This document shows, piece by piece, positions 1-64,000 of a stretch of DNA of 64,000 nucleotides. Source of the stretch: Holdemania sp. Marseille-P2844 (GTDB taxonomy: Bacteria; Bacillota_I; Bacilli_A; Erysipelotrichales; Erysipelotrichaceae). Under the pieces are notes generated by a model. It made no database searches, was not told the origin of the DNA, and saw nothing but the letters and a program-made list of their open reading frames with translations. Within the stretch, counting starts at the first letter, position 1. The number at the start of each line of letters is the position of its first letter. The translations under genes were made by a program, and so were the position numbers. The stretch spans positions 453,668 through 517,667 of the forward strand of contig NZ_LT635452.1 of NCBI RefSeq assembly GCF_900120005.1. Direction: 5' to 3'.

Positions 1-892
1 CGGGACGCCGAAGGATGTTGAAGGCGTTTTGAACAACGGCGGCGAAGGCGTCGGCCTGTACCGCACGGAATTCTTATACATGGACAGCGAACTGGACTTC
101 CCGAGCGAGGAAGAGCAGTTTGAAGCGTACAAAGCGGTTCTGGAAGGCATGGGCGGCAAGAAGGTCGTCGTCCGGACGCTGGATATCGGCGGCGATAAGA
201 AACTGCCGTACTTCACGTTCCCGGAAGAAATGAACCCGTTCCTGGGCTACCGCGCCATTCGTCTGTGCTTGGACAGAACCGATATTTTCAGAACTCAGCT
301 GCGCGCTTTGATCCGGGCTTCGGTTTACGGCAAGCTGTGCATCATGTTCCCGATGATCGCGACGCTGGATGAATTCCGTCAGGCCAAAGCCCTGTTTGAA
401 GAAGAAAAGGCGAAGCTGGTCAGCGAAGGCGTTGCCGTTTCCGATCATATCGAAGTCGGGATGATGGTTGAAATTCCGGCAGCTGCGGTTCTGGCCGATC
501 AGTTCGCCAAGGAAGCCGATTTCTTCTCGATCGGCACCAACGACCTGATTCAGTATTCCATGGCGGCCGACCGGATGTCGGAAAAGGTTTCTTACCTGTA
601 TCAGCCGCTGAACCCGTCTATCCTGCGTCTGGTCAAGATGACGATCGACGGCGCGCACAAGGAAGGCAAGTGGGTCGGCATGTGCGGCGAAATGGCCGGC
701 GATGAGCTGGCCGCGCCGGTATTGTTAGGCCTGGGCCTGGATGAATTCTCCATGTCCGCTTCCAGCATTCTGCGCACCCGCAAGATGATCCGTTCCCTGT
801 CCAAAAAGGAAATGGAAGTCATGGCGGAAAAGGCCCTACAGTGCAGCAATCTCAAAGAAGTTACAGAATTAGTGAAAAACAGCTTAAAATAA
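1..892 (+). CDS. ptsI: PTS enzyme I (phosphoenolpyruvate-protein phosphotransferase), 3' part
   Basis: This is the C-terminal half of enzyme I of the sugar phosphotransferase system, a cytoplasmic enzyme that moves phosphate from PEP to HPr. The frame is open from base 2, so the gene starts before the window and the N-terminal phospho-His domain is not visible. What remains is the PEP-binding TIM barrel: [16 protein letters not shown] at its start, then [23 protein letters not shown] and the active-site Cys in GMCGEMAGD, all hallmarks of the family. It ends just before a strong terminator, so it closes its operon (normally ptsH-ptsI). The fructose-type EII genes near 58 kb would depend on it. 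Confidence 0.95.
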
Positions 893-900
893 TGTAAAAT

Positions 901-928
901 AAAGAGTGGAACTCCACTCTTTATTTTT
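901..928 (+). terminator. Terminator after ptsI
   Basis: AAAGAGTGG pairs with CCACTCTTT across a 4-base loop, followed by a T-rich run. It lies nine bases past the ptsI stop. Confidence 0.85.
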
Positions 929-946
929 ATGCGCAGGTGATAGACC

Positions 947-1417
947 ATGAAAAGAGTCCTCTTTATTTCTTCAACAGGCGGCCACTTAACCGAGCTCTTG
1001 CAGCTGGAGCCGCTGTTTCAACGCTACGAAGCTTCGTTAGTTACGGAAAAGACAAAATCGAACGCTTCCTTAAAACAAAAGTATGGAAAACGAATGCATT
1101 ATCTGGCTTACGGCACAAAGCAGCATCTGCTGCCGTATCTGTTTATTTTTGCGTGGAATATCCTCAAAAGCTTCGCGCTGTTTATCCGCATCCGTCCGGA
1201 CGTCGTGATTACGACTGGAACGCATACCGCGGTGCCGATGTGTTTTATCGCACATTTCTTCAAAAAGAAAGTGATCTGGATTGAGACATTCGCCAATTCC
1301 ACGACGCAGACGGAAGCCGGCAAGCTGGTTTATCCGATCGCCGATCTGTTTGTCGTCCAATGGGAATCAATGCTGCAGCTGTATCCGAACGCTGTGATGG
1401 GAGGGTGGATTTTTTAA
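947..1417 (+). CDS. PssD/Alg14-like glycosyltransferase subunit
   Basis: This 156-residue protein is the membrane-associating half of a two-part GT28-type glycosyltransferase, as in Alg14 or the polysaccharide proteins PssD/CpsF. The N-terminus reads RVLFISSTGGHLTELLQL, the glycine-rich loop of the family. A hydrophobic helix near residues 60-80 fits membrane docking, followed by PDVVITTGTHTAVP. The next gene overlaps its stop codon by one base and encodes the catalytic half, so the two are translationally coupled and should form a heterodimer that adds a sugar to a lipid-linked precursor. The acceptor and sugar cannot be read from the sequence. Confidence 0.85.
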   Translation: MKRVLFISSTGGHLTELLQLEPLFQRYEASLVTEKTKSNASLKQKYGKRMHYLAYGTKQHLLPYLFIFAWNILKSFALFIRIRPDVVITTGTHTAVPMCFIAHFFKKKVIWIETFANSTTQTEAGKLVYPIADLFVVQWESMLQLYPNAVMGGWIF

Positions 1418-1899
1418 TGATATTAGTGACATTAGGTACGCAGGACAAAGCCTTCCCGCGATTGTTGGAAGCGATTGAAACACAGCTGGAGAAGGGGACG
1501 ATCAACGATGAAGTCATCGTCCAGGCCGGATGCACGGTCTTTGAATCCAAACAGATGAAGCTGTTTGATTTGATTCCGATGGAACAATTTGATCAGCTGC
1601 TGGCCCAATGCGATCTGTTGATCACGCATGGCGGAGTGGGGACAATTATGGCCGGACTGCGGCTGGGAAAAAAGATCATCGCCGCGCCGCGGCTGGCACA
1701 ATATCACGAACACCACAACGACCATCAGACGGAGATTGTGTCGAGCTTTGAGCGGCAGGGGTATCTGCTGGCGCTGCACGATTTCGACCGGCTGGGCGAG
1801 GTGCTGAAGCAGGCTGAGACATTTCAGCCAAAGCCCGTTGTCAGCAACACCGCGAACATGATCGAATTGATCGACAACTGGATTCAGACAAACGCGTAA
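1417..1899 (+). CDS. PssE/Alg13-like glycosyltransferase catalytic subunit
   Basis: This 160-residue protein matches the sugar-nucleotide-binding half of the Alg13/PssE type. It opens with MILVTLGTQDKAFPRLLEAI and carries the nucleotide-binding signature LLITHGGVGTIMAGLRLGK, with EHHNDHQ downstream. The start at 1417 uses an ATG that shares its A with the TAA of the upstream gene, and GGGAGGGTGG sits eight bases ahead as ribosome binding site. It should pair with the preceding PssD-like protein. No other polysaccharide gene lies next to it, so the glycan it serves is unknown. Confidence 0.85.
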   Translation: MILVTLGTQDKAFPRLLEAIETQLEKGTINDEVIVQAGCTVFESKQMKLFDLIPMEQFDQLLAQCDLLITHGGVGTIMAGLRLGKKIIAAPRLAQYHEHHNDHQTEIVSSFERQGYLLALHDFDRLGEVLKQAETFQPKPVVSNTANMIELIDNWIQTNA

Positions 1900-1902
1900 G
1901 CA

Positions 1903-1933
1903 AAAAACAGGACGGTAGAACGTTGTTTTTTTG
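1903..1933 (+). terminator. Possible weak terminator after the glycosyltransferase pair
   Basis: An A-run followed by AACA faces a TGTT and a T-run across an imperfect stem of roughly 30 bases. Pairing is mostly A-T, so this is a weak call. Confidence 0.35.
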
Positions 1934-2033
1934 CGGCCTTCGGTGGAAATGAAATGTGAATTTCAACCATTTTAAAGAAAACGATCGGGCAGGCGAAGGC
2001 TGTTGAAATTTAACGACAGGGGGAGAAACTTTT

Positions 2034-2822
2034 ATGAAATTTTTAGCATCGGATTATGATGGAACGCTGCGGTTAGCGCCGCAGGTGGATCCGGGGACCG
2101 CCGCGCGTGTCGCCCGGTTTCAGGAACATGGACATCGCTTCGGGATTGTGACCGGCCGCGCGTTAAATACGATTTTTGACGAAGCGCATCACAATCAGGT
2201 CGACCCGGACGTCTTCATCTGTTCCAACGGCGCGCTGATTGCGGATCGTGAAAAGAACATTTTAGCGGCGCACTGGATTCCGTTTGACCGGGCCTGCGCT
2301 TTGATTGAATATCTGAAACAATCGGATTTTGAATCGTTTACCTTCTGTAATGGCGAGGACAGCGGTTATCATGTCAACGAGCACATCGTGCAGAGTCCGC
2401 GTTCGTTAGAGCGGCGGGAAAAGTTTTTCGCCAAAACGATCAGCGAGGCCAGAGTGCTGGCGAAAGGCCGGATGATCTCGATGGCGGCCTGGATCAGCGA
2501 CCGCGGCCGGATGGCGGAGATGCAGGCGGAAATTCAGGAGAAGTTCGGCGACGCGGTGGAAAGCTATCTCAACCGCGGTACGTTGGATATCGTCGCCCGG
2601 GGTGTATCGAAACAAACCGGCGTTGAAGCGGCGGCAGTCTGGCTGAAAGCAAACGAAGTGTATGTCATCGGCGACGATTATAACGATCTTCCGATGATTG
2701 AAGGATTGAACGGCTTTGCGATGAGCTCGGGTGTGGAAGCAGTCAAAGCCGCCGCAAGCAGACTGTTCGATACCGTTGACGCATGTCTGGACTATCTGGA
2801 AAGTCCGTCTCGATCAAATTGA
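2034..2822 (+). CDS. HAD-superfamily Cof-type phosphatase
   Basis: This 262-residue cytosolic hydrolase is of the Cof/YidA kind, which remove phosphate from sugar phosphates and similar small metabolites. The nucleophile motif is LASDYDGTL near the N-terminus and the metal-binding motif is VIGDDYNDLPMI near residue 220, with the cap domain between them (class IIB organisation). GGGGAGAAAC lies seven bases before the ATG. It stands alone between terminators and is probably a single-gene transcript. The substrate is not predictable. Confidence 0.88.
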   Translation: MKFLASDYDGTLRLAPQVDPGTAARVARFQEHGHRFGIVTGRALNTIFDEAHHNQVDPDVFICSNGALIADREKNILAAHWIPFDRACALIEYLKQSDFESFTFCNGEDSGYHVNEHIVQSPRSLERREKFFAKTISEARVLAKGRMISMAAWISDRGRMAEMQAEIQEKFGDAVESYLNRGTLDIVARGVSKQTGVEAAAVWLKANEVYVIGDDYNDLPMIEGLNGFAMSSGVEAVKAAASRLFDTVDACLDYLESPSRSN

Positions 2823-2828
2823 ATTCCG

Positions 2829-2868
2829 GACCGGAGCGATCATTCAGATCAAAATCCGGTCTTTTTTT
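2829..2868 (+). terminator. Terminator after the HAD phosphatase
   Basis: GACCGGA (2829-2835) pairs with TCCGGTC (2855-2861), followed by seven T. An alternative short hairpin, TCCGGACCGGA, lies in the left arm. Confidence 0.75.
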
Positions 2869-3017
2869 GGGAGATCTTTGTGTTCACTCCATGAATGAGC
2901 GGACAACGAATACTGCGAGGACGTGTATTTTAAGGGCCTCAGCGATTTCAGACATGGGATAGTATATGTTTACAAGGCCCCGCATGCGCAGGCTGAGCGA
3001 ACGTTTTGAATCTTAAG

Positions 3018-3053
3018 ATAAAAAAAGCAGCGGCCTGATGCAGACCGCTGCTT
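3018..3053 (-). terminator. Terminator for the 3085-4998 flavoprotein gene
   Basis: AAGCAGCGG (3025-3033) pairs with CCGCTGCTT (3045-3053). Read leftward, the hairpin is followed by a T-run. The stretch from 2870 to here shows no gene. Confidence 0.85.
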
Positions 3054-3084
3054 TGCTTCCTGGAACAAGATCAGAAGCTGAAAC

Positions 3085-4998
3085 TTATTTTACCTGAGCT
3101 AAAGCGTTGTTGACCGCTTCGTTGATTGCTTTGGAAGTAACCGTCGCGCCGGAGATCGTATCGACTTCTGTTCCGTTAGCTTCAACGATCGCCTTTGGCA
3201 GCTGTTCGATAGCCGGATCAGAAATATTCTCGGATTCGGAATGTTCAACGATTTCAACGTTAGCGATCTTGTCGCCGTCCATCGTGACTTTGACGACGAG
3301 CTTGCCGCCCATGCCGGTGCCTTCGCCGATATATTCGTTATCCTTGGTTTCGTAGCTGGTTTCTTTGTTCAGATCGGTGACTTCGCCCAGCTTGGTCGGC
3401 GTGGATTCCACCTTCGGCGCGAGCGTGTATTCCGGCAGTGCATCCTTGGCCGCTGCAGCGTTCTTGCCTGCGATCTGACCGAAGATGATGCATTCCGCCA
3501 GGTTGGTGCCGCCCTGATAATGTTCAGAGGTGATGCCGCCCATTTCGCCCGCGGAATACAGATGCGGAATCGGGTTGCCCTTGACGTCCAGAATTTCGGC
3601 GTTTTCATTGCGCTTCGGACCGCCCTGAGTGTTCAAAATTTCGGCTTTGACCGGGAAGGCGTAATACTTTGTGCCGTCGAACGGCCGCATCGTTTCCCCA
3701 TCGCGGTGATACTGTTCGTCAACACCCTGCTTGGCGTAATCGTTGAAATTCGCGATCGTCGCTTTCAGCTGATCCACTTTCATGCCGGTCTTTTCCGCCA
3801 GTTCTTCCAGCGAGGAAGCCTCGACGACCTGAGCACGGAACTGTTCCGGAATGGCTTCCGCTTCCGCAATCAGATCGGCCTGCGTCTGATCGTAAACCGT
3901 CCACATTTTATCCGGATACGTCGGGTTATGCCATGTGCCGTTCATGTAGACATGACCATGCCGGACGGGAACGGATTCGTTGACGAACCGGTCGCCATCC
4001 ATGCCCAGCAGAACCAGCGCGCCGGTGTTCAGCGGCCCCTGGCTTAAGACCTGAATCTGCGAAGCGCGCTGGCCTTCTTCGACGTTGAAGGAAACGCCGC
4101 CTAAGCCGAAGCCGCCTTCATAAACATGCATGTGCCACAGATCGGCGCCGACGGCCTGCGCCATCTTGATGCCGTCGCCGGTGTTGTATAGACCGCCGAT
4201 CGGGGCATAGTCGGTCAGACCAATATAGTTCTGAACCATTTCTTTGTTGTCTTCAAAGCCGCCGGTGCATAAGACGACGCCATTGAGGGCGCGGATATGA
4301 CTTTCCTGGCCGTCACGGGTTACCTTCACGCCGATGATCGCGCCGGACATCGGATCCTGAATCAGTTCAGTTGCCGGTGTTTCAAACCAGACGTCGATCT
4401 TGTCCGCGTTTTTAACGACCTGTTCTTTTAAGATCTGATACAGATGAGAATCGCTGGTTCCCATATGCGTCGTCCATAAGCCGACCGTCTCGGAACCTTC
4501 AAATTCCGGATATTCCGGGGACATGACGCCGATGACCGGGAATCCCGTCCAGTCGACAAAATCGTCTTTGTTTAAACCGAAATCGTTGACGAGAATTTCC
4601 GCCATGTTGGCGACGCCGTTAACGATGACGTCCAGCGAGGCTTCCGGAACTTCCGTATCCCCGGCCAGCGCCTGATAATATTTCTTCGTTTCTTCCACAT
4701 TGCCGTTGCCATAGGCAAACAGCTGGCCGGCGACCTTGGAGTTGCCCCCAGCTTCCCCCTCGGTGCATTTCTCGACGATCAGAACGGATGCGCCGTTCTC
4801 TGCGGCCGTCTTGGCGGTTACGGCTCCGGACGCTCCGAAGCCGGCGACGACGACGTCATATTCCGCATCCCATTTCACGGTATCCGCGAAGGTATAATCG
4901 CCGGCTGCCGGGGCAGACGTGCCGCCGTTGGTGGTTGCGCAGGCGCCTAAGCTAAGAACGCAAAAGGCCGCCGTTGCGAGTGCTAACAGCTTTTTCAT
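3085..4998 (-). CDS. Exported FAD/FMN flavoprotein reductase, fumarate/urocanate-reductase-like lipoprotein
   Basis: The 637-residue precursor starts with a lipoprotein signal (LSLGAC, lipid Cys 20), so it is anchored outside the membrane. An FAD_binding_2 domain follows, with the dinucleotide motif VVVAGFGASGA near residue 50. The C-terminus is an FMN-bind domain with the SGATVT motif (residues 616-621), where flavin is attached covalently through Thr by an ApbE-type transferase in known homologues. Such proteins reduce small unsaturated acids such as fumarate, urocanate or acrylates as anaerobic electron acceptors. The substrate here is unknown. GGGAGG lies ahead of the ATG. A divergent AraC-type regulator and a 16-base palindrome lie upstream. 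A related protein at 48194 has its FMN domain at the other end. Confidence 0.88.
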   Translation of the reverse strand: MKKLLALATAAFCVLSLGACATTNGGTSAPAAGDYTFADTVKWDAEYDVVVAGFGASGAVTAKTAAENGASVLIVEKCTEGEAGGNSKVAGQLFAYGNGNVEETKKYYQALAGDTEVPEASLDVIVNGVANMAEILVNDFGLNKDDFVDWTGFPVIGVMSPEYPEFEGSETVGLWTTHMGTSDSHLYQILKEQVVKNADKIDVWFETPATELIQDPMSGAIIGVKVTRDGQESHIRALNGVVLCTGGFEDNKEMVQNYIGLTDYAPIGGLYNTGDGIKMAQAVGADLWHMHVYEGGFGLGGVSFNVEEGQRASQIQVLSQGPLNTGALVLLGMDGDRFVNESVPVRHGHVYMNGTWHNPTYPDKMWTVYDQTQADLIAEAEAIPEQFRAQVVEASSLEELAEKTGMKVDQLKATIANFNDYAKQGVDEQYHRDGETMRPFDGTKYYAFPVKAEILNTQGGPKRNENAEILDVKGNPIPHLYSAGEMGGITSEHYQGGTNLAECIIFGQIAGKNAAAAKDALPEYTLAPKVESTPTKLGEVTDLNKETSYETKDNEYIGEGTGMGGKLVVKVTMDGDKIANVEIVEHSESENISDPAIEQLPKAIVEANGTEVDTISGATVTSKAINEAVNNALAQVK

Positions 4999-5024
4999 TT
5001 CATTTTCCTCCCTTTATGTTCATA

Positions 5025-5040
5025 TTTTATCATGATAAAA
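5025..5040. promoter_or_regulatory. 16-base perfect palindrome between flavoprotein and AraC genes
   Basis: TTTTATCATGATAAAA is a perfect palindrome 27 bases upstream of the leftward flavoprotein start and in front of the rightward regulator. Its position suits an operator for the AraC-type protein or a control site of the flavoprotein promoter. That role is inferred from position only. Confidence 0.5.
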
Positions 5041-5128
5041 ATTGAACATGACCTGCGAAAAATTTTGCGTTGGCAAAAATTTCCGTTTGTCTCTTCTGCA
5101 ATTCCTGAAATCATGGTACGATTACACC

Positions 5129-6370
5129 ATGGAAGAGAAAAGATTGCTGGAAAAAGCGTCGACGGACTTTGTCCGCGACAACATGCTGATCAACTATTGT
5201 CTGTGGGATGACAATGAGCTGTTGATCGAAAGCTTTGTAAAAAACAACCGGATTCCGCTGCGGTTTGATCTGACTGATTATTATTTCTGCATCACAGGGA
5301 TTGATAAGAAATATAATCTGATCGACGATTCTGAAATTTTTCAGCGGCAGGTGGAAAATACGTACGTCATCTATGATGAAATCGAGGCGTTGTTAACGGA
5401 AAATCATTGCAGGGGAAACAGCTTTCTGATCAAGGTCGATAATTCCAAACAAATGGCGGTGCTGTTCAGCCGGGATTCAGACTGCACGATCCGTGCGGAA
5501 CAGGTGTGTGAACAGCTTCACCGGCATTTTATCGCGCGTCCGCCTTATGCTCCGGGAAATCATCGTTTTATCGCGACGTCGATGGCCGGGCCTTACCACG
5601 GCTATGAAGGCATGCATCCGGCTTATTTAAAAGCCCGGCAGCTGAACGATCTGCGTTTCTTTGAGGTCGCGTGTCCGGTGATTACCGAGCAGGTGCTGCA
5701 GCAGCGGATTGATCCGGGGGTGTTGGCGATCTATGAAAACGGCCGGCGGCTGCGCAACGAGCTGTGTACGGGGAATCTGCCGGCAGTGCTGGAACAGGTG
5801 AATTATGTGTTTGATCATCTTGTCCGCAGCTCGCTCGATATGAACTGCTGCCGGGCGGCGCACACCTTTGTGATCGCGACGCTGAGCTTGTTTGTCAAGG
5901 TGTACGGGATAACGCTGGATCTGAATTTCGGACCGCAGGATTTTTTCTCGCTCAGCGAATATCAGGCGCATCTGGAAAATCAGATCCGCAGGCTGTATAA
6001 GGACGGAAACGGCGGGCCATGGTATTCGCCCGAGGTGCTGCTGGCGATGGGATTTATCCATGAGAATTATCGTAAGGATATTTCGCTGAAGCTGGTCGCG
6101 GAGTACACCAATACCAACGTCAGTCATTTAAGCAGCGAATTCAACCGCCAGACCGGCAGCTCCCTGCCCGATTTTATCTCCGGCCTGCGGATTGAAAAAG
6201 CCCGTTTTTATCTGAAGAATTCCACGCTGACCATCGCTCAGATCAGCCGCGAGGTGGGCTTTAGCAGCGAGCGGTATTTCACGGAGATCTTCAAGAAACG
6301 CTGCGGGAAAACGCCGATCCAGTATCGCGCGCAGCTGAACATGGAGGAAAGTGAGCCCTTTAGAGAATAA
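5129..6370 (+). CDS. AraC-family transcriptional regulator
   Basis: This is a roughly 413-residue DNA-binding regulator. The C-terminal 100 residues hold the double helix-turn-helix: LKLVAEYTNTNVSHLSSEFN followed by IAQISREVGFSSERYFTEIF and KTPIQYR. The rest is an unrecognised sensor or effector region. The frame is open back to 5042, but no start has a good ribosome binding site. I prefer the ATG at 5129 because TACGAT, a -10-like hexamer, sits just ahead of it, so the mRNA might be nearly leaderless. It is divergent from the exported flavoprotein and is the obvious candidate to control that gene. Confidence 0.8.
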   Translation: MEEKRLLEKASTDFVRDNMLINYCLWDDNELLIESFVKNNRIPLRFDLTDYYFCITGIDKKYNLIDDSEIFQRQVENTYVIYDEIEALLTENHCRGNSFLIKVDNSKQMAVLFSRDSDCTIRAEQVCEQLHRHFIARPPYAPGNHRFIATSMAGPYHGYEGMHPAYLKARQLNDLRFFEVACPVITEQVLQQRIDPGVLAIYENGRRLRNELCTGNLPAVLEQVNYVFDHLVRSSLDMNCCRAAHTFVIATLSLFVKVYGITLDLNFGPQDFFSLSEYQAHLENQIRRLYKDGNGGPWYSPEVLLAMGFIHENYRKDISLKLVAEYTNTNVSHLSSEFNRQTGSSLPDFISGLRIEKARFYLKNSTLTIAQISREVGFSSERYFTEIFKKRCGKTPIQYRAQLNMEESEPFRE

Positions 6371-6441
6371 GCGGGGGATGGATCAACTCCGATTAACACA
6401 AGGAAGGAAACAAATCGAAACGATGAAAAAGAATTCGGGCC

Positions 6442-7008
6442 ATGGATGAGCGGTGTTGGGGAAATGCGGCTTATTACTGCGGCAGCTGTCCGACCTGTAT
6501 TCAGGGAATCTGTCCTGACTGTGTGATGGCGCATAAGCCGGAGGATTGTTTTACCCGCGACGGTGTGCTTCATCAGGAATTGACAGCCTGTGGGGAATGC
6601 GATTTACCATGCGAGACGATTATGACCCGCCCGTGCTGCACGGTGCTGGATAAAGAGGGGCTCTCGATGGAAAAAACGGACAATTTTGGTAAAATAAAAA
6701 CGCTTCCGGCGGGTGCCGGAAGACGCTGCTCTTGTGTTCTATCAGGATTATCCGGTGCGGGGAAGATCATTTCCTGTCCGGATTTTTTTATTTGGAGGCA
6801 GTCGGTCAAACGTTATTGGATCAAGGATAAATCGGAATTGAAGAAAGCGTCAGACTCCGCAGTACTGGAACGCTTCGGCAGTTGGCAAATCCCGCGCCAA
6901 CAGAGGACCGCCGCCAGAACAAACCCCAGCCCGCCGATCAACCCCGTCAGATCCGGACCAACTAACGGCATAACGCTGCCCGCGCTCAGCAGGGCTGAAG
7001 CGGCGTAG
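6442..7008 (+). CDS. Cysteine-rich small protein, 3' boundary unclear
   Basis: The first 75 codons look coding and very rich in Cys: CGSCPTC, GICPDC, ACGECDLPCE and RPCC, suggesting a metal-binding small protein, perhaps in the DUF3795 style. After about codon 85 the frame runs through two hairpin terminators and then antisense to the CPBP gene, giving an improbable tail. A one-base shift near 6688 would put a TAA there, so the natural gene probably ends near 6690 and a frameshift may be present. I see no recognisable ribosome binding site other than GGGCC upstream. The function is unknown. Confidence 0.4.
   Translation: MDERCWGNAAYYCGSCPTCIQGICPDCVMAHKPEDCFTRDGVLHQELTACGECDLPCETIMTRPCCTVLDKEGLSMEKTDNFGKIKTLPAGAGRRCSCVLSGLSGAGKIISCPDFFIWRQSVKRYWIKDKSELKKASDSAVLERFGSWQIPRQQRTAARTNPSPPINPVRSGPTNGITLPALSRAEAA
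6691..6722 (-). terminator. Terminator for the PadR-DUF1700-CPBP operon
   Basis: CTTCCGGC (6703-6710) pairs with GCCGGAAG (6715-6722). Read leftward it runs into T-rich sequence (complement of 6691-6700). Confidence 0.75.
6750..6789 (+). terminator. Rightward terminator inside the tail of the Cys-rich frame
   Basis: ATCCGG pairs with CCGGAT, with an inner GGAA/TTCC stem, followed by seven T. It ends rightward transcription coming from the AraC or Cys-rich genes. Confidence 0.7.
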
Positions 7009-7721
7009 CGGTCAATCCCGTTTAAGGACGCATGCCACAGAGCGCAGGTCCACACAGATTCACTTCGAAATTGCAGCCAGGCCAGGATGATCCCCTGAAT
7101 CAAACAGAGCCACAGCTGCATCAGCACGCCGAGCAGCGGATGATCGGTTCCATAATTGTAGCCCAGCAGGATGATCGGCGCATGCCATAAGCCCCAGATC
7201 AAAGCCGTTACGACGACGGATTTCCGCGTGCCCAGGACATCGCGCAGCCGGGGAAGCAGCCAGCCCCGCCAGGCCAGTTCCTCGCCCAACGCCGGAATCA
7301 GTCCGCCGAAGGGATTGACGAGAACCGCAAGCAGCACGACTGGAAGCAGCTGTCTTCCATACGCGCCCGGCTCCGCAAGGCCGTTATTGACCGCAAAGCG
7401 CGAGGCCAGCGGCTGAAACTGCGATGGGAAAATCAGGAAGTAGAGTCCGGCTCCGGCAAAGGCCAGCAGGGGCGGAAGAAACCAGCTCAACGCATAACGG
7501 GAAAGATTGCGCTTGAATTTTGGCCGCAGAAACAAGGAGTGGCGCTCATGCGTCAGCCTGTTGATGATCAGCGCGCTGAGCGCCGGCGTCAGCATCAGCA
7601 GCGAAAGCAGCGTGTTATCGCGATTGCGGGCGTATAAAACGGTAAACAGGCTGAGAAAGGCGAGGGTCAGCATGGCGAACAGGCCGAGCTGTTTTTTCTG
7701 ATATGCAGTAAATTGTGTCAT
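6813..7721 (-). CDS. CPBP-family intramembrane protease (CAAX-like)
   Basis: This 302-residue multipass membrane protein belongs to the CPBP/Rce1-like glutamic protease family. The catalytic motifs are GEELAWRGWLLPRL (EExxxR) near residue 165 and LWGLWHAP about 30 residues later, within predicted membrane helices. AAGGAGA lies seven bases ahead of the ATG. It is the last gene of a leftward PadR-DUF1700 operon, so it may act in a membrane-stress or bacteriocin-immunity response as other CPBP proteins do. The substrate is unknown. A second CPBP gene lies at 14252. Confidence 0.85.
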   Translation of the reverse strand: MTQFTAYQKKQLGLFAMLTLAFLSLFTVLYARNRDNTLLSLLMLTPALSALIINRLTHERHSLFLRPKFKRNLSRYALSWFLPPLLAFAGAGLYFLIFPSQFQPLASRFAVNNGLAEPGAYGRQLLPVVLLAVLVNPFGGLIPALGEELAWRGWLLPRLRDVLGTRKSVVVTALIWGLWHAPIILLGYNYGTDHPLLGVLMQLWLCLIQGIILAWLQFRSESVWTCALWHASLNGIDRYAASALLSAGSVMPLVGPDLTGLIGGLGFVLAAVLCWRGICQLPKRSSTAESDAFFNSDLSLIQ

Positions 7722-7741
7722 GAGGATAGTCTCCTTTCTGT

Positions 7742-7960
7742 TTAAAAGCGGATGTGAAACAACGAACCGTTCAGGAAATCCAGACTGACGACAATCTTTC
7801 CATCTTCAATCCAAATCGTCTGGTACCATGGCTTCGAGGGACCGGCGGCTAACGCATCACGACCTCCGGCTGCCAAGCCCGCGCCCACGATCAGCGAACC
7901 GGTCAGAACGAAGAACAGGCCGGCGATCAACGCCTTTTTTCTAAAATTTCGGATTACCAT
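7742..7960 (-). CDS. Small membrane or exported protein of the PadR operon
   Basis: This is a 72-residue hypothetical protein. After a basic N-terminus (IRNFRKKA) there is one hydrophobic helix (residues 10-31, GLFFVLTGSLIVGAGLAAGG), then a short outside-facing tail rich in aromatics. It overlaps the end of the DUF1700 gene by seven bases, so it is translationally coupled. In comparable PadR-DUF1700 operons the third gene often encodes a DUF4097-type adhesin-like protein. This one may be a much reduced partner, but I see no homology. Confidence 0.6.
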   Translation of the reverse strand: MVIRNFRKKALIAGLFFVLTGSLIVGAGLAAGGRDALAAGPSKPWYQTIWIEDGKIVVSLDFLNGSLFHIRF

Positions 7961-8544
7961 TTTTTTACCTCCTGGAAAAACAGAGAACGCAGATTCTGCG
8001 CTGTTTTCATCACCGCGGATTTAAACCACGGAATACTGAGCGACGCGCCTAATGCCGCCAGAATTAAACCGCCCAGCGCCATCATTCCGACGCCGAACTG
8101 AATGATGCCGGCCGTGAACGAGACGGTTCCCATTACAAACGGGCTGGCGCTGACGCTGACCAGCGCGACGAATAACAGGCTGACCGTCAGCACGACGCAG
8201 AGAAACGGCACGCAGCCGGCGATCAGAAAGCCTGCCAGCAACACCATCAATCCCGCCAATAACAGGGCGCCCCACAGGGGGAAACCCAGCACGAGCAGAA
8301 TGACGGTCAGTCCGCTGTTCAACGGCAATGAAAATTTAAATTTCAGACTGCCGCGGTCCTCGAGAAAAGCTTTCGCCATCTGCCCGGGCGTTTCCAGCTG
8401 AGCGACGGCCTCGGCTTCCGAGAAGCCGTTTTCGATTCGATCCTCGATCATCTCCCGGGCGTAGTTGAAACAAATTTCTTTTTCCGGCTTCGGCAGCCAT
8501 TTCAGCGCTTTGTTTAAAGCATCAAGATATTCTTTTTCAGTCAT
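7954..8544 (-). CDS. DUF1700 (HAAS) membrane signalling protein
   Basis: This 196-residue protein has an N-terminal HAAS/DUF1700 helical domain (MTEKEYLDALNKALKWLP, then REMIEDRIENGFSEAEAVAQL) and about four hydrophobic segments from residue 80 to 175. Proteins of this family nearly always lie next to a PadR repressor and probably relay membrane state to it. The start overlaps the PadR gene end by eight bases. The role is inferred from the family and its partner gene. Confidence 0.85.
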   Translation of the reverse strand: MTEKEYLDALNKALKWLPKPEKEICFNYAREMIEDRIENGFSEAEAVAQLETPGQMAKAFLEDRGSLKFKFSLPLNSGLTVILLVLGFPLWGALLLAGLMVLLAGFLIAGCVPFLCVVLTVSLLFVALVSVSASPFVMGTVSFTAGIIQFGVGMMALGGLILAALGASLSIPWFKSAVMKTAQNLRSLFFQEVKKW

Positions 8545-8854
8545 GGTGAACTTCTCCTTTTATAAAATCGATCACGGTCATCACCGCTTTCCAATCATCC
8601 AGAAAATCAGCGATGTGCCGGCGGCCGCTGTCCGTCAGCCGGTAATATTTACGCAGCCGGCTGTTATGCTCGACGGAATAGGTTTCCAGATCGTGACTGG
8701 CTTCCAGGCGTTTAAGAATCGGATATAATGTGGATTCAGAGATCTCAATGACCTGGGAAACGTCTTTGATGATTTGATAACCATAGGAATCCTGCTTTGC
8801 CAGCGCGGCCAGCACGCAGATTTCCAACAATCCCTTTTTTAGTTGACTATCCAT
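8537..8854 (-). CDS. PadR-family transcriptional repressor
   Basis: This 105-residue winged-helix repressor contains QLKKGLLEICVLAALAKQDSYGYQII and ESTLYPILKRLE, the PadR core. I chose the ATG at 8854 because AAGGAGGT stands five bases ahead. A longer frame to 8977 has no ribosome binding site and would cross the promoter. It heads a four-gene operon (PadR, DUF1700, small membrane protein, CPBP protease). A palindrome overlapping its -10 box indicates autorepression, the usual PadR arrangement. Confidence 0.9.
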   Translation of the reverse strand: MDSQLKKGLLEICVLAALAKQDSYGYQIIKDVSQVIEISESTLYPILKRLEASHDLETYSVEHNSRLRKYYRLTDSGRRHIADFLDDWKAVMTVIDFIKGEVHHD

Positions 8855-8871
8855 GATTACCTCCTTACGTG

Positions 8872-8904
8872 TTATACTATATATCGCGTAGTATAATGCG
8901 TCAA
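8872..8904 (-). promoter_or_regulatory. PadR operon promoter with overlapping palindromic operator
   Basis: Read leftward: -35 TTGACG (8904-8899), 17-base spacer, -10 TATAGT (8881-8876). The inverted repeat TTATACTA/TAGTATAA (8872-8879 and 8889-8896, 9-base centre) covers the -10 region and part of the spacer. This is a typical site for a PadR dimer. Confidence 0.75.
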
Positions 8905-8916
8905 GCAGTATTTTGA

Positions 8917-9066
8917 ATTTTTGGACTATTTTGTTTTTCGGCTGCCTTTTTCTTTCAACGTCATAAAGTGGCGTCAAGTCAGACTGATGCCGCGGAGCGG
9001 AAAGTTGCTTCCCTGGAGGACCGGCTGCACGAGCTGGATTATCTGAAAAATCCTGCGTCAGATTGA
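8917..9066 (+). pseudogene. Possible remnant of a small membrane protein gene
   Basis: A 49-codon open stretch without a start codon reads as a hydrophobic segment (IFGLFCFSAAFFF) followed by a charged helix (KVASLEDRLHELDYL) and a stop. This is a plausible membrane-plus-coiled-coil layout. It overlaps nothing and begins directly after the PadR promoter. It could be a decayed gene or chance. The rest of 9067-9230 shows no gene. Confidence 0.25.
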
Positions 9067-9230
9067 CGGAAACAAATGATGTTTAAGCAAGTTGAATACT
9101 CCCTGAAACGGGAATTTATCGGTAAAGGAAAATTAATCTTTTTGGAAATCAAAAAGAACAATCCCCGGCAGCCTTTAACCATGCCAACCGGGATGATGCA
9201 GCCTGTACAGCCGCCATTTGCGCGCACAAA

Positions 9231-9270
9231 AAAAATGGAACAGGCTCCCATGGAGTTCTGTTCCATTTTT
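9231..9270 (-). terminator. Terminator of the amidohydrolase pair
   Basis: AAAAATGGAACAG pairs perfectly with CTGTTCCATTTTT (13 bp), with an inner CTCC/GGAG stem. It has A and T runs on both sides, so it could work in both directions. Confidence 0.85.
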
Positions 9271-9330
9271 GATCGGTATACGGCAGGGATTTGTTTCGGA
9301 GGGAAATTCTCAGCGCCTTCTGCAATTTTG

Positions 9331-10494
9331 TTACAGCGTGCAGTGCTCGATTTTCCCGTCGATGATCGTGGTCAGACAGGATGTCAGATTTTCAAACGGC
9401 ATGCCGTCGAAGATCGCGACGTCCGCGTCTTTGCCGGCTTCTAACGAACCGACGTGGTCTTCCAATCCCAGCAGCCGGGCTGGACGGATCGTCACGGATT
9501 CCAGCGCGGTCTCAAAGCTCAGCCCGTAACGCATCGCAATGCCGATATCGCTTGGCAGCCAGACGGTGTCGGAAGCGCCGTCCGCGGTCAGGCAGAAGTT
9601 GATGCCGGTCTTTTCAAAGACCGCTGGCGTGTCCTGGCGGCAGCCCCAGATTTCAAATTTCATCGGTCCCATTTTTAACGGTCCGACAACGGCCGTGATG
9701 TTCTTTTCTTTTAAGAATTCCTTGATCTTATAGCCTTCCGTGCAATGCTCGATGGCATAGCTCAGCTTAAATTCCTCAGCGATCCGGATTGCGGTGACGA
9801 TATCATCCGCCTGGTGGCAGTGAATCCGGCAGCGGCGTTCACCGCGGACAACCGGGACCAGCGGATCCAGCCGGAAATCCGGTTCGACGTAAAAGCTGGA
9901 GTCTGTTTCCGCTTTTTTTAATTTATCCGAGTAGACTTTCGCTTTGAATAACGTTTCCCGCAGCACGGCGCCGGTCCCCATTCGGGTCATCGGCATTTTC
10001 TTATCCGGGCCATAGCAGCGCTTTGGATTTTCGCCCAGCGCCATTTTCATGACTTCCGTGCCCGGAATCATCATTTCCTGAACGGTCGCCGCGTTTTTCA
10101 GCTTGAAGGAAAAACCGACGCCGCCGATGACGTTGGCGCTGCCCGGCAGTGTGCAGCAGGTCGTAAAGCCGGCGTTTCTGACCTTCGGGATCGCTTCGTC
10201 AAACGGATTGAACGCGTCCAGCATCCGCACCTGGGCAGTGACGGGATCGGTAATTTCGTTGGCATCCATCGTCGAAGGCATCCAGGCCGGTTCGTTTAAC
10301 CCCGACAGATGGCTGTGAGCGTCAATCAGACCCGGCGTCACCCATTTGCCGGAAGCATCGAGAATTTCCGCGCCTTCCGGAACGGCGATATTTTGACCGA
10401 CCGCCGTAATTTTGCCCTGATCAATCAGCAGCGTGCCGTCTTCGATAACGCCCTGTGTGACAGTCAGCAGCTTTCCGTGAATAATGGCGATCAT
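9331..10494 (-). CDS. Amidohydrolase-superfamily metal-dependent hydrolase (copy 2)
   Basis: This 387-residue amidohydrolase shares the fold of imidazolonepropionase and dihydroorotase. Metal-site motifs are VTPGLIDAHSHLSG near residue 55, RIHCHQADD near 230, YAIEHCTEGYKI near 255 and LTADGASD near 305. The start overlaps the end of the upstream paralogue (ATG within 10491-10494), so the two are co-translated. They are the same length and similar throughout, a tandem duplication. The substrate is unknown; cyclic amides or aminohydrolase substrates are typical. Here the first metal motif has Ser where copy 1 has Thr. Confidence 0.82.
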   Translation of the reverse strand: MIAIIHGKLLTVTQGVIEDGTLLIDQGKITAVGQNIAVPEGAEILDASGKWVTPGLIDAHSHLSGLNEPAWMPSTMDANEITDPVTAQVRMLDAFNPFDEAIPKVRNAGFTTCCTLPGSANVIGGVGFSFKLKNAATVQEMMIPGTEVMKMALGENPKRCYGPDKKMPMTRMGTGAVLRETLFKAKVYSDKLKKAETDSSFYVEPDFRLDPLVPVVRGERRCRIHCHQADDIVTAIRIAEEFKLSYAIEHCTEGYKIKEFLKEKNITAVVGPLKMGPMKFEIWGCRQDTPAVFEKTGINFCLTADGASDTVWLPSDIGIAMRYGLSFETALESVTIRPARLLGLEDHVGSLEAGKDADVAIFDGMPFENLTSCLTTIIDGKIEHCTL

Positions 10495-11654
10495 AAATCA
10501 CCCTCCTGCCGGACAAATTCCGGTTTTCCGTCAATGATGACCTGTTCGCATAACGTCAGATTGGAGAACGGCATGCCGTTAAAGATCGCGATGTCCGCGT
10601 CTTTGCCCACCTCCAGCGAACCGATCCGATCGTCCAGCTTCAGAAGCTTCGCCGGATTGATCGTCACGCATTTTAACGCCTGTTCAAAGCTGAGGCCATT
10701 GCGCATGGCGATGCCGACGTGAACCGGCAGCCATTTCGTGGCGGAGGAATCGTCCGCCATCAGACAGAAATCCTCAATTCCGGCCTTTTCAAAGACGGCC
10801 GGGGTATCCTGACGGCAGCCCCAGATCTCAAATTTCTGCGGCCCCATTAACAGCGGACCGATGATAACCTTGGCCTTTTTCGCCTTTAAGAAATCCAGAA
10901 TCTTATACCCTTCGGTGCAATGCTCGATCGTGTAATCAAGGTTGAATTCCTCGGCGATCCGGATCGCCGTGACGATGTCGTCAGCGCGGTGGCAGTGGAT
11001 CCGGCAGCGCATTTCACCGCGGACGACCGGAACCAGCGCTTCTAAATCAAAGTCACGCTTGACGTCTTTGCCCGCAGCCAGCGCGTCGCTGTATTGCTTC
11101 GCGTCGAATAACGCTTTGCGCAGCACTGCGCCGGTGCCCATCCGGGTCATCGGCATTTTCTTTTCCGAGCCGTAGCAGCGCTTCGGGTTTTCGCCCAGCG
11201 CCATTTTCATCATTTCCGAGCCTTCAATCGCAATTTCCTGAACGGTCGCCGCGTTTTTCAGCTTGAAGCTCAAGCCGGTGCCGCCGATGACGTTGGCGCT
11301 GCCCGGCCCGGTGTAGCAGGTCGTAAAGCCGGCCGACCGCGCCGCGCCGATCGCCATGTCGAAGGGATTCAGCGCGTCGATGCCGCGGATCTGAGCGGTG
11401 ACGGGTGAGGTGACCTCGTTGCCGTCGCCGATGTGCGGCATCCAGTGCGGTTCGTTAAAGGTAGAAATGTGCGTGTGCGCGTCGATCAAGCCCGGAGTCA
11501 CCCATTTTCCGGAAGCGTCGATGACCTCGGCTCCCTGCGGGATCGCGAGATCCTTGCCAATCGCTGTGATCTTGCCGTTGTCGAGAAGCAGCGTACCGTC
11601 TTCAATCGTACCGTTGACGACGGTCAGCAGCTTGCCGTGTGTAATAGCTATCAT
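10491..11654 (-). CDS. Amidohydrolase-superfamily metal-dependent hydrolase (copy 1)
   Basis: This is the 387-residue paralogue of the next gene and the first gene of the pair. Motifs are VTPGLIDAHTHIST, RIHCHRADDIVTA, YTIEHCTEGYKI and LMADDSSATKWLP. The two copies share long blocks such as the GENPKRCYG region, so divergence seems moderate and both may be active, possibly with different side-chain specificity. A promoter lies in the 3' end of the MutS-like gene upstream. GGGGG stands ahead of the ATG. Confidence 0.82.
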   Translation of the reverse strand: MIAITHGKLLTVVNGTIEDGTLLLDNGKITAIGKDLAIPQGAEVIDASGKWVTPGLIDAHTHISTFNEPHWMPHIGDGNEVTSPVTAQIRGIDALNPFDMAIGAARSAGFTTCYTGPGSANVIGGTGLSFKLKNAATVQEIAIEGSEMMKMALGENPKRCYGSEKKMPMTRMGTGAVLRKALFDAKQYSDALAAGKDVKRDFDLEALVPVVRGEMRCRIHCHRADDIVTAIRIAEEFNLDYTIEHCTEGYKILDFLKAKKAKVIIGPLLMGPQKFEIWGCRQDTPAVFEKAGIEDFCLMADDSSATKWLPVHVGIAMRNGLSFEQALKCVTINPAKLLKLDDRIGSLEVGKDADIAIFNGMPFSNLTLCEQVIIDGKPEFVRQEGDL

Positions 11655-11681
11655 TGTATGTCCCCCAATCTCTATGAACTC

Positions 11682-11709
11682 ATTGTATCGTAAAACCAGT
11701 GAAAATCAA
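11682..11709 (-). promoter_or_regulatory. Promoter of the amidohydrolase pair
   Basis: Read leftward: TTGATT (11709-11704), 16-base spacer, TACAAT (11687-11682). The -35 box overlaps the last codons of the MutS-like gene. Confidence 0.6.
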
Positions 11710-13484
11710 TCCGTGATCCCAATCATTTTCATTAAATATCGAGCGTTGCGCTGCGTACAGCGGCCCGGCTTGAGCTTGTAATCAAAGAAAATCTTCTGAT
11801 TCTGGTAATGTTCCTCAAAATGAACGTTGACTAAGGAAAGTTCCGTTTGTTCCTGCAGGGCACACAGCTCAAAGTCGTGCGTCGTGATCATCGCGCGGAT
11901 CCATGGGTGATTCAGGTGGCGCAGCACCTGAGCGCTGCCGTCGATCCGATCCAGCGAGTTGGTGCCCTTGAAGATTTCGTCGATCAGCACCAGCAGCGGT
12001 TTTTTCTGAGGCACGGCGTCGATGATCCTGCGGATTCTTAACAGCTCGCCATAGAAGGTGGAGATGCCCTCGTTGACGTCGTCGCGGATCCGCATCGAGG
12101 TTAAAACGGTAAAGCCGGATGTATCCATGCTTTGCGCGCAGACGGGACCGCCGGCGGCGGCCAGAATTTGATTCAGACCGATCGTGCGCATGAACGTCGT
12201 CTTGCCGGACATGTTGGAGCCGGTGACCAGTGTCAGCGAATGATCGAGGGTGAAATCGTTGCCGATTGCCTGATCGGGATCCAGCAACGGGTGAGTCAGC
12301 TGTGAAAATGCCAGAACCGGCGTCGTTTCCTCATGCAGCTTCGGCATGCAGGTCTGCGGATGCGTCAGCGCGATCAGCGCCAGCGACTCCAGCGCTTCCA
12401 GCTGTCCCAGCAGTTCCATCACGGCGATCCACGTCTGCCCGGCCTGAGCCTGCCATTGATTCCAGACCCCCACGCATTGCAGATCCCAAAGCAGCAATAA
12501 CTGCGCCGGCAGATAGAGAAACGGATTGGCCTGCAGCGACAGCCGGTTTAACAGCCCATCAAGCTGCTTTACGCCCTGAAGCAGTCCCTGCGGCTGGCGG
12601 ATCCGGGTTTTCAGCGCGTCGATCAAGGGGCTGGACAATTCCAACTGATCCAGCTTCTGACAACGGGTCAGGCAGTTCTGCAGCCCCTGCCGGACCTTTG
12701 CGACGGTCTGCAGACGGCTGTGCACAGTCCCGAGGGAAAACAGGGCGAGCGCCGACTGGACAAAAAAGATCAGGATGAAGCACAGCGGCGAGATCCAGCG
12801 CAGCGACGTCAGCCCCAATAACGTCAGCGTCACCGCCGGCATCCAGCGGATAAACCAGCCGGGAATCGGCAGTGTGATCGGCTGGACAAGCTCATTGAGC
12901 TTGTCGGAAGCCATTGCGGCGGCTGTCTGCGGCGTCAGACCGTGCGTGCAGGTCCAGTCCGCAAGCATGAATTCCGAATGCTGGGCCAGAACGGTCACGG
13001 TTTCCTGACGCTCGCGGATCGTTTCGGCCGCGGCTGAATCTTTAAAACAGGACGCCAGCGCCGTCTTTCCCTGCGGCAGGACCGCCATGCAGCAGAACTG
13101 ATATAACGAACGCGGTCCGAACACGTCGAGATCGGCCAGCGCGGGCTGATCGTCGTCTAAAAATTCCGCGCCGGTTTCCGGCGCCTGCTGCCAACGGCCG
13201 TCAAACCGCGCCAGACAGCGATGGAGCACTTCGATTTGCGCCTGCGCTTCAAGATAGAACCGGTTGTTTTTCTGATGCGCCAGCATCGCCAGACAAAACC
13301 CGGTCAGACTCAGGATCAGGATCGGCCCATAGCCCCTCCGACCGTCGACGACTTGAAAAAAAGCCCATGCCGCGATTAAAAATAAACCGAAGCGAACCCC
13401 GGCGATCTGTGAGTTTTTGCGATGGAGCTGAGCGCTTCGTCGCTGCGCCTGAGCCAGCTGCGTTTCCCATTGTTGTTTGTGCAT
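11706..13484 (-). CDS. Membrane-anchored MutS-like ATPase
   Basis: This 592-residue protein carries the MutS ATPase domain at its C-terminus: Walker A TGSNMSGKTTFMRTIG near residue 415, Walker B LLVLIDEIFKGTNSLDR and MITTHDFELCAL. The mismatch-recognition domains are absent. Instead the N-terminal half has hydrophobic segments near residues 30-75 and 215-255, so it is membrane-attached. Such MutS-related proteins are common in Firmicutes and Bacteroidetes and their job is unknown; classical mismatch repair is unlikely. AAAAAAGGAGG precedes the ATG and a clear promoter lies upstream. Confidence 0.85.
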   Translation of the reverse strand: MHKQQWETQLAQAQRRSAQLHRKNSQIAGVRFGLFLIAAWAFFQVVDGRRGYGPILILSLTGFCLAMLAHQKNNRFYLEAQAQIEVLHRCLARFDGRWQQAPETGAEFLDDDQPALADLDVFGPRSLYQFCCMAVLPQGKTALASCFKDSAAAETIRERQETVTVLAQHSEFMLADWTCTHGLTPQTAAAMASDKLNELVQPITLPIPGWFIRWMPAVTLTLLGLTSLRWISPLCFILIFFVQSALALFSLGTVHSRLQTVAKVRQGLQNCLTRCQKLDQLELSSPLIDALKTRIRQPQGLLQGVKQLDGLLNRLSLQANPFLYLPAQLLLLWDLQCVGVWNQWQAQAGQTWIAVMELLGQLEALESLALIALTHPQTCMPKLHEETTPVLAFSQLTHPLLDPDQAIGNDFTLDHSLTLVTGSNMSGKTTFMRTIGLNQILAAAGGPVCAQSMDTSGFTVLTSMRIRDDVNEGISTFYGELLRIRRIIDAVPQKKPLLVLIDEIFKGTNSLDRIDGSAQVLRHLNHPWIRAMITTHDFELCALQEQTELSLVNVHFEEHYQNQKIFFDYKLKPGRCTQRNARYLMKMIGITD

Positions 13485-13520
13485 CGGATTCCTCCTTTTT
13501 TAATTCTGTGCAATAGCTTT

Positions 13521-13549
13521 AGTATAAGCCAGATGTCGTTGAAAATCAA
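13521..13549 (-). promoter_or_regulatory. Promoter of the MutS-like gene
   Basis: Read leftward: TTGATT (13549-13544), 17-base spacer, TATACT (13526-13521). Confidence 0.65.
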
Positions 13550-13646
13550 AGTAGGAAAGCCTCGTTCGCACCTCAGGTAAACCTTGGATGGAAATAAAAT
13601 CACCGCAGAATTTCTAAATCTGCACGCAAAGCGGCAAGGGTCGCTA

Positions 13647-13675
13647 TTTCCATTCTTAAAAAAATATGCGATAAT
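13647..13675 (+). promoter_or_regulatory. Predicted promoter of the VOC-CPBP operon
   Basis: TTTCCA (13647-13652), 17-base spacer, GATAAT (13670-13675). Transcription would start near 13682, about 215 bases before the first start codon. Confidence 0.45.
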
Positions 13676-13681
13676 AAAAAA

Positions 13682-13895
13682 GCATTCAGCGCAGCAAGTG
13701 ATTTTTCCCCGACCACTGTGGCCGAGGGGAGAAATCGTCAAAAACAAGTTTTACTGTGAAGCGCACAGAGAAATCGGGTTTCTTCACGGACAAGAGATCC
13801 AATCCTGCCGCTTTAGCAGAGACCGCCGTACTCCGGTTAATAAACGGGTGATGGAAACAATACAGTTCTGAATCAGAGAACAGGAGCGATGCACT
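13682..13895 (+). other. Long structured leader upstream of the VOC gene
   Basis: About 215 bases without a convincing gene. An 11-bp inverted repeat, GATTTTTCCCC/GGGGAGAAATC (13700-13710 and 13726-13736), encloses an inner CCAC/GTGG stem. A 95-codon frame (13584-13871) crosses the region but has no ribosome binding site and unusual composition, so I do not call it a gene. It could be a structured leader RNA. It matches no riboswitch class I know. Confidence 0.4.
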
Positions 13896-14255
13896 ATGGA
13901 ATCAATGGTCGTCTTTCATCGTTGCCGCAGTCTGGCGGCAACCGATGCTTTTTATATTCAGCAATTAGGGCTGAAACTTTGGCATACGCAGCCGGGCTGT
14001 CATATTTACGACAGCGGTTATGGCTATCTGGGCTTTGTGGAAAGCGTGGATTTTGAGCTTCCGGCCTATTCGTGCATTTCCTTTAACTGCGCCGATGAGG
14101 CTGAAGTCGACGCACTGTACGAAAAATTCAAAGACATGAAGGGAGCTTCCGCTCCCCGGCGGCATCCGCAGTTTGCCGTGTATTCCTTTTTTATTCAGGA
14201 TCCGGACGGCTATACCGTGGAATTTCAGAAGATTGAAAAGGAGGGGGAACAATGA
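13896..14255 (+). CDS. VOC-family (glyoxalase/bleomycin-resistance fold) protein
   Basis: This 119-residue single-module VOC protein has MVVFHRCRSLAATDAFYIQQLGLKLWH at the N-terminus and FFIQDPDGYTVEFQKIE at the C-terminus, the second with the usual terminal metal-ligand Glu. Members are small metal-dependent isomerases, lyases or drug-binding proteins. The role is not deducible here. The gene overlaps the following CPBP gene by four bases. A second, unrelated-looking VOC gene lies at 46100. Confidence 0.85.
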   Translation: MESMVVFHRCRSLAATDAFYIQQLGLKLWHTQPGCHIYDSGYGYLGFVESVDFELPAYSCISFNCADEAEVDALYEKFKDMKGASAPRRHPQFAVYSFFIQDPDGYTVEFQKIEKEGEQ

Positions 14256-15178
14256 GTGATCGGATTATTCAGACGGTAACGCCGCGTCAGCTGCGCCGGG
14301 AATTCAATGGCGTCGGACTGACGTTTCTGGTTGTCTTTGCGCTGGCCGTCGGCGCGGCCTTTGGCTATCAGCGGCTCGTTCCGCTGCTGGAGCCGTATTA
14401 TCAAACGGTTGACCGTCAGGCAGCGGAAGCTGGAATCCGGATCGCCGTGACGCTGATCGTCATGCTTCTTCCCTTTCAAGCGTATGCCGCGATAAAGAAA
14501 ATGAAGACAGGGCGGTTTTTCGGGCGTTGTCAGGGCGAGTGGCGCGATATTCTCGAATTGACATTGATCGGTCTGGCACTGAATCTGCTTCTGACTTTTA
14601 TCGTCGGAATTCTCTCGCTGGTGCTCAGCTGGTCCAATATTCAGTTCACATCATCACAGCTGATTCTGCAGGGAAAATTACCGGCGGTCATCCTGAATGT
14701 GATCCAGACGGCAGTCGTGTTCCCTTTTTGCGAGGAATTTATTTTCCGCGGCGTCTGCCTGCGCAGTTTCGGCCGGATGGGTAATTATTTCGCGATCTTC
14801 GCCAGCTCGCTGTTGTTTTCTCTGATGCACGGTAATCTGATCAACATTCTGCCCTCATTCTTTCTGGGCGCTTTTCTGGCGGTTGTGACGATGCGCTTCA
14901 ATTCAATTCTGCCGGCGGTGATCATCCATATCGCAATCAACTTGCAGACGGTCGCTTTACAGCTGGTGCCGGTGCAGTATTCATGGGTGATCGGATTAAG
15001 CTGCGTCATTATTTACGCCCTGGCGCTAATCGCGCTGATCCGGCGGCGGCATAAGCGGATCATCGTGCGCCGGGAAGCAAATCCGTGGATTTTAATCCAG
15101 CAGTTCTTCCTGTCCTGGACGATCGTGATCACGCTGATTGTCTACGGCGTACTGAACATCCTGACGCTAAAATTGTAA
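14252..15178 (+). CDS. CPBP-family intramembrane protease
   Basis: This 308-residue multipass membrane protein has the CPBP motifs FCEEFIFRGVCLRSF (EExxxR) near residue 155 and LLFSLMHGN about 35 residues on. Several hydrophobic helices lie at 25-45, 65-80, 95-130 and toward the C-terminus, which ends in a further helix. Its start overlaps the VOC gene by four bases (ATGA), so the two are co-translated. The substrate and purpose are unknown. Confidence 0.85.
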   Translation: MSDRIIQTVTPRQLRREFNGVGLTFLVVFALAVGAAFGYQRLVPLLEPYYQTVDRQAAEAGIRIAVTLIVMLLPFQAYAAIKKMKTGRFFGRCQGEWRDILELTLIGLALNLLLTFIVGILSLVLSWSNIQFTSSQLILQGKLPAVILNVIQTAVVFPFCEEFIFRGVCLRSFGRMGNYFAIFASSLLFSLMHGNLINILPSFFLGAFLAVVTMRFNSILPAVIIHIAINLQTVALQLVPVQYSWVIGLSCVIIYALALIALIRRRHKRIIVRREANPWILIQQFFLSWTIVITLIVYGVLNILTLKL

Positions 15179-15181
15179 GGG

Positions 15182-15207
15182 AAAACCGGCCTGTCCGGTT
15201 TTTTTGT
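15182..15207 (+). terminator. Terminator after the VOC-CPBP operon
   Basis: AAAACCGG pairs with CCGGTTTT across a five-base loop, followed by T-rich sequence. Confidence 0.85.
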
Positions 15208-15255
15208 TTTTTCAGCGGGGAAATGCGAAACACGAAGGAGGGGAGCGGATTTGTT

Positions 15256-15284
15256 TTGCGGATGGAGGAAAACGGTGCTACACT
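15256..15284 (+). promoter_or_regulatory. Promoter of the M14 peptidase gene
   Basis: TTGCGG (15256-15261), 17-base spacer, TACACT (15279-15284), about 28 bases ahead of the start codon. Confidence 0.6.
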
Positions 15285-15311
15285 GATTTCATCAGAAACG
15301 GAGTTGATGGG

Positions 15312-16979
15312 ATGAAAACGACTTTTACTTATGATCATTATGCGGATTATGCCGAGCTGACGGCGCGGTTGGTCTATTTTAGCGAGCATTATCCGGACTT
15401 TGCCCGCTTAAGGAGCTTGGGAAAAACCCCGGAAGGGCGCGATTTGTGGGCGATGGAGGTGACGGACTTAAGCTGCGGGGATTTCGATGAGAAACCGGCG
15501 CAGCATATCGACGGAAACACGCATGCCGGGGAAGTGACGGGGTCGATGGCCGCGCTGCATCAGCTGGATGTGCTGTTGACCGGACACGCTGAACCGCAGA
15601 TCGCAAAACTGCTTCGGGCCTATACGTTTACGTTTATCCCGCGGATTTCTCCGGATGGCGCGGAGGTTTATCTGAAAACGCCCCAGCTGCTGAGATCCGT
15701 CAACCGGGTTTCAGGGAAAGAACAGTCCGGCGTCGTCCGGCAGGATCTGGATCAGGATGGCGTGATTCGCTGGATGCGGATTCCCGACGAAACCGGAGCG
15801 TGGGCGGCGGATGAGGAAGAACCGCGGTTATTGCGCCGGCGGCGGCCGGATGAAATGGACGGCGTGTTCTATACAGTGATGCCGGAAGGCATGCTGCGTG
15901 GGGAGAAGGGGGAAATTCTTAAAGCGGCCCCGGCCCAATGGGGGCTGGACTTCAACCGCAATTATCCCTGCTGGTGGAAGCCGCAGCAGCCGGGAGCGGG
16001 AAACTATCCGCTGGATAATCCGGAAACCCGTGCGGTGGCGGATTTTCTGATCGCTCATCACAATATCGGCGTGATGGTTACTCATCATACCAGCGGCGGT
16101 ATGATTCTCAATCCGCCGGGACCGTTTTCGGAAGCTGAACAGGATCCGCTGGATCGGAAAATCTATCATGCGATCGGCGCGCTGGCAACCGAAGAGATGG
16201 GTTATCCGTTATTGAATTTATACGATGGCTTTCACTGTACGGAAACCGATTATGCGGCCGGCGCGGGCGATGACTGGGCTTATCTGAACCGCGGAATTTT
16301 CGCAGTGACGGCCGAGCTGTGGGATTTGCAGAGCCGGGCCGGGATCAGCGTGGAAGATCAGCTGGATCCGGATTTGAGCGAGGCGCAGCTGTTGCAGCAG
16401 CAGAAATTAACGTTGGCCTGGATCGACGCTCATTGTCCGCAAGCCTGGAAGCCGTGGACGCCGCTGAAGCATCCGCAGCTGGGCGAGGTGGAGATCGGCG
16501 GGCTGGATTATAAGTTTACGATCCAAAACTGCCCGCCGGCGTATCTGCGCGAAGAATGCGAAAAAGCCACGCGGTTTGCGCTGCGTCAGGTCTGCCTGCT
16601 GCCAAGACTGGCGATTTTGCGTTTTGAAGCCCAACCTTTGGGGCATGACTTCGTGAAAGTGACGGCGGAGATCGTCAACCGCGGCTATCTGCCGACATGG
16701 ATCAGCCGGCAGCGCCAGGCGATGAAGCTGGCGGAACCCATTCAGATTACGTTGGAGGGCGCAAAGATTGTGCAGGGACAGGCGCGCAGTGAAATGGAAG
16801 CGCTGGAAGGCTATGGTCAGGATCAAACAGAGTTGTCCTTTTCCAGCGTCTATGGTCAGACAGCCGCGCTGCGGAAGAAAATAGAATGGATTGTTCGTGC
16901 GCCTGCAGGAACGACTGTGCGGTTAAACGTTCGCTGCGCTCAGGCCGGACAGGCTTCGGCAAGCTGTGTGATTGATTGA
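15312..16979 (+). CDS. M14-family zinc carboxypeptidase
   Basis: This 555-residue metallopeptidase has no visible signal peptide. Zinc ligands are in HIDGNTHAGEVTGS (HxxE) near residue 65 and MVTHHTSGG near 260, and the catalytic Glu lies in AVTAELWDL near 335. RNYPCWW and LRSVNRVSG support the family. The C-terminal 130 residues look like an additional beta domain. I chose the ATG at 15312 (GGAG nine bases ahead) over an upstream start at 15204 that would lie before the promoter. It probably trims C-terminal residues from peptides in the cytoplasm. Confidence 0.85.
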   Translation: MKTTFTYDHYADYAELTARLVYFSEHYPDFARLRSLGKTPEGRDLWAMEVTDLSCGDFDEKPAQHIDGNTHAGEVTGSMAALHQLDVLLTGHAEPQIAKLLRAYTFTFIPRISPDGAEVYLKTPQLLRSVNRVSGKEQSGVVRQDLDQDGVIRWMRIPDETGAWAADEEEPRLLRRRRPDEMDGVFYTVMPEGMLRGEKGEILKAAPAQWGLDFNRNYPCWWKPQQPGAGNYPLDNPETRAVADFLIAHHNIGVMVTHHTSGGMILNPPGPFSEAEQDPLDRKIYHAIGALATEEMGYPLLNLYDGFHCTETDYAAGAGDDWAYLNRGIFAVTAELWDLQSRAGISVEDQLDPDLSEAQLLQQQKLTLAWIDAHCPQAWKPWTPLKHPQLGEVEIGGLDYKFTIQNCPPAYLREECEKATRFALRQVCLLPRLAILRFEAQPLGHDFVKVTAEIVNRGYLPTWISRQRQAMKLAEPIQITLEGAKIVQGQARSEMEALEGYGQDQTELSFSSVYGQTAALRKKIEWIVRAPAGTTVRLNVRCAQAGQASASCVID

Positions 16980-17021
16980 AACCTTGAAATCTGTGTGGAT
17001 AATTCGATAAAGGAGAAATGA

Positions 17022-18125
17022 ATGGCGGAATTAATGAAAGCAAGAATCAACGCTGACTCGCTCGGCGAACTGGCACGCAGAATCAAAAAAAACCATTCTG
17101 CATTTGAGAGCGAAGCCTTTGTGAGCGAGATTCTGGATATGGACTGGGACACGCTGGAACTGAAAGCCCGGATCCGGAAGACGGCGCTGGCCTTGGGCAA
17201 ATATCTGCCTGCGGACTATTCGCAGGCGGTGACGATTCTGCGGCAGACCGCGGCGAATTATCCAGCGGACAGCGACGGGTTAATGTTGATGTGCTTGCCT
17301 GATTATGTCGAAGTATTCGGCCAGGCGGAAGCGGATTGGGAACAATCCATGGCGGCGTTGGAACAAATAACGTCGCTGGCTTCGGCGGAATTCGCCGTCC
17401 GCGCGTTCATCCTCCGCGACGAAAAGCGGATGATGGCGCAGATGGCGGTTTGGGCTGAGCACAAAAGCGAGCATGTGCGGCGGCTGGCCAGCGAGGGCTG
17501 CCGTCCGCAGCTGCCCTGGGGCCAGGCGTTAGCGAGCTTCAAGCAGAATCCGTTGCCGGTGCTGCGAATTCTCGAGCTGCTGAAAGCGGATCCCTCGCCG
17601 TATGTTCAGAAAAGCGTGGCGAACAACCTGAACGATATTTCCAAGACGCATCCCGAGCTTGTGCTGGAAACGGCGCGCCGCTGGCAGGGGCAGAACGCGA
17701 TCACAGACGCAATCCTCAAACATGGCTGCCGGACATTGCTGAAAAAGGGAAATCCGGAAGCGCTGGCGCTGTTTGGACTGGCGGAGAATGCCAGTGTAAA
17801 GACGGCGGAATTCACTGTGACGACGCCGGTCGTGCGAATTGGTGAAGATCTGGTTTTTTCCTTTGTGCTCAGCGCGGAAACCGACGTTCGGGTACGGCTG
17901 GAATATGCGGTTGACTACATGAAGGCCAAAGGAAAACACAGTCGGAAAAACTATAAAATATCCGAGCTTACCTTAAAGGCAGGCGAGAAACGAAAATATG
18001 TAAAAAAACAACACTTTGCCGACACAAGCGTCAGAAAACATTACCCGGGACGCCATTCGGTCACCCTGATCATCAACGGCTGTCCGCAGGGAACGCGCGA
18101 TTTTGAGGTCACAGCGGCAGAATAA
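17022..18125 (+). CDS. AlkC-like DNA alkylation repair glycosylase
   Basis: This 367-residue protein resembles AlkC of the AlkC/AlkD superfamily, HEAT-like-repeat DNA glycosylases that remove positively charged N-alkylated bases. Helical repeats cover residues 1-250 (ADYSQAVTILRQ, VRAFILRDEKRMMAQMAVWAEHKSEHVRRLASEGCRPQLPWG, SPYVQKSVANNLNDISKTHPELV). The C-terminal 100 residues read as a beta sandwich (VRIGEDLVFSFVLSAETDVRVRLEYAVDYMKAKG), like the Ig-like domain known in some AlkC proteins. AAAGGAG lies six bases before the ATG. The gene is followed by a long terminator. Confidence 0.85.
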   Translation: MAELMKARINADSLGELARRIKKNHSAFESEAFVSEILDMDWDTLELKARIRKTALALGKYLPADYSQAVTILRQTAANYPADSDGLMLMCLPDYVEVFGQAEADWEQSMAALEQITSLASAEFAVRAFILRDEKRMMAQMAVWAEHKSEHVRRLASEGCRPQLPWGQALASFKQNPLPVLRILELLKADPSPYVQKSVANNLNDISKTHPELVLETARRWQGQNAITDAILKHGCRTLLKKGNPEALALFGLAENASVKTAEFTVTTPVVRIGEDLVFSFVLSAETDVRVRLEYAVDYMKAKGKHSRKNYKISELTLKAGEKRKYVKKQHFADTSVRKHYPGRHSVTLIINGCPQGTRDFEVTAAE

Positions 18126-18195
18126 CCAAAACGTCTTTCCCGACCATTTTCCATTCAGGAGATCGCAGCAAGGTTGTCTGAGCAACAACGATAAA

Positions 18196-18256
18196 AAAAA
18201 CAGGAACAAGCTTCATCCGGGCCATAGCGGCGCAGATTTGGCTTGTTCCTGTTTTT
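18196..18256. terminator. Bidirectional terminator between AlkC-like and OYE-like genes
   Basis: A 16-bp perfect stem (AAAAACAGGAACAAGC with its complement at 18241-18256) surrounds a 29-base loop. It serves two convergent genes. Confidence 0.85.
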
Positions 18257-18341
18257 ATTTCATCTTCCTGAGCCGGTCAGATTTCAGAATGAACTGGAAT
18301 CAACCTCTATTCTGGCTCAGATTCATCAAAGAATTAGGCGC

Positions 18342-20558
18342 TTAGACGGCGCGGCCGGCGTCGTTGCCCGCATGGATCGCCTTGGCGATATTGAACGGAT
18401 TGGCACAGTCGCCGACGGCATAGGTTTCCGCTACGGTCAATCCTTCCAGCAGGCTGGTGTTCGGCAGCATGTCGGCGGCGTTGACGATCGCGTCGCAGGC
18501 GATTTCCATCTCCACGCCGGTTTCGGTCAGGATGACTGCTTTGTTCTGATTGACCGACTTCAATGAAGCCTGCGGCCAGGCGCTGAAGCCCAGCGAATAC
18601 AACGCCGTGGTCATCATTCGCATCGCGTGCTGCGATTGCTGCATATCCATTTCCGCGGCTGTATTCGGCGTGATCATCGTGACGTGCTTTTTGTGAACGG
18701 TCAGCCACAGAGCGGCGTCGAAGGCCTGGGCATTGGAGCCGTAGATGAGGACGTTTTCCCCCATTTCCGTAAACATGAACGATTCCATGTCGATCACCGG
18801 AGCACTGCCGTCGCCTTCCACCTGCAAAGTGTCGCGCAGCCCCCCGGCAGCCAGAATAACGGCATCCGGTGCTTCCGCGTTGATCTTGGCGGCGTCGACT
18901 TCCACGCCGGTTTCCACTTTGACGCCGGTGATTTCCAGCTGACGGATCAGATAGTTCTTGAAATCCTGCAAGTTTTCATGCGGACCCTTGACGGTATGTG
19001 CGAAATCCAGCAGGCCGCCCAGCGTCCCTTTCTTTTCATACAAGGTCACGTCGTGGCCGCGGGCTGCCGCAATCCGGGCCGCTTCCATTCCAGCCGGGCC
19101 GCCGCCGATCACCATGACTTTTTTCGCTTTTTCGATCGGCGGCAGTTCATACGCTGCAGGTCCGCCTTCACGCATGACGCGCTGGGTCAAAGCGTTGACG
19201 CGGCAATAGCCGGCCATTGCGTTGGCTTCGTTGCTTCCGATATGGCAATGCAGACAGCGGGTGCACGGCGCGATCTCATCAATCCGTCCCTCACGCAGCT
19301 TATTGACATATTCGGTATCGACGGTTAACGGCCGGGTCATCAGGAAGAAATCTGCCTTGCCGTCTTCCAGCGCCTGTTCGAAGAAATCCGGAGCGTGCGC
19401 CGGGTCCATGTAAGTGACGACGCCGCAGGGAATGCTGACGGCGGCCTTGTAGCGGGCCGCGACGTTCAGAAGCATGCCGGCGCCCTGCGTATCGCCGATC
19501 AGCTGGCCCTGCCAGTGCTTTTTGAAATCATACTGCGTGCCGAAGCCGGACGCGCCTTCGATGCCGTTTAAGATAAAGTACAGATCGCTGCCGAACTGCG
19601 CGACGTGATGACCCAGCGGACCTAAGCGCAAATGCATGGAATCCGCGCCGGCGGCCTCAAACAGCTTCGCGAAAGCGATGCCTTCCTCTACCGTCGTGAT
19701 TTTTGTGCGCGGCGTTGTGACCGCGTTGTCCAACGTCATTAACGTCGGATTGTTGGCGACGTTGTCGTTTTCCTCAATCGCGTCGATTAAGATCTGAACA
19801 TTGAAGTCCGCACCGCAGGCTTCCTTGATCTTGGCGATGCACTCCGTGACGAAACGGGCGCGGTTTTCCAGACTGGTGCAGCCATATTCGTCCGTGCGTA
19901 CGTTGTAGAAACGGGACAGGAAATGTTCGCCCATATTGAAGCCGGCGGCGTTGATTTCAAACGCTTTGAAGCCCAGCTGCTGCATGCCCTTGGCGATCTG
20001 CGCGCCGCGGTCTTCGATCGCCTGAATCTGTTCGACGCTCATTTCATTTTCCCCGGCGCCGAACTGCGCCCACTGATAGCCCAGGCTGGCGCCATACTTC
20101 GCACATTCCGCGACCAGCTTCTGACCGAAGGCCAGGGTTTCAGCGTCGTAGCCGCTGCCGTCGGCAGGAATTTCCAAAGCGGAAATCCCTTCCACATAAA
20201 TCATCTCAACGCCGCCCTTGGCGAAATTGATATAATATTGAAGCAGTTCATCCGTTAATCCGGCCAGATAGGTTGCGGATCCGGCTGCCGATTTGACCAT
20301 CCGGTGGCTGAGCTGAAGCGAGCCGATGGTCAGCGGCGAGAACAACGTTTTCAATTCTTTGGTGTTGCTGCGGTAGTCGTCGCGCTGCGGATTGAGATAA
20401 GCTGCGGCGATTTTGTCGTTTTCCGGAGCCGGCGAAGACGCAGGGGCATCGGGGGTTTTTTCATTTTCTGCCGAACAGCCGACTAATCCGGCTGCCATGA
20501 GGGTTAATGCGGTGGCGCCGCTTCCTTTTAAGAAGTCGCGTCTTGAAATTTTAACCAT
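18342..20558 (-). CDS. Tat-exported old-yellow-enzyme-type NADH:flavin oxidoreductase (lipoprotein)
   Basis: This 738-residue protein is built like 2,4-dienoyl-CoA reductase or bile-acid BaiCD enzymes: an N-terminal FMN-binding OYE barrel (LFSPLTIGSLQLSHRMVKSAAG), an Fe-S loop, then an FAD/NAD(P) domain (VMVIGGGPAGMEAARIAAARG near residue 475). Unlike those cytoplasmic enzymes it begins with a twin-arginine signal (RRDFLKG at 6-12) and a lipobox ending in Cys 28, so it should be exported folded and lipid-anchored. The Fe-S ligands read CTRCLHCH then YCRVN, a C-x2-C-x2-C spacing in place of the usual C-x2-C-x3-C. It is probably a reductase of unsaturated substrates used as external electron acceptors. 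A PucR-type regulator is divergent. Confidence 0.82.
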   Translation of the reverse strand: MVKISRRDFLKGSGATALTLMAAGLVGCSAENEKTPDAPASSPAPENDKIAAAYLNPQRDDYRSNTKELKTLFSPLTIGSLQLSHRMVKSAAGSATYLAGLTDELLQYYINFAKGGVEMIYVEGISALEIPADGSGYDAETLAFGQKLVAECAKYGASLGYQWAQFGAGENEMSVEQIQAIEDRGAQIAKGMQQLGFKAFEINAAGFNMGEHFLSRFYNVRTDEYGCTSLENRARFVTECIAKIKEACGADFNVQILIDAIEENDNVANNPTLMTLDNAVTTPRTKITTVEEGIAFAKLFEAAGADSMHLRLGPLGHHVAQFGSDLYFILNGIEGASGFGTQYDFKKHWQGQLIGDTQGAGMLLNVAARYKAAVSIPCGVVTYMDPAHAPDFFEQALEDGKADFFLMTRPLTVDTEYVNKLREGRIDEIAPCTRCLHCHIGSNEANAMAGYCRVNALTQRVMREGGPAAYELPPIEKAKKVMVIGGGPAGMEAARIAAARGHDVTLYEKKGTLGGLLDFAHTVKGPHENLQDFKNYLIRQLEITGVKVETGVEVDAAKINAEAPDAVILAAGGLRDTLQVEGDGSAPVIDMESFMFTEMGENVLIYGSNAQAFDAALWLTVHKKHVTMITPNTAAEMDMQQSQHAMRMMTTALYSLGFSAWPQASLKSVNQNKAVILTETGVEMEIACDAIVNAADMLPNTSLLEGLTVAETYAVGDCANPFNIAKAIHAGNDAGRAV

Positions 20559-20717
20559 AGGTATTGATCCTCCTCTTATGCTATAATTTTAACAAGGCAA
20601 TGGAACCGTATTCATCATCCGATTGCTAGATTATTCACAGAGTATTTCGTGCAAAATGCCGAAAAACCGGGAAATAAGGGGAAATCAGGCGGGACATCCG
20701 CTGAAAGGGGAGAATTA

Positions 20718-22214
20718 ATGATGCAGAGTCAGGCGTTGATCGCCGCTGTCGCAGGCGGTTATGCCATATCCATTCCGCGGGATTTGGGCGAAATGCCGAT
20801 CACCTGCTGTCAGCTGATCTTTGAGCTGCCGGCTGTGCTGACGCCCGCGACCTTGTATATCCAGGCTGAGCCGTTTGCGTTGGATCCTTCGGCCTATCCG
20901 CAATGCTTCTTTCTGTTGATGGAAGCCAGCGCGCCAGCCTTTAACGCCGCGGTTTATCATACCGGCAGCGCGCTGGATTTATACCAGACGCTCTCTGCGC
21001 TGCTGACCGACACCGACGTGTACGCGCAGGCGCTGTCCGCGCTGGGACGGGCGGCGAGTTCGGGCGAGGGCATTACTGCGCTGGTGAAAACCGCCTGTCA
21101 ATACATTCAGAATCCGATCCATGTTCTGGATAAAATGTTTTCCCTGATCTGTTCCTGGCCCGATGAACCCTGCGGCAATCCGGTTTACGATTATTTCCTG
21201 ATTCACAAGGAACCACATCCGGAATATCTGCGCCATGTCGAAACAGCGATCATGCGGTTCAGCCAGCACCATATCCGCTGCGCTCAGCTGGTCGATTACA
21301 ACAAAGAGCGGCTCAAGTTGATCAGCTGCTCGATCGGCGCTTTGCCGCATCTGTTAGGCGGCATTGAGGTATTGCAGCTGAACCGTCCGTTTACACAGAC
21401 CGACGTGCGTCTTGTCGATCAGCTCGCGCTGCTTTTACAGATCGAGCTGTTTAAAGCGAACAATGCGGCGGAAAAGGCGGATACGCAATTTGAACTGCTG
21501 ATTCAGGATATACTGCACGGCCGGTTTTTCCATCCCGAAATTCTGCGCTCGCGGCTGCAGGCGTTTCCGCACTTGCTGAACCGCAGCTTCTGCCTGTTGT
21601 TAAGCCAGATTCCAAAAAGCAAAACCTGCACGCTGAAATACTACAATGAGGAAATCAACCGCCGCGTGCAGGTCATTGAAAGTTTTCAATATCAGAACGA
21701 TCTGTATTTTCTGCTCGATCCGCAGGATTGGAACGAAGACCGGCAGGAAGCGCTGAATACGCTGGCGCTGCAATCCGAGACGTTGATGATCGTCAGCGAT
21801 CCGATCGAAACCCTCGCCAGCTGTCCGGTCGTCGTAGCGATGCTTCAGGGGGGATTGACGGTGACGGACGCCCTGAGCGGTCTGGTTGCTTTCCGCGATC
21901 TTTATTTTAAGACGCTGCTGCACACTCTGTCCTGTCACAGCGCGTTAGCGCTGCACGATTTTGTCCATCCTGGAATTCAGCGCTTAAAAGACTTTGATCA
22001 GACGCATCAGACAGATTTTCTGGCGACGTTTAAAACCTATCTGCAATCCCAGTGCAGTCCGACAAACACGGCCGCCGCACTGCATCTGCACCGCAACTCT
22101 CTGGCTTACCGGATTCAGAAAGCCCGCCAGATCAGCGGATTTGCCAGTGAGAATCCCAAGGATTGCCAGAATTTTCTGTTGTCGATCCAGATTGACGAAT
22201 ACCTCGGCCCATGA
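20718..22214 (+). CDS. PucR/CdaR-type transcriptional regulator
   Basis: This 498-residue regulator has the PucR C-terminal helix-turn-helix: LKTYLQSQCSPTNTAAALHLHRNSLAYRIQKARQI is the signature region (residues about 440-480). The N-terminal and middle parts would be the sensory and GGDEF-like linker regions of the family. I chose the ATG at 20718, preceded by AAGGGGAG, over an earlier in-frame start at 20649. It is divergent from the Tat-exported oxidoreductase and probably controls that gene in response to its substrate. Confidence 0.82.
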   Translation: MMQSQALIAAVAGGYAISIPRDLGEMPITCCQLIFELPAVLTPATLYIQAEPFALDPSAYPQCFFLLMEASAPAFNAAVYHTGSALDLYQTLSALLTDTDVYAQALSALGRAASSGEGITALVKTACQYIQNPIHVLDKMFSLICSWPDEPCGNPVYDYFLIHKEPHPEYLRHVETAIMRFSQHHIRCAQLVDYNKERLKLISCSIGALPHLLGGIEVLQLNRPFTQTDVRLVDQLALLLQIELFKANNAAEKADTQFELLIQDILHGRFFHPEILRSRLQAFPHLLNRSFCLLLSQIPKSKTCTLKYYNEEINRRVQVIESFQYQNDLYFLLDPQDWNEDRQEALNTLALQSETLMIVSDPIETLASCPVVVAMLQGGLTVTDALSGLVAFRDLYFKTLLHTLSCHSALALHDFVHPGIQRLKDFDQTHQTDFLATFKTYLQSQCSPTNTAAALHLHRNSLAYRIQKARQISGFASENPKDCQNFLLSIQIDEYLGP

Positions 22215-22396
22215 ATTTCAGCGCCGCTCAGCCTCTGCACGCCGGATTATCCCTGAGAAGTCAATCAGAATATTTTCCCGCTCTCTTCTTAATCTTAACG
22301 GACCGTTTCTTTTTCGATCCGCAAAGACGCTGATTTTGAAGCTTTCAGGGAATCTGCGGAAAGTCGGGAATTTTGATCGGCCGCGTGAACCTGTCT

Positions 22397-22424
22397 TTGA
22401 ATTTATCCGGTTCGATGGTAAAAT
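22397..22424 (+). promoter_or_regulatory. Promoter of the yhfZ regulator gene
   Basis: TTGAAT (22397-22402), 16-base spacer, TAAAAT (22419-22424), with TG one base upstream (extended -10). The 270 bases between the PucR gene and yhfZ show no other feature. Confidence 0.55.
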
Positions 22425-22484
22425 AACAGGAAAGAGAGCGCCGGCCGGTTTTGGCGCGCAAGGTTCAGCAAACGGAGATAAACT

Positions 22485-23408
22485 ATGATGTACTATGAAG
22501 ATTTAATGGGGAAAAATGCGATTGCGACGATTAAAGTATCCAAGGAACTGCTGAAATATTCAGTGGGAGAACGAATCCCGACGGTCAGCGAATTTGTGGA
22601 TTCATTAAGTCTGGCCCGCGGCACGGTTCAAAACGCGATCAAGACGCTGGTGGATCATGAAGCGGTGCGGATTGAATCCAAGGGCCATCTGGGTTCCTAT
22701 CTGGTGAAAAAGAACATGCGGGTGCTGCTGAAATTTGCAGGCGTGCGGATGTTGTTAGGCACGATGCCGCTGCCTTACAGCCGCCGTTATGAGGGACTGG
22801 CCTCCGGTTTGATCGCGTCGATGGAAAATAATTACGACCTGCCGATCAATCTTGCCTACATGCGCGGCTCCGTCAACCGCATCAGCATGGTTTTGCAGAA
22901 ACGTTACGACTTCGCGGTCGTTTCCCGATACGCCGCCAATTATTTCATCGAAAAATATCCGGATAAAATTGAGATCGTCGTCGGTTTCGGCGCAGGCTCT
23001 TATTTAAGCAATCACGTAATCATGTTCCATAATCCGAATATTCGGGAAATTCAGGACGGGATGAAGGTCGGCATTGATTCTGCCTCGATTGACCAGAAAG
23101 AGCTGACGCAGTTTGTCTGTCAGGGCAAAAACGTCGAATTTATTGAGATCGAATATTCGCGGATCATCGAGCGCGTGATTTCCGGCGATATCGACGCGAC
23201 GGTCATGAATATCGACGAAGCCAACGATAAACATGTCAAAATCCATACGAAATCAATCCAGCAGGTCAACAAAGACAACACCGAGGCCGTGCTGGTCGTT
23301 GCCCGAGAGAATGAAATTTCGACGCTGATCAAAGAACTGGTCGACGTGGAAACGGTGCTGAACATCCAGCGCCTGGTTCTGGAAGAAAAAATAACACCGA
23401 GCTATTAA
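22485..23408 (+). CDS. yhfZ: YhfZ-type transcriptional regulator of the yhf operon
   Basis: This 307-residue regulator has an N-terminal winged helix of GntR style (GERIPTVSEFVDSLSLARGTVQNAIKTLVDHEAVRIE, residues 27-63). Its C-terminal 220 residues look like a periplasmic-binding-protein-type ligand domain (GLASGLIASMENNYDLPINLAYMRG and FAVVSRYAANYFIEKYP). This matches YhfZ, encoded with the yhf cluster in E. coli. It lies directly upstream and in the same direction as the other yhf genes but has its own promoter, with a second promoter and candidate operators downstream. The ligand is unknown. Confidence 0.82.
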   Translation: MMYYEDLMGKNAIATIKVSKELLKYSVGERIPTVSEFVDSLSLARGTVQNAIKTLVDHEAVRIESKGHLGSYLVKKNMRVLLKFAGVRMLLGTMPLPYSRRYEGLASGLIASMENNYDLPINLAYMRGSVNRISMVLQKRYDFAVVSRYAANYFIEKYPDKIEIVVGFGAGSYLSNHVIMFHNPNIREIQDGMKVGIDSASIDQKELTQFVCQGKNVEFIEIEYSRIIERVISGDIDATVMNIDEANDKHVKIHTKSIQQVNKDNTEAVLVVARENEISTLIKELVDVETVLNIQRLVLEEKITPSY

Positions 23409-23506
23409 GCCGGTTTCGATCGTCTGTCAGATTCTGACGCGGACGAAAGAAACTGGTTTTTTTTATGTCTTGCACTGCTTTAAATCTCGGGAATCAGAAT
23501 GGAAAG

Positions 23507-23635
23507 GTGAGAAATTCAAGAAGAATTGAAAAACGACAGGAGTTGTCAAACGCTGAAGGCGACAGTGGAAAGGTAAGAAAAATCAATCGAACTTCAAAAT
23601 ACATAAAAATGTATTTTGCTTGTTGACTTTCTCAC
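23507..23635. promoter_or_regulatory. Inverted operator pair at the yhf operon promoter
   Basis: GTGAGAAATTCAAGAAG (23507-23523) recurs in inverted orientation at 23619-23635 as GTGAGAAAGTCAACAAG, 15 of 17 identical. The second copy overlaps the -35 box of the operon promoter. A third, weaker direct copy (GTAAGAAAAATCAA) lies at 23573. YhfZ is the likely binding protein, which is an inference from proximity. Confidence 0.6.
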
Positions 23636-23651
23636 TTGCTGGGGCTATACT
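23623..23651 (+). promoter_or_regulatory. Main yhf operon promoter
   Basis: TTGACT (23623-23628), 17-base spacer, TATACT (23646-23651), 41 bases ahead of the zinc-ribbon gene. Confidence 0.75.
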
Positions 23652-23692
23652 GAGTTTGTAAATACGGAATAGTGTATATTGGGTGGGATGAG

Positions 23693-24061
23693 ATGAAAAA
23701 AATCAAATGTTACCGATGTGGCAAGATCCATGAGGTTAGTGAGATGAAGCTGCGGAAGTCATGGGAATGCACGCATTGCCACGCGGTGATGGCGCTGGAT
23801 CCTGCGACACAGCGCAAACTGAAATACATCCGCATGTTGTTCGTCGCGGTCGTCGTCAGTCTGCTGATGTACGGCTGCAGCCGGCTGGGGACATTGACCA
23901 GCTATGTCGCGTTGATCGTCACCTGTTCGATTGCGATCGTGATCACGCAGTTTTCCGATCAGCTCTGTCTGGCGCTGACGGACAAGCTGTTCGGACTTCG
24001 GTACATGCCGGTGGAAACCGCGAAAAATGCGCCGGTAAAAAACAAAAAGAAAGGAAAATGA
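23693..24061 (+). CDS. Zinc-ribbon membrane protein of the yhf operon
   Basis: This 122-residue protein has an N-terminal CxxC pair of knuckles (YRCGKIHEV and WECTHCHAV) forming a rubredoxin-type zinc ribbon in residues 1-30. Two hydrophobic helices follow near residues 45-62 and 68-85, then a basic tail ending KNKKKGK. I chose the ATG at 23693 over a GTG at 23672. It is the first gene after the operon promoter and overlaps the next gene by four bases. The E. coli yhf operon has no such gene. The function is unknown; a membrane adaptor for the transporter is possible. Confidence 0.75.
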   Translation: MKKIKCYRCGKIHEVSEMKLRKSWECTHCHAVMALDPATQRKLKYIRMLFVAVVVSLLMYGCSRLGTLTSYVALIVTCSIAIVITQFSDQLCLALTDKLFGLRYMPVETAKNAPVKNKKKGK

Positions 24062-24441
24062 GGAGAATGGATTTTACGGAAAGATTGAATCTGTATCTGG
24101 AGGGCGGCATGATTCAGCCGGCCGACGTTGACGACATTCAGGCGATCATCGCGATGTTTGACCAGAAATATCACATTCAGCTTCAGGAGGAAAACGCCGA
24201 TACGTTTATCGCGCATCTGTGCGCGGCCTTTGGCCGCAATGCGACGGGGGAGAAAATCGAACCGCTGCCGCCGGAGGTGAAGGCGGAGCTGGAAGGGTTG
24301 GACAGCTATCCGCAATCGCTGCAGATGCTTCAGGATGTTATGGCGGCGACGCGCAATCATTTCAATCAAACCGAACAGGATTACGCGCTGCTTCACATAA
24401 ATAATTTAATCGCCCGGTTGGCAGAAGGCTGCGGCGATTAA
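24058..24441 (+). CDS. yhfY: YhfY-like PRD-domain protein
   Basis: This 127-residue protein is essentially one PTS-regulation (PRD) fold, as in YhfY of E. coli: RLNLYLEGGMIQPADVDDIQAIIAMFDQKYHIQL then ADTFIAHLCAAFGR and the C-terminal NQTEQDYALLHINNLIARL. The His in FIAHLCAAFGR is the place of the phosphorylatable His in PRDs. The start at 24058 has AAGAAAGGA ahead and overlaps the stop of the zinc-ribbon gene (ATGA). No DNA-binding domain is present, so it probably acts by protein contact inside the yhf system. Confidence 0.75.
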   Translation: MRRMDFTERLNLYLEGGMIQPADVDDIQAIIAMFDQKYHIQLQEENADTFIAHLCAAFGRNATGEKIEPLPPEVKAELEGLDSYPQSLQMLQDVMAATRNHFNQTEQDYALLHINNLIARLAEGCGD

Positions 24442-24476
24442 ATGAAGGGGAATCATGTTAGTAAGAGGAGGTAAAC

Positions 24477-25790
24477 ATGGAAGGAATCATTACTAATTTT
24501 GAATTTTCACTGCCGTTTCGCGCGATCGTTCTGATTGCGATCTGTGCCTGGGCAAGCCTGCTTTCGCACAAATGTATTTCCAACTTCAACGACGGCGCGC
24601 GGCCGGTTTTTCCGGAATTAATGGAAGGCCGGATGACGCGGGCGGAGTTTGCGGTCGTCGTTACCGGCATGGGTTTCGGCTGGGTTCTGGCCGGTTTCAG
24701 CCAGTGGCTGGGCACAGGCCTGATCGCCTGTCATCTGACGTTAATCGCTACCGACTGCCTGGGCGCCTGGTCGCCGAACAAGTGGGTCGCGTTAATCATC
24801 GGCGGTGCGTATGGCGCGCTGTGCGCCTTCGGCACCAGCTTTATCAATTCTGCATTCACAGCGCTGCCGTATAACTTCTTAAATGATTTGACACAGATCA
24901 GCTCCCCGGCGCTGCCGGTGTTCTGTATGTTCCCAGCGGTTGCGATCGCAAGCCAGTTCGGGGCTAAAAAGGGAATCACAACCGGTCTTATCGAAGCGAT
25001 CGTCTACATTTTCTGCACAGTGGTCGGCGCTGTCAATTTCGGTTCGATCTCCGTCAGCCTGTATCCGTACACCTTTGCGATGCTGGCCGGCATGATCTGC
25101 CTGCTTGTCTATTCCATTAATGGAAGCAAGAATGCGGAAAGCGTGGAAAATGATTCGGAAACCGAAAACCTGTTTACGAAGAATGCCAATCGGATTAAGA
25201 GCAACTGGGTTTATCTGTGCATCCAGGGCGCGCTGAACGCGTTGGGGATTCATGTTCTGGCTCAGGCTTATCAGCCGTATGTCCTGTCCTCAGCTGTCTT
25301 AGCGGGCAACATGGGCACGTTTGAACTGGCGATGATCGGCGTTATTATCGCGTTTATCCCATTGATCGTTTCCACGGCGCTGGCAACCGGCGTTTATCAG
25401 GCTGTCGGTCTGACGACGGTGATGCTGGTCGGCTGTCTGGCTCCGACCTGGTGGCTGGCTCCTGTCTTCGGCTTTGTTGCGGAATTTGTTGAAATTCAGC
25501 TGTTAGGCTTATTGGGCAAGGGGCTATCGAAGTTCCCGGAACTGTCCAAATGCGGCGATTATATCCGCGACGCGATGGTTTCCTGCATCGGTCTGGCGTT
25601 GGTTGCCGGTTCTTTCCTGGCGGCAAACGCAACCTGGGGTGCAGTCGGTCTTATGATCGTCGGTGGTTTCTTCGTCCTCAACGACGTCACCGGACAGCGG
25701 ATTCCGAAGTCGGCAGTCGGCCCGTTAGCGGCCGTTGCAGTCGGTATTCTGTACAACATCATGATCTTTCTTGGACTAGTCCTATTGTAA
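24477..25790 (+). CDS. yhfT: YhfT-family membrane transporter
   Basis: This 437-residue polytopic membrane protein has about eleven hydrophobic segments. Features matching YhfT are the early LLSHKCISNFNDGARPVFPELMEGRMTRAEFA block, the repeated gly-rich membrane segments, and the C-terminal GGFFVLNDVTGQRIPKSAVGPLAAVAVG. YhfT is a predicted transporter of unknown substrate. GTAAGAGGAGG stands ahead of the ATG. In the operon it is followed by the small YhfU protein and should import the compound that Php and the downstream enzymes process. Confidence 0.82.
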   Translation: MEGIITNFEFSLPFRAIVLIAICAWASLLSHKCISNFNDGARPVFPELMEGRMTRAEFAVVVTGMGFGWVLAGFSQWLGTGLIACHLTLIATDCLGAWSPNKWVALIIGGAYGALCAFGTSFINSAFTALPYNFLNDLTQISSPALPVFCMFPAVAIASQFGAKKGITTGLIEAIVYIFCTVVGAVNFGSISVSLYPYTFAMLAGMICLLVYSINGSKNAESVENDSETENLFTKNANRIKSNWVYLCIQGALNALGIHVLAQAYQPYVLSSAVLAGNMGTFELAMIGVIIAFIPLIVSTALATGVYQAVGLTTVMLVGCLAPTWWLAPVFGFVAEFVEIQLLGLLGKGLSKFPELSKCGDYIRDAMVSCIGLALVAGSFLAANATWGAVGLMIVGGFFVLNDVTGQRIPKSAVGPLAAVAVGILYNIMIFLGLVLL

Positions 25791-25814
25791 TGGAATGAAA
25801 GAGGAGAATTGCTT

Positions 25815-26195
25815 ATGTTAAAAATTGAATGCTGCGGATTAACCGCGTTACAAACGAAACAGATTATTGAGAAGAAATTCCCGGGGCTTGTTGAAGCTTC
25901 GCTGGATCCGGATATGATCGCGGCGCGGAAAGTGAAAAGCGGCGATGTGGATTTTTACTTGGGAAGCTGTATGACCGGAGGCGGCGGCTCGCTTGCGACG
26001 GCGATCATGGTTTTGGGCTATGGGAACTGTCTGACCGTTTCCAAACAAGGCAATTGTCCGAATGAAAAACAAATTCGTCATCTCATTTATTCAGGAAATC
26101 ATAAGGCGTTTGGCTATGTTAAAACTCATACTGAACAAGTAGTTCCGGCATTGGTGCAGGCTCTGATTGATAAATCTGAAGGAAAACCTGAATAG
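25815..26195 (+). CDS. yhfU: YhfU (DUF2620) small protein
   Basis: This 126-residue cytosolic protein matches YhfU/DUF2620. Key stretches are DVDFYLGSCMTGGGGSLATAIMVLGYGNCLTVSKQG and an N-terminal Cys pair (IECCG). GAGGAG lies eight bases ahead of the ATG at 25815. The family always accompanies YhfT and is proposed here, by context only, to be a subunit or partner of the transporter. It is followed at once by a terminator-like hairpin that splits the operon. Confidence 0.8.
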   Translation: MLKIECCGLTALQTKQIIEKKFPGLVEASLDPDMIAARKVKSGDVDFYLGSCMTGGGGSLATAIMVLGYGNCLTVSKQGNCPNEKQIRHLIYSGNHKAFGYVKTHTEQVVPALVQALIDKSEGKPE

Positions 26196-26208
26196 CGGGT
26201 ATTCATTT

Positions 26209-26238
26209 AGGGGCATCTTCGGATGCCTCTTTCTTTTT
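26209..26238 (+). terminator. Internal terminator/attenuator between yhfU and php
   Basis: A 9-bp stem, AGGGGCATC/GATGCCTCT, with a TTCG tetraloop is followed by TTCTTTTT. It lies inside the operon, with php starting only 15 bases later, so it probably lowers expression of the enzyme genes relative to the transporter genes. Confidence 0.75.
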
Positions 26239-26252
26239 AAGGAGGAAATTTC

Positions 26253-27164
26253 ATGATCCGTACGGTTTTAAACGATATTGAAAAAGAAAAGCTGGGCGTT
26301 ACGATGTGCCACGAACACTTCATTGTGGATCTGGATCGGGTCCGTCATGACGGCATCAGCATGATTGAAACGCCGGCGGAAGTCGAGCCGGAAATCAAAA
26401 AGATGATGGCGCTGGGCGTTCAGGCGGCAGTGGAGGTCAGCACGATTGATTTAGGCCGCGACGTCCGTAAATTGAAACAGATCAGTTTGGACACCGGATT
26501 GACGATCGTGGCGTCCACCGGTTTTTATTTAACGCAGTATCACCCGGAGTGGCTGAAAACAGCTTCGGCTCAGCAGATCGCGGAAGTGTATGTCAGGGAG
26601 CTGACCGAAGGCATCGAGGATACCGGAATCCGGGCCGGGATCATCGCTGAGATTGCCTCGTCCCCGGAACGCTTCGAGGGGGAGGAAAAGAAGATTCTGA
26701 AGGCTGCCGGCATCGCTTCCCAGCTGACCGGGGCGGCGGTATCGACGCACACCGGCCGCGCGACCGCCGTGGAAACGATCGAAACGCTGCTGGCGGAAGG
26801 GGTCGATCCGGATAAGATCATCATCGGGCATCAGGACTTGATCGACGACACAAAGTATCATTGCCAGCTGTTGAATTACGGCGTGAATCTCGCGTTTGAC
26901 ACCTGCGGCAAGAAAGCGTACATGCCGGATGAAACCCGCGCCCGCAATGCGCTGGCGATCATGGAAGCCGGCTATGGCGATCATCTGCTTTTCAGCAACG
27001 ATATATCCCGGCGGACATATTTCACAAGTCATGGCGGAGACGGGTATTTGAGCGTGATGAAATGGGTCGTTCCGCTTCTGAAGCAGGCCGGCGCCTCAGA
27101 GCGGCAGATTCAACGCTGTCTGACGGATAATCCGGCGCGGATCCTGGATAACGAGTGGAGGTAG
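26253..27164 (+). CDS. php: Phosphotriesterase-family hydrolase (Php)
   Basis: This 303-residue TIM-barrel metal hydrolase corresponds to Php (YhfV), the phosphotriesterase homology protein. Metal ligands appear in GVTMCHEHFIVDLDRVR (HxH, near residue 18), in the AAVSTHTGRA and IIIGHQDLIDD motifs, and in the Asp of LLFSNDISRR. The usual carbamylated Lys region is replaced near residue 125 (AEIASSPERFEGEEKK), where a Glu may bridge the metals as in Php. Members usually act on lactones or phosphoesters. AAGGAGG lies five bases ahead of the ATG. The next gene starts within a few bases. Confidence 0.85.
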   Translation: MIRTVLNDIEKEKLGVTMCHEHFIVDLDRVRHDGISMIETPAEVEPEIKKMMALGVQAAVEVSTIDLGRDVRKLKQISLDTGLTIVASTGFYLTQYHPEWLKTASAQQIAEVYVRELTEGIEDTGIRAGIIAEIASSPERFEGEEKKILKAAGIASQLTGAAVSTHTGRATAVETIETLLAEGVDPDKIIIGHQDLIDDTKYHCQLLNYGVNLAFDTCGKKAYMPDETRARNALAIMEAGYGDHLLFSNDISRRTYFTSHGGDGYLSVMKWVVPLLKQAGASERQIQRCLTDNPARILDNEWR

Positions 27165-27167
27165 ACT

Positions 27168-28337
27168 ATGTTTTTGAATCAATGCCTGCAGAATAATTCA
27201 AAACTGATCGAATTTGCTTTTCATGCGCATCAGCAGGGTCTGATTCTCCCCGACACCTATCTGTTGGATCTCGATACGATCGCTGAAAATGGAAGGCGAA
27301 TGCTGGAAACCGCCCGTCAAAATGATGTGAAATTGTTTTTCATGCTGAAACAGCTGGGCCGGAATCCAATCGTCGCAAAACGGCTGATGGAGCTGGGCTT
27401 TGCCGGCTGCGTCGCGGTCGATTACAAGGAAGCGCTGGTGATGATTGAGAATGGAATTCATCTGGGCAACGTCGGTCACCTGGTTCAGACGCCCAAGGCT
27501 GCGCTGAGGAAAATCATTGCGGCGCGTCCGGATGTGATGACGGTGTACAGTCTTGAAAAGATTGCGGAGATCGATCAGGCAGCTGCGGAAATCAATCGGG
27601 TACAGCCGCTTATGATCCGGATTACGGATGACGACGCCAGCCTGTATTCCGGTCAGATCGCCGGCTTTTCCAGCGCTCAGCTGCCGGAAATCCTGGCGAA
27701 AGTCAAGTCGCTCAGGCACGTGCGGATCGGCGGCGTGACCGTGTTTCCAGCGTTGCTTTACAGTGAAAAAACACAGAAGATAGAAGCCACAAGCAATGTC
27801 AGCGGCCTGCTTCGGGCGGTGGATTATCTGAAAGATAAAGTGTCGGATGAATTGTTGATCAACATCCCCAGCGCGACCTGCTGCGCCTCCATTCCCACAA
27901 TCCGGCAGTTAGGCGGCAACAACGGCGAACCCGGCCACGGGCTGACCGGCACGACGCCGCTGCACAAAGCCAGCCGCGAACCGGAGAATATCGGCTATCT
28001 TTATGTTTCGGAAATCTCGCACAATTATAAGGACAAGGCGTACTGCTTCGGCGGCGGACACTACCGGCGCGGACACATGGCGCATGTCCTGGTCGGCCGT
28101 GATCTCGCACACGCGCGGATGTTCAACATTCAGGCGCCCGATGACGATTCGATCGACTATCATTTTGAAATCGACCGCAACTGCACGGTATCCGATACCG
28201 CGCTGATGTGCTTCCGGGCTCAGATTTTTACAACCCGCAGCCATGTCGCGATCGTCGAAGGACTCAGCCGGGGCTGTCCGCGGATCAGCGGGCTGTTTGA
28301 CAGTCAGGGCCGAAAAATTCAGGTAAATTGGGAGTAA
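27168..28337 (+). CDS. yhfX: YhfX-like alanine-racemase-fold enzyme
   Basis: This 389-residue protein has the alanine-racemase N-terminal barrel that binds PLP (TYLLDLDTIAENGRRMLETARQNDVKLFFMLKQLGRNPIVAKRL), where the Lys of MLKQLG should carry the cofactor. It matches YhfX of the E. coli cluster. The C-terminal part (GGNNGEPGHGLTGTTP, GGGHYRRGHMAHVLVG) replaces the usual racemase beta domain. It lies three bases after php. It may epimerise or eliminate an amino-acid-like intermediate; the actual reaction is not known. Confidence 0.8.
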   Translation: MFLNQCLQNNSKLIEFAFHAHQQGLILPDTYLLDLDTIAENGRRMLETARQNDVKLFFMLKQLGRNPIVAKRLMELGFAGCVAVDYKEALVMIENGIHLGNVGHLVQTPKAALRKIIAARPDVMTVYSLEKIAEIDQAAAEINRVQPLMIRITDDDASLYSGQIAGFSSAQLPEILAKVKSLRHVRIGGVTVFPALLYSEKTQKIEATSNVSGLLRAVDYLKDKVSDELLINIPSATCCASIPTIRQLGGNNGEPGHGLTGTTPLHKASREPENIGYLYVSEISHNYKDKAYCFGGGHYRRGHMAHVLVGRDLAHARMFNIQAPDDDSIDYHFEIDRNCTVSDTALMCFRAQIFTTRSHVAIVEGLSRGCPRISGLFDSQGRKIQVNWE

Positions 28338-28343
28338 ATCAGG

Positions 28344-29312
28344 ATGAAAGACAACTATTCGCTGCAGCATAAAACCGCATTGCTAAATCCCTATGGATCC
28401 ATTGTCAAGGTATTGGACGGCGATCCGGAAAAGCTTCTGGTTGGAATCAAAAACGTGCGTTCCATTCCGAATACGCTGATGCACAGACTGGAACCTGCGG
28501 GCTTCACGCTGCACACAATCGACAAGAAATCCCAACTGGCCGGCCGGGCTGTCGACACGGAGCTGATCAATCCGATCAGCGGCCGTTTCATGTCAGGTTC
28601 CTCCTCCGGCACCGCGATCAACGTATTCGCGGGCATCAATGATCTGGGCATCGGCAACGACGGCGGGGGCAGCGTTTTGGCGCCGGCGATCAGCGTCAAT
28701 ATTTTAAGCTTCATTTCCAGGCTGATCGAAGCCGACCGTCCGCAGCAGCTCAAACCCAACACCGACAACATCACATCAGCCAATTCGATCGGCTTTATGG
28801 CCCGCGATAAAAAGATCCTGATGAAGGCAATTCAGGCTGCCATCGGCATCCGTCCGGCCTCCGGCGCTGGAAGGGTTCTGGCGGATCGGGAATATCCGGG
28901 AATCGACGCGCAGGTCATTGCGATTGAGGATCCGGCCGCACCGCGCACCGTACTGACAGCGTATTTACAAGTGCTTCTGAAACGCTGCGACGTCTTTATG
29001 ATCACCGAAGGGCCGATTGATCTGGACGGTTTCGGCGATTCGCTGTTCGGTCATTTCGATGCGCGGACGCAAAGGATTCAGCAGGCCGCGGGGAAGGGCT
29101 ATGTCCGCGTGTGCAATCTGGCCGGTGCAACGGCGCTGTCGCTGCCGCAGTCCGGCTTGGGCATGGCGACGCTTCTGATGTGCGAAAGTCAAAGTGAAAA
29201 AATCGCGCGGCTGCTTTATCTGGCCGAACAGATTGAGGAAGTTCATGACGAACTGATCGAACGGTATTTTTTGGATCTGAACAACTATTTTATCGAAGGT
29301 TACGAAATATAG
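28344..29312 (+). CDS. Amidase-signature-family enzyme embedded in the yhf operon
   Basis: This 322-residue protein carries a compact amidase-signature core. The catalytic triad can be read: Lys 36 in LVGIKNVRS, the cis-Ser 86 in MSGSSSGTA, and the nucleophile Ser 110 in GNDGGGSVLAPA. Full-size amidases are 450-550 residues, so the C-terminal region is short. E. coli yhf has no such gene. Start and stop sit tightly between yhfX and yhfS. I infer amide or ester hydrolysis on the pathway compound, or a trimmed binding role. Confidence 0.7.
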   Translation: MKDNYSLQHKTALLNPYGSIVKVLDGDPEKLLVGIKNVRSIPNTLMHRLEPAGFTLHTIDKKSQLAGRAVDTELINPISGRFMSGSSSGTAINVFAGINDLGIGNDGGGSVLAPAISVNILSFISRLIEADRPQQLKPNTDNITSANSIGFMARDKKILMKAIQAAIGIRPASGAGRVLADREYPGIDAQVIAIEDPAAPRTVLTAYLQVLLKRCDVFMITEGPIDLDGFGDSLFGHFDARTQRIQQAAGKGYVRVCNLAGATALSLPQSGLGMATLLMCESQSEKIARLLYLAEQIEEVHDELIERYFLDLNNYFIEGYEI

Positions 29313-29322
29313 GAGGACAACA

Positions 29323-30423
29323 ATGAACGTTTACCCATTAAAAAATATGACTTTGGAACAGGCGATGCAGAAGCAGTTTAAGCTGGTCGACTGCATTACG
29401 CGGCACTTTCGCGGCACTGAAAGTTTAACGCGCGGGGATCTGGGAGTCCATCAGCCGGGCAATCAGCCGGTGACGACGCGGAAAGCGGAACAGGCGATTG
29501 CGGAGTTCTTCGGTGCTGAGGAATGCATCTTGGTCCGCGGCAGCGGAACCGGCGCGATTCGCTATGGCTTGAGCGCGATGATGGAGTGCGGTCAGAAGAT
29601 TCTGATTCACGAAGCCCCGGCCTATTCGACAACCCAGACCAGTTTTGAAATGTTTGGTCTGGTCCCGGTGCCATCCAACTTTAACGACTTGTCGGCAATC
29701 GTCAGAACGCTGCAGGAAAATCCGGATATCCGCGGGGCGCTGGTACAGCACAGCCGGCAGAAAATTGACGACAGCTATCATCTGGCGGAAGTGATCGCCA
29801 CGATCAAGCAGACGGCGGATATTCCAGTGTTGATCGACGATAACTACGGCGTCATGAAGGTGGAAAAGATCGGATGCGAATGCGGAGCGGACGTCTCCTG
29901 CTTCTCGACGTTCAAGCTGCAGGGACCGGAAGGGATCGGCTGTGTCGTAGGACGCAAGGTGATCATCGACCGGATCCGGAAGATGCACTATTCCGGCGGA
30001 TGCCAGACGCAGGGCTGGGAAGCGCTGGAGGTTCTGCGTGGTCTGACCTACGCGCCGGTGATGCTGGCGCTGACGGATGCCGCAGCAAAAGAAGCGCTCA
30101 AACGCATTCAGGCCGGGGAAGTCAAAGGGATTAAGCAGGCCTGCATCGCCAACGCTCAGTCGAAGGTGCTGTTAGTCGAATTTGCTGAGCCGATCGCGAA
30201 AAAGGTGCTGACGGCGGCTGAAAAACGCGGCGCTCTGCCTAATCCGGTCGGCGCGGAATCCAAATATGAACTGGCGCCGATGTTCTACCGCGTGTCCGGA
30301 ACGTTCTTAAAATCAGACCCTCGTTATGGTGAATATATGATCCGCATCAATCCCAACCGCTCCGGTGCGGATACGGTATTAAGGATTCTGGCAGAAAGCA
30401 TTCAGGAAGCGAATGAAGCCTGA
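29323..30423 (+). CDS. yhfS: YhfS-like PLP-dependent aminotransferase-fold enzyme
   Basis: This 366-residue fold-type I PLP enzyme resembles YhfS. The cofactor region is VLIDDNYGVMKVEKIGCECGADVSCFSTFKLQGPEGIGC, where Asp 172/173 would bind the PLP nitrogen and Lys 198 (FSTFKLQG) the Schiff base. The N-terminal LVRGSGTGAIRYGL forms the phosphate-binding turn. AGGAGG stands ahead of the ATG. Lyase or transferase chemistry on an amino-acid-like substrate is possible; the reaction is unknown. Confidence 0.8.
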   Translation: MNVYPLKNMTLEQAMQKQFKLVDCITRHFRGTESLTRGDLGVHQPGNQPVTTRKAEQAIAEFFGAEECILVRGSGTGAIRYGLSAMMECGQKILIHEAPAYSTTQTSFEMFGLVPVPSNFNDLSAIVRTLQENPDIRGALVQHSRQKIDDSYHLAEVIATIKQTADIPVLIDDNYGVMKVEKIGCECGADVSCFSTFKLQGPEGIGCVVGRKVIIDRIRKMHYSGGCQTQGWEALEVLRGLTYAPVMLALTDAAAKEALKRIQAGEVKGIKQACIANAQSKVLLVEFAEPIAKKVLTAAEKRGALPNPVGAESKYELAPMFYRVSGTFLKSDPRYGEYMIRINPNRSGADTVLRILAESIQEANEA

Positions 30424-30440
30424 ATGCGGGGGTGAAGCGG

Positions 30441-31664
30441 ATGAGTAAGCGATTTATCATCGTCGTGCTGGACGGTTTCGGGATCGGCGCGATGGAGGAT
30501 GCCGCTACGGTGCGTCCGGGCGATGAGAAGGCAAACACGCTGCGCAGCATCCTGCGCGATCACCCGGATCTGAAGCTGCCGACGCTGGAAAAGCTGGGGT
30601 TGATGAACGCGTATGGCAGCGAAAGTGCGCAGATGAAATTCAATCCTCAGGCCAATTTCGGCAAAAGCGAATTGATGCATTTCGGAGCGGATACGTTCAT
30701 GGGGCATCAGGAAATTATGGGGACTCTGCCAAAGCAGCCGGAAGTCCATCCATTCCAGCAGAAAGTCGACGTCGTCGCAGCGCACTTGAAAAACTGCGGC
30801 CATCAAGTTGAAATCATCGAACGACAGGGACTGCGGTATGTGGTCTGCGACAAGTTCGTCACGATCGCCGATAATCTGGAAGCAGATCTGGGTATGTGCT
30901 ACAACGTGACCGCGCCGCTGGATTTGATTTCTTTTGAAAAAGAAGTGGAAATCGCGGAGCGGGTCCGCGAGGTCGTGACGGTCGGCCGGGTGATCGTATT
31001 CGGCGGCACCGGCAATACGATGCAGGATTTATATAACGCTGAGGAAATCAGGCAGGGCAGGTTTATCGGAATCGCTTCGGCAAAATCCAAATCCTACGAA
31101 CAAGGTTATCAATGCCGTCATCTGGGGTATGGCGTCAACAAGAATGTCCAGGTTCCAACAATCCTGACCAAAGCTAGAATTCCGTGCGTATTGATCGGCA
31201 AGGTCGCGGATATTGTCGCCAACGATCTGGGTACCAGTCTTTCCTGCGTGCCGACGCCGGAGTGCATGAGGCTGACGTTGGACGCCGTGCGCCGCATGGA
31301 TACCGGGTTTATCTGCACCAATGTTCAGGAAACTGATCTGGCAGGGCATTCACAGGACAGCGCGGAATACAGGCGGATTCTGGAACAAGCTGACGCGGGT
31401 CTGGCGGAAATCCTGCCGGAACTGACGGAAGACGATATATTAATCGTTCAGGCGGATCATGGCAATGATCCGGATATCGGCAGCAGCCGGCATACCCGCG
31501 AGTGTGTTCCGTTGTTGATTTATCGGAAAGGTCTGAAAGGCGTGAAAATCGGAACACGGCGCACGATGTCCGACAACGGTGCGACGTGCTGTGATTTCTT
31601 TGGCGTGGATGCCCCGGAAAACGGGACTTCGTATCTGGATTTGCTTCAGCTGCCGCAAGGTTAA
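30441..31664 (+). CDS. yhfW: YhfW-like phosphopentomutase-family protein
   Basis: This 407-residue metalloenzyme of the alkaline-phosphatase superfamily is close to phosphopentomutase (DeoB) and matches YhfW. Metal motifs are IIVVLDGFGIGAME at the N-terminus and IVQADHGNDPDIGSSRHTRECVPLLIY near the C-terminus. GADTFMGHQEIMGT holds the Thr that is phosphorylated in phosphopentomutases. I chose the ATG at 30441 with GGGGGTG ahead. It is the last gene of the operon and suggests a phosphorylated sugar or pentose-like intermediate. Confidence 0.82.
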   Translation: MSKRFIIVVLDGFGIGAMEDAATVRPGDEKANTLRSILRDHPDLKLPTLEKLGLMNAYGSESAQMKFNPQANFGKSELMHFGADTFMGHQEIMGTLPKQPEVHPFQQKVDVVAAHLKNCGHQVEIIERQGLRYVVCDKFVTIADNLEADLGMCYNVTAPLDLISFEKEVEIAERVREVVTVGRVIVFGGTGNTMQDLYNAEEIRQGRFIGIASAKSKSYEQGYQCRHLGYGVNKNVQVPTILTKARIPCVLIGKVADIVANDLGTSLSCVPTPECMRLTLDAVRRMDTGFICTNVQETDLAGHSQDSAEYRRILEQADAGLAEILPELTEDDILIVQADHGNDPDIGSSRHTRECVPLLIYRKGLKGVKIGTRRTMSDNGATCCDFFGVDAPENGTSYLDLLQLPQG

Positions 31665-31670
31665 ATCGAA

Positions 31671-31706
31671 GTTAGCATATTGCAAAGAGGATATGCTGAC
31701 TTTTTT
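31671..31706 (+). terminator. Terminator of the yhf operon
   Basis: GTTAGCATAT pairs with ATATGCTGAC (one G-T pair), followed by six T. Confidence 0.8.
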
Positions 31707-31753
31707 ATCGGTGGGAAGATTGATCGGCACAGGCAGAGAGCACCGATAAAAAA
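31701..31753. repeat. 13-bp inverted repeat after the yhf terminator
   Basis: TTTTTTATCGGTG (31701-31713) is perfectly inverted at 31741-31753. The T-run of the yhf terminator is thus also an arm of a second, larger hairpin. Confidence 0.55.
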
Positions 31754-32459
31754 AACTTGAAAATAGCCAATACCTGAACTTAGAGAAAGTTATAAGAAAG
31801 ATCATCCAATAAGAATAGAATTGGCATGATTCGAAAGAAGACAGGTCAATCCTTTTCGTTTCAGGAAAATCATGTTGGCATTTTGGTCAGTTAAAACTAA
31901 GGTGTTCTATACTTATTGCAGAGAAAGTGATAATACAGAAAATGCTTGATGGTTAAAGGGAGAAGGAAGGATCAGCCAAAGCGTCAGATCTGGAATGCAG
32001 TGAAAGAAGAGGGGATAATCCGGCGAATTGTGCTTTTGCAAGTGAGAGCGGGACAGGAAAATACGGCCGGCAGGGAGGCTGCACAATCCATGATATTGCT
32101 TCGTGTGGGACAGCGGGGCAAGCCATGAGATAAACGAAGGGAACATAACCCGCCACATTTGAATAAAGAAAGTTTTGCCCAGACCTTGAACTCAGCAAGC
32201 TGAGTAAGAGAAGGAAGCATACAGGATGGGAAGAAAAGAAGCAGATTTCTGACAGAATTTGCCTTTTCGAATGCGCGGCGTCAGTTCCCTGCGAACATTG
32301 ACTTTGTTGAAAATATTTTCAGAGCAGACGATTGTTTTTGATGCAGAAAAGGGATGGTTAACCGAATTCGGGTATAAACCTGCCTTTTGCTTGTTATGAT
32401 AAGAATCAAGTCTTTCAGAAATGGGGAAGACGGGGATCAAATCATGAAAGGAGTCGGCT
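31754..32459. other. Gene-poor, purine-rich stretch
   Basis: About 700 bases with no convincing gene. A 60-codon frame (31946-32128, MVKGRRKDQPKRQIW...) has no clear ribosome binding site. A TATACT hexamer near 31908 could be a -10 box. No tRNA, repeat array or mobile element is visible. It could be decayed sequence or an unrecognised RNA. Confidence 0.5.
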
Positions 32460-32780
32460 ATGGAATATTCTGAAATGCTTATCCACCGAATTAAAGATCT
32501 GTGTCGTCAGCGAGGAGGCATAACCGTTCACCGCCTGGCAAAAATGTCTTCTCTGCGGCAATCGACGCTGGATAATATTATCCGCGGCAACACCAAGGAT
32601 CCGCGTGTCAGCACGCTGCATCGCATCGCTCTGGGCTTTAATATGACGCTGACTGAATTTCTGGATTTTCCGGAACTCAACGATTATGTATTTGAGGAGG
32701 AAGAAGAAATAATCAATCCGGCAGAGCTGAAAAAGCATAAAAAAACGGAAAGGCCGGCATCAAATGCTGTTCTTCCGTAA
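32460..32780 (+). CDS. XRE-type helix-turn-helix protein
   Basis: This 106-residue protein has a Cro/CI-type helix-turn-helix in residues 5-65 (MLIHRIKDLCRQRGGITVHRLAKMSSLRQSTLDNIIRGNTKDPRVSTLHRIALGF) and an acidic, then basic, tail (FEEEEEIIN, LKKHKKTERP). AAAGGAG precedes the ATG. It stands alone, convergent with the CarD-like gene. Targets are unknown. Small XRE proteins of this type sometimes remain from mobile elements, but no integrase is nearby. Confidence 0.82.
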   Translation: MEYSEMLIHRIKDLCRQRGGITVHRLAKMSSLRQSTLDNIIRGNTKDPRVSTLHRIALGFNMTLTEFLDFPELNDYVFEEEEEIINPAELKKHKKTERPASNAVLP

Positions 32781-32789
32781 CGATCAGAC

Positions 32790-33284
32790 TTATTTGTCTT
32801 TAAATCGGCTGAGGAGGTAATCGGCAACCTCTTCTTTTTTTATTTTGAACGATAATGAAATTTCCTCATGAAGCAGGTCTTCTGCCCGGGCGAGCATTTC
32901 AGCATCCGCGCGGGACAGCGATTTACGATCCTTCAGCTTGTCCTGTTTCTGAGTGTAAATCGAGATGATCATCTGCGCGAGCTTGCGGCCGTCGCCTTCT
33001 GCCAGAATTGCCTGGTAGGTTTCCTCGCGTTTGCGCTTATCATCAATCCAGGCGGATTCCAGCTGCGGCATTTCGTTGATCATCTGTTCAATCTCTTCCC
33101 GATTCATGACCGGGCGCAGTTGTGAATTGGAGGCTGGCGTTACGATCTGCGTATGGATGCCATAAACGGAATTGAGCACGTAACACGTTTCAGGACGGCG
33201 CGGTTTCAGTTCTTTTTTGACAATCTGATCAACCTGGAATATTCCTCGCGCACCATAACGTACATAATCCTTTTCTTTAAACAT
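32790..33284 (-). CDS. CarD/CdnL-like RNA-polymerase-binding regulator
   Basis: This 164-residue protein has the CarD_CdnL_TRCF Tudor-like module at its N-terminus (FKEKDYVRYGARGIFQVDQIV, then PETCYVLNSVYGIHTQIVTPA) and a helical C-terminus (AEMLARAEDLLHEEISLSFKI). CarD proteins bind the RNA polymerase beta subunit and stabilise open promoters, often for rRNA genes. I chose the third in-frame ATG (33284), with AAGGGGGA about ten bases ahead. The upstream ATGs lack a ribosome binding site. Confidence 0.82.
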   Translation of the reverse strand: MFKEKDYVRYGARGIFQVDQIVKKELKPRRPETCYVLNSVYGIHTQIVTPASNSQLRPVMNREEIEQMINEMPQLESAWIDDKRKREETYQAILAEGDGRKLAQMIISIYTQKQDKLKDRKSLSRADAEMLARAEDLLHEEISLSFKIKKEEVADYLLSRFKDK

Positions 33285-33393
33285 GAAGCTCATTCCCCCT
33301 TCCAAAAGGTGAATCTATACCTTTATTCTACCATTTTTAAGGGATTTTCGTAAGTAAAATCGTCAACGGCATCCAAAAGGGGGAAAGTCAGGG

Positions 33394-33614
33394 TTAAAAT
33401 AAGCGTGGAAAACAGCGGCCCAAGCATCGCAGTATAAGGCTTGTAAGAACCAGCGGCAGGATGATCAGAAGAAGAAAAACGAATACATTCAGCAAAAAGA
33501 CATCAGGGATGATTTTTTCCAATGTCATAGCGCAAAGAATCAAGGTCAGCCGGAAGGAAAGATAATAACCAGGCAGAGCACAAATTCAAAATCTGATTTT
33601 TTAAGTTTGTTCAT
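33394..33614 (-). pseudogene. Frameshifted small two-helix membrane protein
   Basis: Read leftward from 33614, MNKLKKSDFEFVLC is followed by a stop a few codons on in frame. Shifting by one base near 33570 reads on as a hydrophobic protein (YYLSFRLTLILCAMTLEKII, then VFLLNVFVFLLLIILPLVLTSLILRC) to a stop at 33394. The total length fits one missing or extra base. AGAGGCG lies ahead of the start, which is close behind the lipoprotein gene stop, so it was a second gene of that operon. It could be a real pseudogene or a sequencing error. Confidence 0.5.
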
Positions 33615-33632
33615 CGCCTCTATTTCCTTTCA

Positions 33633-34376
33633 TCATTGAGAGGAATCGGTAAAAATAAGTGTTAAAGGTTCCCAACTGTTGTCAATAAACTGATAAACTT
33701 CAATTTCGGAAAACGGAGTTTCGGGCGTAATCTGCAGATCCCTGACGGCCCAGACTTCCCGCAGACCGCCTTGATAGCCAAGGATCGCATAAGCATCGGG
33801 TTTTACTTGATATGAATCGTCAGACAGATAAACTAAATAGGACTTTCCAACTTCAATGTCGATATCTTCGGAAACTTTTTGCTTGATATAAGCAGGTTTT
33901 TCAGTGGCTGATGCCACAGCGTTCCTTTGACTGGGCTCTAAGGTTTGAAGATATTCTTCGTAAGCGATGATACCGCCAGAACGTGTGAAATGGATCGTTT
34001 GACCGGCAGAAAGATCACCTTTCAGGCTTTTGAGAATTGTCAGAGTGCCATAAGTATAAGGCAGAACAATCTTATGTTTGATCTCATGAACGGTGCTTCC
34101 TCCCTCAATGGAACAAACTGTCGCTAAAACGACATCGGTGCTGGCCTGAATAAGCGTATCCTGATCCAGCGCGTCAGGGACAAATTCCAAAAGCAGATTC
34201 TGAATTTGAATCGAATCCGGATCCAGTTGGGCATAGGCGTCGGTATAGGAACAAGCCTGCAGATCAGCAGAAGCGGAAGATTCGTCAAGCTGAACCTGAG
34301 GGGCGGCGTTATTCCTGTCGACGGCGCAAGCAGCAAGCAGAAAAGCACAGAGGAGAACAGTACCGGAATTCTTCAT
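33633..34376 (-). CDS. Lipoprotein of unknown function
   Basis: This 247-residue protein is exported by a lipoprotein signal (LLCAFLLAAC, lipid Cys 17) and is otherwise unrecognised. The mature part is acidic, with a repeated beta-strand feel: VVLATVCSIEG, LPYTYGTLTILKSLKGDLSAGQTIHFTRSGG and EVGKSYLVYLSDDSYQVKPDAYAILGYQGG. GGAGG lies ahead of the ATG. It is followed by the frameshifted membrane-protein gene. No domain or substrate can be assigned. Confidence 0.75.
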   Translation of the reverse strand: MKNSGTVLLCAFLLAACAVDRNNAAPQVQLDESSASADLQACSYTDAYAQLDPDSIQIQNLLLEFVPDALDQDTLIQASTDVVLATVCSIEGGSTVHEIKHKIVLPYTYGTLTILKSLKGDLSAGQTIHFTRSGGIIAYEEYLQTLEPSQRNAVASATEKPAYIKQKVSEDIDIEVGKSYLVYLSDDSYQVKPDAYAILGYQGGLREVWAVRDLQITPETPFSEIEVYQFIDNSWEPLTLIFTDSSQ

Positions 34377-34697
34377 TGAAACACCTCCTGAAATTAAGCA
34401 GAATACATTATTTAACTAAAGTATAACAAGAATAAGACGGGAAGGGATCCAAGTTCATAAAAAGTTAAGAAAACAGGGATAACATTAGTCATATTAAGAA
34501 CGTTAAATTGATAAGATTAGAGGACGCTGATCTGAAATGTGATTCATGAAAAAATAGTGATTCTGACGTTAAAATCATCCTGTTGGACTTTCTATTTATG
34601 AAGTTGACTATTTCCTGCATCTGATATTTCCTTTTCTGCCGAGGCAGGTGCTGGATAAGCTCAAAAATCGTCAGTTATCACCGCTAAGATTCAAATA
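34377..34697. other. Spacer upstream of the lipoprotein gene
   Basis: About 320 AT-rich bases. The only feature I see is a leftward TATACT-type -10 hexamer near 34420 for the lipoprotein gene, without a clear -35 box. Confidence 0.4.
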
Positions 34698-34723
34698 CAA
34701 AAAAATCAGACTTTCGTCTGATT
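34698..34723 (-). terminator. Terminator of tRNA-Leu
   Basis: AATCAGAC/GTCTGATT around a four-base loop, followed leftward by T. It lies 11 bases past the tRNA 3' end. Confidence 0.8.
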
Positions 34724-34733
34724 GTCTTTTTCA

Positions 34734-34820
34734 TGGTCCCCGGGGCCGGACTCGAACCGGCATGGTATCACTACCGAACGATTTTGAGTCGTTTGCGTCT
34801 ACCAATTTCGCCACCTGGGG
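34734..34820 (-). tRNA. tRNA-Leu (anticodon CAA)
   Basis: An 87-base class II tRNA read from the complement: acceptor CCCCAGG/CCCGGGG (one A-C mismatch at the fifth pair), D-stem GCG/CGC, anticodon stem AACGA/TCGTT with loop CTCAAAA (anticodon CAA), long variable arm GGTAGTGATACC, T-loop TTCGAGT, and an encoded CCA end. Confidence 0.92.
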
Positions 34821-34837
34821 AATTCATGTGCTTATTT

Positions 34838-34866
34838 ATTATATCTGATCCCCAGAGTGAAATCAA
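34838..34866 (-). promoter_or_regulatory. Promoter of tRNA-Leu
   Basis: Read leftward: TTGATT (34866-34861), 17-base spacer, TATAAT (34843-34838), 18 bases ahead of the tRNA. Confidence 0.8.
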
Positions 34867-34873
34867 GTAGAAA

Positions 34874-35413
34874 TTAACACTTTTCCCCGTCGGCCGGTGT
34901 GAGCTTAACGCTGCGTTGCTTCATCAATCGGACAAGCCAGGCGCCAATACACAGACCGACAAGACAGCCTGCCAGAACGTCCGAGGGGTAATGTACGTGC
35001 AGGTAAATCCGTGAGAAAGCGATTAAAACAGCTCCGCCTAATCCCATCCATTTATAAGGGCCGCCATAAGCGAATAGAATCATCATCGCCGCAAAGGAAG
35101 TCGCGGTATGACCTGATGGAAACGAACTGGACGTCGGCATCGCAATCAGAGCCGGCAGTTCGGCATGCGTCATAAACGGCCGCGGCCGGTCGACCAGCTG
35201 TTTAATTACTAAATCGTTTAACGACCAGGTCAGCACGATGGCCAGAAGCAGAAAGGCGGCAGTCTGACGATCCTTCTTAATAAAGTAAAAATAAAATGCA
35301 AAGCAAATCCACAACGCGCCTAAATTTCCCCAACCGGTAATAAAGCGCATGACCGCCGTCATGGCCGGAGATTGGAACACCTGTGTGATCCATTCCATAA
35401 TCATGAAATCCAA
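34874..35413 (-). CDS. PAP2-family membrane phosphatase
   Basis: This membrane phosphatase of about 179 residues (lipid phosphate or undecaprenyl-pyrophosphate type) has all three PAP2 motifs: KQLVDRPRPF (KxxxxxxRP), FPSGHTATSF (PSGH) and SRIYLHVHYPSDV (SRxxxxxHxxxD). Five or six hydrophobic helices surround them. The ribosome binding site AAGGAGGG fits a TTG start at 35413 (seven bases away) better than the first ATG (16 bases), so I place the start there. It is a single gene between the two tRNA genes. Confidence 0.85.
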   Translation of the reverse strand: MDFMIMEWITQVFQSPAMTAVMRFITGWGNLGALWICFAFYFYFIKKDRQTAAFLLLAIVLTWSLNDLVIKQLVDRPRPFMTHAELPALIAMPTSSSFPSGHTATSFAAMMILFAYGGPYKWMGLGGAVLIAFSRIYLHVHYPSDVLAGCLVGLCIGAWLVRLMKQRSVKLTPADGEKC

Positions 35414-35469
35414 AGGGAATCCCTCCTTTTTGAAACTATCCCTAGCATAACACAAAAGGGCGGTACTGA

Positions 35470-35500
35470 TTCTTAAGAGTTGTTGAAAAAAACTTAAGAA
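35470..35500. repeat. Inverted repeat upstream of the PAP2 gene
   Basis: TTCTTAAG (35470-35477) is inverted at 35493-35500 (CTTAAGAA). It could be an operator for the PAP2 gene. Confidence 0.4.
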
Positions 35501-35507
35501 AATAAAG

Positions 35508-35530
35508 AAAAAAGGCTTGGTTAAGCCTTT
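35508..35530 (-). terminator. Terminator of tRNA-Ser
   Basis: AAAGGCTT/AAGCCTTT around a four-base loop, followed leftward by T. Confidence 0.75.
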
Positions 35531-35539
35531 ATTTACACA

Positions 35540-35629
35540 TGGCGGAGAACATGAGATTCGAACTCACGGAAGCGTTGCCACTTCGCCACCTTTCCAAGAT
35601 GGTGCCTTAAACCACTCGGCCAATTCTCC
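35540..35629 (-). tRNA. tRNA-Ser (anticodon GGA)
   Basis: A 90-base class II tRNA read from the complement: acceptor GGAGAAT/GTTCTCC, anticodon stem CCATC/GGTGG with loop TTGGAAA (anticodon GGA), long variable arm, T-loop TTCGAAT, discriminator G and an encoded CCA. Confidence 0.93.
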
Positions 35630-35641
35630 AAGTGCTTTTAT

Positions 35642-35670
35642 ATTATAGCGGATCCATATCGGGATGTCAA
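35642..35670 (-). promoter_or_regulatory. Promoter of tRNA-Ser
   Basis: Read leftward: TTGACA (35670-35665), 17-base spacer, TATAAT (35647-35642). Both hexamers are perfect consensus. Confidence 0.9.
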
Positions 35671-35692
35671 AGGTTTTAGCAAAATTCATAAG

Positions 35693-35718
35693 AAAAAGAC
35701 GACTCAGCAGCCGTCTTT
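35693..35718 (-). terminator. Terminator of the TM2/zinc-ribbon gene
   Basis: AAAGACG/CGTCTTT stem followed leftward by T-rich sequence. It insulates the TM2 gene from the tRNA promoter. Confidence 0.7.
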
Positions 35719-35730
35719 CTTACTTGCGTT

Positions 35731-36417
35731 TCAGATTTTGTTCAACGTTTCCTTCGTCTTTTCAATCATGGGATTGATCAGTCCGGCATATTTCGGAAAA
35801 TGGTATTTGCAGTCGATCAATTCCTCGGTCAGCGTCATCAGCTCCTGTTTCAATTTGACAGTATCCATTGTGATCTGGGATTTTTCCAAGGCCATGGAGA
35901 TCCGCGTACTGACCGCTTCAGCGAATTTGCGGTCCATCGCCTGCCGCAGATCGCTCTGATGAAACGGAGGTTCAACGTCGATATCCTGCGCCAGATCCCA
36001 CATCTGTTCAACGTCTTTATTCAGAATATCAAAACGGCGCAGGTAATCCTCTAAATGCGGCTGGCCTTTTTCCACTTCGTCGATGACGCGGGTGAAGTGT
36101 TTGGAGATTTGTAAATAATCCTGTTCCATTTGTTCCTCGCAATGCGAACAAAAGGTAGACTCGCGGTTCGGCTCCAGGCGTCGTCCGCACTGACGGCAAT
36201 GTCTTCCGTCATTTTGCGGTTCGCTGTTTGTTTTGAACATTGTAATGAAGGCGCGGATCGTATCAATCAGCCAGCCGATTCCCATGACCCCAAATGTAAA
36301 GAAGTATAAAACTCCCAAGCCATATTGGCGGCGAATAAAGTGGTGAACGCCAAAGACTCCAAAAAAGAAGGTGATAAAAAACATAAGTATCGGATCATAT
36401 TCTTCATGATCATTCAT
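35731..36417 (-). CDS. TM2-domain protein with zinc ribbon
   Basis: This 228-residue protein has a TM2 domain (ILMFFITFFFGVFGVHHFIRRQYGLGVLYFFTFGVMGIGWLIDTIRAF) with its two helices in residues 8-57. A zinc ribbon follows (CRQCGRRLEPNRESTFCSHCEEQM, four Cys) near residue 75, then a long helical C-terminus with coiled-coil character. AGGAGG lies ahead of the ATG. TM2 proteins are membrane proteins of unknown role in bacteria; the zinc finger and helical tail suggest a cytosolic scaffold. Confidence 0.82.
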   Translation of the reverse strand: MNDHEEYDPILMFFITFFFGVFGVHHFIRRQYGLGVLYFFTFGVMGIGWLIDTIRAFITMFKTNSEPQNDGRHCRQCGRRLEPNRESTFCSHCEEQMEQDYLQISKHFTRVIDEVEKGQPHLEDYLRRFDILNKDVEQMWDLAQDIDVEPPFHQSDLRQAMDRKFAEAVSTRISMALEKSQITMDTVKLKQELMTLTEELIDCKYHFPKYAGLINPMIEKTKETLNKI

Positions 36418-36782
36418 AAGGTAAACCTCCTGTGCAGCATATTTGCGTTTGTAAATACAGTATATCAGATTTATTTAAAAACAATCGGAAAAACTTATGA
36501 AGAATTTCGTAAGAAAGTGACTTTTCGGCGAAGCTGCAAGAAGAAAAGCGTTGTTCGCTGAGACAACCGTGACTGAATCCATTTGTCCTTTCTTTGGATT
36601 GAACTTTACTGAAAACAGAAACAAAACCTGATTTCGCCAGACGGGTTAAAAAGACCACAGACAAAGAAAAGTTGATTTCCGCAAGAGACCCTTAAGAGAA
36701 CTGTTCGCGTTCTTTTAGCTATGCGAACAATCTTTTTATCATTTCCTTTAGGCGGATATTGATCTTCAGCGCCAACTTACAC
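36418..36782. other. Gap with an orphan rightward terminator
   Basis: No clear gene. TGTTCGC (36702-36708) pairs with GCGAACA (36723-36729), followed by TCTTTTT, a rightward terminator with no recognised gene ahead of it. It may end an unrecognised small RNA. Confidence 0.45.
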
Positions 36783-37007
36783 ATGGAAAGCGGCACATTG
36801 CGGATGCCCGTTCCGATAGAATCGTCTTTTCGTTTTTCCATAATCGGCTCAAACAGACACAATTCAACCCTGGAAAATGAAGATAATTTTATGCTTGAAC
36901 TGGATTGCCGCGGGAATGGAGAAAATGAAAAACAGGTTGTCTTTCATCTGCCGGATTTTTTGCGCCTGGTTTTCAGTAATCCATTGCTCGCCATGCAAGA
37001 AACATAA
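36783..37007 (+). CDS. Small hypothetical protein
   Basis: A 74-residue frame (82 if the TTG at 36759 is used) with plausible composition: MESGTLRMPVPIESSFRFSIIGSNRH then LELDCRGNGENEKQVVFHLPDFLRLV. AGGCGG lies six bases ahead of the TTG. It overlaps no other gene and follows a terminator. I recognise no domain. Confidence 0.4.
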   Translation: MESGTLRMPVPIESSFRFSIIGSNRHNSTLENEDNFMLELDCRGNGENEKQVVFHLPDFLRLVFSNPLLAMQET

Positions 37008-37114
37008 AAAACCAAAACAAGTGAAAAAAGCAATGATTATTCTGACCGTTTGTTTTACTCTGAAAATTCAGCTTTCCTGTAAAATGAAGACAAAGCATAA
37101 AGGAGGAGATTATT

Positions 37115-37777
37115 ATGCAGAAAGTCGCGGTTATTCATACCAGTCCGGTCTCGCTTAACGAGCTGAAAGCCTTGTTTGCGGAGTTGTTGCCGGAGGTGGA
37201 GATGATCAACATCATTGACGACAGTTTACTGGAGGAGGTCAAGCGCAATAATGGAATCACGCCGGGCATCGTCTCAAGGATGTGCCTGTATGGTCAGGCG
37301 GCGCAGTCGATGGGCGTGGACTTGATTCTGAACCAATGCTCATCCGTGGGTGAAAGCGCGGATATTGTGAAGCAGACTGTAACCTGCCCGCTGCTTAAGA
37401 TCGACGAACCGATGGCCGAGGAAGCGGTGCAGCTGGGAACGAAAATCGGCGTGATCGCTACGGTGGGTTCAACGATGAAACCAAGCTGCAATCTGATTCG
37501 TACAAAAGCACGGCAAGCAGGCAAAGCCGTGGAAATGAAGGAGTATCTGGTTGCCGGGGCACTGGATATTTTGATGAAGGAGAAGAATCAGGAAAAACAT
37601 AATGAACTCGTGCTGAAAGAAATTAAAAAGGCCGAGCAGGAGTGCGATGTGATCGTTTTGGCTCAGGGGAGCATGACGGTGATGCTTCCCTATCTGGAGG
37701 GAATTTCCAAGCCGGTGCTGACCAGCCCGCGTAAAGCGGTGGAACGCGTCAAGCAGATGCTGGCGCAGCAGGCATGA
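37115..37777 (+). CDS. Aspartate/glutamate racemase-like protein
   Basis: This 220-residue protein has the Asp/Glu/hydantoin racemase fold: VAVIHTSPVSLNELKALF at the N-terminus, LILNQCSSVGES with the first catalytic Cys near residue 75, and VIVLAQGSMTVMLP where the second Cys is expected near residue 192. There the Cys is replaced by Ser, so two-base racemisation is doubtful and it may be a decarboxylase, isomerase or one-sided variant. AAAGGAGGA lies ahead. The gene overlaps the following DUF1537 kinase by four bases, which points to a shared acid-sugar pathway. Confidence 0.8.
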   Translation: MQKVAVIHTSPVSLNELKALFAELLPEVEMINIIDDSLLEEVKRNNGITPGIVSRMCLYGQAAQSMGVDLILNQCSSVGESADIVKQTVTCPLLKIDEPMAEEAVQLGTKIGVIATVGSTMKPSCNLIRTKARQAGKAVEMKEYLVAGALDILMKEKNQEKHNELVLKEIKKAEQECDVIVLAQGSMTVMLPYLEGISKPVLTSPRKAVERVKQMLAQQA

Positions 37778-39123
37778 GTTCTTTCGTTGACAAAGCACCT
37801 AAGATCGTCGTGCTCGACGACGATCCGACCGGGATTCAGATGGTTCATGACGTCGCGGTATATACATCGTGGGAGGAAGAAGCCTGTGAAAACCTCCTGC
37901 AGCAGAGTGAGGCGATGGTCTATATCCTGACCAACACCCGTGCGCTCAAGCCGGAAGCCGCGCGCTGCCTGCTGCGGGAATTGACGCAGAATCTGATCAC
38001 GGCGTCCCGTCGAAGCAACATTCCTTTTTGGCTGGTACTGCGCTCGGATTCAACCCTGCGGGGGCATTATCCGCTGGAATCCGAAACGGTTCGCGCAGGA
38101 CTCAGCGAGCATGGAATTGAGGTGGAGGGAGAAATTCTGTGTCCATATCTGCAGGGGATGCGAATCACGCGGAACGATATCCATTATCTGAAACAGGGAG
38201 GACAATGGCTGCCCGTCGGGGAAAGTGAATTTGCCCAGGATAAGACGTTTGGATTTCATGCCAGCGATCTCAAAGTGTATGTGGAAGAAAAGACCCAGGG
38301 ACGCTATCCGGCTTCTTCCTGCCTGTCAATTTCCCTGGAAATACTGCGAAATCATGATGAAGCGGCAATTATGCGAATTCTGCGGCAGGCGCACGGCTTT
38401 CAGAAGATCATTGTCAACGCGGAAACGGATGACGATCTGCGCGCGTTGATCCGACCATTAAAGACGGTGCTGAAAGAGAAGGTATTCCTGTTTCGGACCG
38501 CGGCGTCTTTCTGTAAACTCTTTGCACAGCAGGATGACAAACCGCTGCTGGATCCGCGGGTTTGCGTGCAGCCGCAGAATCACAACGGCGGATTGATCGT
38601 CGCAGGCTCGCATGTCCAGAAAACGTCGCGTCAGCTGGAAGTGCTGCGCCAGAATTTATGCCTGGAAACGATCGTCTTTGATCAACATCAGATCCTGCAG
38701 GGCTCGCTGATGGAAGAAAGCGAGCGCTGCGCCAGACTTGTAAACCAAAAACTGGCGGAGGGAATCACGGTAGTTTTGCAGACGCGGCGGGAACGCGTGG
38801 ATCTGCCGCAGGGGAGCGCGGAGGATCAGCTGCGGCTGACGCAGGCGATCAACGATCAGTTCATCCGGGTTGTTGAGCAGCTGAACGTGTGGCCGCGGTT
38901 TATGATCACCAAAGGCGGGATCACGTCCAGTGATTGTCTGACGCGGGGGCTTCGGGTCCGGCGGGAATGGGCATCAGGCCAGATTGAACCGGGAATCGGC
39001 GTGATTCGCTGTGATCGTGCCAGCCGGTTTCCCGAGCTGCCCGTTGTGATCTTTCCCGGCAATGTCGGGGAAGACAATACGCTGGCGAAGATCGTGGTAA
39101 AGCTGAATACGGCGCAGGCATAA
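37774..39123 (+). CDS. Four-carbon acid sugar kinase family (DUF1537)
   Basis: This 449-residue member of the DUF1537 family (OtnK/DtnK kinases) phosphorylates erythronate- or threonate-like acids. The N-terminal motif is IVVLDDDPTGIQMVHDVAVYTSW, and the C-terminal nucleotide-binding motif is MITKGGITSSDCLTRGL. Known genes of this kind sit with a dehydrogenase, isomerase and aldolase that make DHAP or pyruvate. Here only the racemase-like gene is coupled (ATGA overlap), so the pathway is incomplete locally. The substrate cannot be named. Confidence 0.82.
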   Translation: MSSFVDKAPKIVVLDDDPTGIQMVHDVAVYTSWEEEACENLLQQSEAMVYILTNTRALKPEAARCLLRELTQNLITASRRSNIPFWLVLRSDSTLRGHYPLESETVRAGLSEHGIEVEGEILCPYLQGMRITRNDIHYLKQGGQWLPVGESEFAQDKTFGFHASDLKVYVEEKTQGRYPASSCLSISLEILRNHDEAAIMRILRQAHGFQKIIVNAETDDDLRALIRPLKTVLKEKVFLFRTAASFCKLFAQQDDKPLLDPRVCVQPQNHNGGLIVAGSHVQKTSRQLEVLRQNLCLETIVFDQHQILQGSLMEESERCARLVNQKLAEGITVVLQTRRERVDLPQGSAEDQLRLTQAINDQFIRVVEQLNVWPRFMITKGGITSSDCLTRGLRVRREWASGQIEPGIGVIRCDRASRFPELPVVIFPGNVGEDNTLAKIVVKLNTAQA

Positions 39124-39240
39124 GCCTTCTGTTCCCGTTCTTCGGATCATTCGCATTTGCGGGAAAAAAGCAATGCGGAGATTTCTCGATCAGAAGCCGC
39201 TGCCTCTTCCTTCCATAAACAAAAAAACAAGAAGACAAAT

Positions 39241-39293
39241 AAAAACGGGAATCGAATTGCCGGATAACTCCTCCAGGCTAGATTCCCGTTTTT
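39241..39293. terminator. Bidirectional terminator
   Basis: A 13-bp perfect stem, AAAAACGGGAATC with its complement at 39281-39293, around a 27-base loop. It serves the DUF1537 kinase and the convergent dCTP deaminase. Confidence 0.85.
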
Positions 39294-39310
39294 CCCGAGC
39301 TCTGCTTTAT

Positions 39311-39850
39311 TTAAAAACGATTTTCATGATCCAGGAACACGCGCGATCCGGTTGCGCCTTTCTGCCCCTGGTATTTTCCGTTATACGGATTCAGTGCAGG
39401 CGCATCCATTTTCGCGAACACGAGCTGACCGATCCGTCTGCCGGCCTTTAATTCAATCGCGCAGCGGTTCGCGTTATACAGCTCTAACGTGATTTCACCC
39501 TTGAAGCCCGGATCAACCCAACCGGCATTCTGAATGAACAGGCCCATTCTGCCTAACGAGCTGCGGCCTTCGACAAAGGCGGTGAGATCGTCAGGCAGAT
39601 CGAAAAACTCCAGCGTCGTCGCCAGCACAAATTGATTTGGAAGCAGGATGTAGGTGTCGCAGGTGATCGTTTTATAACGGATTTCGTTTTCCATGTTGAT
39701 CATCCCGGAAGGGGAATCCTCAACGACGCTGAAAGTATTTCCCAAACGGATATCCACGCTGGCGGGTTGAATCTGGTTGGGATCCAGCGGTGTAATTTTC
39801 AATGTTTCGGCGCTCAGCATGGCCTGCAATGTTTTGTCGGACAGAATCAT
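39311..39850 (-). CDS. dcd: dCTP deaminase
   Basis: This 179-residue dUTPase-like trimeric enzyme supplies dUTP from dCTP for thymidylate synthesis. Motifs are QIQPASVDIRLGN, LDFFDL-like FFDLPDD, the catalytic VEGRSSLGRMGLFIQ (Glu and Arg/Ser of the deaminase site), and HxGxI-like GWVDPGFKGEITLEL. The C-terminus ends in a KYQGQKGATGSR nucleotide lid. A bifunctional dCTP deaminase/dUTPase is possible but cannot be told by eye. Single gene. Confidence 0.92.
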   Translation of the reverse strand: MILSDKTLQAMLSAETLKITPLDPNQIQPASVDIRLGNTFSVVEDSPSGMINMENEIRYKTITCDTYILLPNQFVLATTLEFFDLPDDLTAFVEGRSSLGRMGLFIQNAGWVDPGFKGEITLELYNANRCAIELKAGRRIGQLVFAKMDAPALNPYNGKYQGQKGATGSRVFLDHENRF

Positions 39851-39997
39851 TGGCTAACCCTCTTTCTTTACGGTTTTCAATCTGAATTCCGATTGTATTC
39901 ATCATAGCACAGAGAACAGGGAGTTTTGACCTGTTTTTTTTCGAAATGTCTGACTTTCTGGAAATTGAATGCGGATTGGTTTTATGCAATGAGCGGA

Positions 39998-40026
39998 ATA
40001 AAAAAGTCCGCCGTTGTTCAGCGAAC
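39998..40026 (-). terminator. Terminator of the CorC-like gene
   Basis: GTCCGC/GCGAAC (one G-T pair) with a leftward T-run. The right arm overlaps the last codons of the gene. Confidence 0.6.
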
Positions 40027-41379
40027 TTCTTTTTCTGATTCAGCGGCGGTTTCTTCCGTCTTTGAATCGGACAACAGTGTCAGATGAATCTTGCCGATCC
40101 GCTTGCCTTCCATCGACTGTACGGTGAAGCGCAGATTGCCGATCTGGATTTGCGGATGTTCATCGGGCTGCGGAATTTGCCCGAGCTGCTCGATCAGATA
40201 ACCGGAGATTGTATCGTAATATTCGGTTTCCAGCTTGAAGCCCAGTGCTTTGTTCAGTTCGTCCAGATTCATCAATCCGTCGATCTGATATTCGTTGGCA
40301 TTGAACTGAATCAGCTCTGGTTCTTCCTGTTCATATTCGTCATGCAGATCGCCGACGATTTCCTCGACGAGATCTTCCGTCGTCGTAATTCCGCTGAATC
40401 CTCCGAATTCATCAATCAGGATCGCCATCCGGTACTGCGTCTTCTGCATTTCCCGGAACAGTTCGGCTGTCGGCTTGCTGTCAGGGACAAAATAAGGCTT
40501 TTGCAGCAGCGATTCCAGTTTTAACTGATCGGTGTCGCCTTCGCTGATCGCGATCATTAAATCTTTTATATTCAAAATGCCGATGATGTTGTCGCTGTTT
40601 TCGCGGTACACCGGAAACCGGCTCAGACGCGTGCTCAGCAGGGCTTTCAACTGCGGACGAACGGGCTCGTCCATGTCGAGCATCACGACTTCCTGACGCG
40701 GAACCATGACGTCGCGTGCGGTTTTATCGTCAAAGGTGAAAACCGAATCGATCATTTCCGTCTGCGTGTCGTCAAAGACGCCGCTGGCCCGGCCGCTGTG
40801 GACCAGCGAACGGATTTCTTCCTCGCTGACTTCTTCCTCCAGATTTTCCGTTTTCATGCCGATCAGCCGCAGGAAACCGTTGGTCGACAGGGAAAGCAGC
40901 TTGATAAACGGCGAGAGTACGCGCGAGATCACCAAGATCGGCTGGACGCACATCAAACTGAACTGCTCCGCTTTCTGCAGTGCGATGCGCTTGGGCACCA
41001 GTTCACCGAAGACCAGCGTGCAGTAGGAAAGAATAATCGTGACCAGCACCACCGCGATCGTCGAACTGTACGGGATGCCATACTGTGCCATCCATCCGCC
41101 CAGCACCTGCGAAATGCCGGTGGCGGCGGAGGCGCTGGAGAAGAAGCCTGCAAAGGTGATCGCTACCTGAATAGTAGACAGAAACTTCGTCGAGTCGTCA
41201 AACAGTCCTTCGATCAACCGGGCTTTTTTGTTTCCTTTCTCGGCCAGCATTTTAATTTTGTTTTTATTCACGGAAACGATAGCCATTTCCGCGCCTGCGA
41301 AGAACGCGTTGACTAACGTAAGAAGTACCAGCAGCAACAGCTGCATGGCGATGGCGTTACCGCCGGGATCTGATGCCAT
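40018..41379 (-). CDS. CNNM/CorC-family membrane protein with CBS pair
   Basis: This 453-residue protein has the order DUF21 transmembrane domain (LLLLVLLTLVNAFFAGAEMAIVSVNKNKIK, then hydrophobic segments to residue 150), a CBS pair (TARDVMVPRQEVVMLDMDEPV, then SDNIIGILNIKDLMIA) and a CorC/HlyC C-terminal domain. The family is linked to Mg2+ efflux and has been called hemolysin-like. Of the two nearby ATGs I chose the second (41379), six bases after TAGGAGG. Single gene with its own terminator. Confidence 0.85.
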   Translation of the reverse strand: MASDPGGNAIAMQLLLLVLLTLVNAFFAGAEMAIVSVNKNKIKMLAEKGNKKARLIEGLFDDSTKFLSTIQVAITFAGFFSSASAATGISQVLGGWMAQYGIPYSSTIAVVLVTIILSYCTLVFGELVPKRIALQKAEQFSLMCVQPILVISRVLSPFIKLLSLSTNGFLRLIGMKTENLEEEVSEEEIRSLVHSGRASGVFDDTQTEMIDSVFTFDDKTARDVMVPRQEVVMLDMDEPVRPQLKALLSTRLSRFPVYRENSDNIIGILNIKDLMIAISEGDTDQLKLESLLQKPYFVPDSKPTAELFREMQKTQYRMAILIDEFGGFSGITTTEDLVEEIVGDLHDEYEQEEPELIQFNANEYQIDGLMNLDELNKALGFKLETEYYDTISGYLIEQLGQIPQPDEHPQIQIGNLRFTVQSMEGKRIGKIHLTLLSDSKTEETAAESEKEVR

Positions 41380-41463
41380 AATCATCCTCCTAAACTGATA
41401 GCCAGTATATCAGAATTGCGGCTAAACCGCAAATACAGCGGAGCCGGTTTGTCTAATTCAGAC

Positions 41464-41498
41464 AAAAAAAGACGTTTCCCAAGCGGTGCGGGAACGTC
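41464..41498 (-). terminator. Terminator of the 59-residue membrane protein gene
   Basis: GACGTT-T-CCC pairs with GGGAACGTC (one bulge), followed leftward by seven T. Confidence 0.75.
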
Positions 41499-41516
41499 CT
41501 GAAGAGACACGGAAGG

Positions 41517-41696
41517 TTAAGCTAAATTGAATACCGCCAGAAGAAATGCGATTCCCAACAGGAGGTAACCACAGTAAAGCGTCAGCTTTTCCTTTTGATT
41601 ATAGGGGATGCCCTGACCGGCGACGCAGCGCTTGTTATAGAAGATCTTGGAAGCGATCACCAACGCCAGACCGAGGCCCAGTAAAATAAATGCCAT
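41517..41696 (-). CDS. 59-residue two-helix membrane protein
   Basis: A short gene that length filters would miss. It starts MAFILLGLGLALVIASKIFY (helix one), has a basic loop (NKRCVAGQGIPYNQKEK), then helix two (LTLYCGYLLLGIAFLLAVFNLA) to the stop. AAAGGAGA lies eight bases ahead of the ATG, and a strong terminator follows directly. Both sides are gene-free, so it is an independent transcript. The function is unknown; the size and layout recall small stress-response membrane proteins. Confidence 0.75.
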   Translation of the reverse strand: MAFILLGLGLALVIASKIFYNKRCVAGQGIPYNQKEKLTLYCGYLLLGIAFLLAVFNLA

Positions 41697-41832
41697 GTGT
41701 ATTTTCTCCTTTTAAACTATTCCGATGAACCATACGGCCAAGACGAAAACCTGAGGCAATCAGGCTGATCTACGGCCGGCGTGGTTGGCAGAAGCAAGCG
41801 GAACACGAAACGCGTTGTCCGCGCAGTCCTGT

Positions 41833-42447
41833 TTATTTCTTCGATACGTTTTCAAATGCAGTCAGAATTTGCGGCTCACTCATTTGTTCCGGCTGGTCTT
41901 TGATCCAGCTGACGACGTCTTTGTAATGCAGCAGTGCAAACTCGCTTCGGGCATGCGTCAGATCCGCGGCGTCGGGAAAGGCACAGAGGCCGGTGCAGTC
42001 CACGCCGCCCAATGCCTGACGCTGATATTGGCAATGTTGACGCAGTCCGTCGGCAGGATTGGGAATCCGGAAGTTTTTTGTCGTTTCCGTCTGCGGGCGG
42101 CTGACGATCCAGTGCTTGTCGTTCGGCTTGCCGCTGATCTGACCTTCGCTGCGGACGTCGCGGATTACGAAGGCGCCGCGGGTGCATAACAGGGTAACAT
42201 AGGTCTGGGCGACATGCCCATTTTGATCCAGCACGGAATTGTAGAGCAGCCGGTGGAAGCCCAGCTCCTGTTTCAGCCAGCTGCTGACGGACAGGTTCTG
42301 GCGGAATTGATAGCGCCAGAAGTATTCAAGATAGTTAGCGAACAACGCCGGATACAGCGTTTTGGTATAATGCTTGTGCAGCCGGAACGCCTGGAACACA
42401 GCCAACGCCAACAGAACGGTGATCAGGCCATACAGAATGACATCCAT
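41833..42447 (-). CDS. Membrane-anchored degenerate NERD-like protein
   Basis: This 204-residue protein has one N-terminal helix (MDVILYGLITVLLALAVFQAF). Its middle (NSVLDQNGHVAQTYVTLLCTRGAFVIRDVRSEGQISGKPNDKHWIVSR) follows the spacing of NERD nuclease-related domains, but the acidic and Lys catalytic positions are replaced (AQTYV, RDVRSEG). It is therefore probably not a nuclease. The gene starts one base after the uxaA stop, so it belongs to the uxa operon. The link to altronate metabolism is unexplained. Confidence 0.6.
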   Translation of the reverse strand: MDVILYGLITVLLALAVFQAFRLHKHYTKTLYPALFANYLEYFWRYQFRQNLSVSSWLKQELGFHRLLYNSVLDQNGHVAQTYVTLLCTRGAFVIRDVRSEGQISGKPNDKHWIVSRPQTETTKNFRIPNPADGLRQHCQYQRQALGGVDCTGLCAFPDAADLTHARSEFALLHYKDVVSWIKDQPEQMSEPQILTAFENVSKK

Positions 42448-43923
42448 TTAACAGATTACCCCCTGTTTGAAGATTGCGATGCTGCGCAGATCGCTGATTT
42501 CATTGCGTGTTTTCTTTCCTTCCAGCACGGCGATCAGATCTTCGACCAGCTGGCTTGCCGCCTCGTCCAGCGTGACGCCCTCCGTCAGGATTCCGGCGTT
42601 GAAGTCGATCCAGTGCGGCTTTTTCGCAGCCAGCTCGGAGTTGGTCGAAACTTTGTAAGTTGGAATGAACCCACCAAACGGCGTACCCCGGCCTGTCGTG
42701 AACAGCACGATCTGACAGCCGCTGGCGCCCAGCGCCGTGGTTGACACGAGATCGTTGCCCGGCCCATACACGAGACTGACGCCTTTTTTCTGGATCGGCT
42801 CGCCATAGTCGAGCACATCGCGGATCAGCGCGGTTCCGGCTTTCTGGATGCAGCCCAGACTTTTTTCCTCCAGCGTCGTGATGCCGCCGGCCTTGTTGCC
42901 CGGGGATGGATTTTCATAGACAACCTGATGATTGGACAGGAAATAATCCTTGAAGCGATTGATCATCGCGACGAGCTTATCGAATGTTTCCTGATCGGCG
43001 GCCCGGTTCATTAACAGCTGTTCCGCACCGAACATTTCCGGGACTTCGCTGAGCACGATATTCGCACCATAGCTGGACAGAATATCGGAAAACCGTCCCA
43101 GCAGCGGATTGGCGGTGATGCCGGAATAGCCGTCGGAACCGCCGCACTTCAAACCGAAGGAGAAATCGCTGAGATCGCAAGCTTCGCGCTGATCATGACG
43201 CATGACCTGATAAATCTGTTCGAGCAGCTCCACGGCGCTGTGAACCTCATTCTCGACATCCTGACAGTTCAGGCAGCGGATACGCTCCGGGTCGATCTGT
43301 TCCAGTGTATCGTAGAATGGTTTCAGCTGGTTGTTTTCGCAGCCCAAACCGAGCACGAGCACGCCCCCGGCATTGGGATGGGTGACGATGTCCTGTAAAA
43401 TTTTGACGGTGTTTTGATGGTCCTGTCCCATCTGCGAACAGCCGAATGGATGATCAAACGTGAAGATGCCGTCGATATCATCGAAGGGATGACGCTGGCG
43501 GAAGGTGTTGACGATGTTGCGGGCGGTGTCGCCGATGCAGCCGACCGTGACGATCACCCACAGCTCGTTGCGGATTCCGACCTTGCCGTTGGCGCGGCGG
43601 TAGGCCATGACGGAACGGCCTTGAGGACGTTTGACAATCGGATCAACGATGGGGTTGTATTGATAGTTAAGCGTCCCGGACAATAATGTTTTCAGGTTAT
43701 GGCTGTGAACCCAGCGTCCAGGTTCAATTCGTTCAGCGGCCTGACCGATCGGCTGACCGTATTTGATGACCGGCTGATTGGCCAAAATGGGTTTACAGGC
43801 AAATTTATGTCCGGATGGGATGTCGTCCAGCAACAGGATCCCATCGACCGATTCTCCGGCGGACAAGGGTTCCAGTGCGACGATCACATTGTCGTTGGAC
43901 TGGATGTGCAGCGTTTTCTTCAT
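42448..43923 (-). CDS. uxaA: Altronate dehydratase (UxaA)
   Basis: This 491-residue cytosolic dehydratase converts D-altronate to 2-keto-3-deoxygluconate in galacturonate breakdown. An N-terminal SAF-type domain (residues 1-75) is followed by the altronate/galactarate dehydratase core: FGCSQMGQDHQNTVKIL, LGLGCENNQL, SDFSFGLKCGGSDGYSGITANPLLG and a C-terminal EGVTLDEAASQLVEDL. Its start overlaps uxaB by four bases. It needs uxaB to make its substrate; kdgK/kdgA and uxaC are not in the window. AAGGAGGG lies before the ATG. Confidence 0.9.
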   Translation of the reverse strand: MKKTLHIQSNDNVIVALEPLSAGESVDGILLLDDIPSGHKFACKPILANQPVIKYGQPIGQAAERIEPGRWVHSHNLKTLLSGTLNYQYNPIVDPIVKRPQGRSVMAYRRANGKVGIRNELWVIVTVGCIGDTARNIVNTFRQRHPFDDIDGIFTFDHPFGCSQMGQDHQNTVKILQDIVTHPNAGGVLVLGLGCENNQLKPFYDTLEQIDPERIRCLNCQDVENEVHSAVELLEQIYQVMRHDQREACDLSDFSFGLKCGGSDGYSGITANPLLGRFSDILSSYGANIVLSEVPEMFGAEQLLMNRAADQETFDKLVAMINRFKDYFLSNHQVVYENPSPGNKAGGITTLEEKSLGCIQKAGTALIRDVLDYGEPIQKKGVSLVYGPGNDLVSTTALGASGCQIVLFTTGRGTPFGGFIPTYKVSTNSELAAKKPHWIDFNAGILTEGVTLDEAASQLVEDLIAVLEGKKTRNEISDLRSIAIFKQGVIC

Positions 43924-45356
43924 GCAAGTCCCTCCTTTTTTAACGCTTCGCGAAGGCCGAGCGTCGTGAGCGAACGGATGATTTCAGTCAAACGTTCCGT
44001 GATGTTGTCCATCGCTGCCAATTTGCCCTGCCAAAGCGGCAGCTGGAGCAGCGCGCTGATCGTTGCCTGCGGCTGGCGCTCATCCCAGTTTTGCCAACAG
44101 GCCAGGACTTCCGGGCTTTCGCTGATCAACGGCGTGCCGTCTGATTTCCGCCGGCTCAAAAGGACGATCAGCGCGGCGAGCGAGAAACAGGCATGGGGGG
44201 CCAGCGCTTTATGCGTATCGTAATAATGCCGCATCGCCGGCAGATCACGGGTATTGAACTTGGCGATTGAATTGAGCGAAATGCTCATGAGCTCGTGGCG
44301 GATATCCGGATTTTCAAAACGTTCAAAAACGTCGTGAGTAAAGGATTTTAATTCACTTTCGCTGAAATTGAGCGAAGGCCATACCTCTTCCTTTAAAAAG
44401 GCTTCAAGGAAACGGCGAATCTGCGGATCCTCGACGGTTTCCTTTACGGTTTCCAGTCCCCCCAGTAATCCTAAGGGAACCATCGCGGTATGCGCGCCGT
44501 TGAGGATCGCGACTTTGCGGTCGCGGTAAGGGGCCAGATCGTCGGTAAAGATAATGTTTTGATTTAACTGATCCAGCGGCAGCACGGAGCGCAGCGCGGG
44601 ATCGCCCTGAATTACCCAGCTGTGATAGATTTCACCCTTGACCAGACAGGCATCGTGATAGCCGAGCAGTTCTTCCAGCGCCCCCGCCTGATCTTTCGGA
44701 TAGCCCGGTACGATGCGGTCAACCAGCGTATTGTAAAATCGGTTGGCGTTCTCAATCCAGTCCAGAAAAGCCTGCGGTTCGCCTTGTTCGCGGGCTTTGC
44801 GGCAGACGATTTCTTTCAGCGTGTCGCCGTTGCGTTCAATCAGCTCGCAGCACACGATATCCATGCCGCTTTCCGGCGTGCCCTTTAACGACTGGAAGCG
44901 ATGCTTCAGCACGGCCAGAACTTTGCCGGGGAAGCTTTGCGGACAAGCGTCCAGCGTCACGTTTTCGTCTGTATAGGCGATTCCCGCTTCGGTGGTGTTC
45001 GAGATGATCACGCGGCATTGCGGATCTGCCGCACCTTGCAAAAGCGCCGGGTAATCCGTGTAGGGATCGATTCCCTGTTCGATCACGTCGATGATCCGCA
45101 TCTCACGCGTTGCCGTGCCTTGTTTTTTTCCTTCTAAAAGCAGCGTATATAATCCATCCTGTTCCATTAAGTTTCTGACCCGCCCATGCGGCCGCGGCTG
45201 AACGACGCAGACGCCGCCGTTGAAATCGGTTTTCTCATTCAGCTGAGAAATGAAATCATCGACAAAGGCCCGCAGGAAGTTTCCTTCGCCGAACTGAAGA
45301 ATGCGCACCGGCCGCTGCGGCTGGGGATGATTTTGACGATTTAAAGATTCCATCAT
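43920..45356 (-). CDS. uxaB: Tagaturonate reductase (UxaB)
   Basis: This 478-residue NAD-dependent dehydrogenase of the mannitol-dehydrogenase family reduces D-tagaturonate to D-altronate. The N-terminal dinucleotide region is ILQFGEGNFLRAFVDDFI, and the C-terminal domain has KVAILNGAHTAMVPLGLLGG. It is the first gene of a leftward operon (uxaB-uxaA-NERD-like) with GGAG six bases ahead of the ATG. The upstream region carries a copy of the element found at the PRD and EIIB promoters, suggesting control by the PRD activator at 55884. Confidence 0.9.
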   Translation of the reverse strand: MMESLNRQNHPQPQRPVRILQFGEGNFLRAFVDDFISQLNEKTDFNGGVCVVQPRPHGRVRNLMEQDGLYTLLLEGKKQGTATREMRIIDVIEQGIDPYTDYPALLQGAADPQCRVIISNTTEAGIAYTDENVTLDACPQSFPGKVLAVLKHRFQSLKGTPESGMDIVCCELIERNGDTLKEIVCRKAREQGEPQAFLDWIENANRFYNTLVDRIVPGYPKDQAGALEELLGYHDACLVKGEIYHSWVIQGDPALRSVLPLDQLNQNIIFTDDLAPYRDRKVAILNGAHTAMVPLGLLGGLETVKETVEDPQIRRFLEAFLKEEVWPSLNFSESELKSFTHDVFERFENPDIRHELMSISLNSIAKFNTRDLPAMRHYYDTHKALAPHACFSLAALIVLLSRRKSDGTPLISESPEVLACWQNWDERQPQATISALLQLPLWQGKLAAMDNITERLTEIIRSLTTLGLREALKKEGLA

Positions 45357-45384
45357 TGATTACTCCATTCTTTTTTTCCATTTT

Positions 45385-45442
45385 ATCATGTTTAACAAGC
45401 GTCCACGGCAGGCAAACAGGCAGTTTATTCCGGTAATTTTTT
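45385..45442 (-). promoter_or_regulatory. uxa promoter with PRD-type activator element
   Basis: Read leftward: AAAAAATTACCG (45442-45431), seven bases, CTGCCTG, three bases, a weak -35 (GCCTGC), 17 bases, -10 CATGAT (45390-45385). The distance from element start to -10 is 52 bases, exactly as at 55795 and 58381. The distal half is degenerate here. Confidence 0.6.
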
Positions 45443-45443
45443 A

Positions 45444-45498
45444 TGTTTTCATTTTAACGAAGTTTTTTGCCTGATTTTTGTTTTCATTCTGATGAAGT
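45444..45498. repeat. Twin direct repeats between uxaB and pyrophosphatase genes
   Basis: A 20-base unit (45444-45463: TGTTTTCATTTTAACGAAGT) recurs at 45479-45498 with three differences, 35 bases apart. The second copy contains the palindrome TTCAT-TCTG-ATGAA. These are probable operator sites. Confidence 0.55.
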
Positions 45499-45620
45499 CT
45501 TGAGAATGAACAAATGGGCAGCCGCTGCGGAATAATCAGAAAAATGATCAAAAGTCCCTCTTTATCCTTTATAATAAAATCATTAACGTAAGAATGAGAA
45601 AATCAGAACAGGAGAAAAAG

Positions 45621-45944
45621 ATGCTTGGACAAATTGTCACGGTCACAGTCGATCGAAAAATGGGAACGCGCCATCCAAAGTATCCGGATCTGATCTATCC
45701 GGTAAATTATGGTTATATCCAGGGGATCCCCGCGCCCGACGGGGAAGACCAGGACGCGTACATTTTAGGCGTTGATGAACCTGTGAATGTGTTTACGGGA
45801 AAAATCATCGCGATCATTCACCGAAAAGACGATGTGGAAGAAAAATGGGTTGTGGTTCCCAGGGAACAAACCTTATCCAAAGAAGAAATCATGGAGCAAG
45901 TCAAGTTTCAGGAACAATACTTTACGACTTATATTGAAATGTAG
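45621..45944 (+). CDS. Small inorganic pyrophosphatase-family protein
   Basis: This 107-residue protein is of the soluble type I inorganic pyrophosphatase fold but much shorter than the usual 170-180 residues. The metal-site motif is PDGEDQDAYILGV (DGxDxxD-like) preceded by YPVNYGYIQGIPA, both family hallmarks. I chose the ATG at 45621 with ACAGGAGA ahead over the upstream in-frame ATG. A TATAAT box lies at about 45571. It may hydrolyse pyrophosphate or another small phosphoanhydride. Confidence 0.82.
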   Translation: MLGQIVTVTVDRKMGTRHPKYPDLIYPVNYGYIQGIPAPDGEDQDAYILGVDEPVNVFTGKIIAIIHRKDDVEEKWVVVPREQTLSKEEIMEQVKFQEQYFTTYIEM

Positions 45945-46052
45945 TTTATGATTTAAAGCCTGGAAAAAACGAATTTGAAAATAACTCAGGACAGAATAGA
46001 ATGGTTAATCATACGGACAATTCTATGAAGTGTTTAGGGTTTACGATGAAGA

Positions 46053-46086
46053 AAAAAGATATCCCGTATTTCTGAGATATCTTTTT
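46053..46086. terminator. Bidirectional terminator
   Basis: AAAAAGATATC/GATATCTTTTT, an 11-bp stem with a 12-base loop between two convergent genes. Confidence 0.8.
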
Positions 46087-46099
46087 AACATAGGAAAGT

Positions 46100-46468
46100 T
46101 TAAGCCTGAACGAGGCAGAATGGATGCCCTGCCGGATCAAATAGCGTTACAAACTGAGAACCGCCAAACTGCGTGTCGGCCTTCCGCGCGCCCAAGGCTT
46201 CCGCTTTTGTGATCATTGTATTCAGGTCGGAAACGAGAAAATCAAAGTGGACTTGTTTCTGTTGCCGGCCTTCAACCTCCGGCCAGACCGGCGGTACATA
46301 ATCGTCTTCCTGCACGAAGACCAGCATCACGCCGTTTTCGCTGACAACCGCGGGATTGCCGAACAGTTCCGTAGTTTTCCAGCCCAGCAGTTCATGGTAG
46401 AACTGACTCAACTTTATAGCGTCAGGACAGTCGACGACCAGATCGGCCAGACGAATTTCATTACACAT
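46100..46468 (-). CDS. VOC-family protein
   Basis: This 122-residue VOC (glyoxalase-fold) protein starts MCNEIRLADLVVDCPDAIKLSQFYHELLGWK and ends LFDPAGHPFCLVQA, with HFDFLVSDLNTMI in the middle. The start at 46468 has AGAGGT ahead; the longer frame to 46537 lacks one. Such proteins may be antibiotic-binding or metal-dependent enzymes. The partner gene upstream is the degenerate flavoprotein, apparently a separate transcript. Confidence 0.82.
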   Translation of the reverse strand: MCNEIRLADLVVDCPDAIKLSQFYHELLGWKTTELFGNPAVVSENGVMLVFVQEDDYVPPVWPEVEGRQQKQVHFDFLVSDLNTMITKAEALGARKADTQFGGSQFVTLFDPAGHPFCLVQA

Positions 46469-46537
46469 AAGATGACCTCTTTTTCTTATTTTTAGTTTCA
46501 TAGTAAACGATTTCTTCAATTTAAGCAAGCGTACCAA

Positions 46538-47998
46538 TTATTTTTTCAGCAGCTGAGCGGCAGCACTTTGAGCGGTGATTCGCGCCCAGACCAGCCCGGA
46601 TGTCAATTCCCATCCCGGACATTTCGTATCTTCTCCATAAACAGAGTACAGGCCGTTGAATTTATTATTGTCTGAGGCGTAGCTCAGAACTTCCCCTTTA
46701 AAGGACACCGGCAAAAGTGATTTGTTGAGAGTCGGGCGGGATAGGGAAGTATGAAATTCCACGATAACATAAGGAGGTATCAGCTCGCTCATTGTCGATC
46801 CCTCACGCTGAAATTCTAAATCAAGGCCGGTCCGGGCGTACTGATTGTAATCCGTGATCGTTTTTTTTACAATTCCGGGGTATTCCGGATTGATCATGTC
46901 AGCGAGGAAATCAAGATTATCCACTTCGAAATAAAAGGTTCGCGGTGAAATTCCGGCCGCTTGAACGTGATCGAGATCGCTGATTCCATAGACCGGTTCC
47001 TGTTTGGCAATCCAAATCAGCTGATCCTGATAGTTCATCTTCGGATCCTTTTCATTAAAGAACCGGCGGCCGTCAGAATTTAAAAAAATGATATTGGGCA
47101 GGGTAAAGTAATCGTAGTCTTCCTGCAGTGAAGCCACCGATTCCCAATCCTCTAATTGAAGCGGTGTGTAATCGGAGCTTAAATGTCCGCGAAGGAAAAC
47201 GTCTTGCGAAAGAAACTGATCCGCGATGATTAACGCATTTGTTTTAATTTTAGGCGAATAATTCAGAGGTTGGCCTGTTTCTTTATTGCTGAAGGATTGC
47301 ACAACTTTGACGCCTTCTACACCATCCTGTGCTTCATTCAGTAGAATCTGAGTCAGGTGTGAATTTTCCATGAAGGCGATCCCCAGATCGGCGGCGATCT
47401 GGGTCAAGGCGGATAGAACGACAGGGTGTCCTTCAGTCTGTCCATCATTGGGGGTCATCATTAATTTATAATCCGGCAGTAAACCCGGTACTGGTTCGGC
47501 AAACGGTACGCCGCAGCGTTCGATCAGCCAGTCGACGTCCGCTCCGGAATGTTCAACGGTTGTTCGGAAAAGAGAAGAATCGGCACTCAGCGTGAGTTCC
47601 GAAAAATAATCTGTATAAAATTGTTCAATTTCGGTTAGCGTCCAGCGCCGCTGACTTTGGTCAGCCCGCTGAGCTGCGGCGCCTAACGCCGCATAGCGAT
47701 CGGTTTCCTCCGTCAGAATTTCGACGGAATGGGGCAGATCGGCGCTGTGAAATGAAGTGTAGTCCGGCTTGAGCGAAGATACGATGACAAGGATATCCTC
47801 AACCCCCTGATCATGCGCTTCAATCGCGGCGATCAGGCTGGGAATCGCATCGCCGATAATGACCAGGTCGTTTTCCCAATCATACTGTGAATTTAATTCT
47901 GAATCGTAGGGAAGGGAAGTCGGCTGACAGCCCGTAAAGAGCAGGACGAAACAAAGCAGAGCGCAGCGAAAACCGTGTCTTGTGAAAGGAAAACGCAT
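46538..47998 (-). CDS. Lipoprotein flavoenzyme homologue with degenerate FAD site
   Basis: This 486-residue lipoprotein (lipobox LLFTGC, lipid Cys 24) has the overall plan of FAD_binding_2 fumarate-reductase-like proteins, such as the C-terminal GRRFFNEKDPKM and NQYARTGLDLEFQREGSTMSELIPPYV. The dinucleotide motif reads VIIGDAIPSLIAAIEA in place of GxGxxGxxAA, and the FMN-bind domain is absent. It may bind flavin poorly or not at all, acting as an accessory or decaying paralogue. It stands next to the intact homologue at 48194. Confidence 0.75.
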   Translation of the reverse strand: MRFPFTRHGFRCALLCFVLLFTGCQPTSLPYDSELNSQYDWENDLVIIGDAIPSLIAAIEAHDQGVEDILVIVSSLKPDYTSFHSADLPHSVEILTEETDRYAALGAAAQRADQSQRRWTLTEIEQFYTDYFSELTLSADSSLFRTTVEHSGADVDWLIERCGVPFAEPVPGLLPDYKLMMTPNDGQTEGHPVVLSALTQIAADLGIAFMENSHLTQILLNEAQDGVEGVKVVQSFSNKETGQPLNYSPKIKTNALIIADQFLSQDVFLRGHLSSDYTPLQLEDWESVASLQEDYDYFTLPNIIFLNSDGRRFFNEKDPKMNYQDQLIWIAKQEPVYGISDLDHVQAAGISPRTFYFEVDNLDFLADMINPEYPGIVKKTITDYNQYARTGLDLEFQREGSTMSELIPPYVIVEFHTSLSRPTLNKSLLPVSFKGEVLSYASDNNKFNGLYSVYGEDTKCPGWELTSGLVWARITAQSAAAQLLKK

Positions 47999-48144
47999 GG
48001 AAGATCACCTCTGTGATTTCAGTTTACTACCAGAGTCTACGTTTGTAAACCTTTTCGATTGAATGACTTTGGCTTGTCAAGACTGAACGAAATTGAGGAT
48101 TCATCAAACCAGGCATTAGATTTCGCTGGCATTCAAGGATGAGT

Positions 48145-48176
48145 AAAAAAGAACCCCAGCCGTCAGACTGGGATTC
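48145..48176 (-). terminator. Terminator of the 48194 flavoprotein gene
   Basis: GAACCCCAG/CTGGGATTC (mostly paired) around an eight-base loop, followed leftward by six T. Confidence 0.8.
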
Positions 48177-48193
48177 CTTGGAGGGAAATTGAT

Positions 48194-49984
48194 TTATTTC
48201 GCAGCGGCTGCGTTGCGGCCGGCGATCCGTCCGAAGACGGTGATATCGGCGATCGCGCAGGTGCCGACGCGGTTGTTGCCATGGATGCTGCCGGTAACTT
48301 CGCCTGCGGCGAACAGACCTGGCATGACATTGCCTTCAGTATCCAGAACTTCTGCATTTTCGTTGATTTCAACGCCGCCCATTGTGTGATGGACAGAAAC
48401 GACGCCTTCCAGAATGAACCAAGGGCCTTCCTTCATCGTGACCATGCTGGTGGTACGGCCGAATTCATCGTTGTTGTTTTCGATGCCTTCGTTGTACTTA
48501 TCCATCGTTTCAACGAGGTTTTCAGCGTTGATGCCATAGTGTTCTGCGACTTCTTCCAGCGTGTCGGCTTTGAAGAAGACACCGTCTTCCAGGCAGCGGG
48601 CATATTCATCGGCGAATTTTTCTTCCAGATTCAGCCGGTCAGCGACTTCCTGATTGTAGATCGCGTAGACTAAGCCGCCCTGAGCCAGAATACCTTCAGC
48701 ACGAACGTCGCGCATTGCAACTTCGTTGACGAAACGCTTGCCGTCTTTGTTGACATAGATCAGACCTTCGCCCGACCAGCTTGGTGCTTCGATCCCATAG
48801 AAGACGCCGGTGATCGGATTGTTGAACGGATAGAGCTGGATGTGTTCCATATTGATCAGATGAGCGCCGATCTTTTCAGCCATGACGATGCCGTCGCCGA
48901 CAATCGCCGGGGAGTTCGTCGTTTTAACCGATTCGTCCAGCGTTTCCCAACGCGTGTTGTAATGTTCGCGCATTTCGACGTTCGCGCCGAAACCGCCGGT
49001 GGCCAGAACGACGCCATTGTTCGCGGAAATTGTCGCGGTCTGATCGCCCTGGGAGACCTTAACGCCGACAACCTTGCCGGTTTCATCCTGAATCAGTTCT
49101 TCAGCCTTGGTGTTCAGCATGATTTCAACGCCGTGACCTTCAGCGTATTCCTTTAACGGATTGATCATGCCCGGGCCTAAATCAATCGGTTCAACGGCAC
49201 GGGCTACGCTGTGGCCGCCTTCCCAAACGAGGTAATCCTGATATTTGACGCCGATCTCATCGCGCAGCCATTCCGCTGCCGCCGTCGCGTCGTTCGCGAC
49301 GATATCGACCATTTCCTTCTTTGCGACCTTTCCGCCGCCTTCCCACATTTCCTTCGCCATCAGTTCCGGGCTGTCTTCAATGCCCTGTTCTTCCTGCAGC
49401 CAGTTGTTCGGGCAGGCCAGTTCGGCATAGGACAGAATCGTGTTGCCGCCGACATATGGCATTTTTTCAATGACAACGACATTTGCTCCTGCTGCCTGTG
49501 CTTCGATCGCTGCAGACAAGCCCGCTCCGCCGGCGCCTAAGACAACGACGTCATAGGTCTTATCTTCTAAAGTAACGGTCGTCTTCGCCGCGCCCTCGCC
49601 GCTCATCAGCGCTTCGATATCTGCGCCGGCTTCTGTCAGCGCCGCTTTGACAGCGTTCAGAATCGCGTCGGATGTGTGCGTTGCGCCAGATACCGTGTCG
49701 ACGTTCAGCGACTGGGATTCAACGATCGAAGCCGGGATGTTGGCGATCGCCGCATCGGAGATGCCAGCCGATTCCTTGTGTTCCGTGACTTCGACCTTTT
49801 CAATTTTGTCGGCGCTCAAGGTGACTTCGACGGTAACGTCGCCGTTATTGCCCTGGGCGGTGCCTGTGTAAGTTCCTGCTTTGAATTTGCCTTCGCCGCC
49901 TTGATCATTCTTCGGTGCCGAGCTGCACGCAGCCATCGAAGCGATCATCATGACGGAAAGCATCAGTTTAACGATTTTTTTCAT
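48194..49984 (-). CDS. Exported FMN/FAD flavoprotein reductase, urocanate/fumarate-reductase-like lipoprotein
   Basis: This 596-residue lipoprotein (SMAAC, lipid Cys 20) has an N-terminal FMN-bind domain with TVSGATHT (Thr 104 as covalent FMN site) and then an FAD_binding_2 domain (VVVLGAGGAGLSAAIEA near 146). This order matches urocanate reductase (UrdA). The gene at 3085 has the FMN domain at the C-terminus. The substrate is not known. Such enzymes accept electrons from the quinone/flavin chain and reduce enoates outside the membrane. AGGAGG lies before the ATG. Confidence 0.88.
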   Translation of the reverse strand: MKKIVKLMLSVMMIASMAACSSAPKNDQGGEGKFKAGTYTGTAQGNNGDVTVEVTLSADKIEKVEVTEHKESAGISDAAIANIPASIVESQSLNVDTVSGATHTSDAILNAVKAALTEAGADIEALMSGEGAAKTTVTLEDKTYDVVVLGAGGAGLSAAIEAQAAGANVVVIEKMPYVGGNTILSYAELACPNNWLQEEQGIEDSPELMAKEMWEGGGKVAKKEMVDIVANDATAAAEWLRDEIGVKYQDYLVWEGGHSVARAVEPIDLGPGMINPLKEYAEGHGVEIMLNTKAEELIQDETGKVVGVKVSQGDQTATISANNGVVLATGGFGANVEMREHYNTRWETLDESVKTTNSPAIVGDGIVMAEKIGAHLINMEHIQLYPFNNPITGVFYGIEAPSWSGEGLIYVNKDGKRFVNEVAMRDVRAEGILAQGGLVYAIYNQEVADRLNLEEKFADEYARCLEDGVFFKADTLEEVAEHYGINAENLVETMDKYNEGIENNNDEFGRTTSMVTMKEGPWFILEGVVSVHHTMGGVEINENAEVLDTEGNVMPGLFAAGEVTGSIHGNNRVGTCAIADITVFGRIAGRNAAAAK

Positions 49985-50147
49985 AATTTTCCTTCCTCCT
50001 GATTCTTATTTTATAGAACCGGCCGAAAGGTTTGAATGGATTATCTTCTGCATTTTTTGTAATATTGTCCATTTGTGCACAAAAACAGATAATTTAAACA
50101 AAATTTTTTCAGGGAGTTAACCGAATCCATGAGGGACAGGTGTTCTC

Positions 50148-50369
50148 ATGGCTGTTAATTTCAATGGGATTCTTCTGTTTTTATGCGCTGGATCTTATGA
50201 TCAACAGGCGGAAAGACGCGGGACGGAATCTATTGGCAGAAAGTTGGAAGAATCTTCAGCGATAGGAGCTTTCAGGAAAGACGATAATCAAATTTCCTGT
50301 AAAGCAAAGAGCGTCCCGGCTTTCCATATTCAGTATAACTCAAGAATGGTAATTAAACAACTCTTTTGA
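50148..50369 (+). CDS. Doubtful small ORF
   Basis: A 73-residue frame starting MAVNFNGILLFLCAGSYDQQ. An AGG lies eight bases ahead and a rightward terminator overlaps its stop, which is the main support. Composition is neutral and no domain is visible. Confidence 0.3.
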   Translation: MAVNFNGILLFLCAGSYDQQAERRGTESIGRKLEESSAIGAFRKDDNQISCKAKSVPAFHIQYNSRMVIKQLF

Positions 50370-50379
50370 GTTTTTTTTG
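50338..50379 (+). terminator. Rightward terminator
   Basis: AACTCAA...TTGAGTT (or the shorter AACTC/GAGTT with a TTTT loop) followed by eight T. Confidence 0.6.
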
Positions 50380-50385
50380 ACATGA

Positions 50386-50419
50386 AATAAAAACGCCGGG
50401 CAATCCGGTCCCGGCGTTT
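50386..50419 (-). terminator. Terminator of the leftward sugar operon
   Basis: AAACGCCGGG/CCCGGCGTTT around a nine-base loop, followed leftward by TTTTTATTT. Confidence 0.8.
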
Positions 50420-50550
50420 CTATCAACAAACATTTCGTTTTGCGTAATTTCCTTCAACGTTGAGCTTCAGCGTTGAAATCCTTCTCCCTTACGGAGCCCT
50501 CATTTTTCTCTAAGGAAGAAGAACCGTGATACAAGGCGGTGAGCAGGGAA

Positions 50551-51510
50551 TCAGAGCTGATCCAATCCCAGCCGTGCGATTTCCGCGTCGATTTGCTGCA
50601 TTTGAGCATCGCTGAGCTGCCATGTGAACGTATTGAGATTTTCCGCGACATGACGCACGCTGCGTACGCCGACCAACGCGGTGGAGACGAATGCTTTCTG
50701 CGTCGACCAGTTGATCGCAACCTGACTGACTGGAACCTGATGTGTCCGGGCAATTTCATCCAGCGTTGCCATCAGCTCCATGACGCGGGGGAAGATCTCC
50801 GGCTTAAAGCCTTTATAGAAGGACAGCCGGACATCGTTGGCCGGCCAGTCGGGAACCTCGCGGAACCGGCCGGTCAGAATCCCGCCGCTTAAGGAACCAT
50901 AGGTCATCGTGTCGATGCCATGTGCGGCACACCATTGCATCAATGGCTTATAACGCTGATCGATCATCGAGAAGGGCGGTTGAACGACGTCGATCTGACC
51001 GTATTTCATCGCTTCCTCCAATAACGGCTGATCGCAGTTGGACAAGCCGATATAGCGGATTTTTCCCTGCTGCTTTAAGAAGTTCAGGGCACACATCGTT
51101 TCCGCAATCGGCGTGTGCGTATCCGGCCAATGCAGGAAATAAAAATCGACGTAATCGGTCTGGAGGTTGCGCAGCGAGCTGGCCATTTCCTCCATGACTG
51201 TACCGAAACGGGCGTCGCGGAATACGCCGCCGGTGAATAAATCATTGTGCGTGCCGAACTTCGTGGAAATTAAAATCTCAGACCGGTTCAGACCCTGGAT
51301 CGCTTTGCCGACGATCTGTTCCGAGCTGTGGTTGCCATAGTTGGGTGCTGTGTCGATCAGGTTGACGCCGCCCTGGATCATCGCGCGGATTGCTTCGATC
51401 GCTTCGGTTTCGCTCATCGCGCCGTTCCAGCGCAGGCTGTCCAGCCCCCAGGTGCCGACGGCCAGCTGACTGACGTCGACGTTGGCGTTTTTAAAATGAG
51501 TCATGCGCAT
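50551..51510 (-). CDS. Aldo/keto reductase
   Basis: This 319-residue NADPH-dependent reductase has the AKR catalytic tetrad: Asp in NLIDTAPNYG, Tyr in APNYG, Lys in ILISTKFG and His in FYFLHWPD. The C-terminal cofactor region is SQVAINWSTQ followed by ALVGVRSVRHVAENL. It is the last gene of the leftward operon (IolB-like isomerase, transaldolase, iron alcohol dehydrogenase, this gene). It probably reduces an aldehyde or ketose intermediate of the pathway. AAGGATGATC lies ahead of the start. Confidence 0.85.
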   Translation of the reverse strand: MRMTHFKNANVDVSQLAVGTWGLDSLRWNGAMSETEAIEAIRAMIQGGVNLIDTAPNYGNHSSEQIVGKAIQGLNRSEILISTKFGTHNDLFTGGVFRDARFGTVMEEMASSLRNLQTDYVDFYFLHWPDTHTPIAETMCALNFLKQQGKIRYIGLSNCDQPLLEEAMKYGQIDVVQPPFSMIDQRYKPLMQWCAAHGIDTMTYGSLSGGILTGRFREVPDWPANDVRLSFYKGFKPEIFPRVMELMATLDEIARTHQVPVSQVAINWSTQKAFVSTALVGVRSVRHVAENLNTFTWQLSDAQMQQIDAEIARLGLDQL

Positions 51511-51602
51511 AATTTAGATCATCCTTTCATCATTGATGCCGGAAAAAAACGGGAAGTCCTGGGCAGGGGAGAAACTTAGGGGCTAAGAAAGATCTGAAGG
51601 AT

Positions 51603-52754
51603 TTACCACAGCTGTTTATACAGCTCGATCATCGCCTGTTCCGTTATCGGCTTGCGGGTGTTGGCCGGGGAGCCGGAAACGTTGGCGTCATGGGCCATTT
51701 TTTCCAGCGAATTCATGAACTGATCCCGATCGACATTCAGCTGCGCCAAGGTTGGCACGTTCAGCCGGGCTAACAGCGCGGACAGATTTTCAATAAACAG
51801 ATCGGCCGCCTGTTCATCATCCTCACACTGTGTCATATCGCAATAACGCGCCAGATCCGCAAACCGGGCCACTGCGCCATCCTTAACATATTTCATGCAG
51901 ACTTCCAACAGCACGGCGTTGCTTAAGCCATGCGCGATATGGAACAGCGCGCCGATCGGACGGCTCATGCCATGGACGATCGTTACCGAGGAATTGTTGA
52001 AGGCGATCCCGGCTTCCAGCGCCGCCAGCGACATCTGGATCCGGGCTTCCTCATTGTCGCCATGCTCATAGGCATTTGTCAGATTGTTGAAAATCCGCTT
52101 GACGGCGCTGAGCGCGAAGGTGTCGGAAAGTGGCTGGGCCAGACGGGAGGTGTAGGCTTCAACCGCGTGGCACAGGGCGTCGATGCCGGTCGCGCTGGTC
52201 ACGCCCTTGGGCGCGGTCATCGTGAACTGCGGGTCGATGATCGCCAGATCCGGAATCAGACTGCCGCCTTTTAAAAGCATCTTCACGTCGTTTTCCGTGT
52301 CGGTGATGATCGTGAACTGGGTTGCTTCCGAACCCGTGCCGGCAGTCGTCGGGATCGCGACCTTCTTCGGCAGCGGCGTTTCCACCGGCTGACCCATGTA
52401 GGAATTCAACGGCCGGTTTGGATCGGCGCTCATCATCGCGATCGCCTTCATCGAGTCGATCGGCGAACCGCCGCCCAGCGCGATCAAGAAGTCGCAGTGT
52501 TCCGCCTGATATTGCTTCAAGCCGTCGATGATCATCGTATCGCATGGCTCACTGTTGATTTGAGCATAAATCGAATATCCGACATGATGTTGATTCAGCA
52601 CTCTCAGCACCTTGTCCAGATTGCCGAGCTTGATCATCATCGAATCGGTGACGATCAGCGCCTTTTTGCCTAACGCGGCCAATGCGGGACCGGCCATTTC
52701 CAGAGCGCTTGAACCGTTGATGATTTTAGCGGGTGTTAAAAATAGATTTGCCAT
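51603..52754 (-). CDS. Iron-containing alcohol dehydrogenase
   Basis: This 383-residue group III alcohol dehydrogenase has the NAD-binding motif GGGSPIDSMKAIAMM near residue 95 and TAGTGSEATQFTIITD, with the metal-binding His cluster in IVHGMSRPIGALFHIAHGLSNAVLLE near residue 265. Homologues reduce short aldehydes such as lactaldehyde, 3-hydroxypropanal or sulfolactaldehyde. In this operon it follows a transaldolase gene, so the aldehyde that transaldolase releases is its natural candidate substrate. Confidence 0.87.
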   Translation of the reverse strand: MANLFLTPAKIINGSSALEMAGPALAALGKKALIVTDSMMIKLGNLDKVLRVLNQHHVGYSIYAQINSEPCDTMIIDGLKQYQAEHCDFLIALGGGSPIDSMKAIAMMSADPNRPLNSYMGQPVETPLPKKVAIPTTAGTGSEATQFTIITDTENDVKMLLKGGSLIPDLAIIDPQFTMTAPKGVTSATGIDALCHAVEAYTSRLAQPLSDTFALSAVKRIFNNLTNAYEHGDNEEARIQMSLAALEAGIAFNNSSVTIVHGMSRPIGALFHIAHGLSNAVLLEVCMKYVKDGAVARFADLARYCDMTQCEDDEQAADLFIENLSALLARLNVPTLAQLNVDRDQFMNSLEKMAHDANVSGSPANTRKPITEQAMIELYKQLW

Positions 52755-52766
52755 TGTCGTTCCTCC

Positions 52767-53822
52767 TTATTTGATCATGTAGCCGCGGATGAGTTTGACT
52801 AAATCGTCATAGCCGCCCAGAAACTGATTCATCGTCGCCAAAAACGCGCCGTAGTGCTCAAACGCTTCCGGCTTTAACCCATCCTCAAAGTATGCTTTTT
52901 TGAATTCATCCAGCTTCATCAGCTCGTTGATCAGCTCGTCTGCGACCGGCGTGTCGATGTTGTTTTGGATCACGACGTCGCTGCCGTTGTATTTGCGCTG
53001 CCAGTCGCTGGTGATCGTCAGAACGATATCCCCGCCGATGAATTCTTCCCAATGATGCTGATTGCGGAAGGCCGCGACCAGCAGCTTTGTCCGATAGCCG
53101 CGTTCCTTGTATAACCGGTAGGCGTTTTTGACGACCGCTACGCCCGCCATGTCCAACGCTTCCGCGCTGATCATCACGTCGTGCTGCTTGACCCAGGCTT
53201 TTAAGTAATCGTCGGTCCGGCCGGCCATGATCGTGCAGACCGGATGCATTTCCGCCGTGGACAAGCCTTCCGCTTCCCGCCGCGCCAAGCCGCGCTCCAC
53301 GGCTTCGGCGACCGCAATCGCCTGGGCGCAGGTGAACGAGACTGTCGCATTGATACTGACGCCGCGGTAGGTCAATTCCTCAAACGCTTCGATGCCGGCC
53401 TTGGAGGTCGGGGCTTTGATCTGGGAATTGGGCACGGTGGCCGCCAGCTCGCAGGCCTGCTCGACCATCTTGTCCTTGCTGCGGTAGAACTTGGCGTTGG
53501 TCTGAAACGAAATCCGGCCTTTCTGACCATGGCTTTCCTCAAACATCGGCAAAAGCAGCCGGCTGGCTTTGGCGCCTAACGCCTTGATCACATCCCAGGC
53601 GACCTCATCCTCGGTGTAAGCCGGATGGGTGCTGATGATTTCTCTGATGGTCTCTTCCCATTCGGGCAGTTCCTTCTTTAAGACGTTGCCGACGATGACC
53701 GGGTTGGTGGTTGCGCCGCTGGCGCCGTTGTCGATTGCATATTGCAGCTCCTTGCAGCTGCAGGAGTCGTTCCACACTTCCGTCTGCGGGAAGCGGGTGA
53801 CCATTTCGTATAATTTATTCAT
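52767..53822 (-). CDS. Transaldolase-family enzyme
   Basis: This 351-residue TIM-barrel aldolase of the transaldolase family has an N-terminal phosphate/sugar site NGASGATTNPVIVGNVLKKE, an active-site Lys region in NSQIKAPTSKAGIEAFEELTYRGVSINATVSFT, and the C-terminal VCTIMAGRTDDYLKAWV. The family transfers a three-carbon ketol unit. It lies between an IolB-like isomerase and an aldehyde dehydrogenase or reductase, where it would cleave a hexulose-type intermediate. It is distinct from short fructose-6-phosphate aldolases (220 residues). AGGAGAAAT precedes the start. Confidence 0.85.
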   Translation of the reverse strand: MNKLYEMVTRFPQTEVWNDSCSCKELQYAIDNGASGATTNPVIVGNVLKKELPEWEETIREIISTHPAYTEDEVAWDVIKALGAKASRLLLPMFEESHGQKGRISFQTNAKFYRSKDKMVEQACELAATVPNSQIKAPTSKAGIEAFEELTYRGVSINATVSFTCAQAIAVAEAVERGLARREAEGLSTAEMHPVCTIMAGRTDDYLKAWVKQHDVMISAEALDMAGVAVVKNAYRLYKERGYRTKLLVAAFRNQHHWEEFIGGDIVLTITSDWQRKYNGSDVVIQNNIDTPVADELINELMKLDEFKKAYFEDGLKPEAFEHYGAFLATMNQFLGGYDDLVKLIRGYMIK

Positions 53823-53886
53823 GTATTTTTATTTCTCCTTTACTTTAACAGGCTGACCGCCTTGACAAGACTTGGCGTTGTTTTGC

Positions 53887-53928
53887 AGGACCGCTGCCCG
53901 GCAAGGCATTTGCCGCTGTCCTTTTTTT
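53887..53928 (+). terminator. Rightward terminator inside the leftward operon
   Basis: AGGAC (53887-53891) pairs with GTCCT, with an inner GGCA/TGCC stem, followed by seven T. It points against the genes on both sides. Confidence 0.6.
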
Positions 53929-53988
53929 CGAAGACGGACGGATTCTGCGCGATGGCTGAGCGGACCTGAGGAATGAAGGGGTTATGGC

Positions 53989-54777
53989 TTATTGATCAAG
54001 CTGGAAGAATTCGGCATCCGGATCGTTGACCCATTCATGATCGGGGTCGAAGGTGCGCGTCTTGATCCACGGATTGTTTTTTAGATGCGGAATCATCCAG
54101 ACATAGAACATCGCGTAGCCCGGCGCGGCATTTTGCGGATGGGTCAGACCGCCGGGGATCATCGCGACGCTGTTGTGCGTGATTTTATAGACCTCCTCGC
54201 CCATGAAGCAGCTGCCGAAGCCCTGCGGATGATCGAACTTGTAGAAGTAGACCTCCGGCTGGGGATGATGATGCGGCGGATAACTGCTCCAGAAGCCTGG
54301 AAAGTTGGTGATTTCCCCCAGCACCATGTTGGAATATGGCGTGCGCTGGTAATCCAGGATCGTCGTGACCTGGCGCTTGGTCGTGGCAGCCAGCTTGCCT
54401 TCGCCGAAGAACTGTTTGTCGATGTTGGACTTATCATACAGCACGGCCGGGAAGATCCGCGGGTTTTCCTTCTGTTGGACCAGCACCTCGCCATCTTCCT
54501 CAAAGACCAGCGTCACCGGCGTGTTCCGGCAGACGTGCAGGCAGGTCGCGTCGTCGTGGAAGCAATCCTTCCGCACGGCGCTGACCGCTTTGCCTTCATA
54601 TTGATAGACAACAGTTCCGCTCAGCAGCAGCAGCGCCGTTTCCTGATCCTTTGACTGGATCGGCCAGGACTCGCCTTTATGGGCGATTAACAGTTGAACG
54701 TTCATGAACATCCGGTCTTTTTCACTGTCGCAGATCTGATTGAAACCGGGATGCAGATCCTCATTTTTTCTTAGCAT
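53989..54777 (-). CDS. IolB-like cupin isomerase (KduI/IolB family)
   Basis: This 262-residue bicupin matches the IolB/KduI isomerase family: metal ligands in the YPPHHHPQPEVYFY cluster, and the sequence VYQYEGKAVSAVRKDCFH in the first cupin. In inositol breakdown IolB isomerises 5-deoxyglucuronate, but no iolC, D or E is nearby. It could instead make a ketose for the adjacent transaldolase. I chose the ATG at 54777, eight bases behind AAAGGAG. The promoter and operator lie at once upstream. Confidence 0.78.
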   Translation of the reverse strand: MLRKNEDLHPGFNQICDSEKDRMFMNVQLLIAHKGESWPIQSKDQETALLLLSGTVVYQYEGKAVSAVRKDCFHDDATCLHVCRNTPVTLVFEEDGEVLVQQKENPRIFPAVLYDKSNIDKQFFGEGKLAATTKRQVTTILDYQRTPYSNMVLGEITNFPGFWSSYPPHHHPQPEVYFYKFDHPQGFGSCFMGEEVYKITHNSVAMIPGGLTHPQNAAPGYAMFYVWMIPHLKNNPWIKTRTFDPDHEWVNDPDAEFFQLDQ

Positions 54778-54794
54778 TGTGAACTCCTTTCTGC

Positions 54795-54836
54795 TTGTCA
54801 CAGGGATTCAACTTGTCTATAATGGAGAAAGTTGAA
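54795..54836 (+). promoter_or_regulatory. DeoR gene promoter with palindromic operator
   Basis: TTGTCA (54795-54800), 17-base spacer, TATAAT (54818-54823). The inverted repeat TTCAACTT (54807-54814) and AAGTTGAA (54829-54836), 14 bases apart, surrounds the -10 box and is the natural site for the DeoR protein. It would control both directions. Confidence 0.75.
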
Positions 54837-54852
54837 AGGTCGGGGAAAAACC

Positions 54853-55605
54853 ATGAAATACAATCGTTTGCAGGAAATGGAAGCCTATATCCGTAAAAAC
54901 CGCTCGGTGAGCAACGAGGAGCTTCAGCAGCTGTTCAATATCTCCGTGCAGACGCTGCGCCGGGATTTGAAGGAACTGGAGGACCGCAATGTGATCACCA
55001 AGGTGTACGGCGGCGTTCTGGCCAAACCGGAAAAGATCAGCGCGGCGACCTTGCCGACTTTATCTTCCCGGCTGCGCACCAACGCGGCGGCCAAGGATCG
55101 GATCGGTCAGCTGGCGGCGCGGCAAGTGCAGGACGGCGACGTAATTTTTGTGGATTCAGGTTCCACCGCCTATACCATGATCCCCTATCTTCATCAACAG
55201 GAGGTCACGGTGATCTCTCATAGCCTGCATGTCATGAACGCGCTGACGGAAACAGAGAATCTGACGGGCATCTGCCTGGGCGGGAAGCTGAGAAGGGAAA
55301 CCCAGACCTTCTTCTCCGATACCTCGTTTTATCCGTACTACTATAATAAAGCGTTCATTTCCACGGTCGGCCTGTCGATTTCCAAGGGGCTGACGAATAC
55401 CGATTTCAATGAAGGGGTGATCAAGCGGCATGTGATCCAGAATTCTGCGGAGGTCTGGATCGTCGCCGATCACTCGAAATTCGGTACGGTGGCGTTTAAC
55501 AAGTTTTTCGATCTTGAAGGCATTACCGGAATTATCACCGATGAAGAACCGAGTGAAAAATACCGGCAATACTTCAAAAATCTCAAAATCCAGTTGATTG
55601 ATTAA
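54853..55605 (+). CDS. DeoR/GlpR-family transcriptional regulator
   Basis: This 250-residue repressor has an N-terminal helix-turn-helix (NEELQQLFNISVQTLRRDLKELEDRNVITKVYGG, residues 20-55) and a sugar-phosphate-binding C-terminal domain (GDVIFVDSGSTAYTMIPYL, later VADHSKFGTVAFNKFF). Divergent from the isomerase-transaldolase operon, it is likely relieved by a pathway sugar phosphate. Similar half-sites TCAACTTG are clustered downstream at 55658-55713, so it may also touch the PRD operon. AGGTCGGGG lies ahead. Confidence 0.87.
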   Translation: MKYNRLQEMEAYIRKNRSVSNEELQQLFNISVQTLRRDLKELEDRNVITKVYGGVLAKPEKISAATLPTLSSRLRTNAAAKDRIGQLAARQVQDGDVIFVDSGSTAYTMIPYLHQQEVTVISHSLHVMNALTETENLTGICLGGKLRRETQTFFSDTSFYPYYYNKAFISTVGLSISKGLTNTDFNEGVIKRHVIQNSAEVWIVADHSKFGTVAFNKFFDLEGITGIITDEEPSEKYRQYFKNLKIQLID

Positions 55606-55627
55606 GTCCGGACAAGCCGGGCTTTTT
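55604..55627 (+). terminator. Terminator of the DeoR gene
   Basis: AAGTCCGG/CCGGGCTT (one G-T pair) and a T-run. It begins on the stop codon. Confidence 0.75.
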
Positions 55628-55657
55628 GATTGCCTGGACAAGCTTATCATAGTGTCT

Positions 55658-55713
55658 GTTGATCAGGTTGTCAACTTGGTTTTGAGAAGGTCTTGGTTAA
55701 CTTGATCAACTTG
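55658..55713. promoter_or_regulatory. Cluster of DeoR-type half-sites
   Basis: GTTGA/TCAAC form an inverted repeat (55658-55662 and 55671-55675, eight bases apart). Further half-sites TTAACTTG (55697) and TCAACTTG (55706) follow. They resemble the TTCAACTT operator at 54807. Confidence 0.5.
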
Positions 55714-55794
55714 TGATTCTTCGAGAAAAGTATTAAAAAAGCTTTTATAAAAGGGATATTCATGCTTTTTCCCCAGCTTCGCGAAACAACAAGC

Positions 55795-55852
55795 AAAAAA
55801 TTACCGGATTTCTGTTCCCGTTTTTCTTTCAGCCGGAACAGGAAAGTATGCT
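55795..55852 (+). promoter_or_regulatory. PRD operon promoter with activator element
   Basis: AAAAAATTACCG (55795-55806), seven bases, GTTCCCG (55814-55820), three bases, weak -35 TTCTTT (55824-55829), 17 bases, -10 TATGCT (55847-55852). The layout is identical to the EIIB promoter at 58381. Confidence 0.75.
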
Positions 55853-55883
55853 ATTTTATTGACGAGGGAAGGGCGGTGACAAA

Positions 55884-57851
55884 ATGAATGATCAAAAGTC
55901 TAATTACTACACCCAGCTGATCTTGAAGGCGCTGCTGAATAAAGAGATGGTGACCACGGGCCAGCTGGCGGAAGAAATTGGACTGTCAGAAAAAACGATC
56001 CGCACTAAAGTGGAAGTGATCAACAACATGCTGCTGGACAACCAGCTGGGCGAGATATGCAAGAAACCCCGGATCGGGATCTGGCTGAATGCGGATGCGC
56101 AGCAGCGGCTGAAGCTCAATTCGCTGATCAACAACTCGACGAATATGGACGTACTGCAAAACGATCAGGTCCGCACCGCAACAGCGCTGAAGCTGATCTT
56201 GAAAAGCACGAAGAACAACACGCTGACGACCAAGCAGCTGGCCTCCCAGCTCTATCTCAGCGTACCGACGACGCTCAAGGTGATCAACGACTGCCGCAGC
56301 TGGCTGAAGCTGTTTAACATCGAGCTGAACGTCGTGCGCAACAAGGGGCTGGAACTGGCGTACAACGAGGTGTCCTACCGCCTGGCATTGAAGCATTTCA
56401 TTCTGAAATTCGATACCGAGACCAACGTCGAGGAAAGTATCCTGTTTTTTATGCCGGGACTGGATCTTGATGCGATCCGGCGGGGAATCATGGAAACGGA
56501 AAAGGAATGGAGCTTTGAGTTCGCCGAGGAATCCTTCAACGAGGTGCTTGTTTACGCATCGCTGGCGATCTATCAGAACCAGCAGGAAAATGGCCGCAAG
56601 CTGAAATTTTCAGATGAAGAGCTGGAAATGCTTCAGAAGTACAACGAATACAGCTTTGCCGAAGCGATCTTTAAAAAGCTCGGGGCGCATTTCAACATGA
56701 CGCTGCCGACTGAGGAAAAAGCGTTTTTGTCAATCCAGATCCTGTGCTCCAAGCTGATCGACAGCGGCTACAGCGCCGACAGCGGCGAGGTGCTGCGGGA
56801 ATATGACAACAAGCTGCAGGAATTTGTCCGCAAGATCATCTCCGTTGTCAGCAACGTTCTCAACGTCGATCTGACGCATGACGACGCGCTCTATCACGGC
56901 CTGTTGATTCACATGCGGCCGACGCTGTTTCGGCTGCGCTATGAACGTGGACATACCAACGGGCTGACCAGTTATATTAAAACGGAATACAAAAAGACCT
57001 TCCGGGTTGCCTGGCTGATCTCCGTTCTGTTTGAGGAATATTTCGATCTGAAGGTCAGCGAGGATGAGCTGGGCTATATCGTGCTGTATATCCAATCCGC
57101 TCTGGAGCGCAATGAGAATCCGGTCCGGACGATGCTGGTCAGCGCTTCGGGCATGGGCATCAACCAGATGCTGTGCGACAAGATCTGCCGCTCGTCCAGC
57201 CTGATTCATTCGGTGAAGGTGGTCAGCGTCCATGATTTCAAGATTGAAAAAGTCACGGACGTCGATTTGATTTTGACGACGCGCGAGCTGCAGCTGAATG
57301 ACCCGCGGATCGTGGAGATCGACGATTTCCTGTCCGACGCTTCGATTCAGAAAATCAACCACTGGATCCGCAACACGATTCTCAACAAGGTCAGCGAGGC
57401 GCAGTTCGACGCGGACTGCCACCAGCTGTTTGAGCCGGATCTGATCTTTACGCATCTGAAAATTGACGACAAGCCGGCGCTGCTGAAGTATTTATGCGAT
57501 CATCTGGTCCGCAAGGGCTATGTCACGCGCAAGTATGTCAAGACGGTCCTGGATCGTGAAGCGTTTACGCCGACGTCGATCGGCAACGGCGTTGCGATTC
57601 CTCATGGCGATCAGAACGAGATCAACGAAGCCCGGGTCGTCATCGCCACGCTGGAAAAACCGATCTTGTGGGACAGCGAAATGGTCGACGTGATCTTTCT
57701 GTTAGTCGTGAAAATGACCAATGACTTTGAGATCCGCCGCACCCAGGCTTTCTATAAGCAGTACATCAAGCTGGTCGGAACCGACGAGCAGGTCAACGTC
57801 CTGCGGAATTTCCAGACCAACGTCGATTTTTACAAATATTTAATCAAGTAA
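55884..57851 (+). CDS. PRD-containing PTS-controlled transcriptional activator (MtlR/ManR type)
   Basis: This 655-residue activator has an N-terminal winged helix (KEMVTTGQLAEEIGLSEKTIRTKVE, residues 18-42) and a second helix-turn-helix (TTKQLASQLYLSVPTTLKVI). PRD1 and PRD2 (residues 160-400) follow, then an EIIB-like domain (MLVSASGMGINQML) and an EIIA-like domain ending near IPHGD (His for phosphate). The EIIB-like motif has Ser where the phosphorylated Cys normally stands. It is normally toggled by HPr and EII phosphorylation. It activates the PTS genes that follow and, from the shared element, probably uxaB and itself. GGGCGG lies ahead of the ATG. Confidence 0.88.
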   Translation: MNDQKSNYYTQLILKALLNKEMVTTGQLAEEIGLSEKTIRTKVEVINNMLLDNQLGEICKKPRIGIWLNADAQQRLKLNSLINNSTNMDVLQNDQVRTATALKLILKSTKNNTLTTKQLASQLYLSVPTTLKVINDCRSWLKLFNIELNVVRNKGLELAYNEVSYRLALKHFILKFDTETNVEESILFFMPGLDLDAIRRGIMETEKEWSFEFAEESFNEVLVYASLAIYQNQQENGRKLKFSDEELEMLQKYNEYSFAEAIFKKLGAHFNMTLPTEEKAFLSIQILCSKLIDSGYSADSGEVLREYDNKLQEFVRKIISVVSNVLNVDLTHDDALYHGLLIHMRPTLFRLRYERGHTNGLTSYIKTEYKKTFRVAWLISVLFEEYFDLKVSEDELGYIVLYIQSALERNENPVRTMLVSASGMGINQMLCDKICRSSSLIHSVKVVSVHDFKIEKVTDVDLILTTRELQLNDPRIVEIDDFLSDASIQKINHWIRNTILNKVSEAQFDADCHQLFEPDLIFTHLKIDDKPALLKYLCDHLVRKGYVTRKYVKTVLDREAFTPTSIGNGVAIPHGDQNEINEARVVIATLEKPILWDSEMVDVIFLLVVKMTNDFEIRRTQAFYKQYIKLVGTDEQVNVLRNFQTNVDFYKYLIK

Positions 57852-57891
57852 TTTCAGTAAGCAAAGCTACGATAAGGAGAGAAAACAACGT

Positions 57892-58344
57892 ATGGCATTA
57901 GCGGATATTCTGGATGAAAACATCATCGACCTGCATTTAAAGAGCACGACGAAAGACGAAGTGCTCCATGATTTGAGCGCGCACCTGCTGGAAGCGGGCT
58001 ACATTGAAGACATCGAACAGTTCGTCAAGGACATTTATGTCCGGGAAGCGGAAGGGATTACCGGCATGGGCAACCACATCGCGATTCCTCATGGCAAAAG
58101 TCATGCCGTCAAAAAGATCGGGATCGCGATCGGCCGATGCGAAAATGAGATCGAATGGGAAAGCTACGACGATGAGCCGATCAATCTGGTCTTCCTGTTC
58201 TGCGTCAGCGACGACGCTGATTTCGCGTCCAATCACATGATGCTGCTGGCGGAGCTGGCCGGCAAGCTGGGCAACGACGAACGCGTGGAGAAGCTGCAGA
58301 AGGTTACAACAAAGCAGGAGTTGATTAATTTATTCCTCAACTAA
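57892..58344 (+). CDS. PTS fructose-type EIIA
   Basis: This 150-residue cytosolic EIIA (fructose/mannitol type) has the active-site His in GMGNHIAIPHGKSHAVKKIG near residue 65 and the C-terminal ELAGKLGNDERVEKLQ. It takes phosphate from HPr and gives it to EIIB. AAGGAGAG lies before the ATG. It follows the PRD activator gene by about 40 bases and belongs to that transcript. A promoter with the activator element precedes the next gene. Confidence 0.92.
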   Translation: MALADILDENIIDLHLKSTTKDEVLHDLSAHLLEAGYIEDIEQFVKDIYVREAEGITGMGNHIAIPHGKSHAVKKIGIAIGRCENEIEWESYDDEPINLVFLFCVSDDADFASNHMMLLAELAGKLGNDERVEKLQKVTTKQELINLFLN

Positions 58345-58352
58345 TGACCAAA

Positions 58353-58396
58353 ATTACCGTAATTTAATCGTTACTTAATCAAAAAATTACCGTAAT
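58353..58396. promoter_or_regulatory. Twin palindromes between EIIA and EIIB
   Basis: ATTACCGTAAT, an 11-base palindrome, occurs at 58353-58363 and 58386-58396, exactly 33 bases apart (three helix turns). The second lies in the proximal half of the activator element. Confidence 0.6.
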
Positions 58397-58438
58397 AAAG
58401 TTCCCGCAGTTGTTAAACTAAAGCGCTTGCAACATGAT
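58381..58438 (+). promoter_or_regulatory. EIIB-EIIC-aldolase promoter with activator element
   Basis: AAAAAATTACCG (58381-58392), seven bases, GTTCCCG (58400-58406), three bases, -35 TTGTTA (58410-58415), 17 bases, -10 CATGAT (58433-58438). Confidence 0.75.
58419..58432 (-). promoter_or_regulatory. Probable CcpA (cre) site
   Basis: The complement reads TTGCAAGCGCTTTA, close to the cre consensus WTGNAANCGNWNNCW. It fills the spacer between -35 and -10, so bound CcpA would block transcription. Confidence 0.55.
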
Positions 58439-58487
58439 AAATTATGATCATGCCAAAAGAACAAAGACGGATGGGAGGTGAACCCAA

Positions 58488-58799
58488 ATGAAGATTGTAG
58501 GAATTACAGCTTGTACCGCAGGCATCGCGCATACCTATATCGTTGCGGAAAAGATTCAGAACGCAGCGGAGGCCGCGGGCCATCAGTGCAAGATCGAAAC
58601 GCAGGGGACGATCGGCGCACAGAACAAACTGACAGCGGAAGATATCGCCGCGGCGGATGTTGTCATCATCGCGCATGATATCGCTGTCGGCGGAATGGAA
58701 CGTTTCGCCGGCAAGCCGACCGTTGACATTCCGATCAGCGTCGCGATGAAGAATCCAAAAAGCTTGATCGCCACGATCGAAAAGAAAATCCAAAAATAA
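58488..58799 (+). CDS. PTS fructose-type EIIB
   Basis: This 103-residue EIIB has the phospho-Cys motif GITACTAGIAHTYIVAEKI near residue 8, the canonical fructose-type sequence. It is followed by the EIIC gene 18 bases on. GGGAGGTG stands ahead of the ATG. It carries phosphate from EIIA to the incoming sugar at EIIC. The promoter just upstream has the activator element and a cre site. Confidence 0.92.
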   Translation: MKIVGITACTAGIAHTYIVAEKIQNAAEAAGHQCKIETQGTIGAQNKLTAEDIAAADVVIIAHDIAVGGMERFAGKPTVDIPISVAMKNPKSLIATIEKKIQK

Positions 58800-58817
58800 A
58801 AAGGGGTAGATGAATCC

Positions 58818-59912
58818 ATGAAAAAGTTGAACTTTAAAAAACACATGATGACCGGCATCTCGTACATGATTCCGATGATCGTGGCCGGCGGTATCCTGGG
58901 CGCCTTAGCAAAAGGCTTCGGCGGATGGGAAGTCGGCAATTATGCGCCGGAAGCGGGCGCGACCCTCTTCAGCAACCTGAACTGCTTCGACTGGAAACAG
59001 TTCTGGTGGATGATTTCCAAATTATCTGACTACGCGATGAGCTTCGGCGTTGCGGTCATGACGGCCGGCGTCTGTTACTCGATCGCTGAACGTCCGGGCA
59101 TCGTGCCGGGCTTCGTCATCGGTTATGCGGCAAACCAGTCGAAAGCGGGCTTCTTAGGCGGTCTGCTGATGGCGTTTGTGATCGGTTATTTCATCCAGTG
59201 GATGAAGACCTGGAAGCTTCCGAAGTGGATGGTCGGCCTGATGCCGGTTATGATTATTCCAGTCATCGCGACCTTTGTCTGCGGCGTTGCCTTCTTCGCG
59301 ATCGTGGCGAAGCCGATGGCGATTGCCATGAATGCTCTGCAGGGTTGGATCATGAGCCTCAACGGTGGTTCCAAGTTCATCATCGGCGCGGTTATCGGCG
59401 CGGGCATGGGCTTCGATATGGGCGGCCCGGTCAACAAGACGGCTTCTATGGCGGCCAATGCGCTGGGTGCTGATGGCATCTACGGACCAATGTCAGCCAA
59501 GATCATCGGCGGCATGACGCCACCATGCGGCGTCTTCGTTTCCACTCTGTTAACACCGAAAAAATTCTCGCTGACGGAAAAAGAAACCGCGAAAACCGCA
59601 TTCCCGATGGGCCTGTGCTTCATTACTGAAGGCGTCCTGCCATTTGCTGCGGCAGATCCGGCCCGCTTCATCCCCGCTTCCATGATCGGTTCAGCGTTAG
59701 CCGGCGGCATCGCCGTAGCGATGGGTGTTGAATCCGTTGCCGGCCATGGCGGAATCTTCGTCTTCCCGATGATGACCAACTGGATGTGGGCGGTGATCGC
59801 CTTGATTGTCGGCTCAGTTGCGACTGGCGTCATCTATTCGGCGATCAAGAAGCCGAGCGAGGAAGGTCAGGAAGAGGAAGAAGAAATCGTCGACCTGGAC
59901 ATCAACCTGTAA
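58818..59912 (+). CDS. PTS fructose-type EIIC permease
   Basis: This 364-residue membrane permease of the fructose family has about nine hydrophobic helices. Signature stretches are MTGISYMIPMIVAGGILGALAKGFGG, FVIGYAANQSKAGFLGGLL, GMGFDMGGPVNKTASMAANALG (the sugar-site region) and TEGVLPFAAADPARFIPASMIG. The C-terminal tail is acidic (EEGQEEEEEIVDLD). The sugar is not predictable. Context suggests a ketose-like or acid sugar that feeds a class II aldolase. Confidence 0.9.
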   Translation: MKKLNFKKHMMTGISYMIPMIVAGGILGALAKGFGGWEVGNYAPEAGATLFSNLNCFDWKQFWWMISKLSDYAMSFGVAVMTAGVCYSIAERPGIVPGFVIGYAANQSKAGFLGGLLMAFVIGYFIQWMKTWKLPKWMVGLMPVMIIPVIATFVCGVAFFAIVAKPMAIAMNALQGWIMSLNGGSKFIIGAVIGAGMGFDMGGPVNKTASMAANALGADGIYGPMSAKIIGGMTPPCGVFVSTLLTPKKFSLTEKETAKTAFPMGLCFITEGVLPFAAADPARFIPASMIGSALAGGIAVAMGVESVAGHGGIFVFPMMTNWMWAVIALIVGSVATGVIYSAIKKPSEEGQEEEEEIVDLDINL

Positions 59913-59972
59913 GCTTCACCCTCAATTTCTAAGACATTCGCAATTATATTAAGGAAAGAAAGAAGGAGTCCT

Positions 59973-60857
59973 ATGTTAGTTTCGATGAAGGATATTCTGC
60001 AGCACGCGCACAAGCATAATTACGCGGTGATGGCAGTCAACAGCATCAATATGGAAATGGCCCGCGCGGTGATCAGCGCCGCCGAGGAAGAACATTCCCC
60101 GATTATCGTCCAGATGGGTCCGGGTCAGATCGGCAAGCATGCGCATCTGACGGAGATCGTTCCGCTGGTGAAGGAACTGGCTGAACGCGCCAGCATTCCG
60201 GTCGCGTTGAACCTGGATCATGGCGGAAAGCTGGAAGATATGGTCACGGCCATCCACAACGGCTTCACCAGCCTGATGATCGACGCTTCTTCCTATCCTT
60301 ATGAGGAAAACGTCAAGCGGACCTCGGTTGTCTGCGCGCTGGCGCACCCGCACGGAATCTGCGTCGAAGCGGAGCTGGGCCATGTTGGGCAGGCGGCGGA
60401 CGGCGACAACAGTAAGGTCGACCTGTACACTAACGTCGAAGAAGCAAAGAAGTTTGTGGAAGACACCGGCTGCGACGCTTTGGCTGTGGCGATCGGCACG
60501 GCGCATGGGGATTATCCGAAGGGCTATGTGCCGGTGCTGAACTTTGAACGTCTGGCCGAGCTGAAAAAGGCGCTGGATATGCCGTTGGTTCTGCACGGCG
60601 GCAGCGGCAGCGGCGAAGAGAACATCCGCAAGGCCGTTGCCGGAGGCATCAACAAGATCAATGTCTGCACCGACGCTTTCCATGCCGCGAAAAACGCGAT
60701 GCTAAAGAAGCTGGAGTGCAAACCGAACGCGGATTATCTGGAACTGTGCATGACGGCGGAAGCCGCTGTGAAGCAGTTCGTGAAGGAATATATCCGGGTG
60801 ATCGGGTCCAACAACCAGTATTTCTACGGTGAATCGGTTTCGACCGGCAACGAATAA
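59973..60857 (+). CDS. Class II ketose-bisphosphate aldolase
   Basis: This 294-residue Zn-dependent aldolase is of the FbaA/GatY/IolJ type: metal ligands in ALNLDHGGKLEDM (residues 78-90), in EAELGHVGQAADG, and His in LVLHGGSGSGEENIRKAV, with KINVCTDAF at the phosphate site. It should split the phosphorylated sugar from the PTS into DHAP and an aldehyde. AAGGAG lies six bases ahead. A terminator follows, so this transcript ends here. Confidence 0.88.
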   Translation: MLVSMKDILQHAHKHNYAVMAVNSINMEMARAVISAAEEEHSPIIVQMGPGQIGKHAHLTEIVPLVKELAERASIPVALNLDHGGKLEDMVTAIHNGFTSLMIDASSYPYEENVKRTSVVCALAHPHGICVEAELGHVGQAADGDNSKVDLYTNVEEAKKFVEDTGCDALAVAIGTAHGDYPKGYVPVLNFERLAELKKALDMPLVLHGGSGSGEENIRKAVAGGINKINVCTDAFHAAKNAMLKKLECKPNADYLELCMTAEAAVKQFVKEYIRVIGSNNQYFYGESVSTGNE

Positions 60858-60882
60858 ATCCTCCCATTTATAAGTAAATAAG

Positions 60883-60913
60883 CGAGCATCTTACCCAAGG
60901 TGCTCGTTTGTTG
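60883..60913 (+). terminator. Terminator of the EIIB-EIIC-aldolase transcript
   Basis: CGAGCATCTT/AAGGTGCTCG (10 bp, one G-T pair) around ACCC, then TTTGTTGT. Confidence 0.8.
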
Positions 60914-61058
60914 TCTGTGCGGTTTTTTATATGACCCTAGGTCGATATCTAATGAAGGTTATTAAGCAGATGAAAATACAATTTTCTATATTTGATTTAT
61001 TCGGAAAATACGGATAAAGTAAAGTTATACTTTAAAAATATCGAAAGAAGGTGCTTTC

Positions 61059-62285
61059 ATGTATATTCAAAGACACTTAGAAAATCAAATTCTAACAGCC
61101 TCTCGCTCTTATCCTGTCGTCATGGTCTGCGGCCAGCGTCAGATGGGAAAATTTACAATGCTGAATCATATCAAGGAACCGGATCGGCGCTATGTCACAC
61201 TGGATGACGGCAATGCCCGCAGACTGGCAATTCAGGATCCTGCCCTTTTTTTTGAAACTTATGGATCACCGCTGTTGATCGACGAAATCCAACGTGTTCC
61301 TTCGCTTCTTTTGGAAATGAAAAAGATTGTCGATGAGAAGGCGCTTGCGGGCGAAGATAACAACGGGATGTTTTGGATTACCGGATCGCAGAAATTTAAA
61401 ATGATGCAGGGTGTTTCTGAATCTCTGGCAGGCCGGGTTGCCGTTTTTGATATGGCCGGATTGTCGGCTGCTGAGATCGAGGGACGTCCCGTCGGACTTT
61501 TTCAGCCGGATCTAAAATCTTTGCGGGAACGCCTGAAAACCAGCGTGAAGAAGGATATCCATACGATTTATGAGGATATCTATCGTGGAGGCATGCCTAA
61601 ATTGCGTGTTAGTGATCTTGACAACGATCGTTACTATATGGACTATATCAATACCTGTCTTGAACGTGACATTCAAGACTTGGCGCAGGTTGGAAAACTG
61701 AATGAGTTTTATGATTTTCTAGTCTTTGTAGCTGCCCGGACGGGGCAGGAGTTGAAATATGATGAAATCGCTAAGACGATTGGCGTTTCCTTGCCGACCG
61801 CTAAATCCTGGATATCCATTCTGGAGCGGTCCGGTGTGATTTTTATTCTGCGTCCTTATTTTTCCAACATTTCCAAACGGTTGGTCAAAACTCCTAAAGT
61901 TTATTTTATGGATACAGGACTTGCGGCTTATTTATGCCGGTGGCCGAATGCGGAGACCTTGGCGAATGGTGCGATGGATGGTGCCTTCTTTGAAACTTAT
62001 GTCGTTACGGAAATTGTTAAGAGTTATTACAATGCCGGCAAACCTGTCGATTTGTTCTATTACCGGGATACGGATAAGAAGGAGATCGACCTGCTTGTTG
62101 TGAATGGGGATCAGATCACGCCGATCGAGATTAAGAAAGGCAAGGAACCTTCGAAACCGGATAAGAATTTTAATGTTCTGCAGCAGTTTCATCTCGACGT
62201 TCAGCCGGGAATCATTCTATGTTTAAGCGACGAGCTGATTCCGTTTAACCGCCAGTCCTGGTACTGTCCTGTATCAGTACTGTAG
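61059..62285 (+). CDS. AAA_14/DUF4143 ATPase
   Basis: This 408-residue protein has an N-terminal AAA_14 ATPase (CGQRQMGKFTML near residue 25; Walker B LLIDEIQRVP near 75; ITGSQKFKMM) and a C-terminal DUF4143 domain with a nuclease-like fold (YYRDTDKKEIDLLVVNGDQITPIEIKKG near 345). The Walker A motif has Phe after GK where Thr or Ser is expected. These ATPases are common as stand-alone cassettes of unknown role. Base use is more AT-rich than its neighbours, and it separates the aldolase from the RpiB-like gene, so recent insertion is plausible. GAAAGAAGGTG lies ahead. Confidence 0.82.
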   Translation: MYIQRHLENQILTASRSYPVVMVCGQRQMGKFTMLNHIKEPDRRYVTLDDGNARRLAIQDPALFFETYGSPLLIDEIQRVPSLLLEMKKIVDEKALAGEDNNGMFWITGSQKFKMMQGVSESLAGRVAVFDMAGLSAAEIEGRPVGLFQPDLKSLRERLKTSVKKDIHTIYEDIYRGGMPKLRVSDLDNDRYYMDYINTCLERDIQDLAQVGKLNEFYDFLVFVAARTGQELKYDEIAKTIGVSLPTAKSWISILERSGVIFILRPYFSNISKRLVKTPKVYFMDTGLAAYLCRWPNAETLANGAMDGAFFETYVVTEIVKSYYNAGKPVDLFYYRDTDKKEIDLLVVNGDQITPIEIKKGKEPSKPDKNFNVLQQFHLDVQPGIILCLSDELIPFNRQSWYCPVSVL

Positions 62286-62299
62286 TCAAACTGAAAACA

Positions 62300-62443
62300 A
62301 TGACCTGGGCAAGGGGTATTGATCGGATCACCTTAGCTGGAAAACAGGATGAAAAATTACAGAATGAAGTTTTATTGGATCACATTATTTTGCTTTTCCA
62401 TTTTGGCAGGGCGGATAAACGACAATTTACCACATTAAAATGA
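62300..62443 (+). CDS. Doubtful 47-residue ORF behind the ATPase
   Basis: ATG at 62300 opens a frame reading MTWARGIDRITLAGKQ then NEVLLDHIILLFHFGRADKR to a TGA at 62443. Composition looks coding, but I see no ribosome binding site. It may be a fragment of a longer gene. It lies between the ATPase and the promoter at 62450. Confidence 0.3.
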   Translation: MTWARGIDRITLAGKQDEKLQNEVLLDHIILLFHFGRADKRQFTTLK

Positions 62444-62449
62444 CGAGGA

Positions 62450-62478
62450 TTGATAATCCGGAACGAATCGTTTATGAT
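62450..62478 (+). promoter_or_regulatory. Promoter of the RpiB-like/alcohol dehydrogenase operon
   Basis: TTGATA (62450-62455), 17-base spacer, TATGAT (62473-62478). Confidence 0.7.
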
Positions 62479-62488
62479 ACTTTTATAG

Positions 62489-62515
62489 ACAGGAACAGGA
62501 AAACGATGTTCCTGT
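62489..62515 (+). promoter_or_regulatory. 9-bp inverted repeat at the transcript start
   Basis: ACAGGAACA (62489-62497) and TGTTCCTGT (62507-62515), a perfect pair around a nine-base loop. It starts a few bases after the expected transcription start. It could be an operator or a 5' hairpin. Confidence 0.6.
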
Positions 62516-62543
62516 TAAAAAGAAGAAAAGGAGAAACAAACAC

Positions 62544-63221
62544 ATGAAAATTGCATTAATGAATGAATTCAGCCAGGCCCCGAAGAACACGATTATTCTG
62601 GAACAGCTGAAAGACGTCGTCGAACCGATGGGTCATACCGTTTATAACACCGCGATGGCAAAACCGCTGCTGGACAAGGACGTTCCGGAAGCGTATACGG
62701 AAGAAAATCCACGTCTGACTTATCTGCATCTGGGCATTCAGGCCTGCCTGCTGCTCAACAGCGGCGCGGTGGACTTCGTCGTTACCGGCTGCGGCACCGG
62801 TCAGGGCGCGCTGATGTCGCTGAACGCATATCCGGGCGTTGTCTGCGGCTATTGCATCGAACCGTCGGACGCCTACCTGTTCTTGCAGATCAACAACGGC
62901 AACGCACTGTCGATCCCTTATGCCAAAGGCTTCGGCTGGGGCGGCGAGCTGAACATCCACACGATTTTTGAAAAAGCATTTGGTTCTCCGAAGGGCATGG
63001 GCTATCCGAATGAGCCGGGCCGCAAGGAATCGCAGAACCGCAACGCCGCGCTGTTAAACGAAGTGAAGGCCGCGGTGGGCAAGCCGGTTCTGGAAGGCTT
63101 GAAGGCGCTTGATCAGAGCATGGTCAGGGAAGCGCTGACGCAGCGGTTCCAGGACTGCTTCTTCGCCGGCTGCCAGAACGCCGAGCTGGAAGCGTATGTA
63201 CGTGAAGTCTTAGGCAAATAA
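62544..63221 (+). CDS. RpiB/LacA-family sugar-phosphate isomerase
   Basis: This 225-residue isomerase is of the RpiB/LacA/LacB type, longer than the usual 150. The active-site loop is FVVTGCGTGQGALMSLNAYPGVVCG near residue 80, with the catalytic Cys at GCGTG. The N-terminus MKIALMNEFSQAPKN differs from the usual IALGADH. The extra C-terminal 70 residues are helical. It probably interconverts an aldose and a ketose phosphate in the same sugar pathway. GGAGAAAC lies ahead. The next gene starts four bases after its stop. Confidence 0.82.
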   Translation: MKIALMNEFSQAPKNTIILEQLKDVVEPMGHTVYNTAMAKPLLDKDVPEAYTEENPRLTYLHLGIQACLLLNSGAVDFVVTGCGTGQGALMSLNAYPGVVCGYCIEPSDAYLFLQINNGNALSIPYAKGFGWGGELNIHTIFEKAFGSPKGMGYPNEPGRKESQNRNAALLNEVKAAVGKPVLEGLKALDQSMVREALTQRFQDCFFAGCQNAELEAYVREVLGK

Positions 63222-63224
63222 AGT

Positions 63225-64000
63225 ATGAAAAACGTGACCCTTCCGCGCTATACGATCGGCCCGGACGCACTGAATGATCTGGAACGCGTCGTTTCTGCTT
63301 ATGGACGCAAAGTGGCGCTGATTCATGGTGCGAAAGCCTATGCCGCCTGTCAGGCGCTGTTAACCCCGGCGCTGGGTTCGCTGGACGTTGTCAGGGAAGT
63401 CTGTTATGGGCATGAGGCAACCTATGAGAACGTCGCCAGGCTGACAGAGGATCCGGATGTGCGGCGGGCAGACGTGCTGGTGGGCATCGGCGGCGGCAAA
63501 TGTCTGGACACGGTGAAGCTGGCCGGCGATCAGCTGGGAAAGCCGGTCGTCACGATTGCGACGATCGCCTCCACCTGCGCGGCAGTAACCAAGATCAGCA
63601 TCATGTATAACGCCGACGGTTCGTTCAAGGATATTCCAAAGCTGAAGGCCGCGCCGGTACACTGTCTGATCCCGACTTCAGTCATTGCCGAAGCGCCGAT
63701 TCAGTATTTATGGGCCGGTATCGGCGATACGATGGCGAAGCATGTGGAGTGTACGTTCTCCGCCCGCAACGATTCACTGAATTATGCCAGCGAACTGGGC
63801 CGTACGATCAGCGCGATGTGCTTTGAGCCGGTGATCGCCCACGGCGTCAGCGCGCTGCGCGCAGCGAAAAATCAGGAAGTCAGCGACGATCTCGAACAGA
63901 TCATCCAGAATATCCTGATTTCCACCGGCAGCGTTTCACTGCTTGTCCATCCCGATTACAATTCCGCACTGGCGCACGCTCTGTTCTACGGGTTGACGGT
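63225..64000 (+). CDS. Glycerol-dehydrogenase-like iron alcohol dehydrogenase, cut by window end
   Basis: The frame is open to the last base, so the gene runs beyond the window. It encodes at least 258 residues. The NAD-binding motif GIGGGKCLDTVKLAGDQLG and TIASTCAAVTKISIMY match the glycerol dehydrogenase (GldA) branch of the iron-alcohol-dehydrogenase family. The metal-binding Asp and the first His lie in WAGIGDTMAKHVE and HGVSALRA. The start codon lies four bases after the RpiB-like gene, with no strong ribosome binding site, so coupling is likely. It may reduce an aldehyde or ketone of the same pathway. Confidence 0.82.
   Translation, partial: MKNVTLPRYTIGPDALNDLERVVSAYGRKVALIHGAKAYAACQALLTPALGSLDVVREVCYGHEATYENVARLTEDPDVRRADVLVGIGGGKCLDTVKLAGDQLGKPVVTIATIASTCAAVTKISIMYNADGSFKDIPKLKAAPVHCLIPTSVIAEAPIQYLWAGIGDTMAKHVECTFSARNDSLNYASELGRTISAMCFEPVIAHGVSALRAAKNQEVSDDLEQIIQNILISTGSVSLLVHPDYNSALAHALFYGLT

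Follow-up and report, generated by a model that had tools for sequence, protein, structure and literature searches.

A putative operator of a PRD-type PTS regulator at hexuronate gene promoters in Holdemania

Here, we analysed a 64,000-nucleotide stretch of the genome of Holdemania sp. Marseille-P2844 (hereafter, the window) and found that the promoter of its altronate (uxa) operon carries a bipartite element shared with the promoters of a PRD-type regulator gene, of the adjacent PTS operon and of an operon starting with a dhuI-like gene. Judging from sequence comparisons, this element is very probably the operator of the PRD regulator encoded at 55884, which would act as a class II activator of the MtlR/LicR type on four operons, namely, PRD-EIIA, EIIB-EIIC-aldolase, uxaB-uxaA-X, and dhuI-FeADH-uxuA-uxuB-kduD. 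The kind of system is ordinary, a PTS activator regulon, and the operator and the targets are new: the literature searched, a partial coverage of the field, yielded no PRD regulator of hexuronate genes.

The element and the promoters that carry it

The genes and sites of the proposed regulon within the window are as follows.

41833..42447, minus strand: X, a protein of 204 aa with no assigned family, encoded by the third gene of the uxa operon
42448..43923, minus strand: uxaA, altronate dehydratase (Pfam GD_AH and SAF domains)
43920..45356, minus strand: uxaB, tagaturonate reductase (NCBIfam NF002969, 546.9 bits, cut-off 359)
45385..45390, minus strand: -10 hexamer CATGAT of the uxaB promoter, 45 bases from TACC
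45417..45442, minus strand: putative PRD operator of the uxaB promoter, AAAAAATTACCGGAATAAACTGCCTG
55795..55820, plus strand: putative PRD operator of the regulator's own promoter (-10 TATGCT at 55847-55852)
55884..57851, plus strand: PRD regulator, 655 aa (Pfam HTH_11, Mga, two PRD, PTS_EIIA_2)
57892..58344, plus strand: PTS EIIA, fructose type
58348..58372, plus strand: weaker second copy of the element in the EIIB promoter, CCAAAATTACCGTAATTTAATCGTT, 33 bases upstream of the main copy
58381..58406, plus strand: putative PRD operator of the EIIB-EIIC-aldolase promoter (-35 TTGTTA; -10 CATGAT at 58433-58438)
58488..58799, plus strand: PTS EIIB
58818..59912, plus strand: PTS EIIC, fructose type (TIGR01427, 267.7 bits, cut-off 157.55)
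59973..60857, plus strand: class II aldolase of the fructose/tagatose-bisphosphate type
62424..62445, plus strand: fourth putative PRD operator, before dhuI, AATTTACCACATTAAAATGACG (-35 TTGATA at 62450-62455; -10 TATGAT at 62473-62478)
62544..63221, plus strand: dhuI-like isomerase (PRK09273; RpiB fold family), whose gene heads its operon

At uxaB, the element reads, on the minus strand, AAAAAATTACCG (45442 to 45431), then GAATAAA, then CTGCCTG (to 45417); 26 bases separate CTGCCTG from CATGAT, and 28 bases separate CATGAT from the uxaB start codon (45356). The first-pass annotation had placed the element and the -10 hexamer exactly to the base, and re-derivation of the coordinates returned the same offset of 52 bases from element start to -10 start at uxaB, 55795 and 58381. 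Its description of the uxaB site as the third copy stands insofar as the 12-mer with this offset is found at three promoters of the window, but at least four sites exist. Nor is the distal half, CTGCCTG, degenerate, as had been supposed: it matches the cross-genus distal consensus and is a normal variant, because the distal half in this family of elements is NTKCC-like. Counted from TACC, the element extends from about -3 to 19, the -35 place from 22 to 27, and the -10 from 45 to 50, the distance of 45 bases between TACC and the -10 being exact at all four promoters.

The gene identities proposed earlier for the downstream region were borne out, with uxaB scoring above its cut-off, uxaA carrying altronate/galactarate dehydratase domains (and 0 NCBIfam models above their cut-offs), and the regulator combining HTH, Mga, PRD and EIIA domains. 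Genes for tagaturonate reductase and altronate dehydratase are thus both present, as befits an altronate operon. The dhuI operon continues beyond the window with Fe-ADH, uxuA, uxuB-like and kduD-like genes, of which the kduD-like protein falls slightly below its NCBIfam cut-off and the uxuB-like protein far below its own. The dhuI assignment rests on homology to S. agalactiae gbs1892, which we take to be DhuI.

Two further observations concern the architecture of these promoters. Tandem elements are frequent and lie 33 or 44 bases apart, that is, three or four turns of 11 bases (58348-58406 in the window; 9870 and 9914 in locus L134, 9845 and 9889 in L137, 10499 and 10543 in L143). The spacer of the EIIB promoter contains a cre-like sequence, CTAAAGCGCTTGCA (58418-58431), with two mismatches to TGWAARCGYTWNCW; it is identical in the three Holdemania species, and is weak evidence because the window holds 23 such two-mismatch matches.

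Rarity and conservation of the element

Genome-wide counts were obtained by pattern searches, and the matrix scan covered the 64-kb window. The 12-mer AAAAAATTACCG has 4 copies in the 3.68 Mb genome, three of them in the window; the fourth (C17:413203) is coding sequence at the very beginning of a lipoprotein gene and was rejected as a site. The bipartite pattern AAAAAATTACCGN8TNCCNG, with zero mismatches, finds only the uxaB, PRD and EIIB sites of the window in the entire 3.68 Mb, and a longer pattern that extends to the -10 is matched perfectly at three places in the genome, namely, uxaB, EIIB and dhuI, with the PRD promoter matching at 3 mismatches. Among the looser matches, C12:258227 (1 mismatch) is located at the 3′ end of a short gene and faces back towards the interior of that gene, and the genes near C12:396677 (3 mismatches) are not regulon-like. 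A general promoter element is ruled out, given that the pattern is confined to these promoters.

A motif was also learned de novo, by an EM search of 22 regions that precede PRD genes or EIIB operons in genera outside Holdemania. This training set, whose regions had been selected after a preliminary look with a hand-made matrix, excluded the Holdemania sites and contained no uxa or uxu gene. The resulting motif, AAAtTACCGtATTAAAAaGCCC, when scanned over the window, scored 26.3 bits at EIIB, 21.1 at dhuI, 20.7 at uxaB and 19.0 at PRD, with the next-best position at 9.3; the maximum in 60 Markov sequences of window length was 15.5, against 20.4 for uxaB under this slightly different background.

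Within the genus, the uxaB block TAAAAAATTACCGGAATAAACTGCCTG is identical in this genome, H. filiformis (G003) and H. massiliensis (G002), and the -10 region of the two congeners differs by at most 1 change. The uxaB element is intact in H. massiliensis even though the sequence that immediately precedes it barely aligns. The elements of the PRD, EIIB and dhuI promoters are likewise conserved in the three species, that of dhuI being invariant. The uxaB copy is known from these three species, all of one genus; a further congener, G001, whose genome is small, lacks uxaB as well as any close PRD relative. The gene order varies nearby: an AAA_14/DUF4143 ATPase gene (61059-62285) lies between the aldolase and dhuI genes here and in H. 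filiformis, and in H. massiliensis this place is taken by another PTS cluster, which has a PRD regulator of its own.

Beyond Holdemania, the element precedes PRD orthologs and/or EIIB operons in several genera. Longicatena caecimuris (G045) has two elements before the PRD gene and another before the EIIB-EIIC operon, which is located on a different contig. In a Longicatena MAG (G017), which has no full uxaB, a homolog of X comes with its own element and AATGAT at equal spacing. The Traorella element is a clean direct repeat (TTACCA-N8-TTACCA), and in this genus the link between PTS and uronate genes is physical, because kduD-, dhuI- and Fe-ADH-like genes directly follow the PTS genes. G009, from a different genus of the same family, has the element immediately before a uxuA gene that adjoins PfkB-family (kdgK-like) and eda-like genes; this site has a modest score of 15.4 bits, near the best Markov chance score (15.5), and the reversed control pattern also gives one match in this genome. 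Homologs of Asp/Glu racemase-family and DUF1537-type kinase genes, which in the window occupy 37115-39123, follow the Traorella PTS-kduD-dhuI genes; upstream of the window copies, the element was sought and not found.

Not every related locus carries the element. It was not found at the PRD loci of two genomes (G027 and G057). Nor does it precede a PRD paralog encoded in the Marseille-P2844 genome itself (L104, G000:C11:197987-199888), which is ~40% identical and has its own EIIA and PTS genes, so that the element is specific to one PRD lineage. Four uronate loci (L048-L051) from genomes without a close PRD ortholog also lack it, although only L051 reaches upstream of the operon start, which makes them a weak control. 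A class-wide pattern scan returned PRD loci and scattered matches, and those examined yielded no further uronate target. At several distant loci, the EIIC is more distant (~37% identical) and occurs with two aldolases and an additional kinase-like gene, so that this lineage of regulators probably serves more than one sugar.

Taken together, the presence of the element at PRD and EIIB promoters across genera and the conserved uxaB footprint at exact spacing support the link between the PRD regulator and uxaB-uxaA that had been suggested from this window. The connection between PTS regulator and hexuronates appears to be broader than was then proposed, with the element also at dhuI-uxuA-uxuB-kduD and at uxuA of G009.

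The regulator and alternative explanations

The protein encoded at 55884 has an architecture in keeping with PRD-type activators (MtlR/LicR/ManR type), with an N-terminal HTH, two PRDs and a C-terminal EIIA domain, and its gene lies beside a PTS operon. No Pfam match to an EIIB-like domain was detected between the PRDs and the EIIA domain; residues 413-607 have partial NCBIfam matches to mannitol EIICBA. We infer binding by this protein, activation and control by phosphorylation, the latter two by analogy with the regulator family. In the proposed mechanism, the regulator would bind just upstream of the -35 region and abutting it, about -61 to -38 from the predicted start, and would activate promoters with C/TATGAT-like -10 hexamers by class II activation, as has been proposed for MtlR. 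PTS activity would be relayed to the regulator by phosphorylation of its PRD and EIIA domains, and the altronate, mannonate and unsaturated-uronate branches may thereby be switched on together.

Alternatively, the element could belong to another regulator of the locus, such as the DeoR-family protein at 54832, with the PRD protein a merely co-regulated neighbor. In Holdemania, Traorella and some MAGs, the DeoR and PRD genes are indeed neighbors. However, no DeoR gene lies beside the PRD gene at the element-bearing loci L131, L134, L135, L137, L139 and L140, and it is the PRD gene that is the constant partner of the element. Furthermore, an element abutting the -35 region fits an activator, and the regulator's own promoter and that of the PTS operon, both of which carry it, are the usual targets of such PRD proteins (PMC3217849). 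Assignment of the element to another regulator is thus unlikely.

The DeoR gene is part of a cluster beside the PRD gene (50551-55605), which also encodes an aldo/keto reductase, an Fe-ADH, a transaldolase-like protein and an IolB/KduI-family protein. The Fe-ADH and transaldolase genes adjoin the PRD gene also in Longicatena sp., Traorella and two MAGs. The layout of this cluster recalls transaldolase-type sulfosugar pathways, with only a distant match to BmSF-TAL, and no PRD element was found upstream of it.

Another possibility is that the uxaB element is real but minor and that uxaBA is chiefly regulated by a different factor, whose site may be the AATGAAAAC direct repeat (45446-45500). Indeed, ACTTCATCAGAATGAAAACA and ACTTCGTTAAAATGAAAACA stand in tandem just upstream of the uxaB element and are retained in H. 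filiformis. In the alignment, however, the repeat is absent from H. massiliensis, which retains the PRD element. Moreover, the uxaB promoter has GCCTGC at the -35 place and no recognisable -35 hexamer, an arrangement that suggests heavy reliance on an activator acting from the PRD site and renders a subordinate role of this site quite improbable. Finally, although AAAAAATTACCG with up to two mismatches is common (19 matches in the window), a chance resemblance of an A-rich promoter stretch to the element is so improbable as to be negligible and, on the sequence comparisons, the observed uxaB element is not due to chance because of its bipartite uniqueness, its footprint, the independently learned motif and the exact spacing.

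Relation to known systems and the PTS substrate

With the element attributed to the PRD regulator, a close parallel is MtlR of Bacillus subtilis and Geobacillus, a PRD-type activator that acts on a PTS operon and controls its own promoter as well, and whose operator lies just upstream of the -35, for which class II activation was proposed (PMC3217849). The Holdemania system is similar in that the PTS operon and the regulator's own promoter would be targeted, with a putative operator just upstream of the -35. In the mtlR promoter, a cre overlaps the -10, comparable to the cre-like site in the Holdemania EIIB promoter (PMC3217849). The operators differ: that of MtlR includes a palindrome (TTGTCACAGTCATGTGCCAA, in the printed primers), whereas the Holdemania element is a direct repeat, TTACCR-N8-TKCCN, with a 14-base period, and by-eye comparison with the printed sequences found no counterpart of the palindromic MtlR box TTGTCACA...TGTGCCAA (PMC3217849). 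Also unlike the case of MtlR, the putative targets in Holdemania reach hexuronate operons outside the PTS operon.

In its targets, namely, genes for galacturonate and glucuronate breakdown, the proposed regulon resembles those of ExuR, UxuR, UxaR and KdgR; these LacI-type regulators, however, belong to another family and respond to sugar-acid effectors, whereas control in Holdemania would run via the PTS (PMC4052901). The combination of a PTS with a DhuI-type isomerase and a KduD/DhuD-type reductase recalls the streptococcal PTS for unsaturated hyaluronan disaccharides (PMC12838403), from which the Holdemania PTS differs in belonging to the fructose family and in its class II aldolase. Among the genes of the proposed regulon, none was recognised as encoding a hydrolase or a lyase.

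The aldolase and the fructose-family EIIC suggest a ketose-like PTS substrate, and dhuI, kduD, uxuAB and uxaAB point to uronates. One possible, if doubtful, reading is that this fructose-family PTS imports and phosphorylates a substrate of the uronic-acid type, such as a ketohexuronate, a hexonate or a uronate-bearing sugar, and that the class II aldolase acts on the phosphorylated product. If so, the PRD regulator would be the sensor of a uronate PTS pathway, and the PTS family would gain a new class of substrates.

The proposed regulon would define an operator and target genes for an uncharacterised PRD lineage of Holdemania, Longicatena, Traorella and Anaerostipes-type gut bacteria, and would narrow the PTS substrate to a compound metabolically close to hexuronates. 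Uronate breakdown, which is usually under the control of LacI-type or similar regulators, would thereby be placed under a PTS-linked activator.
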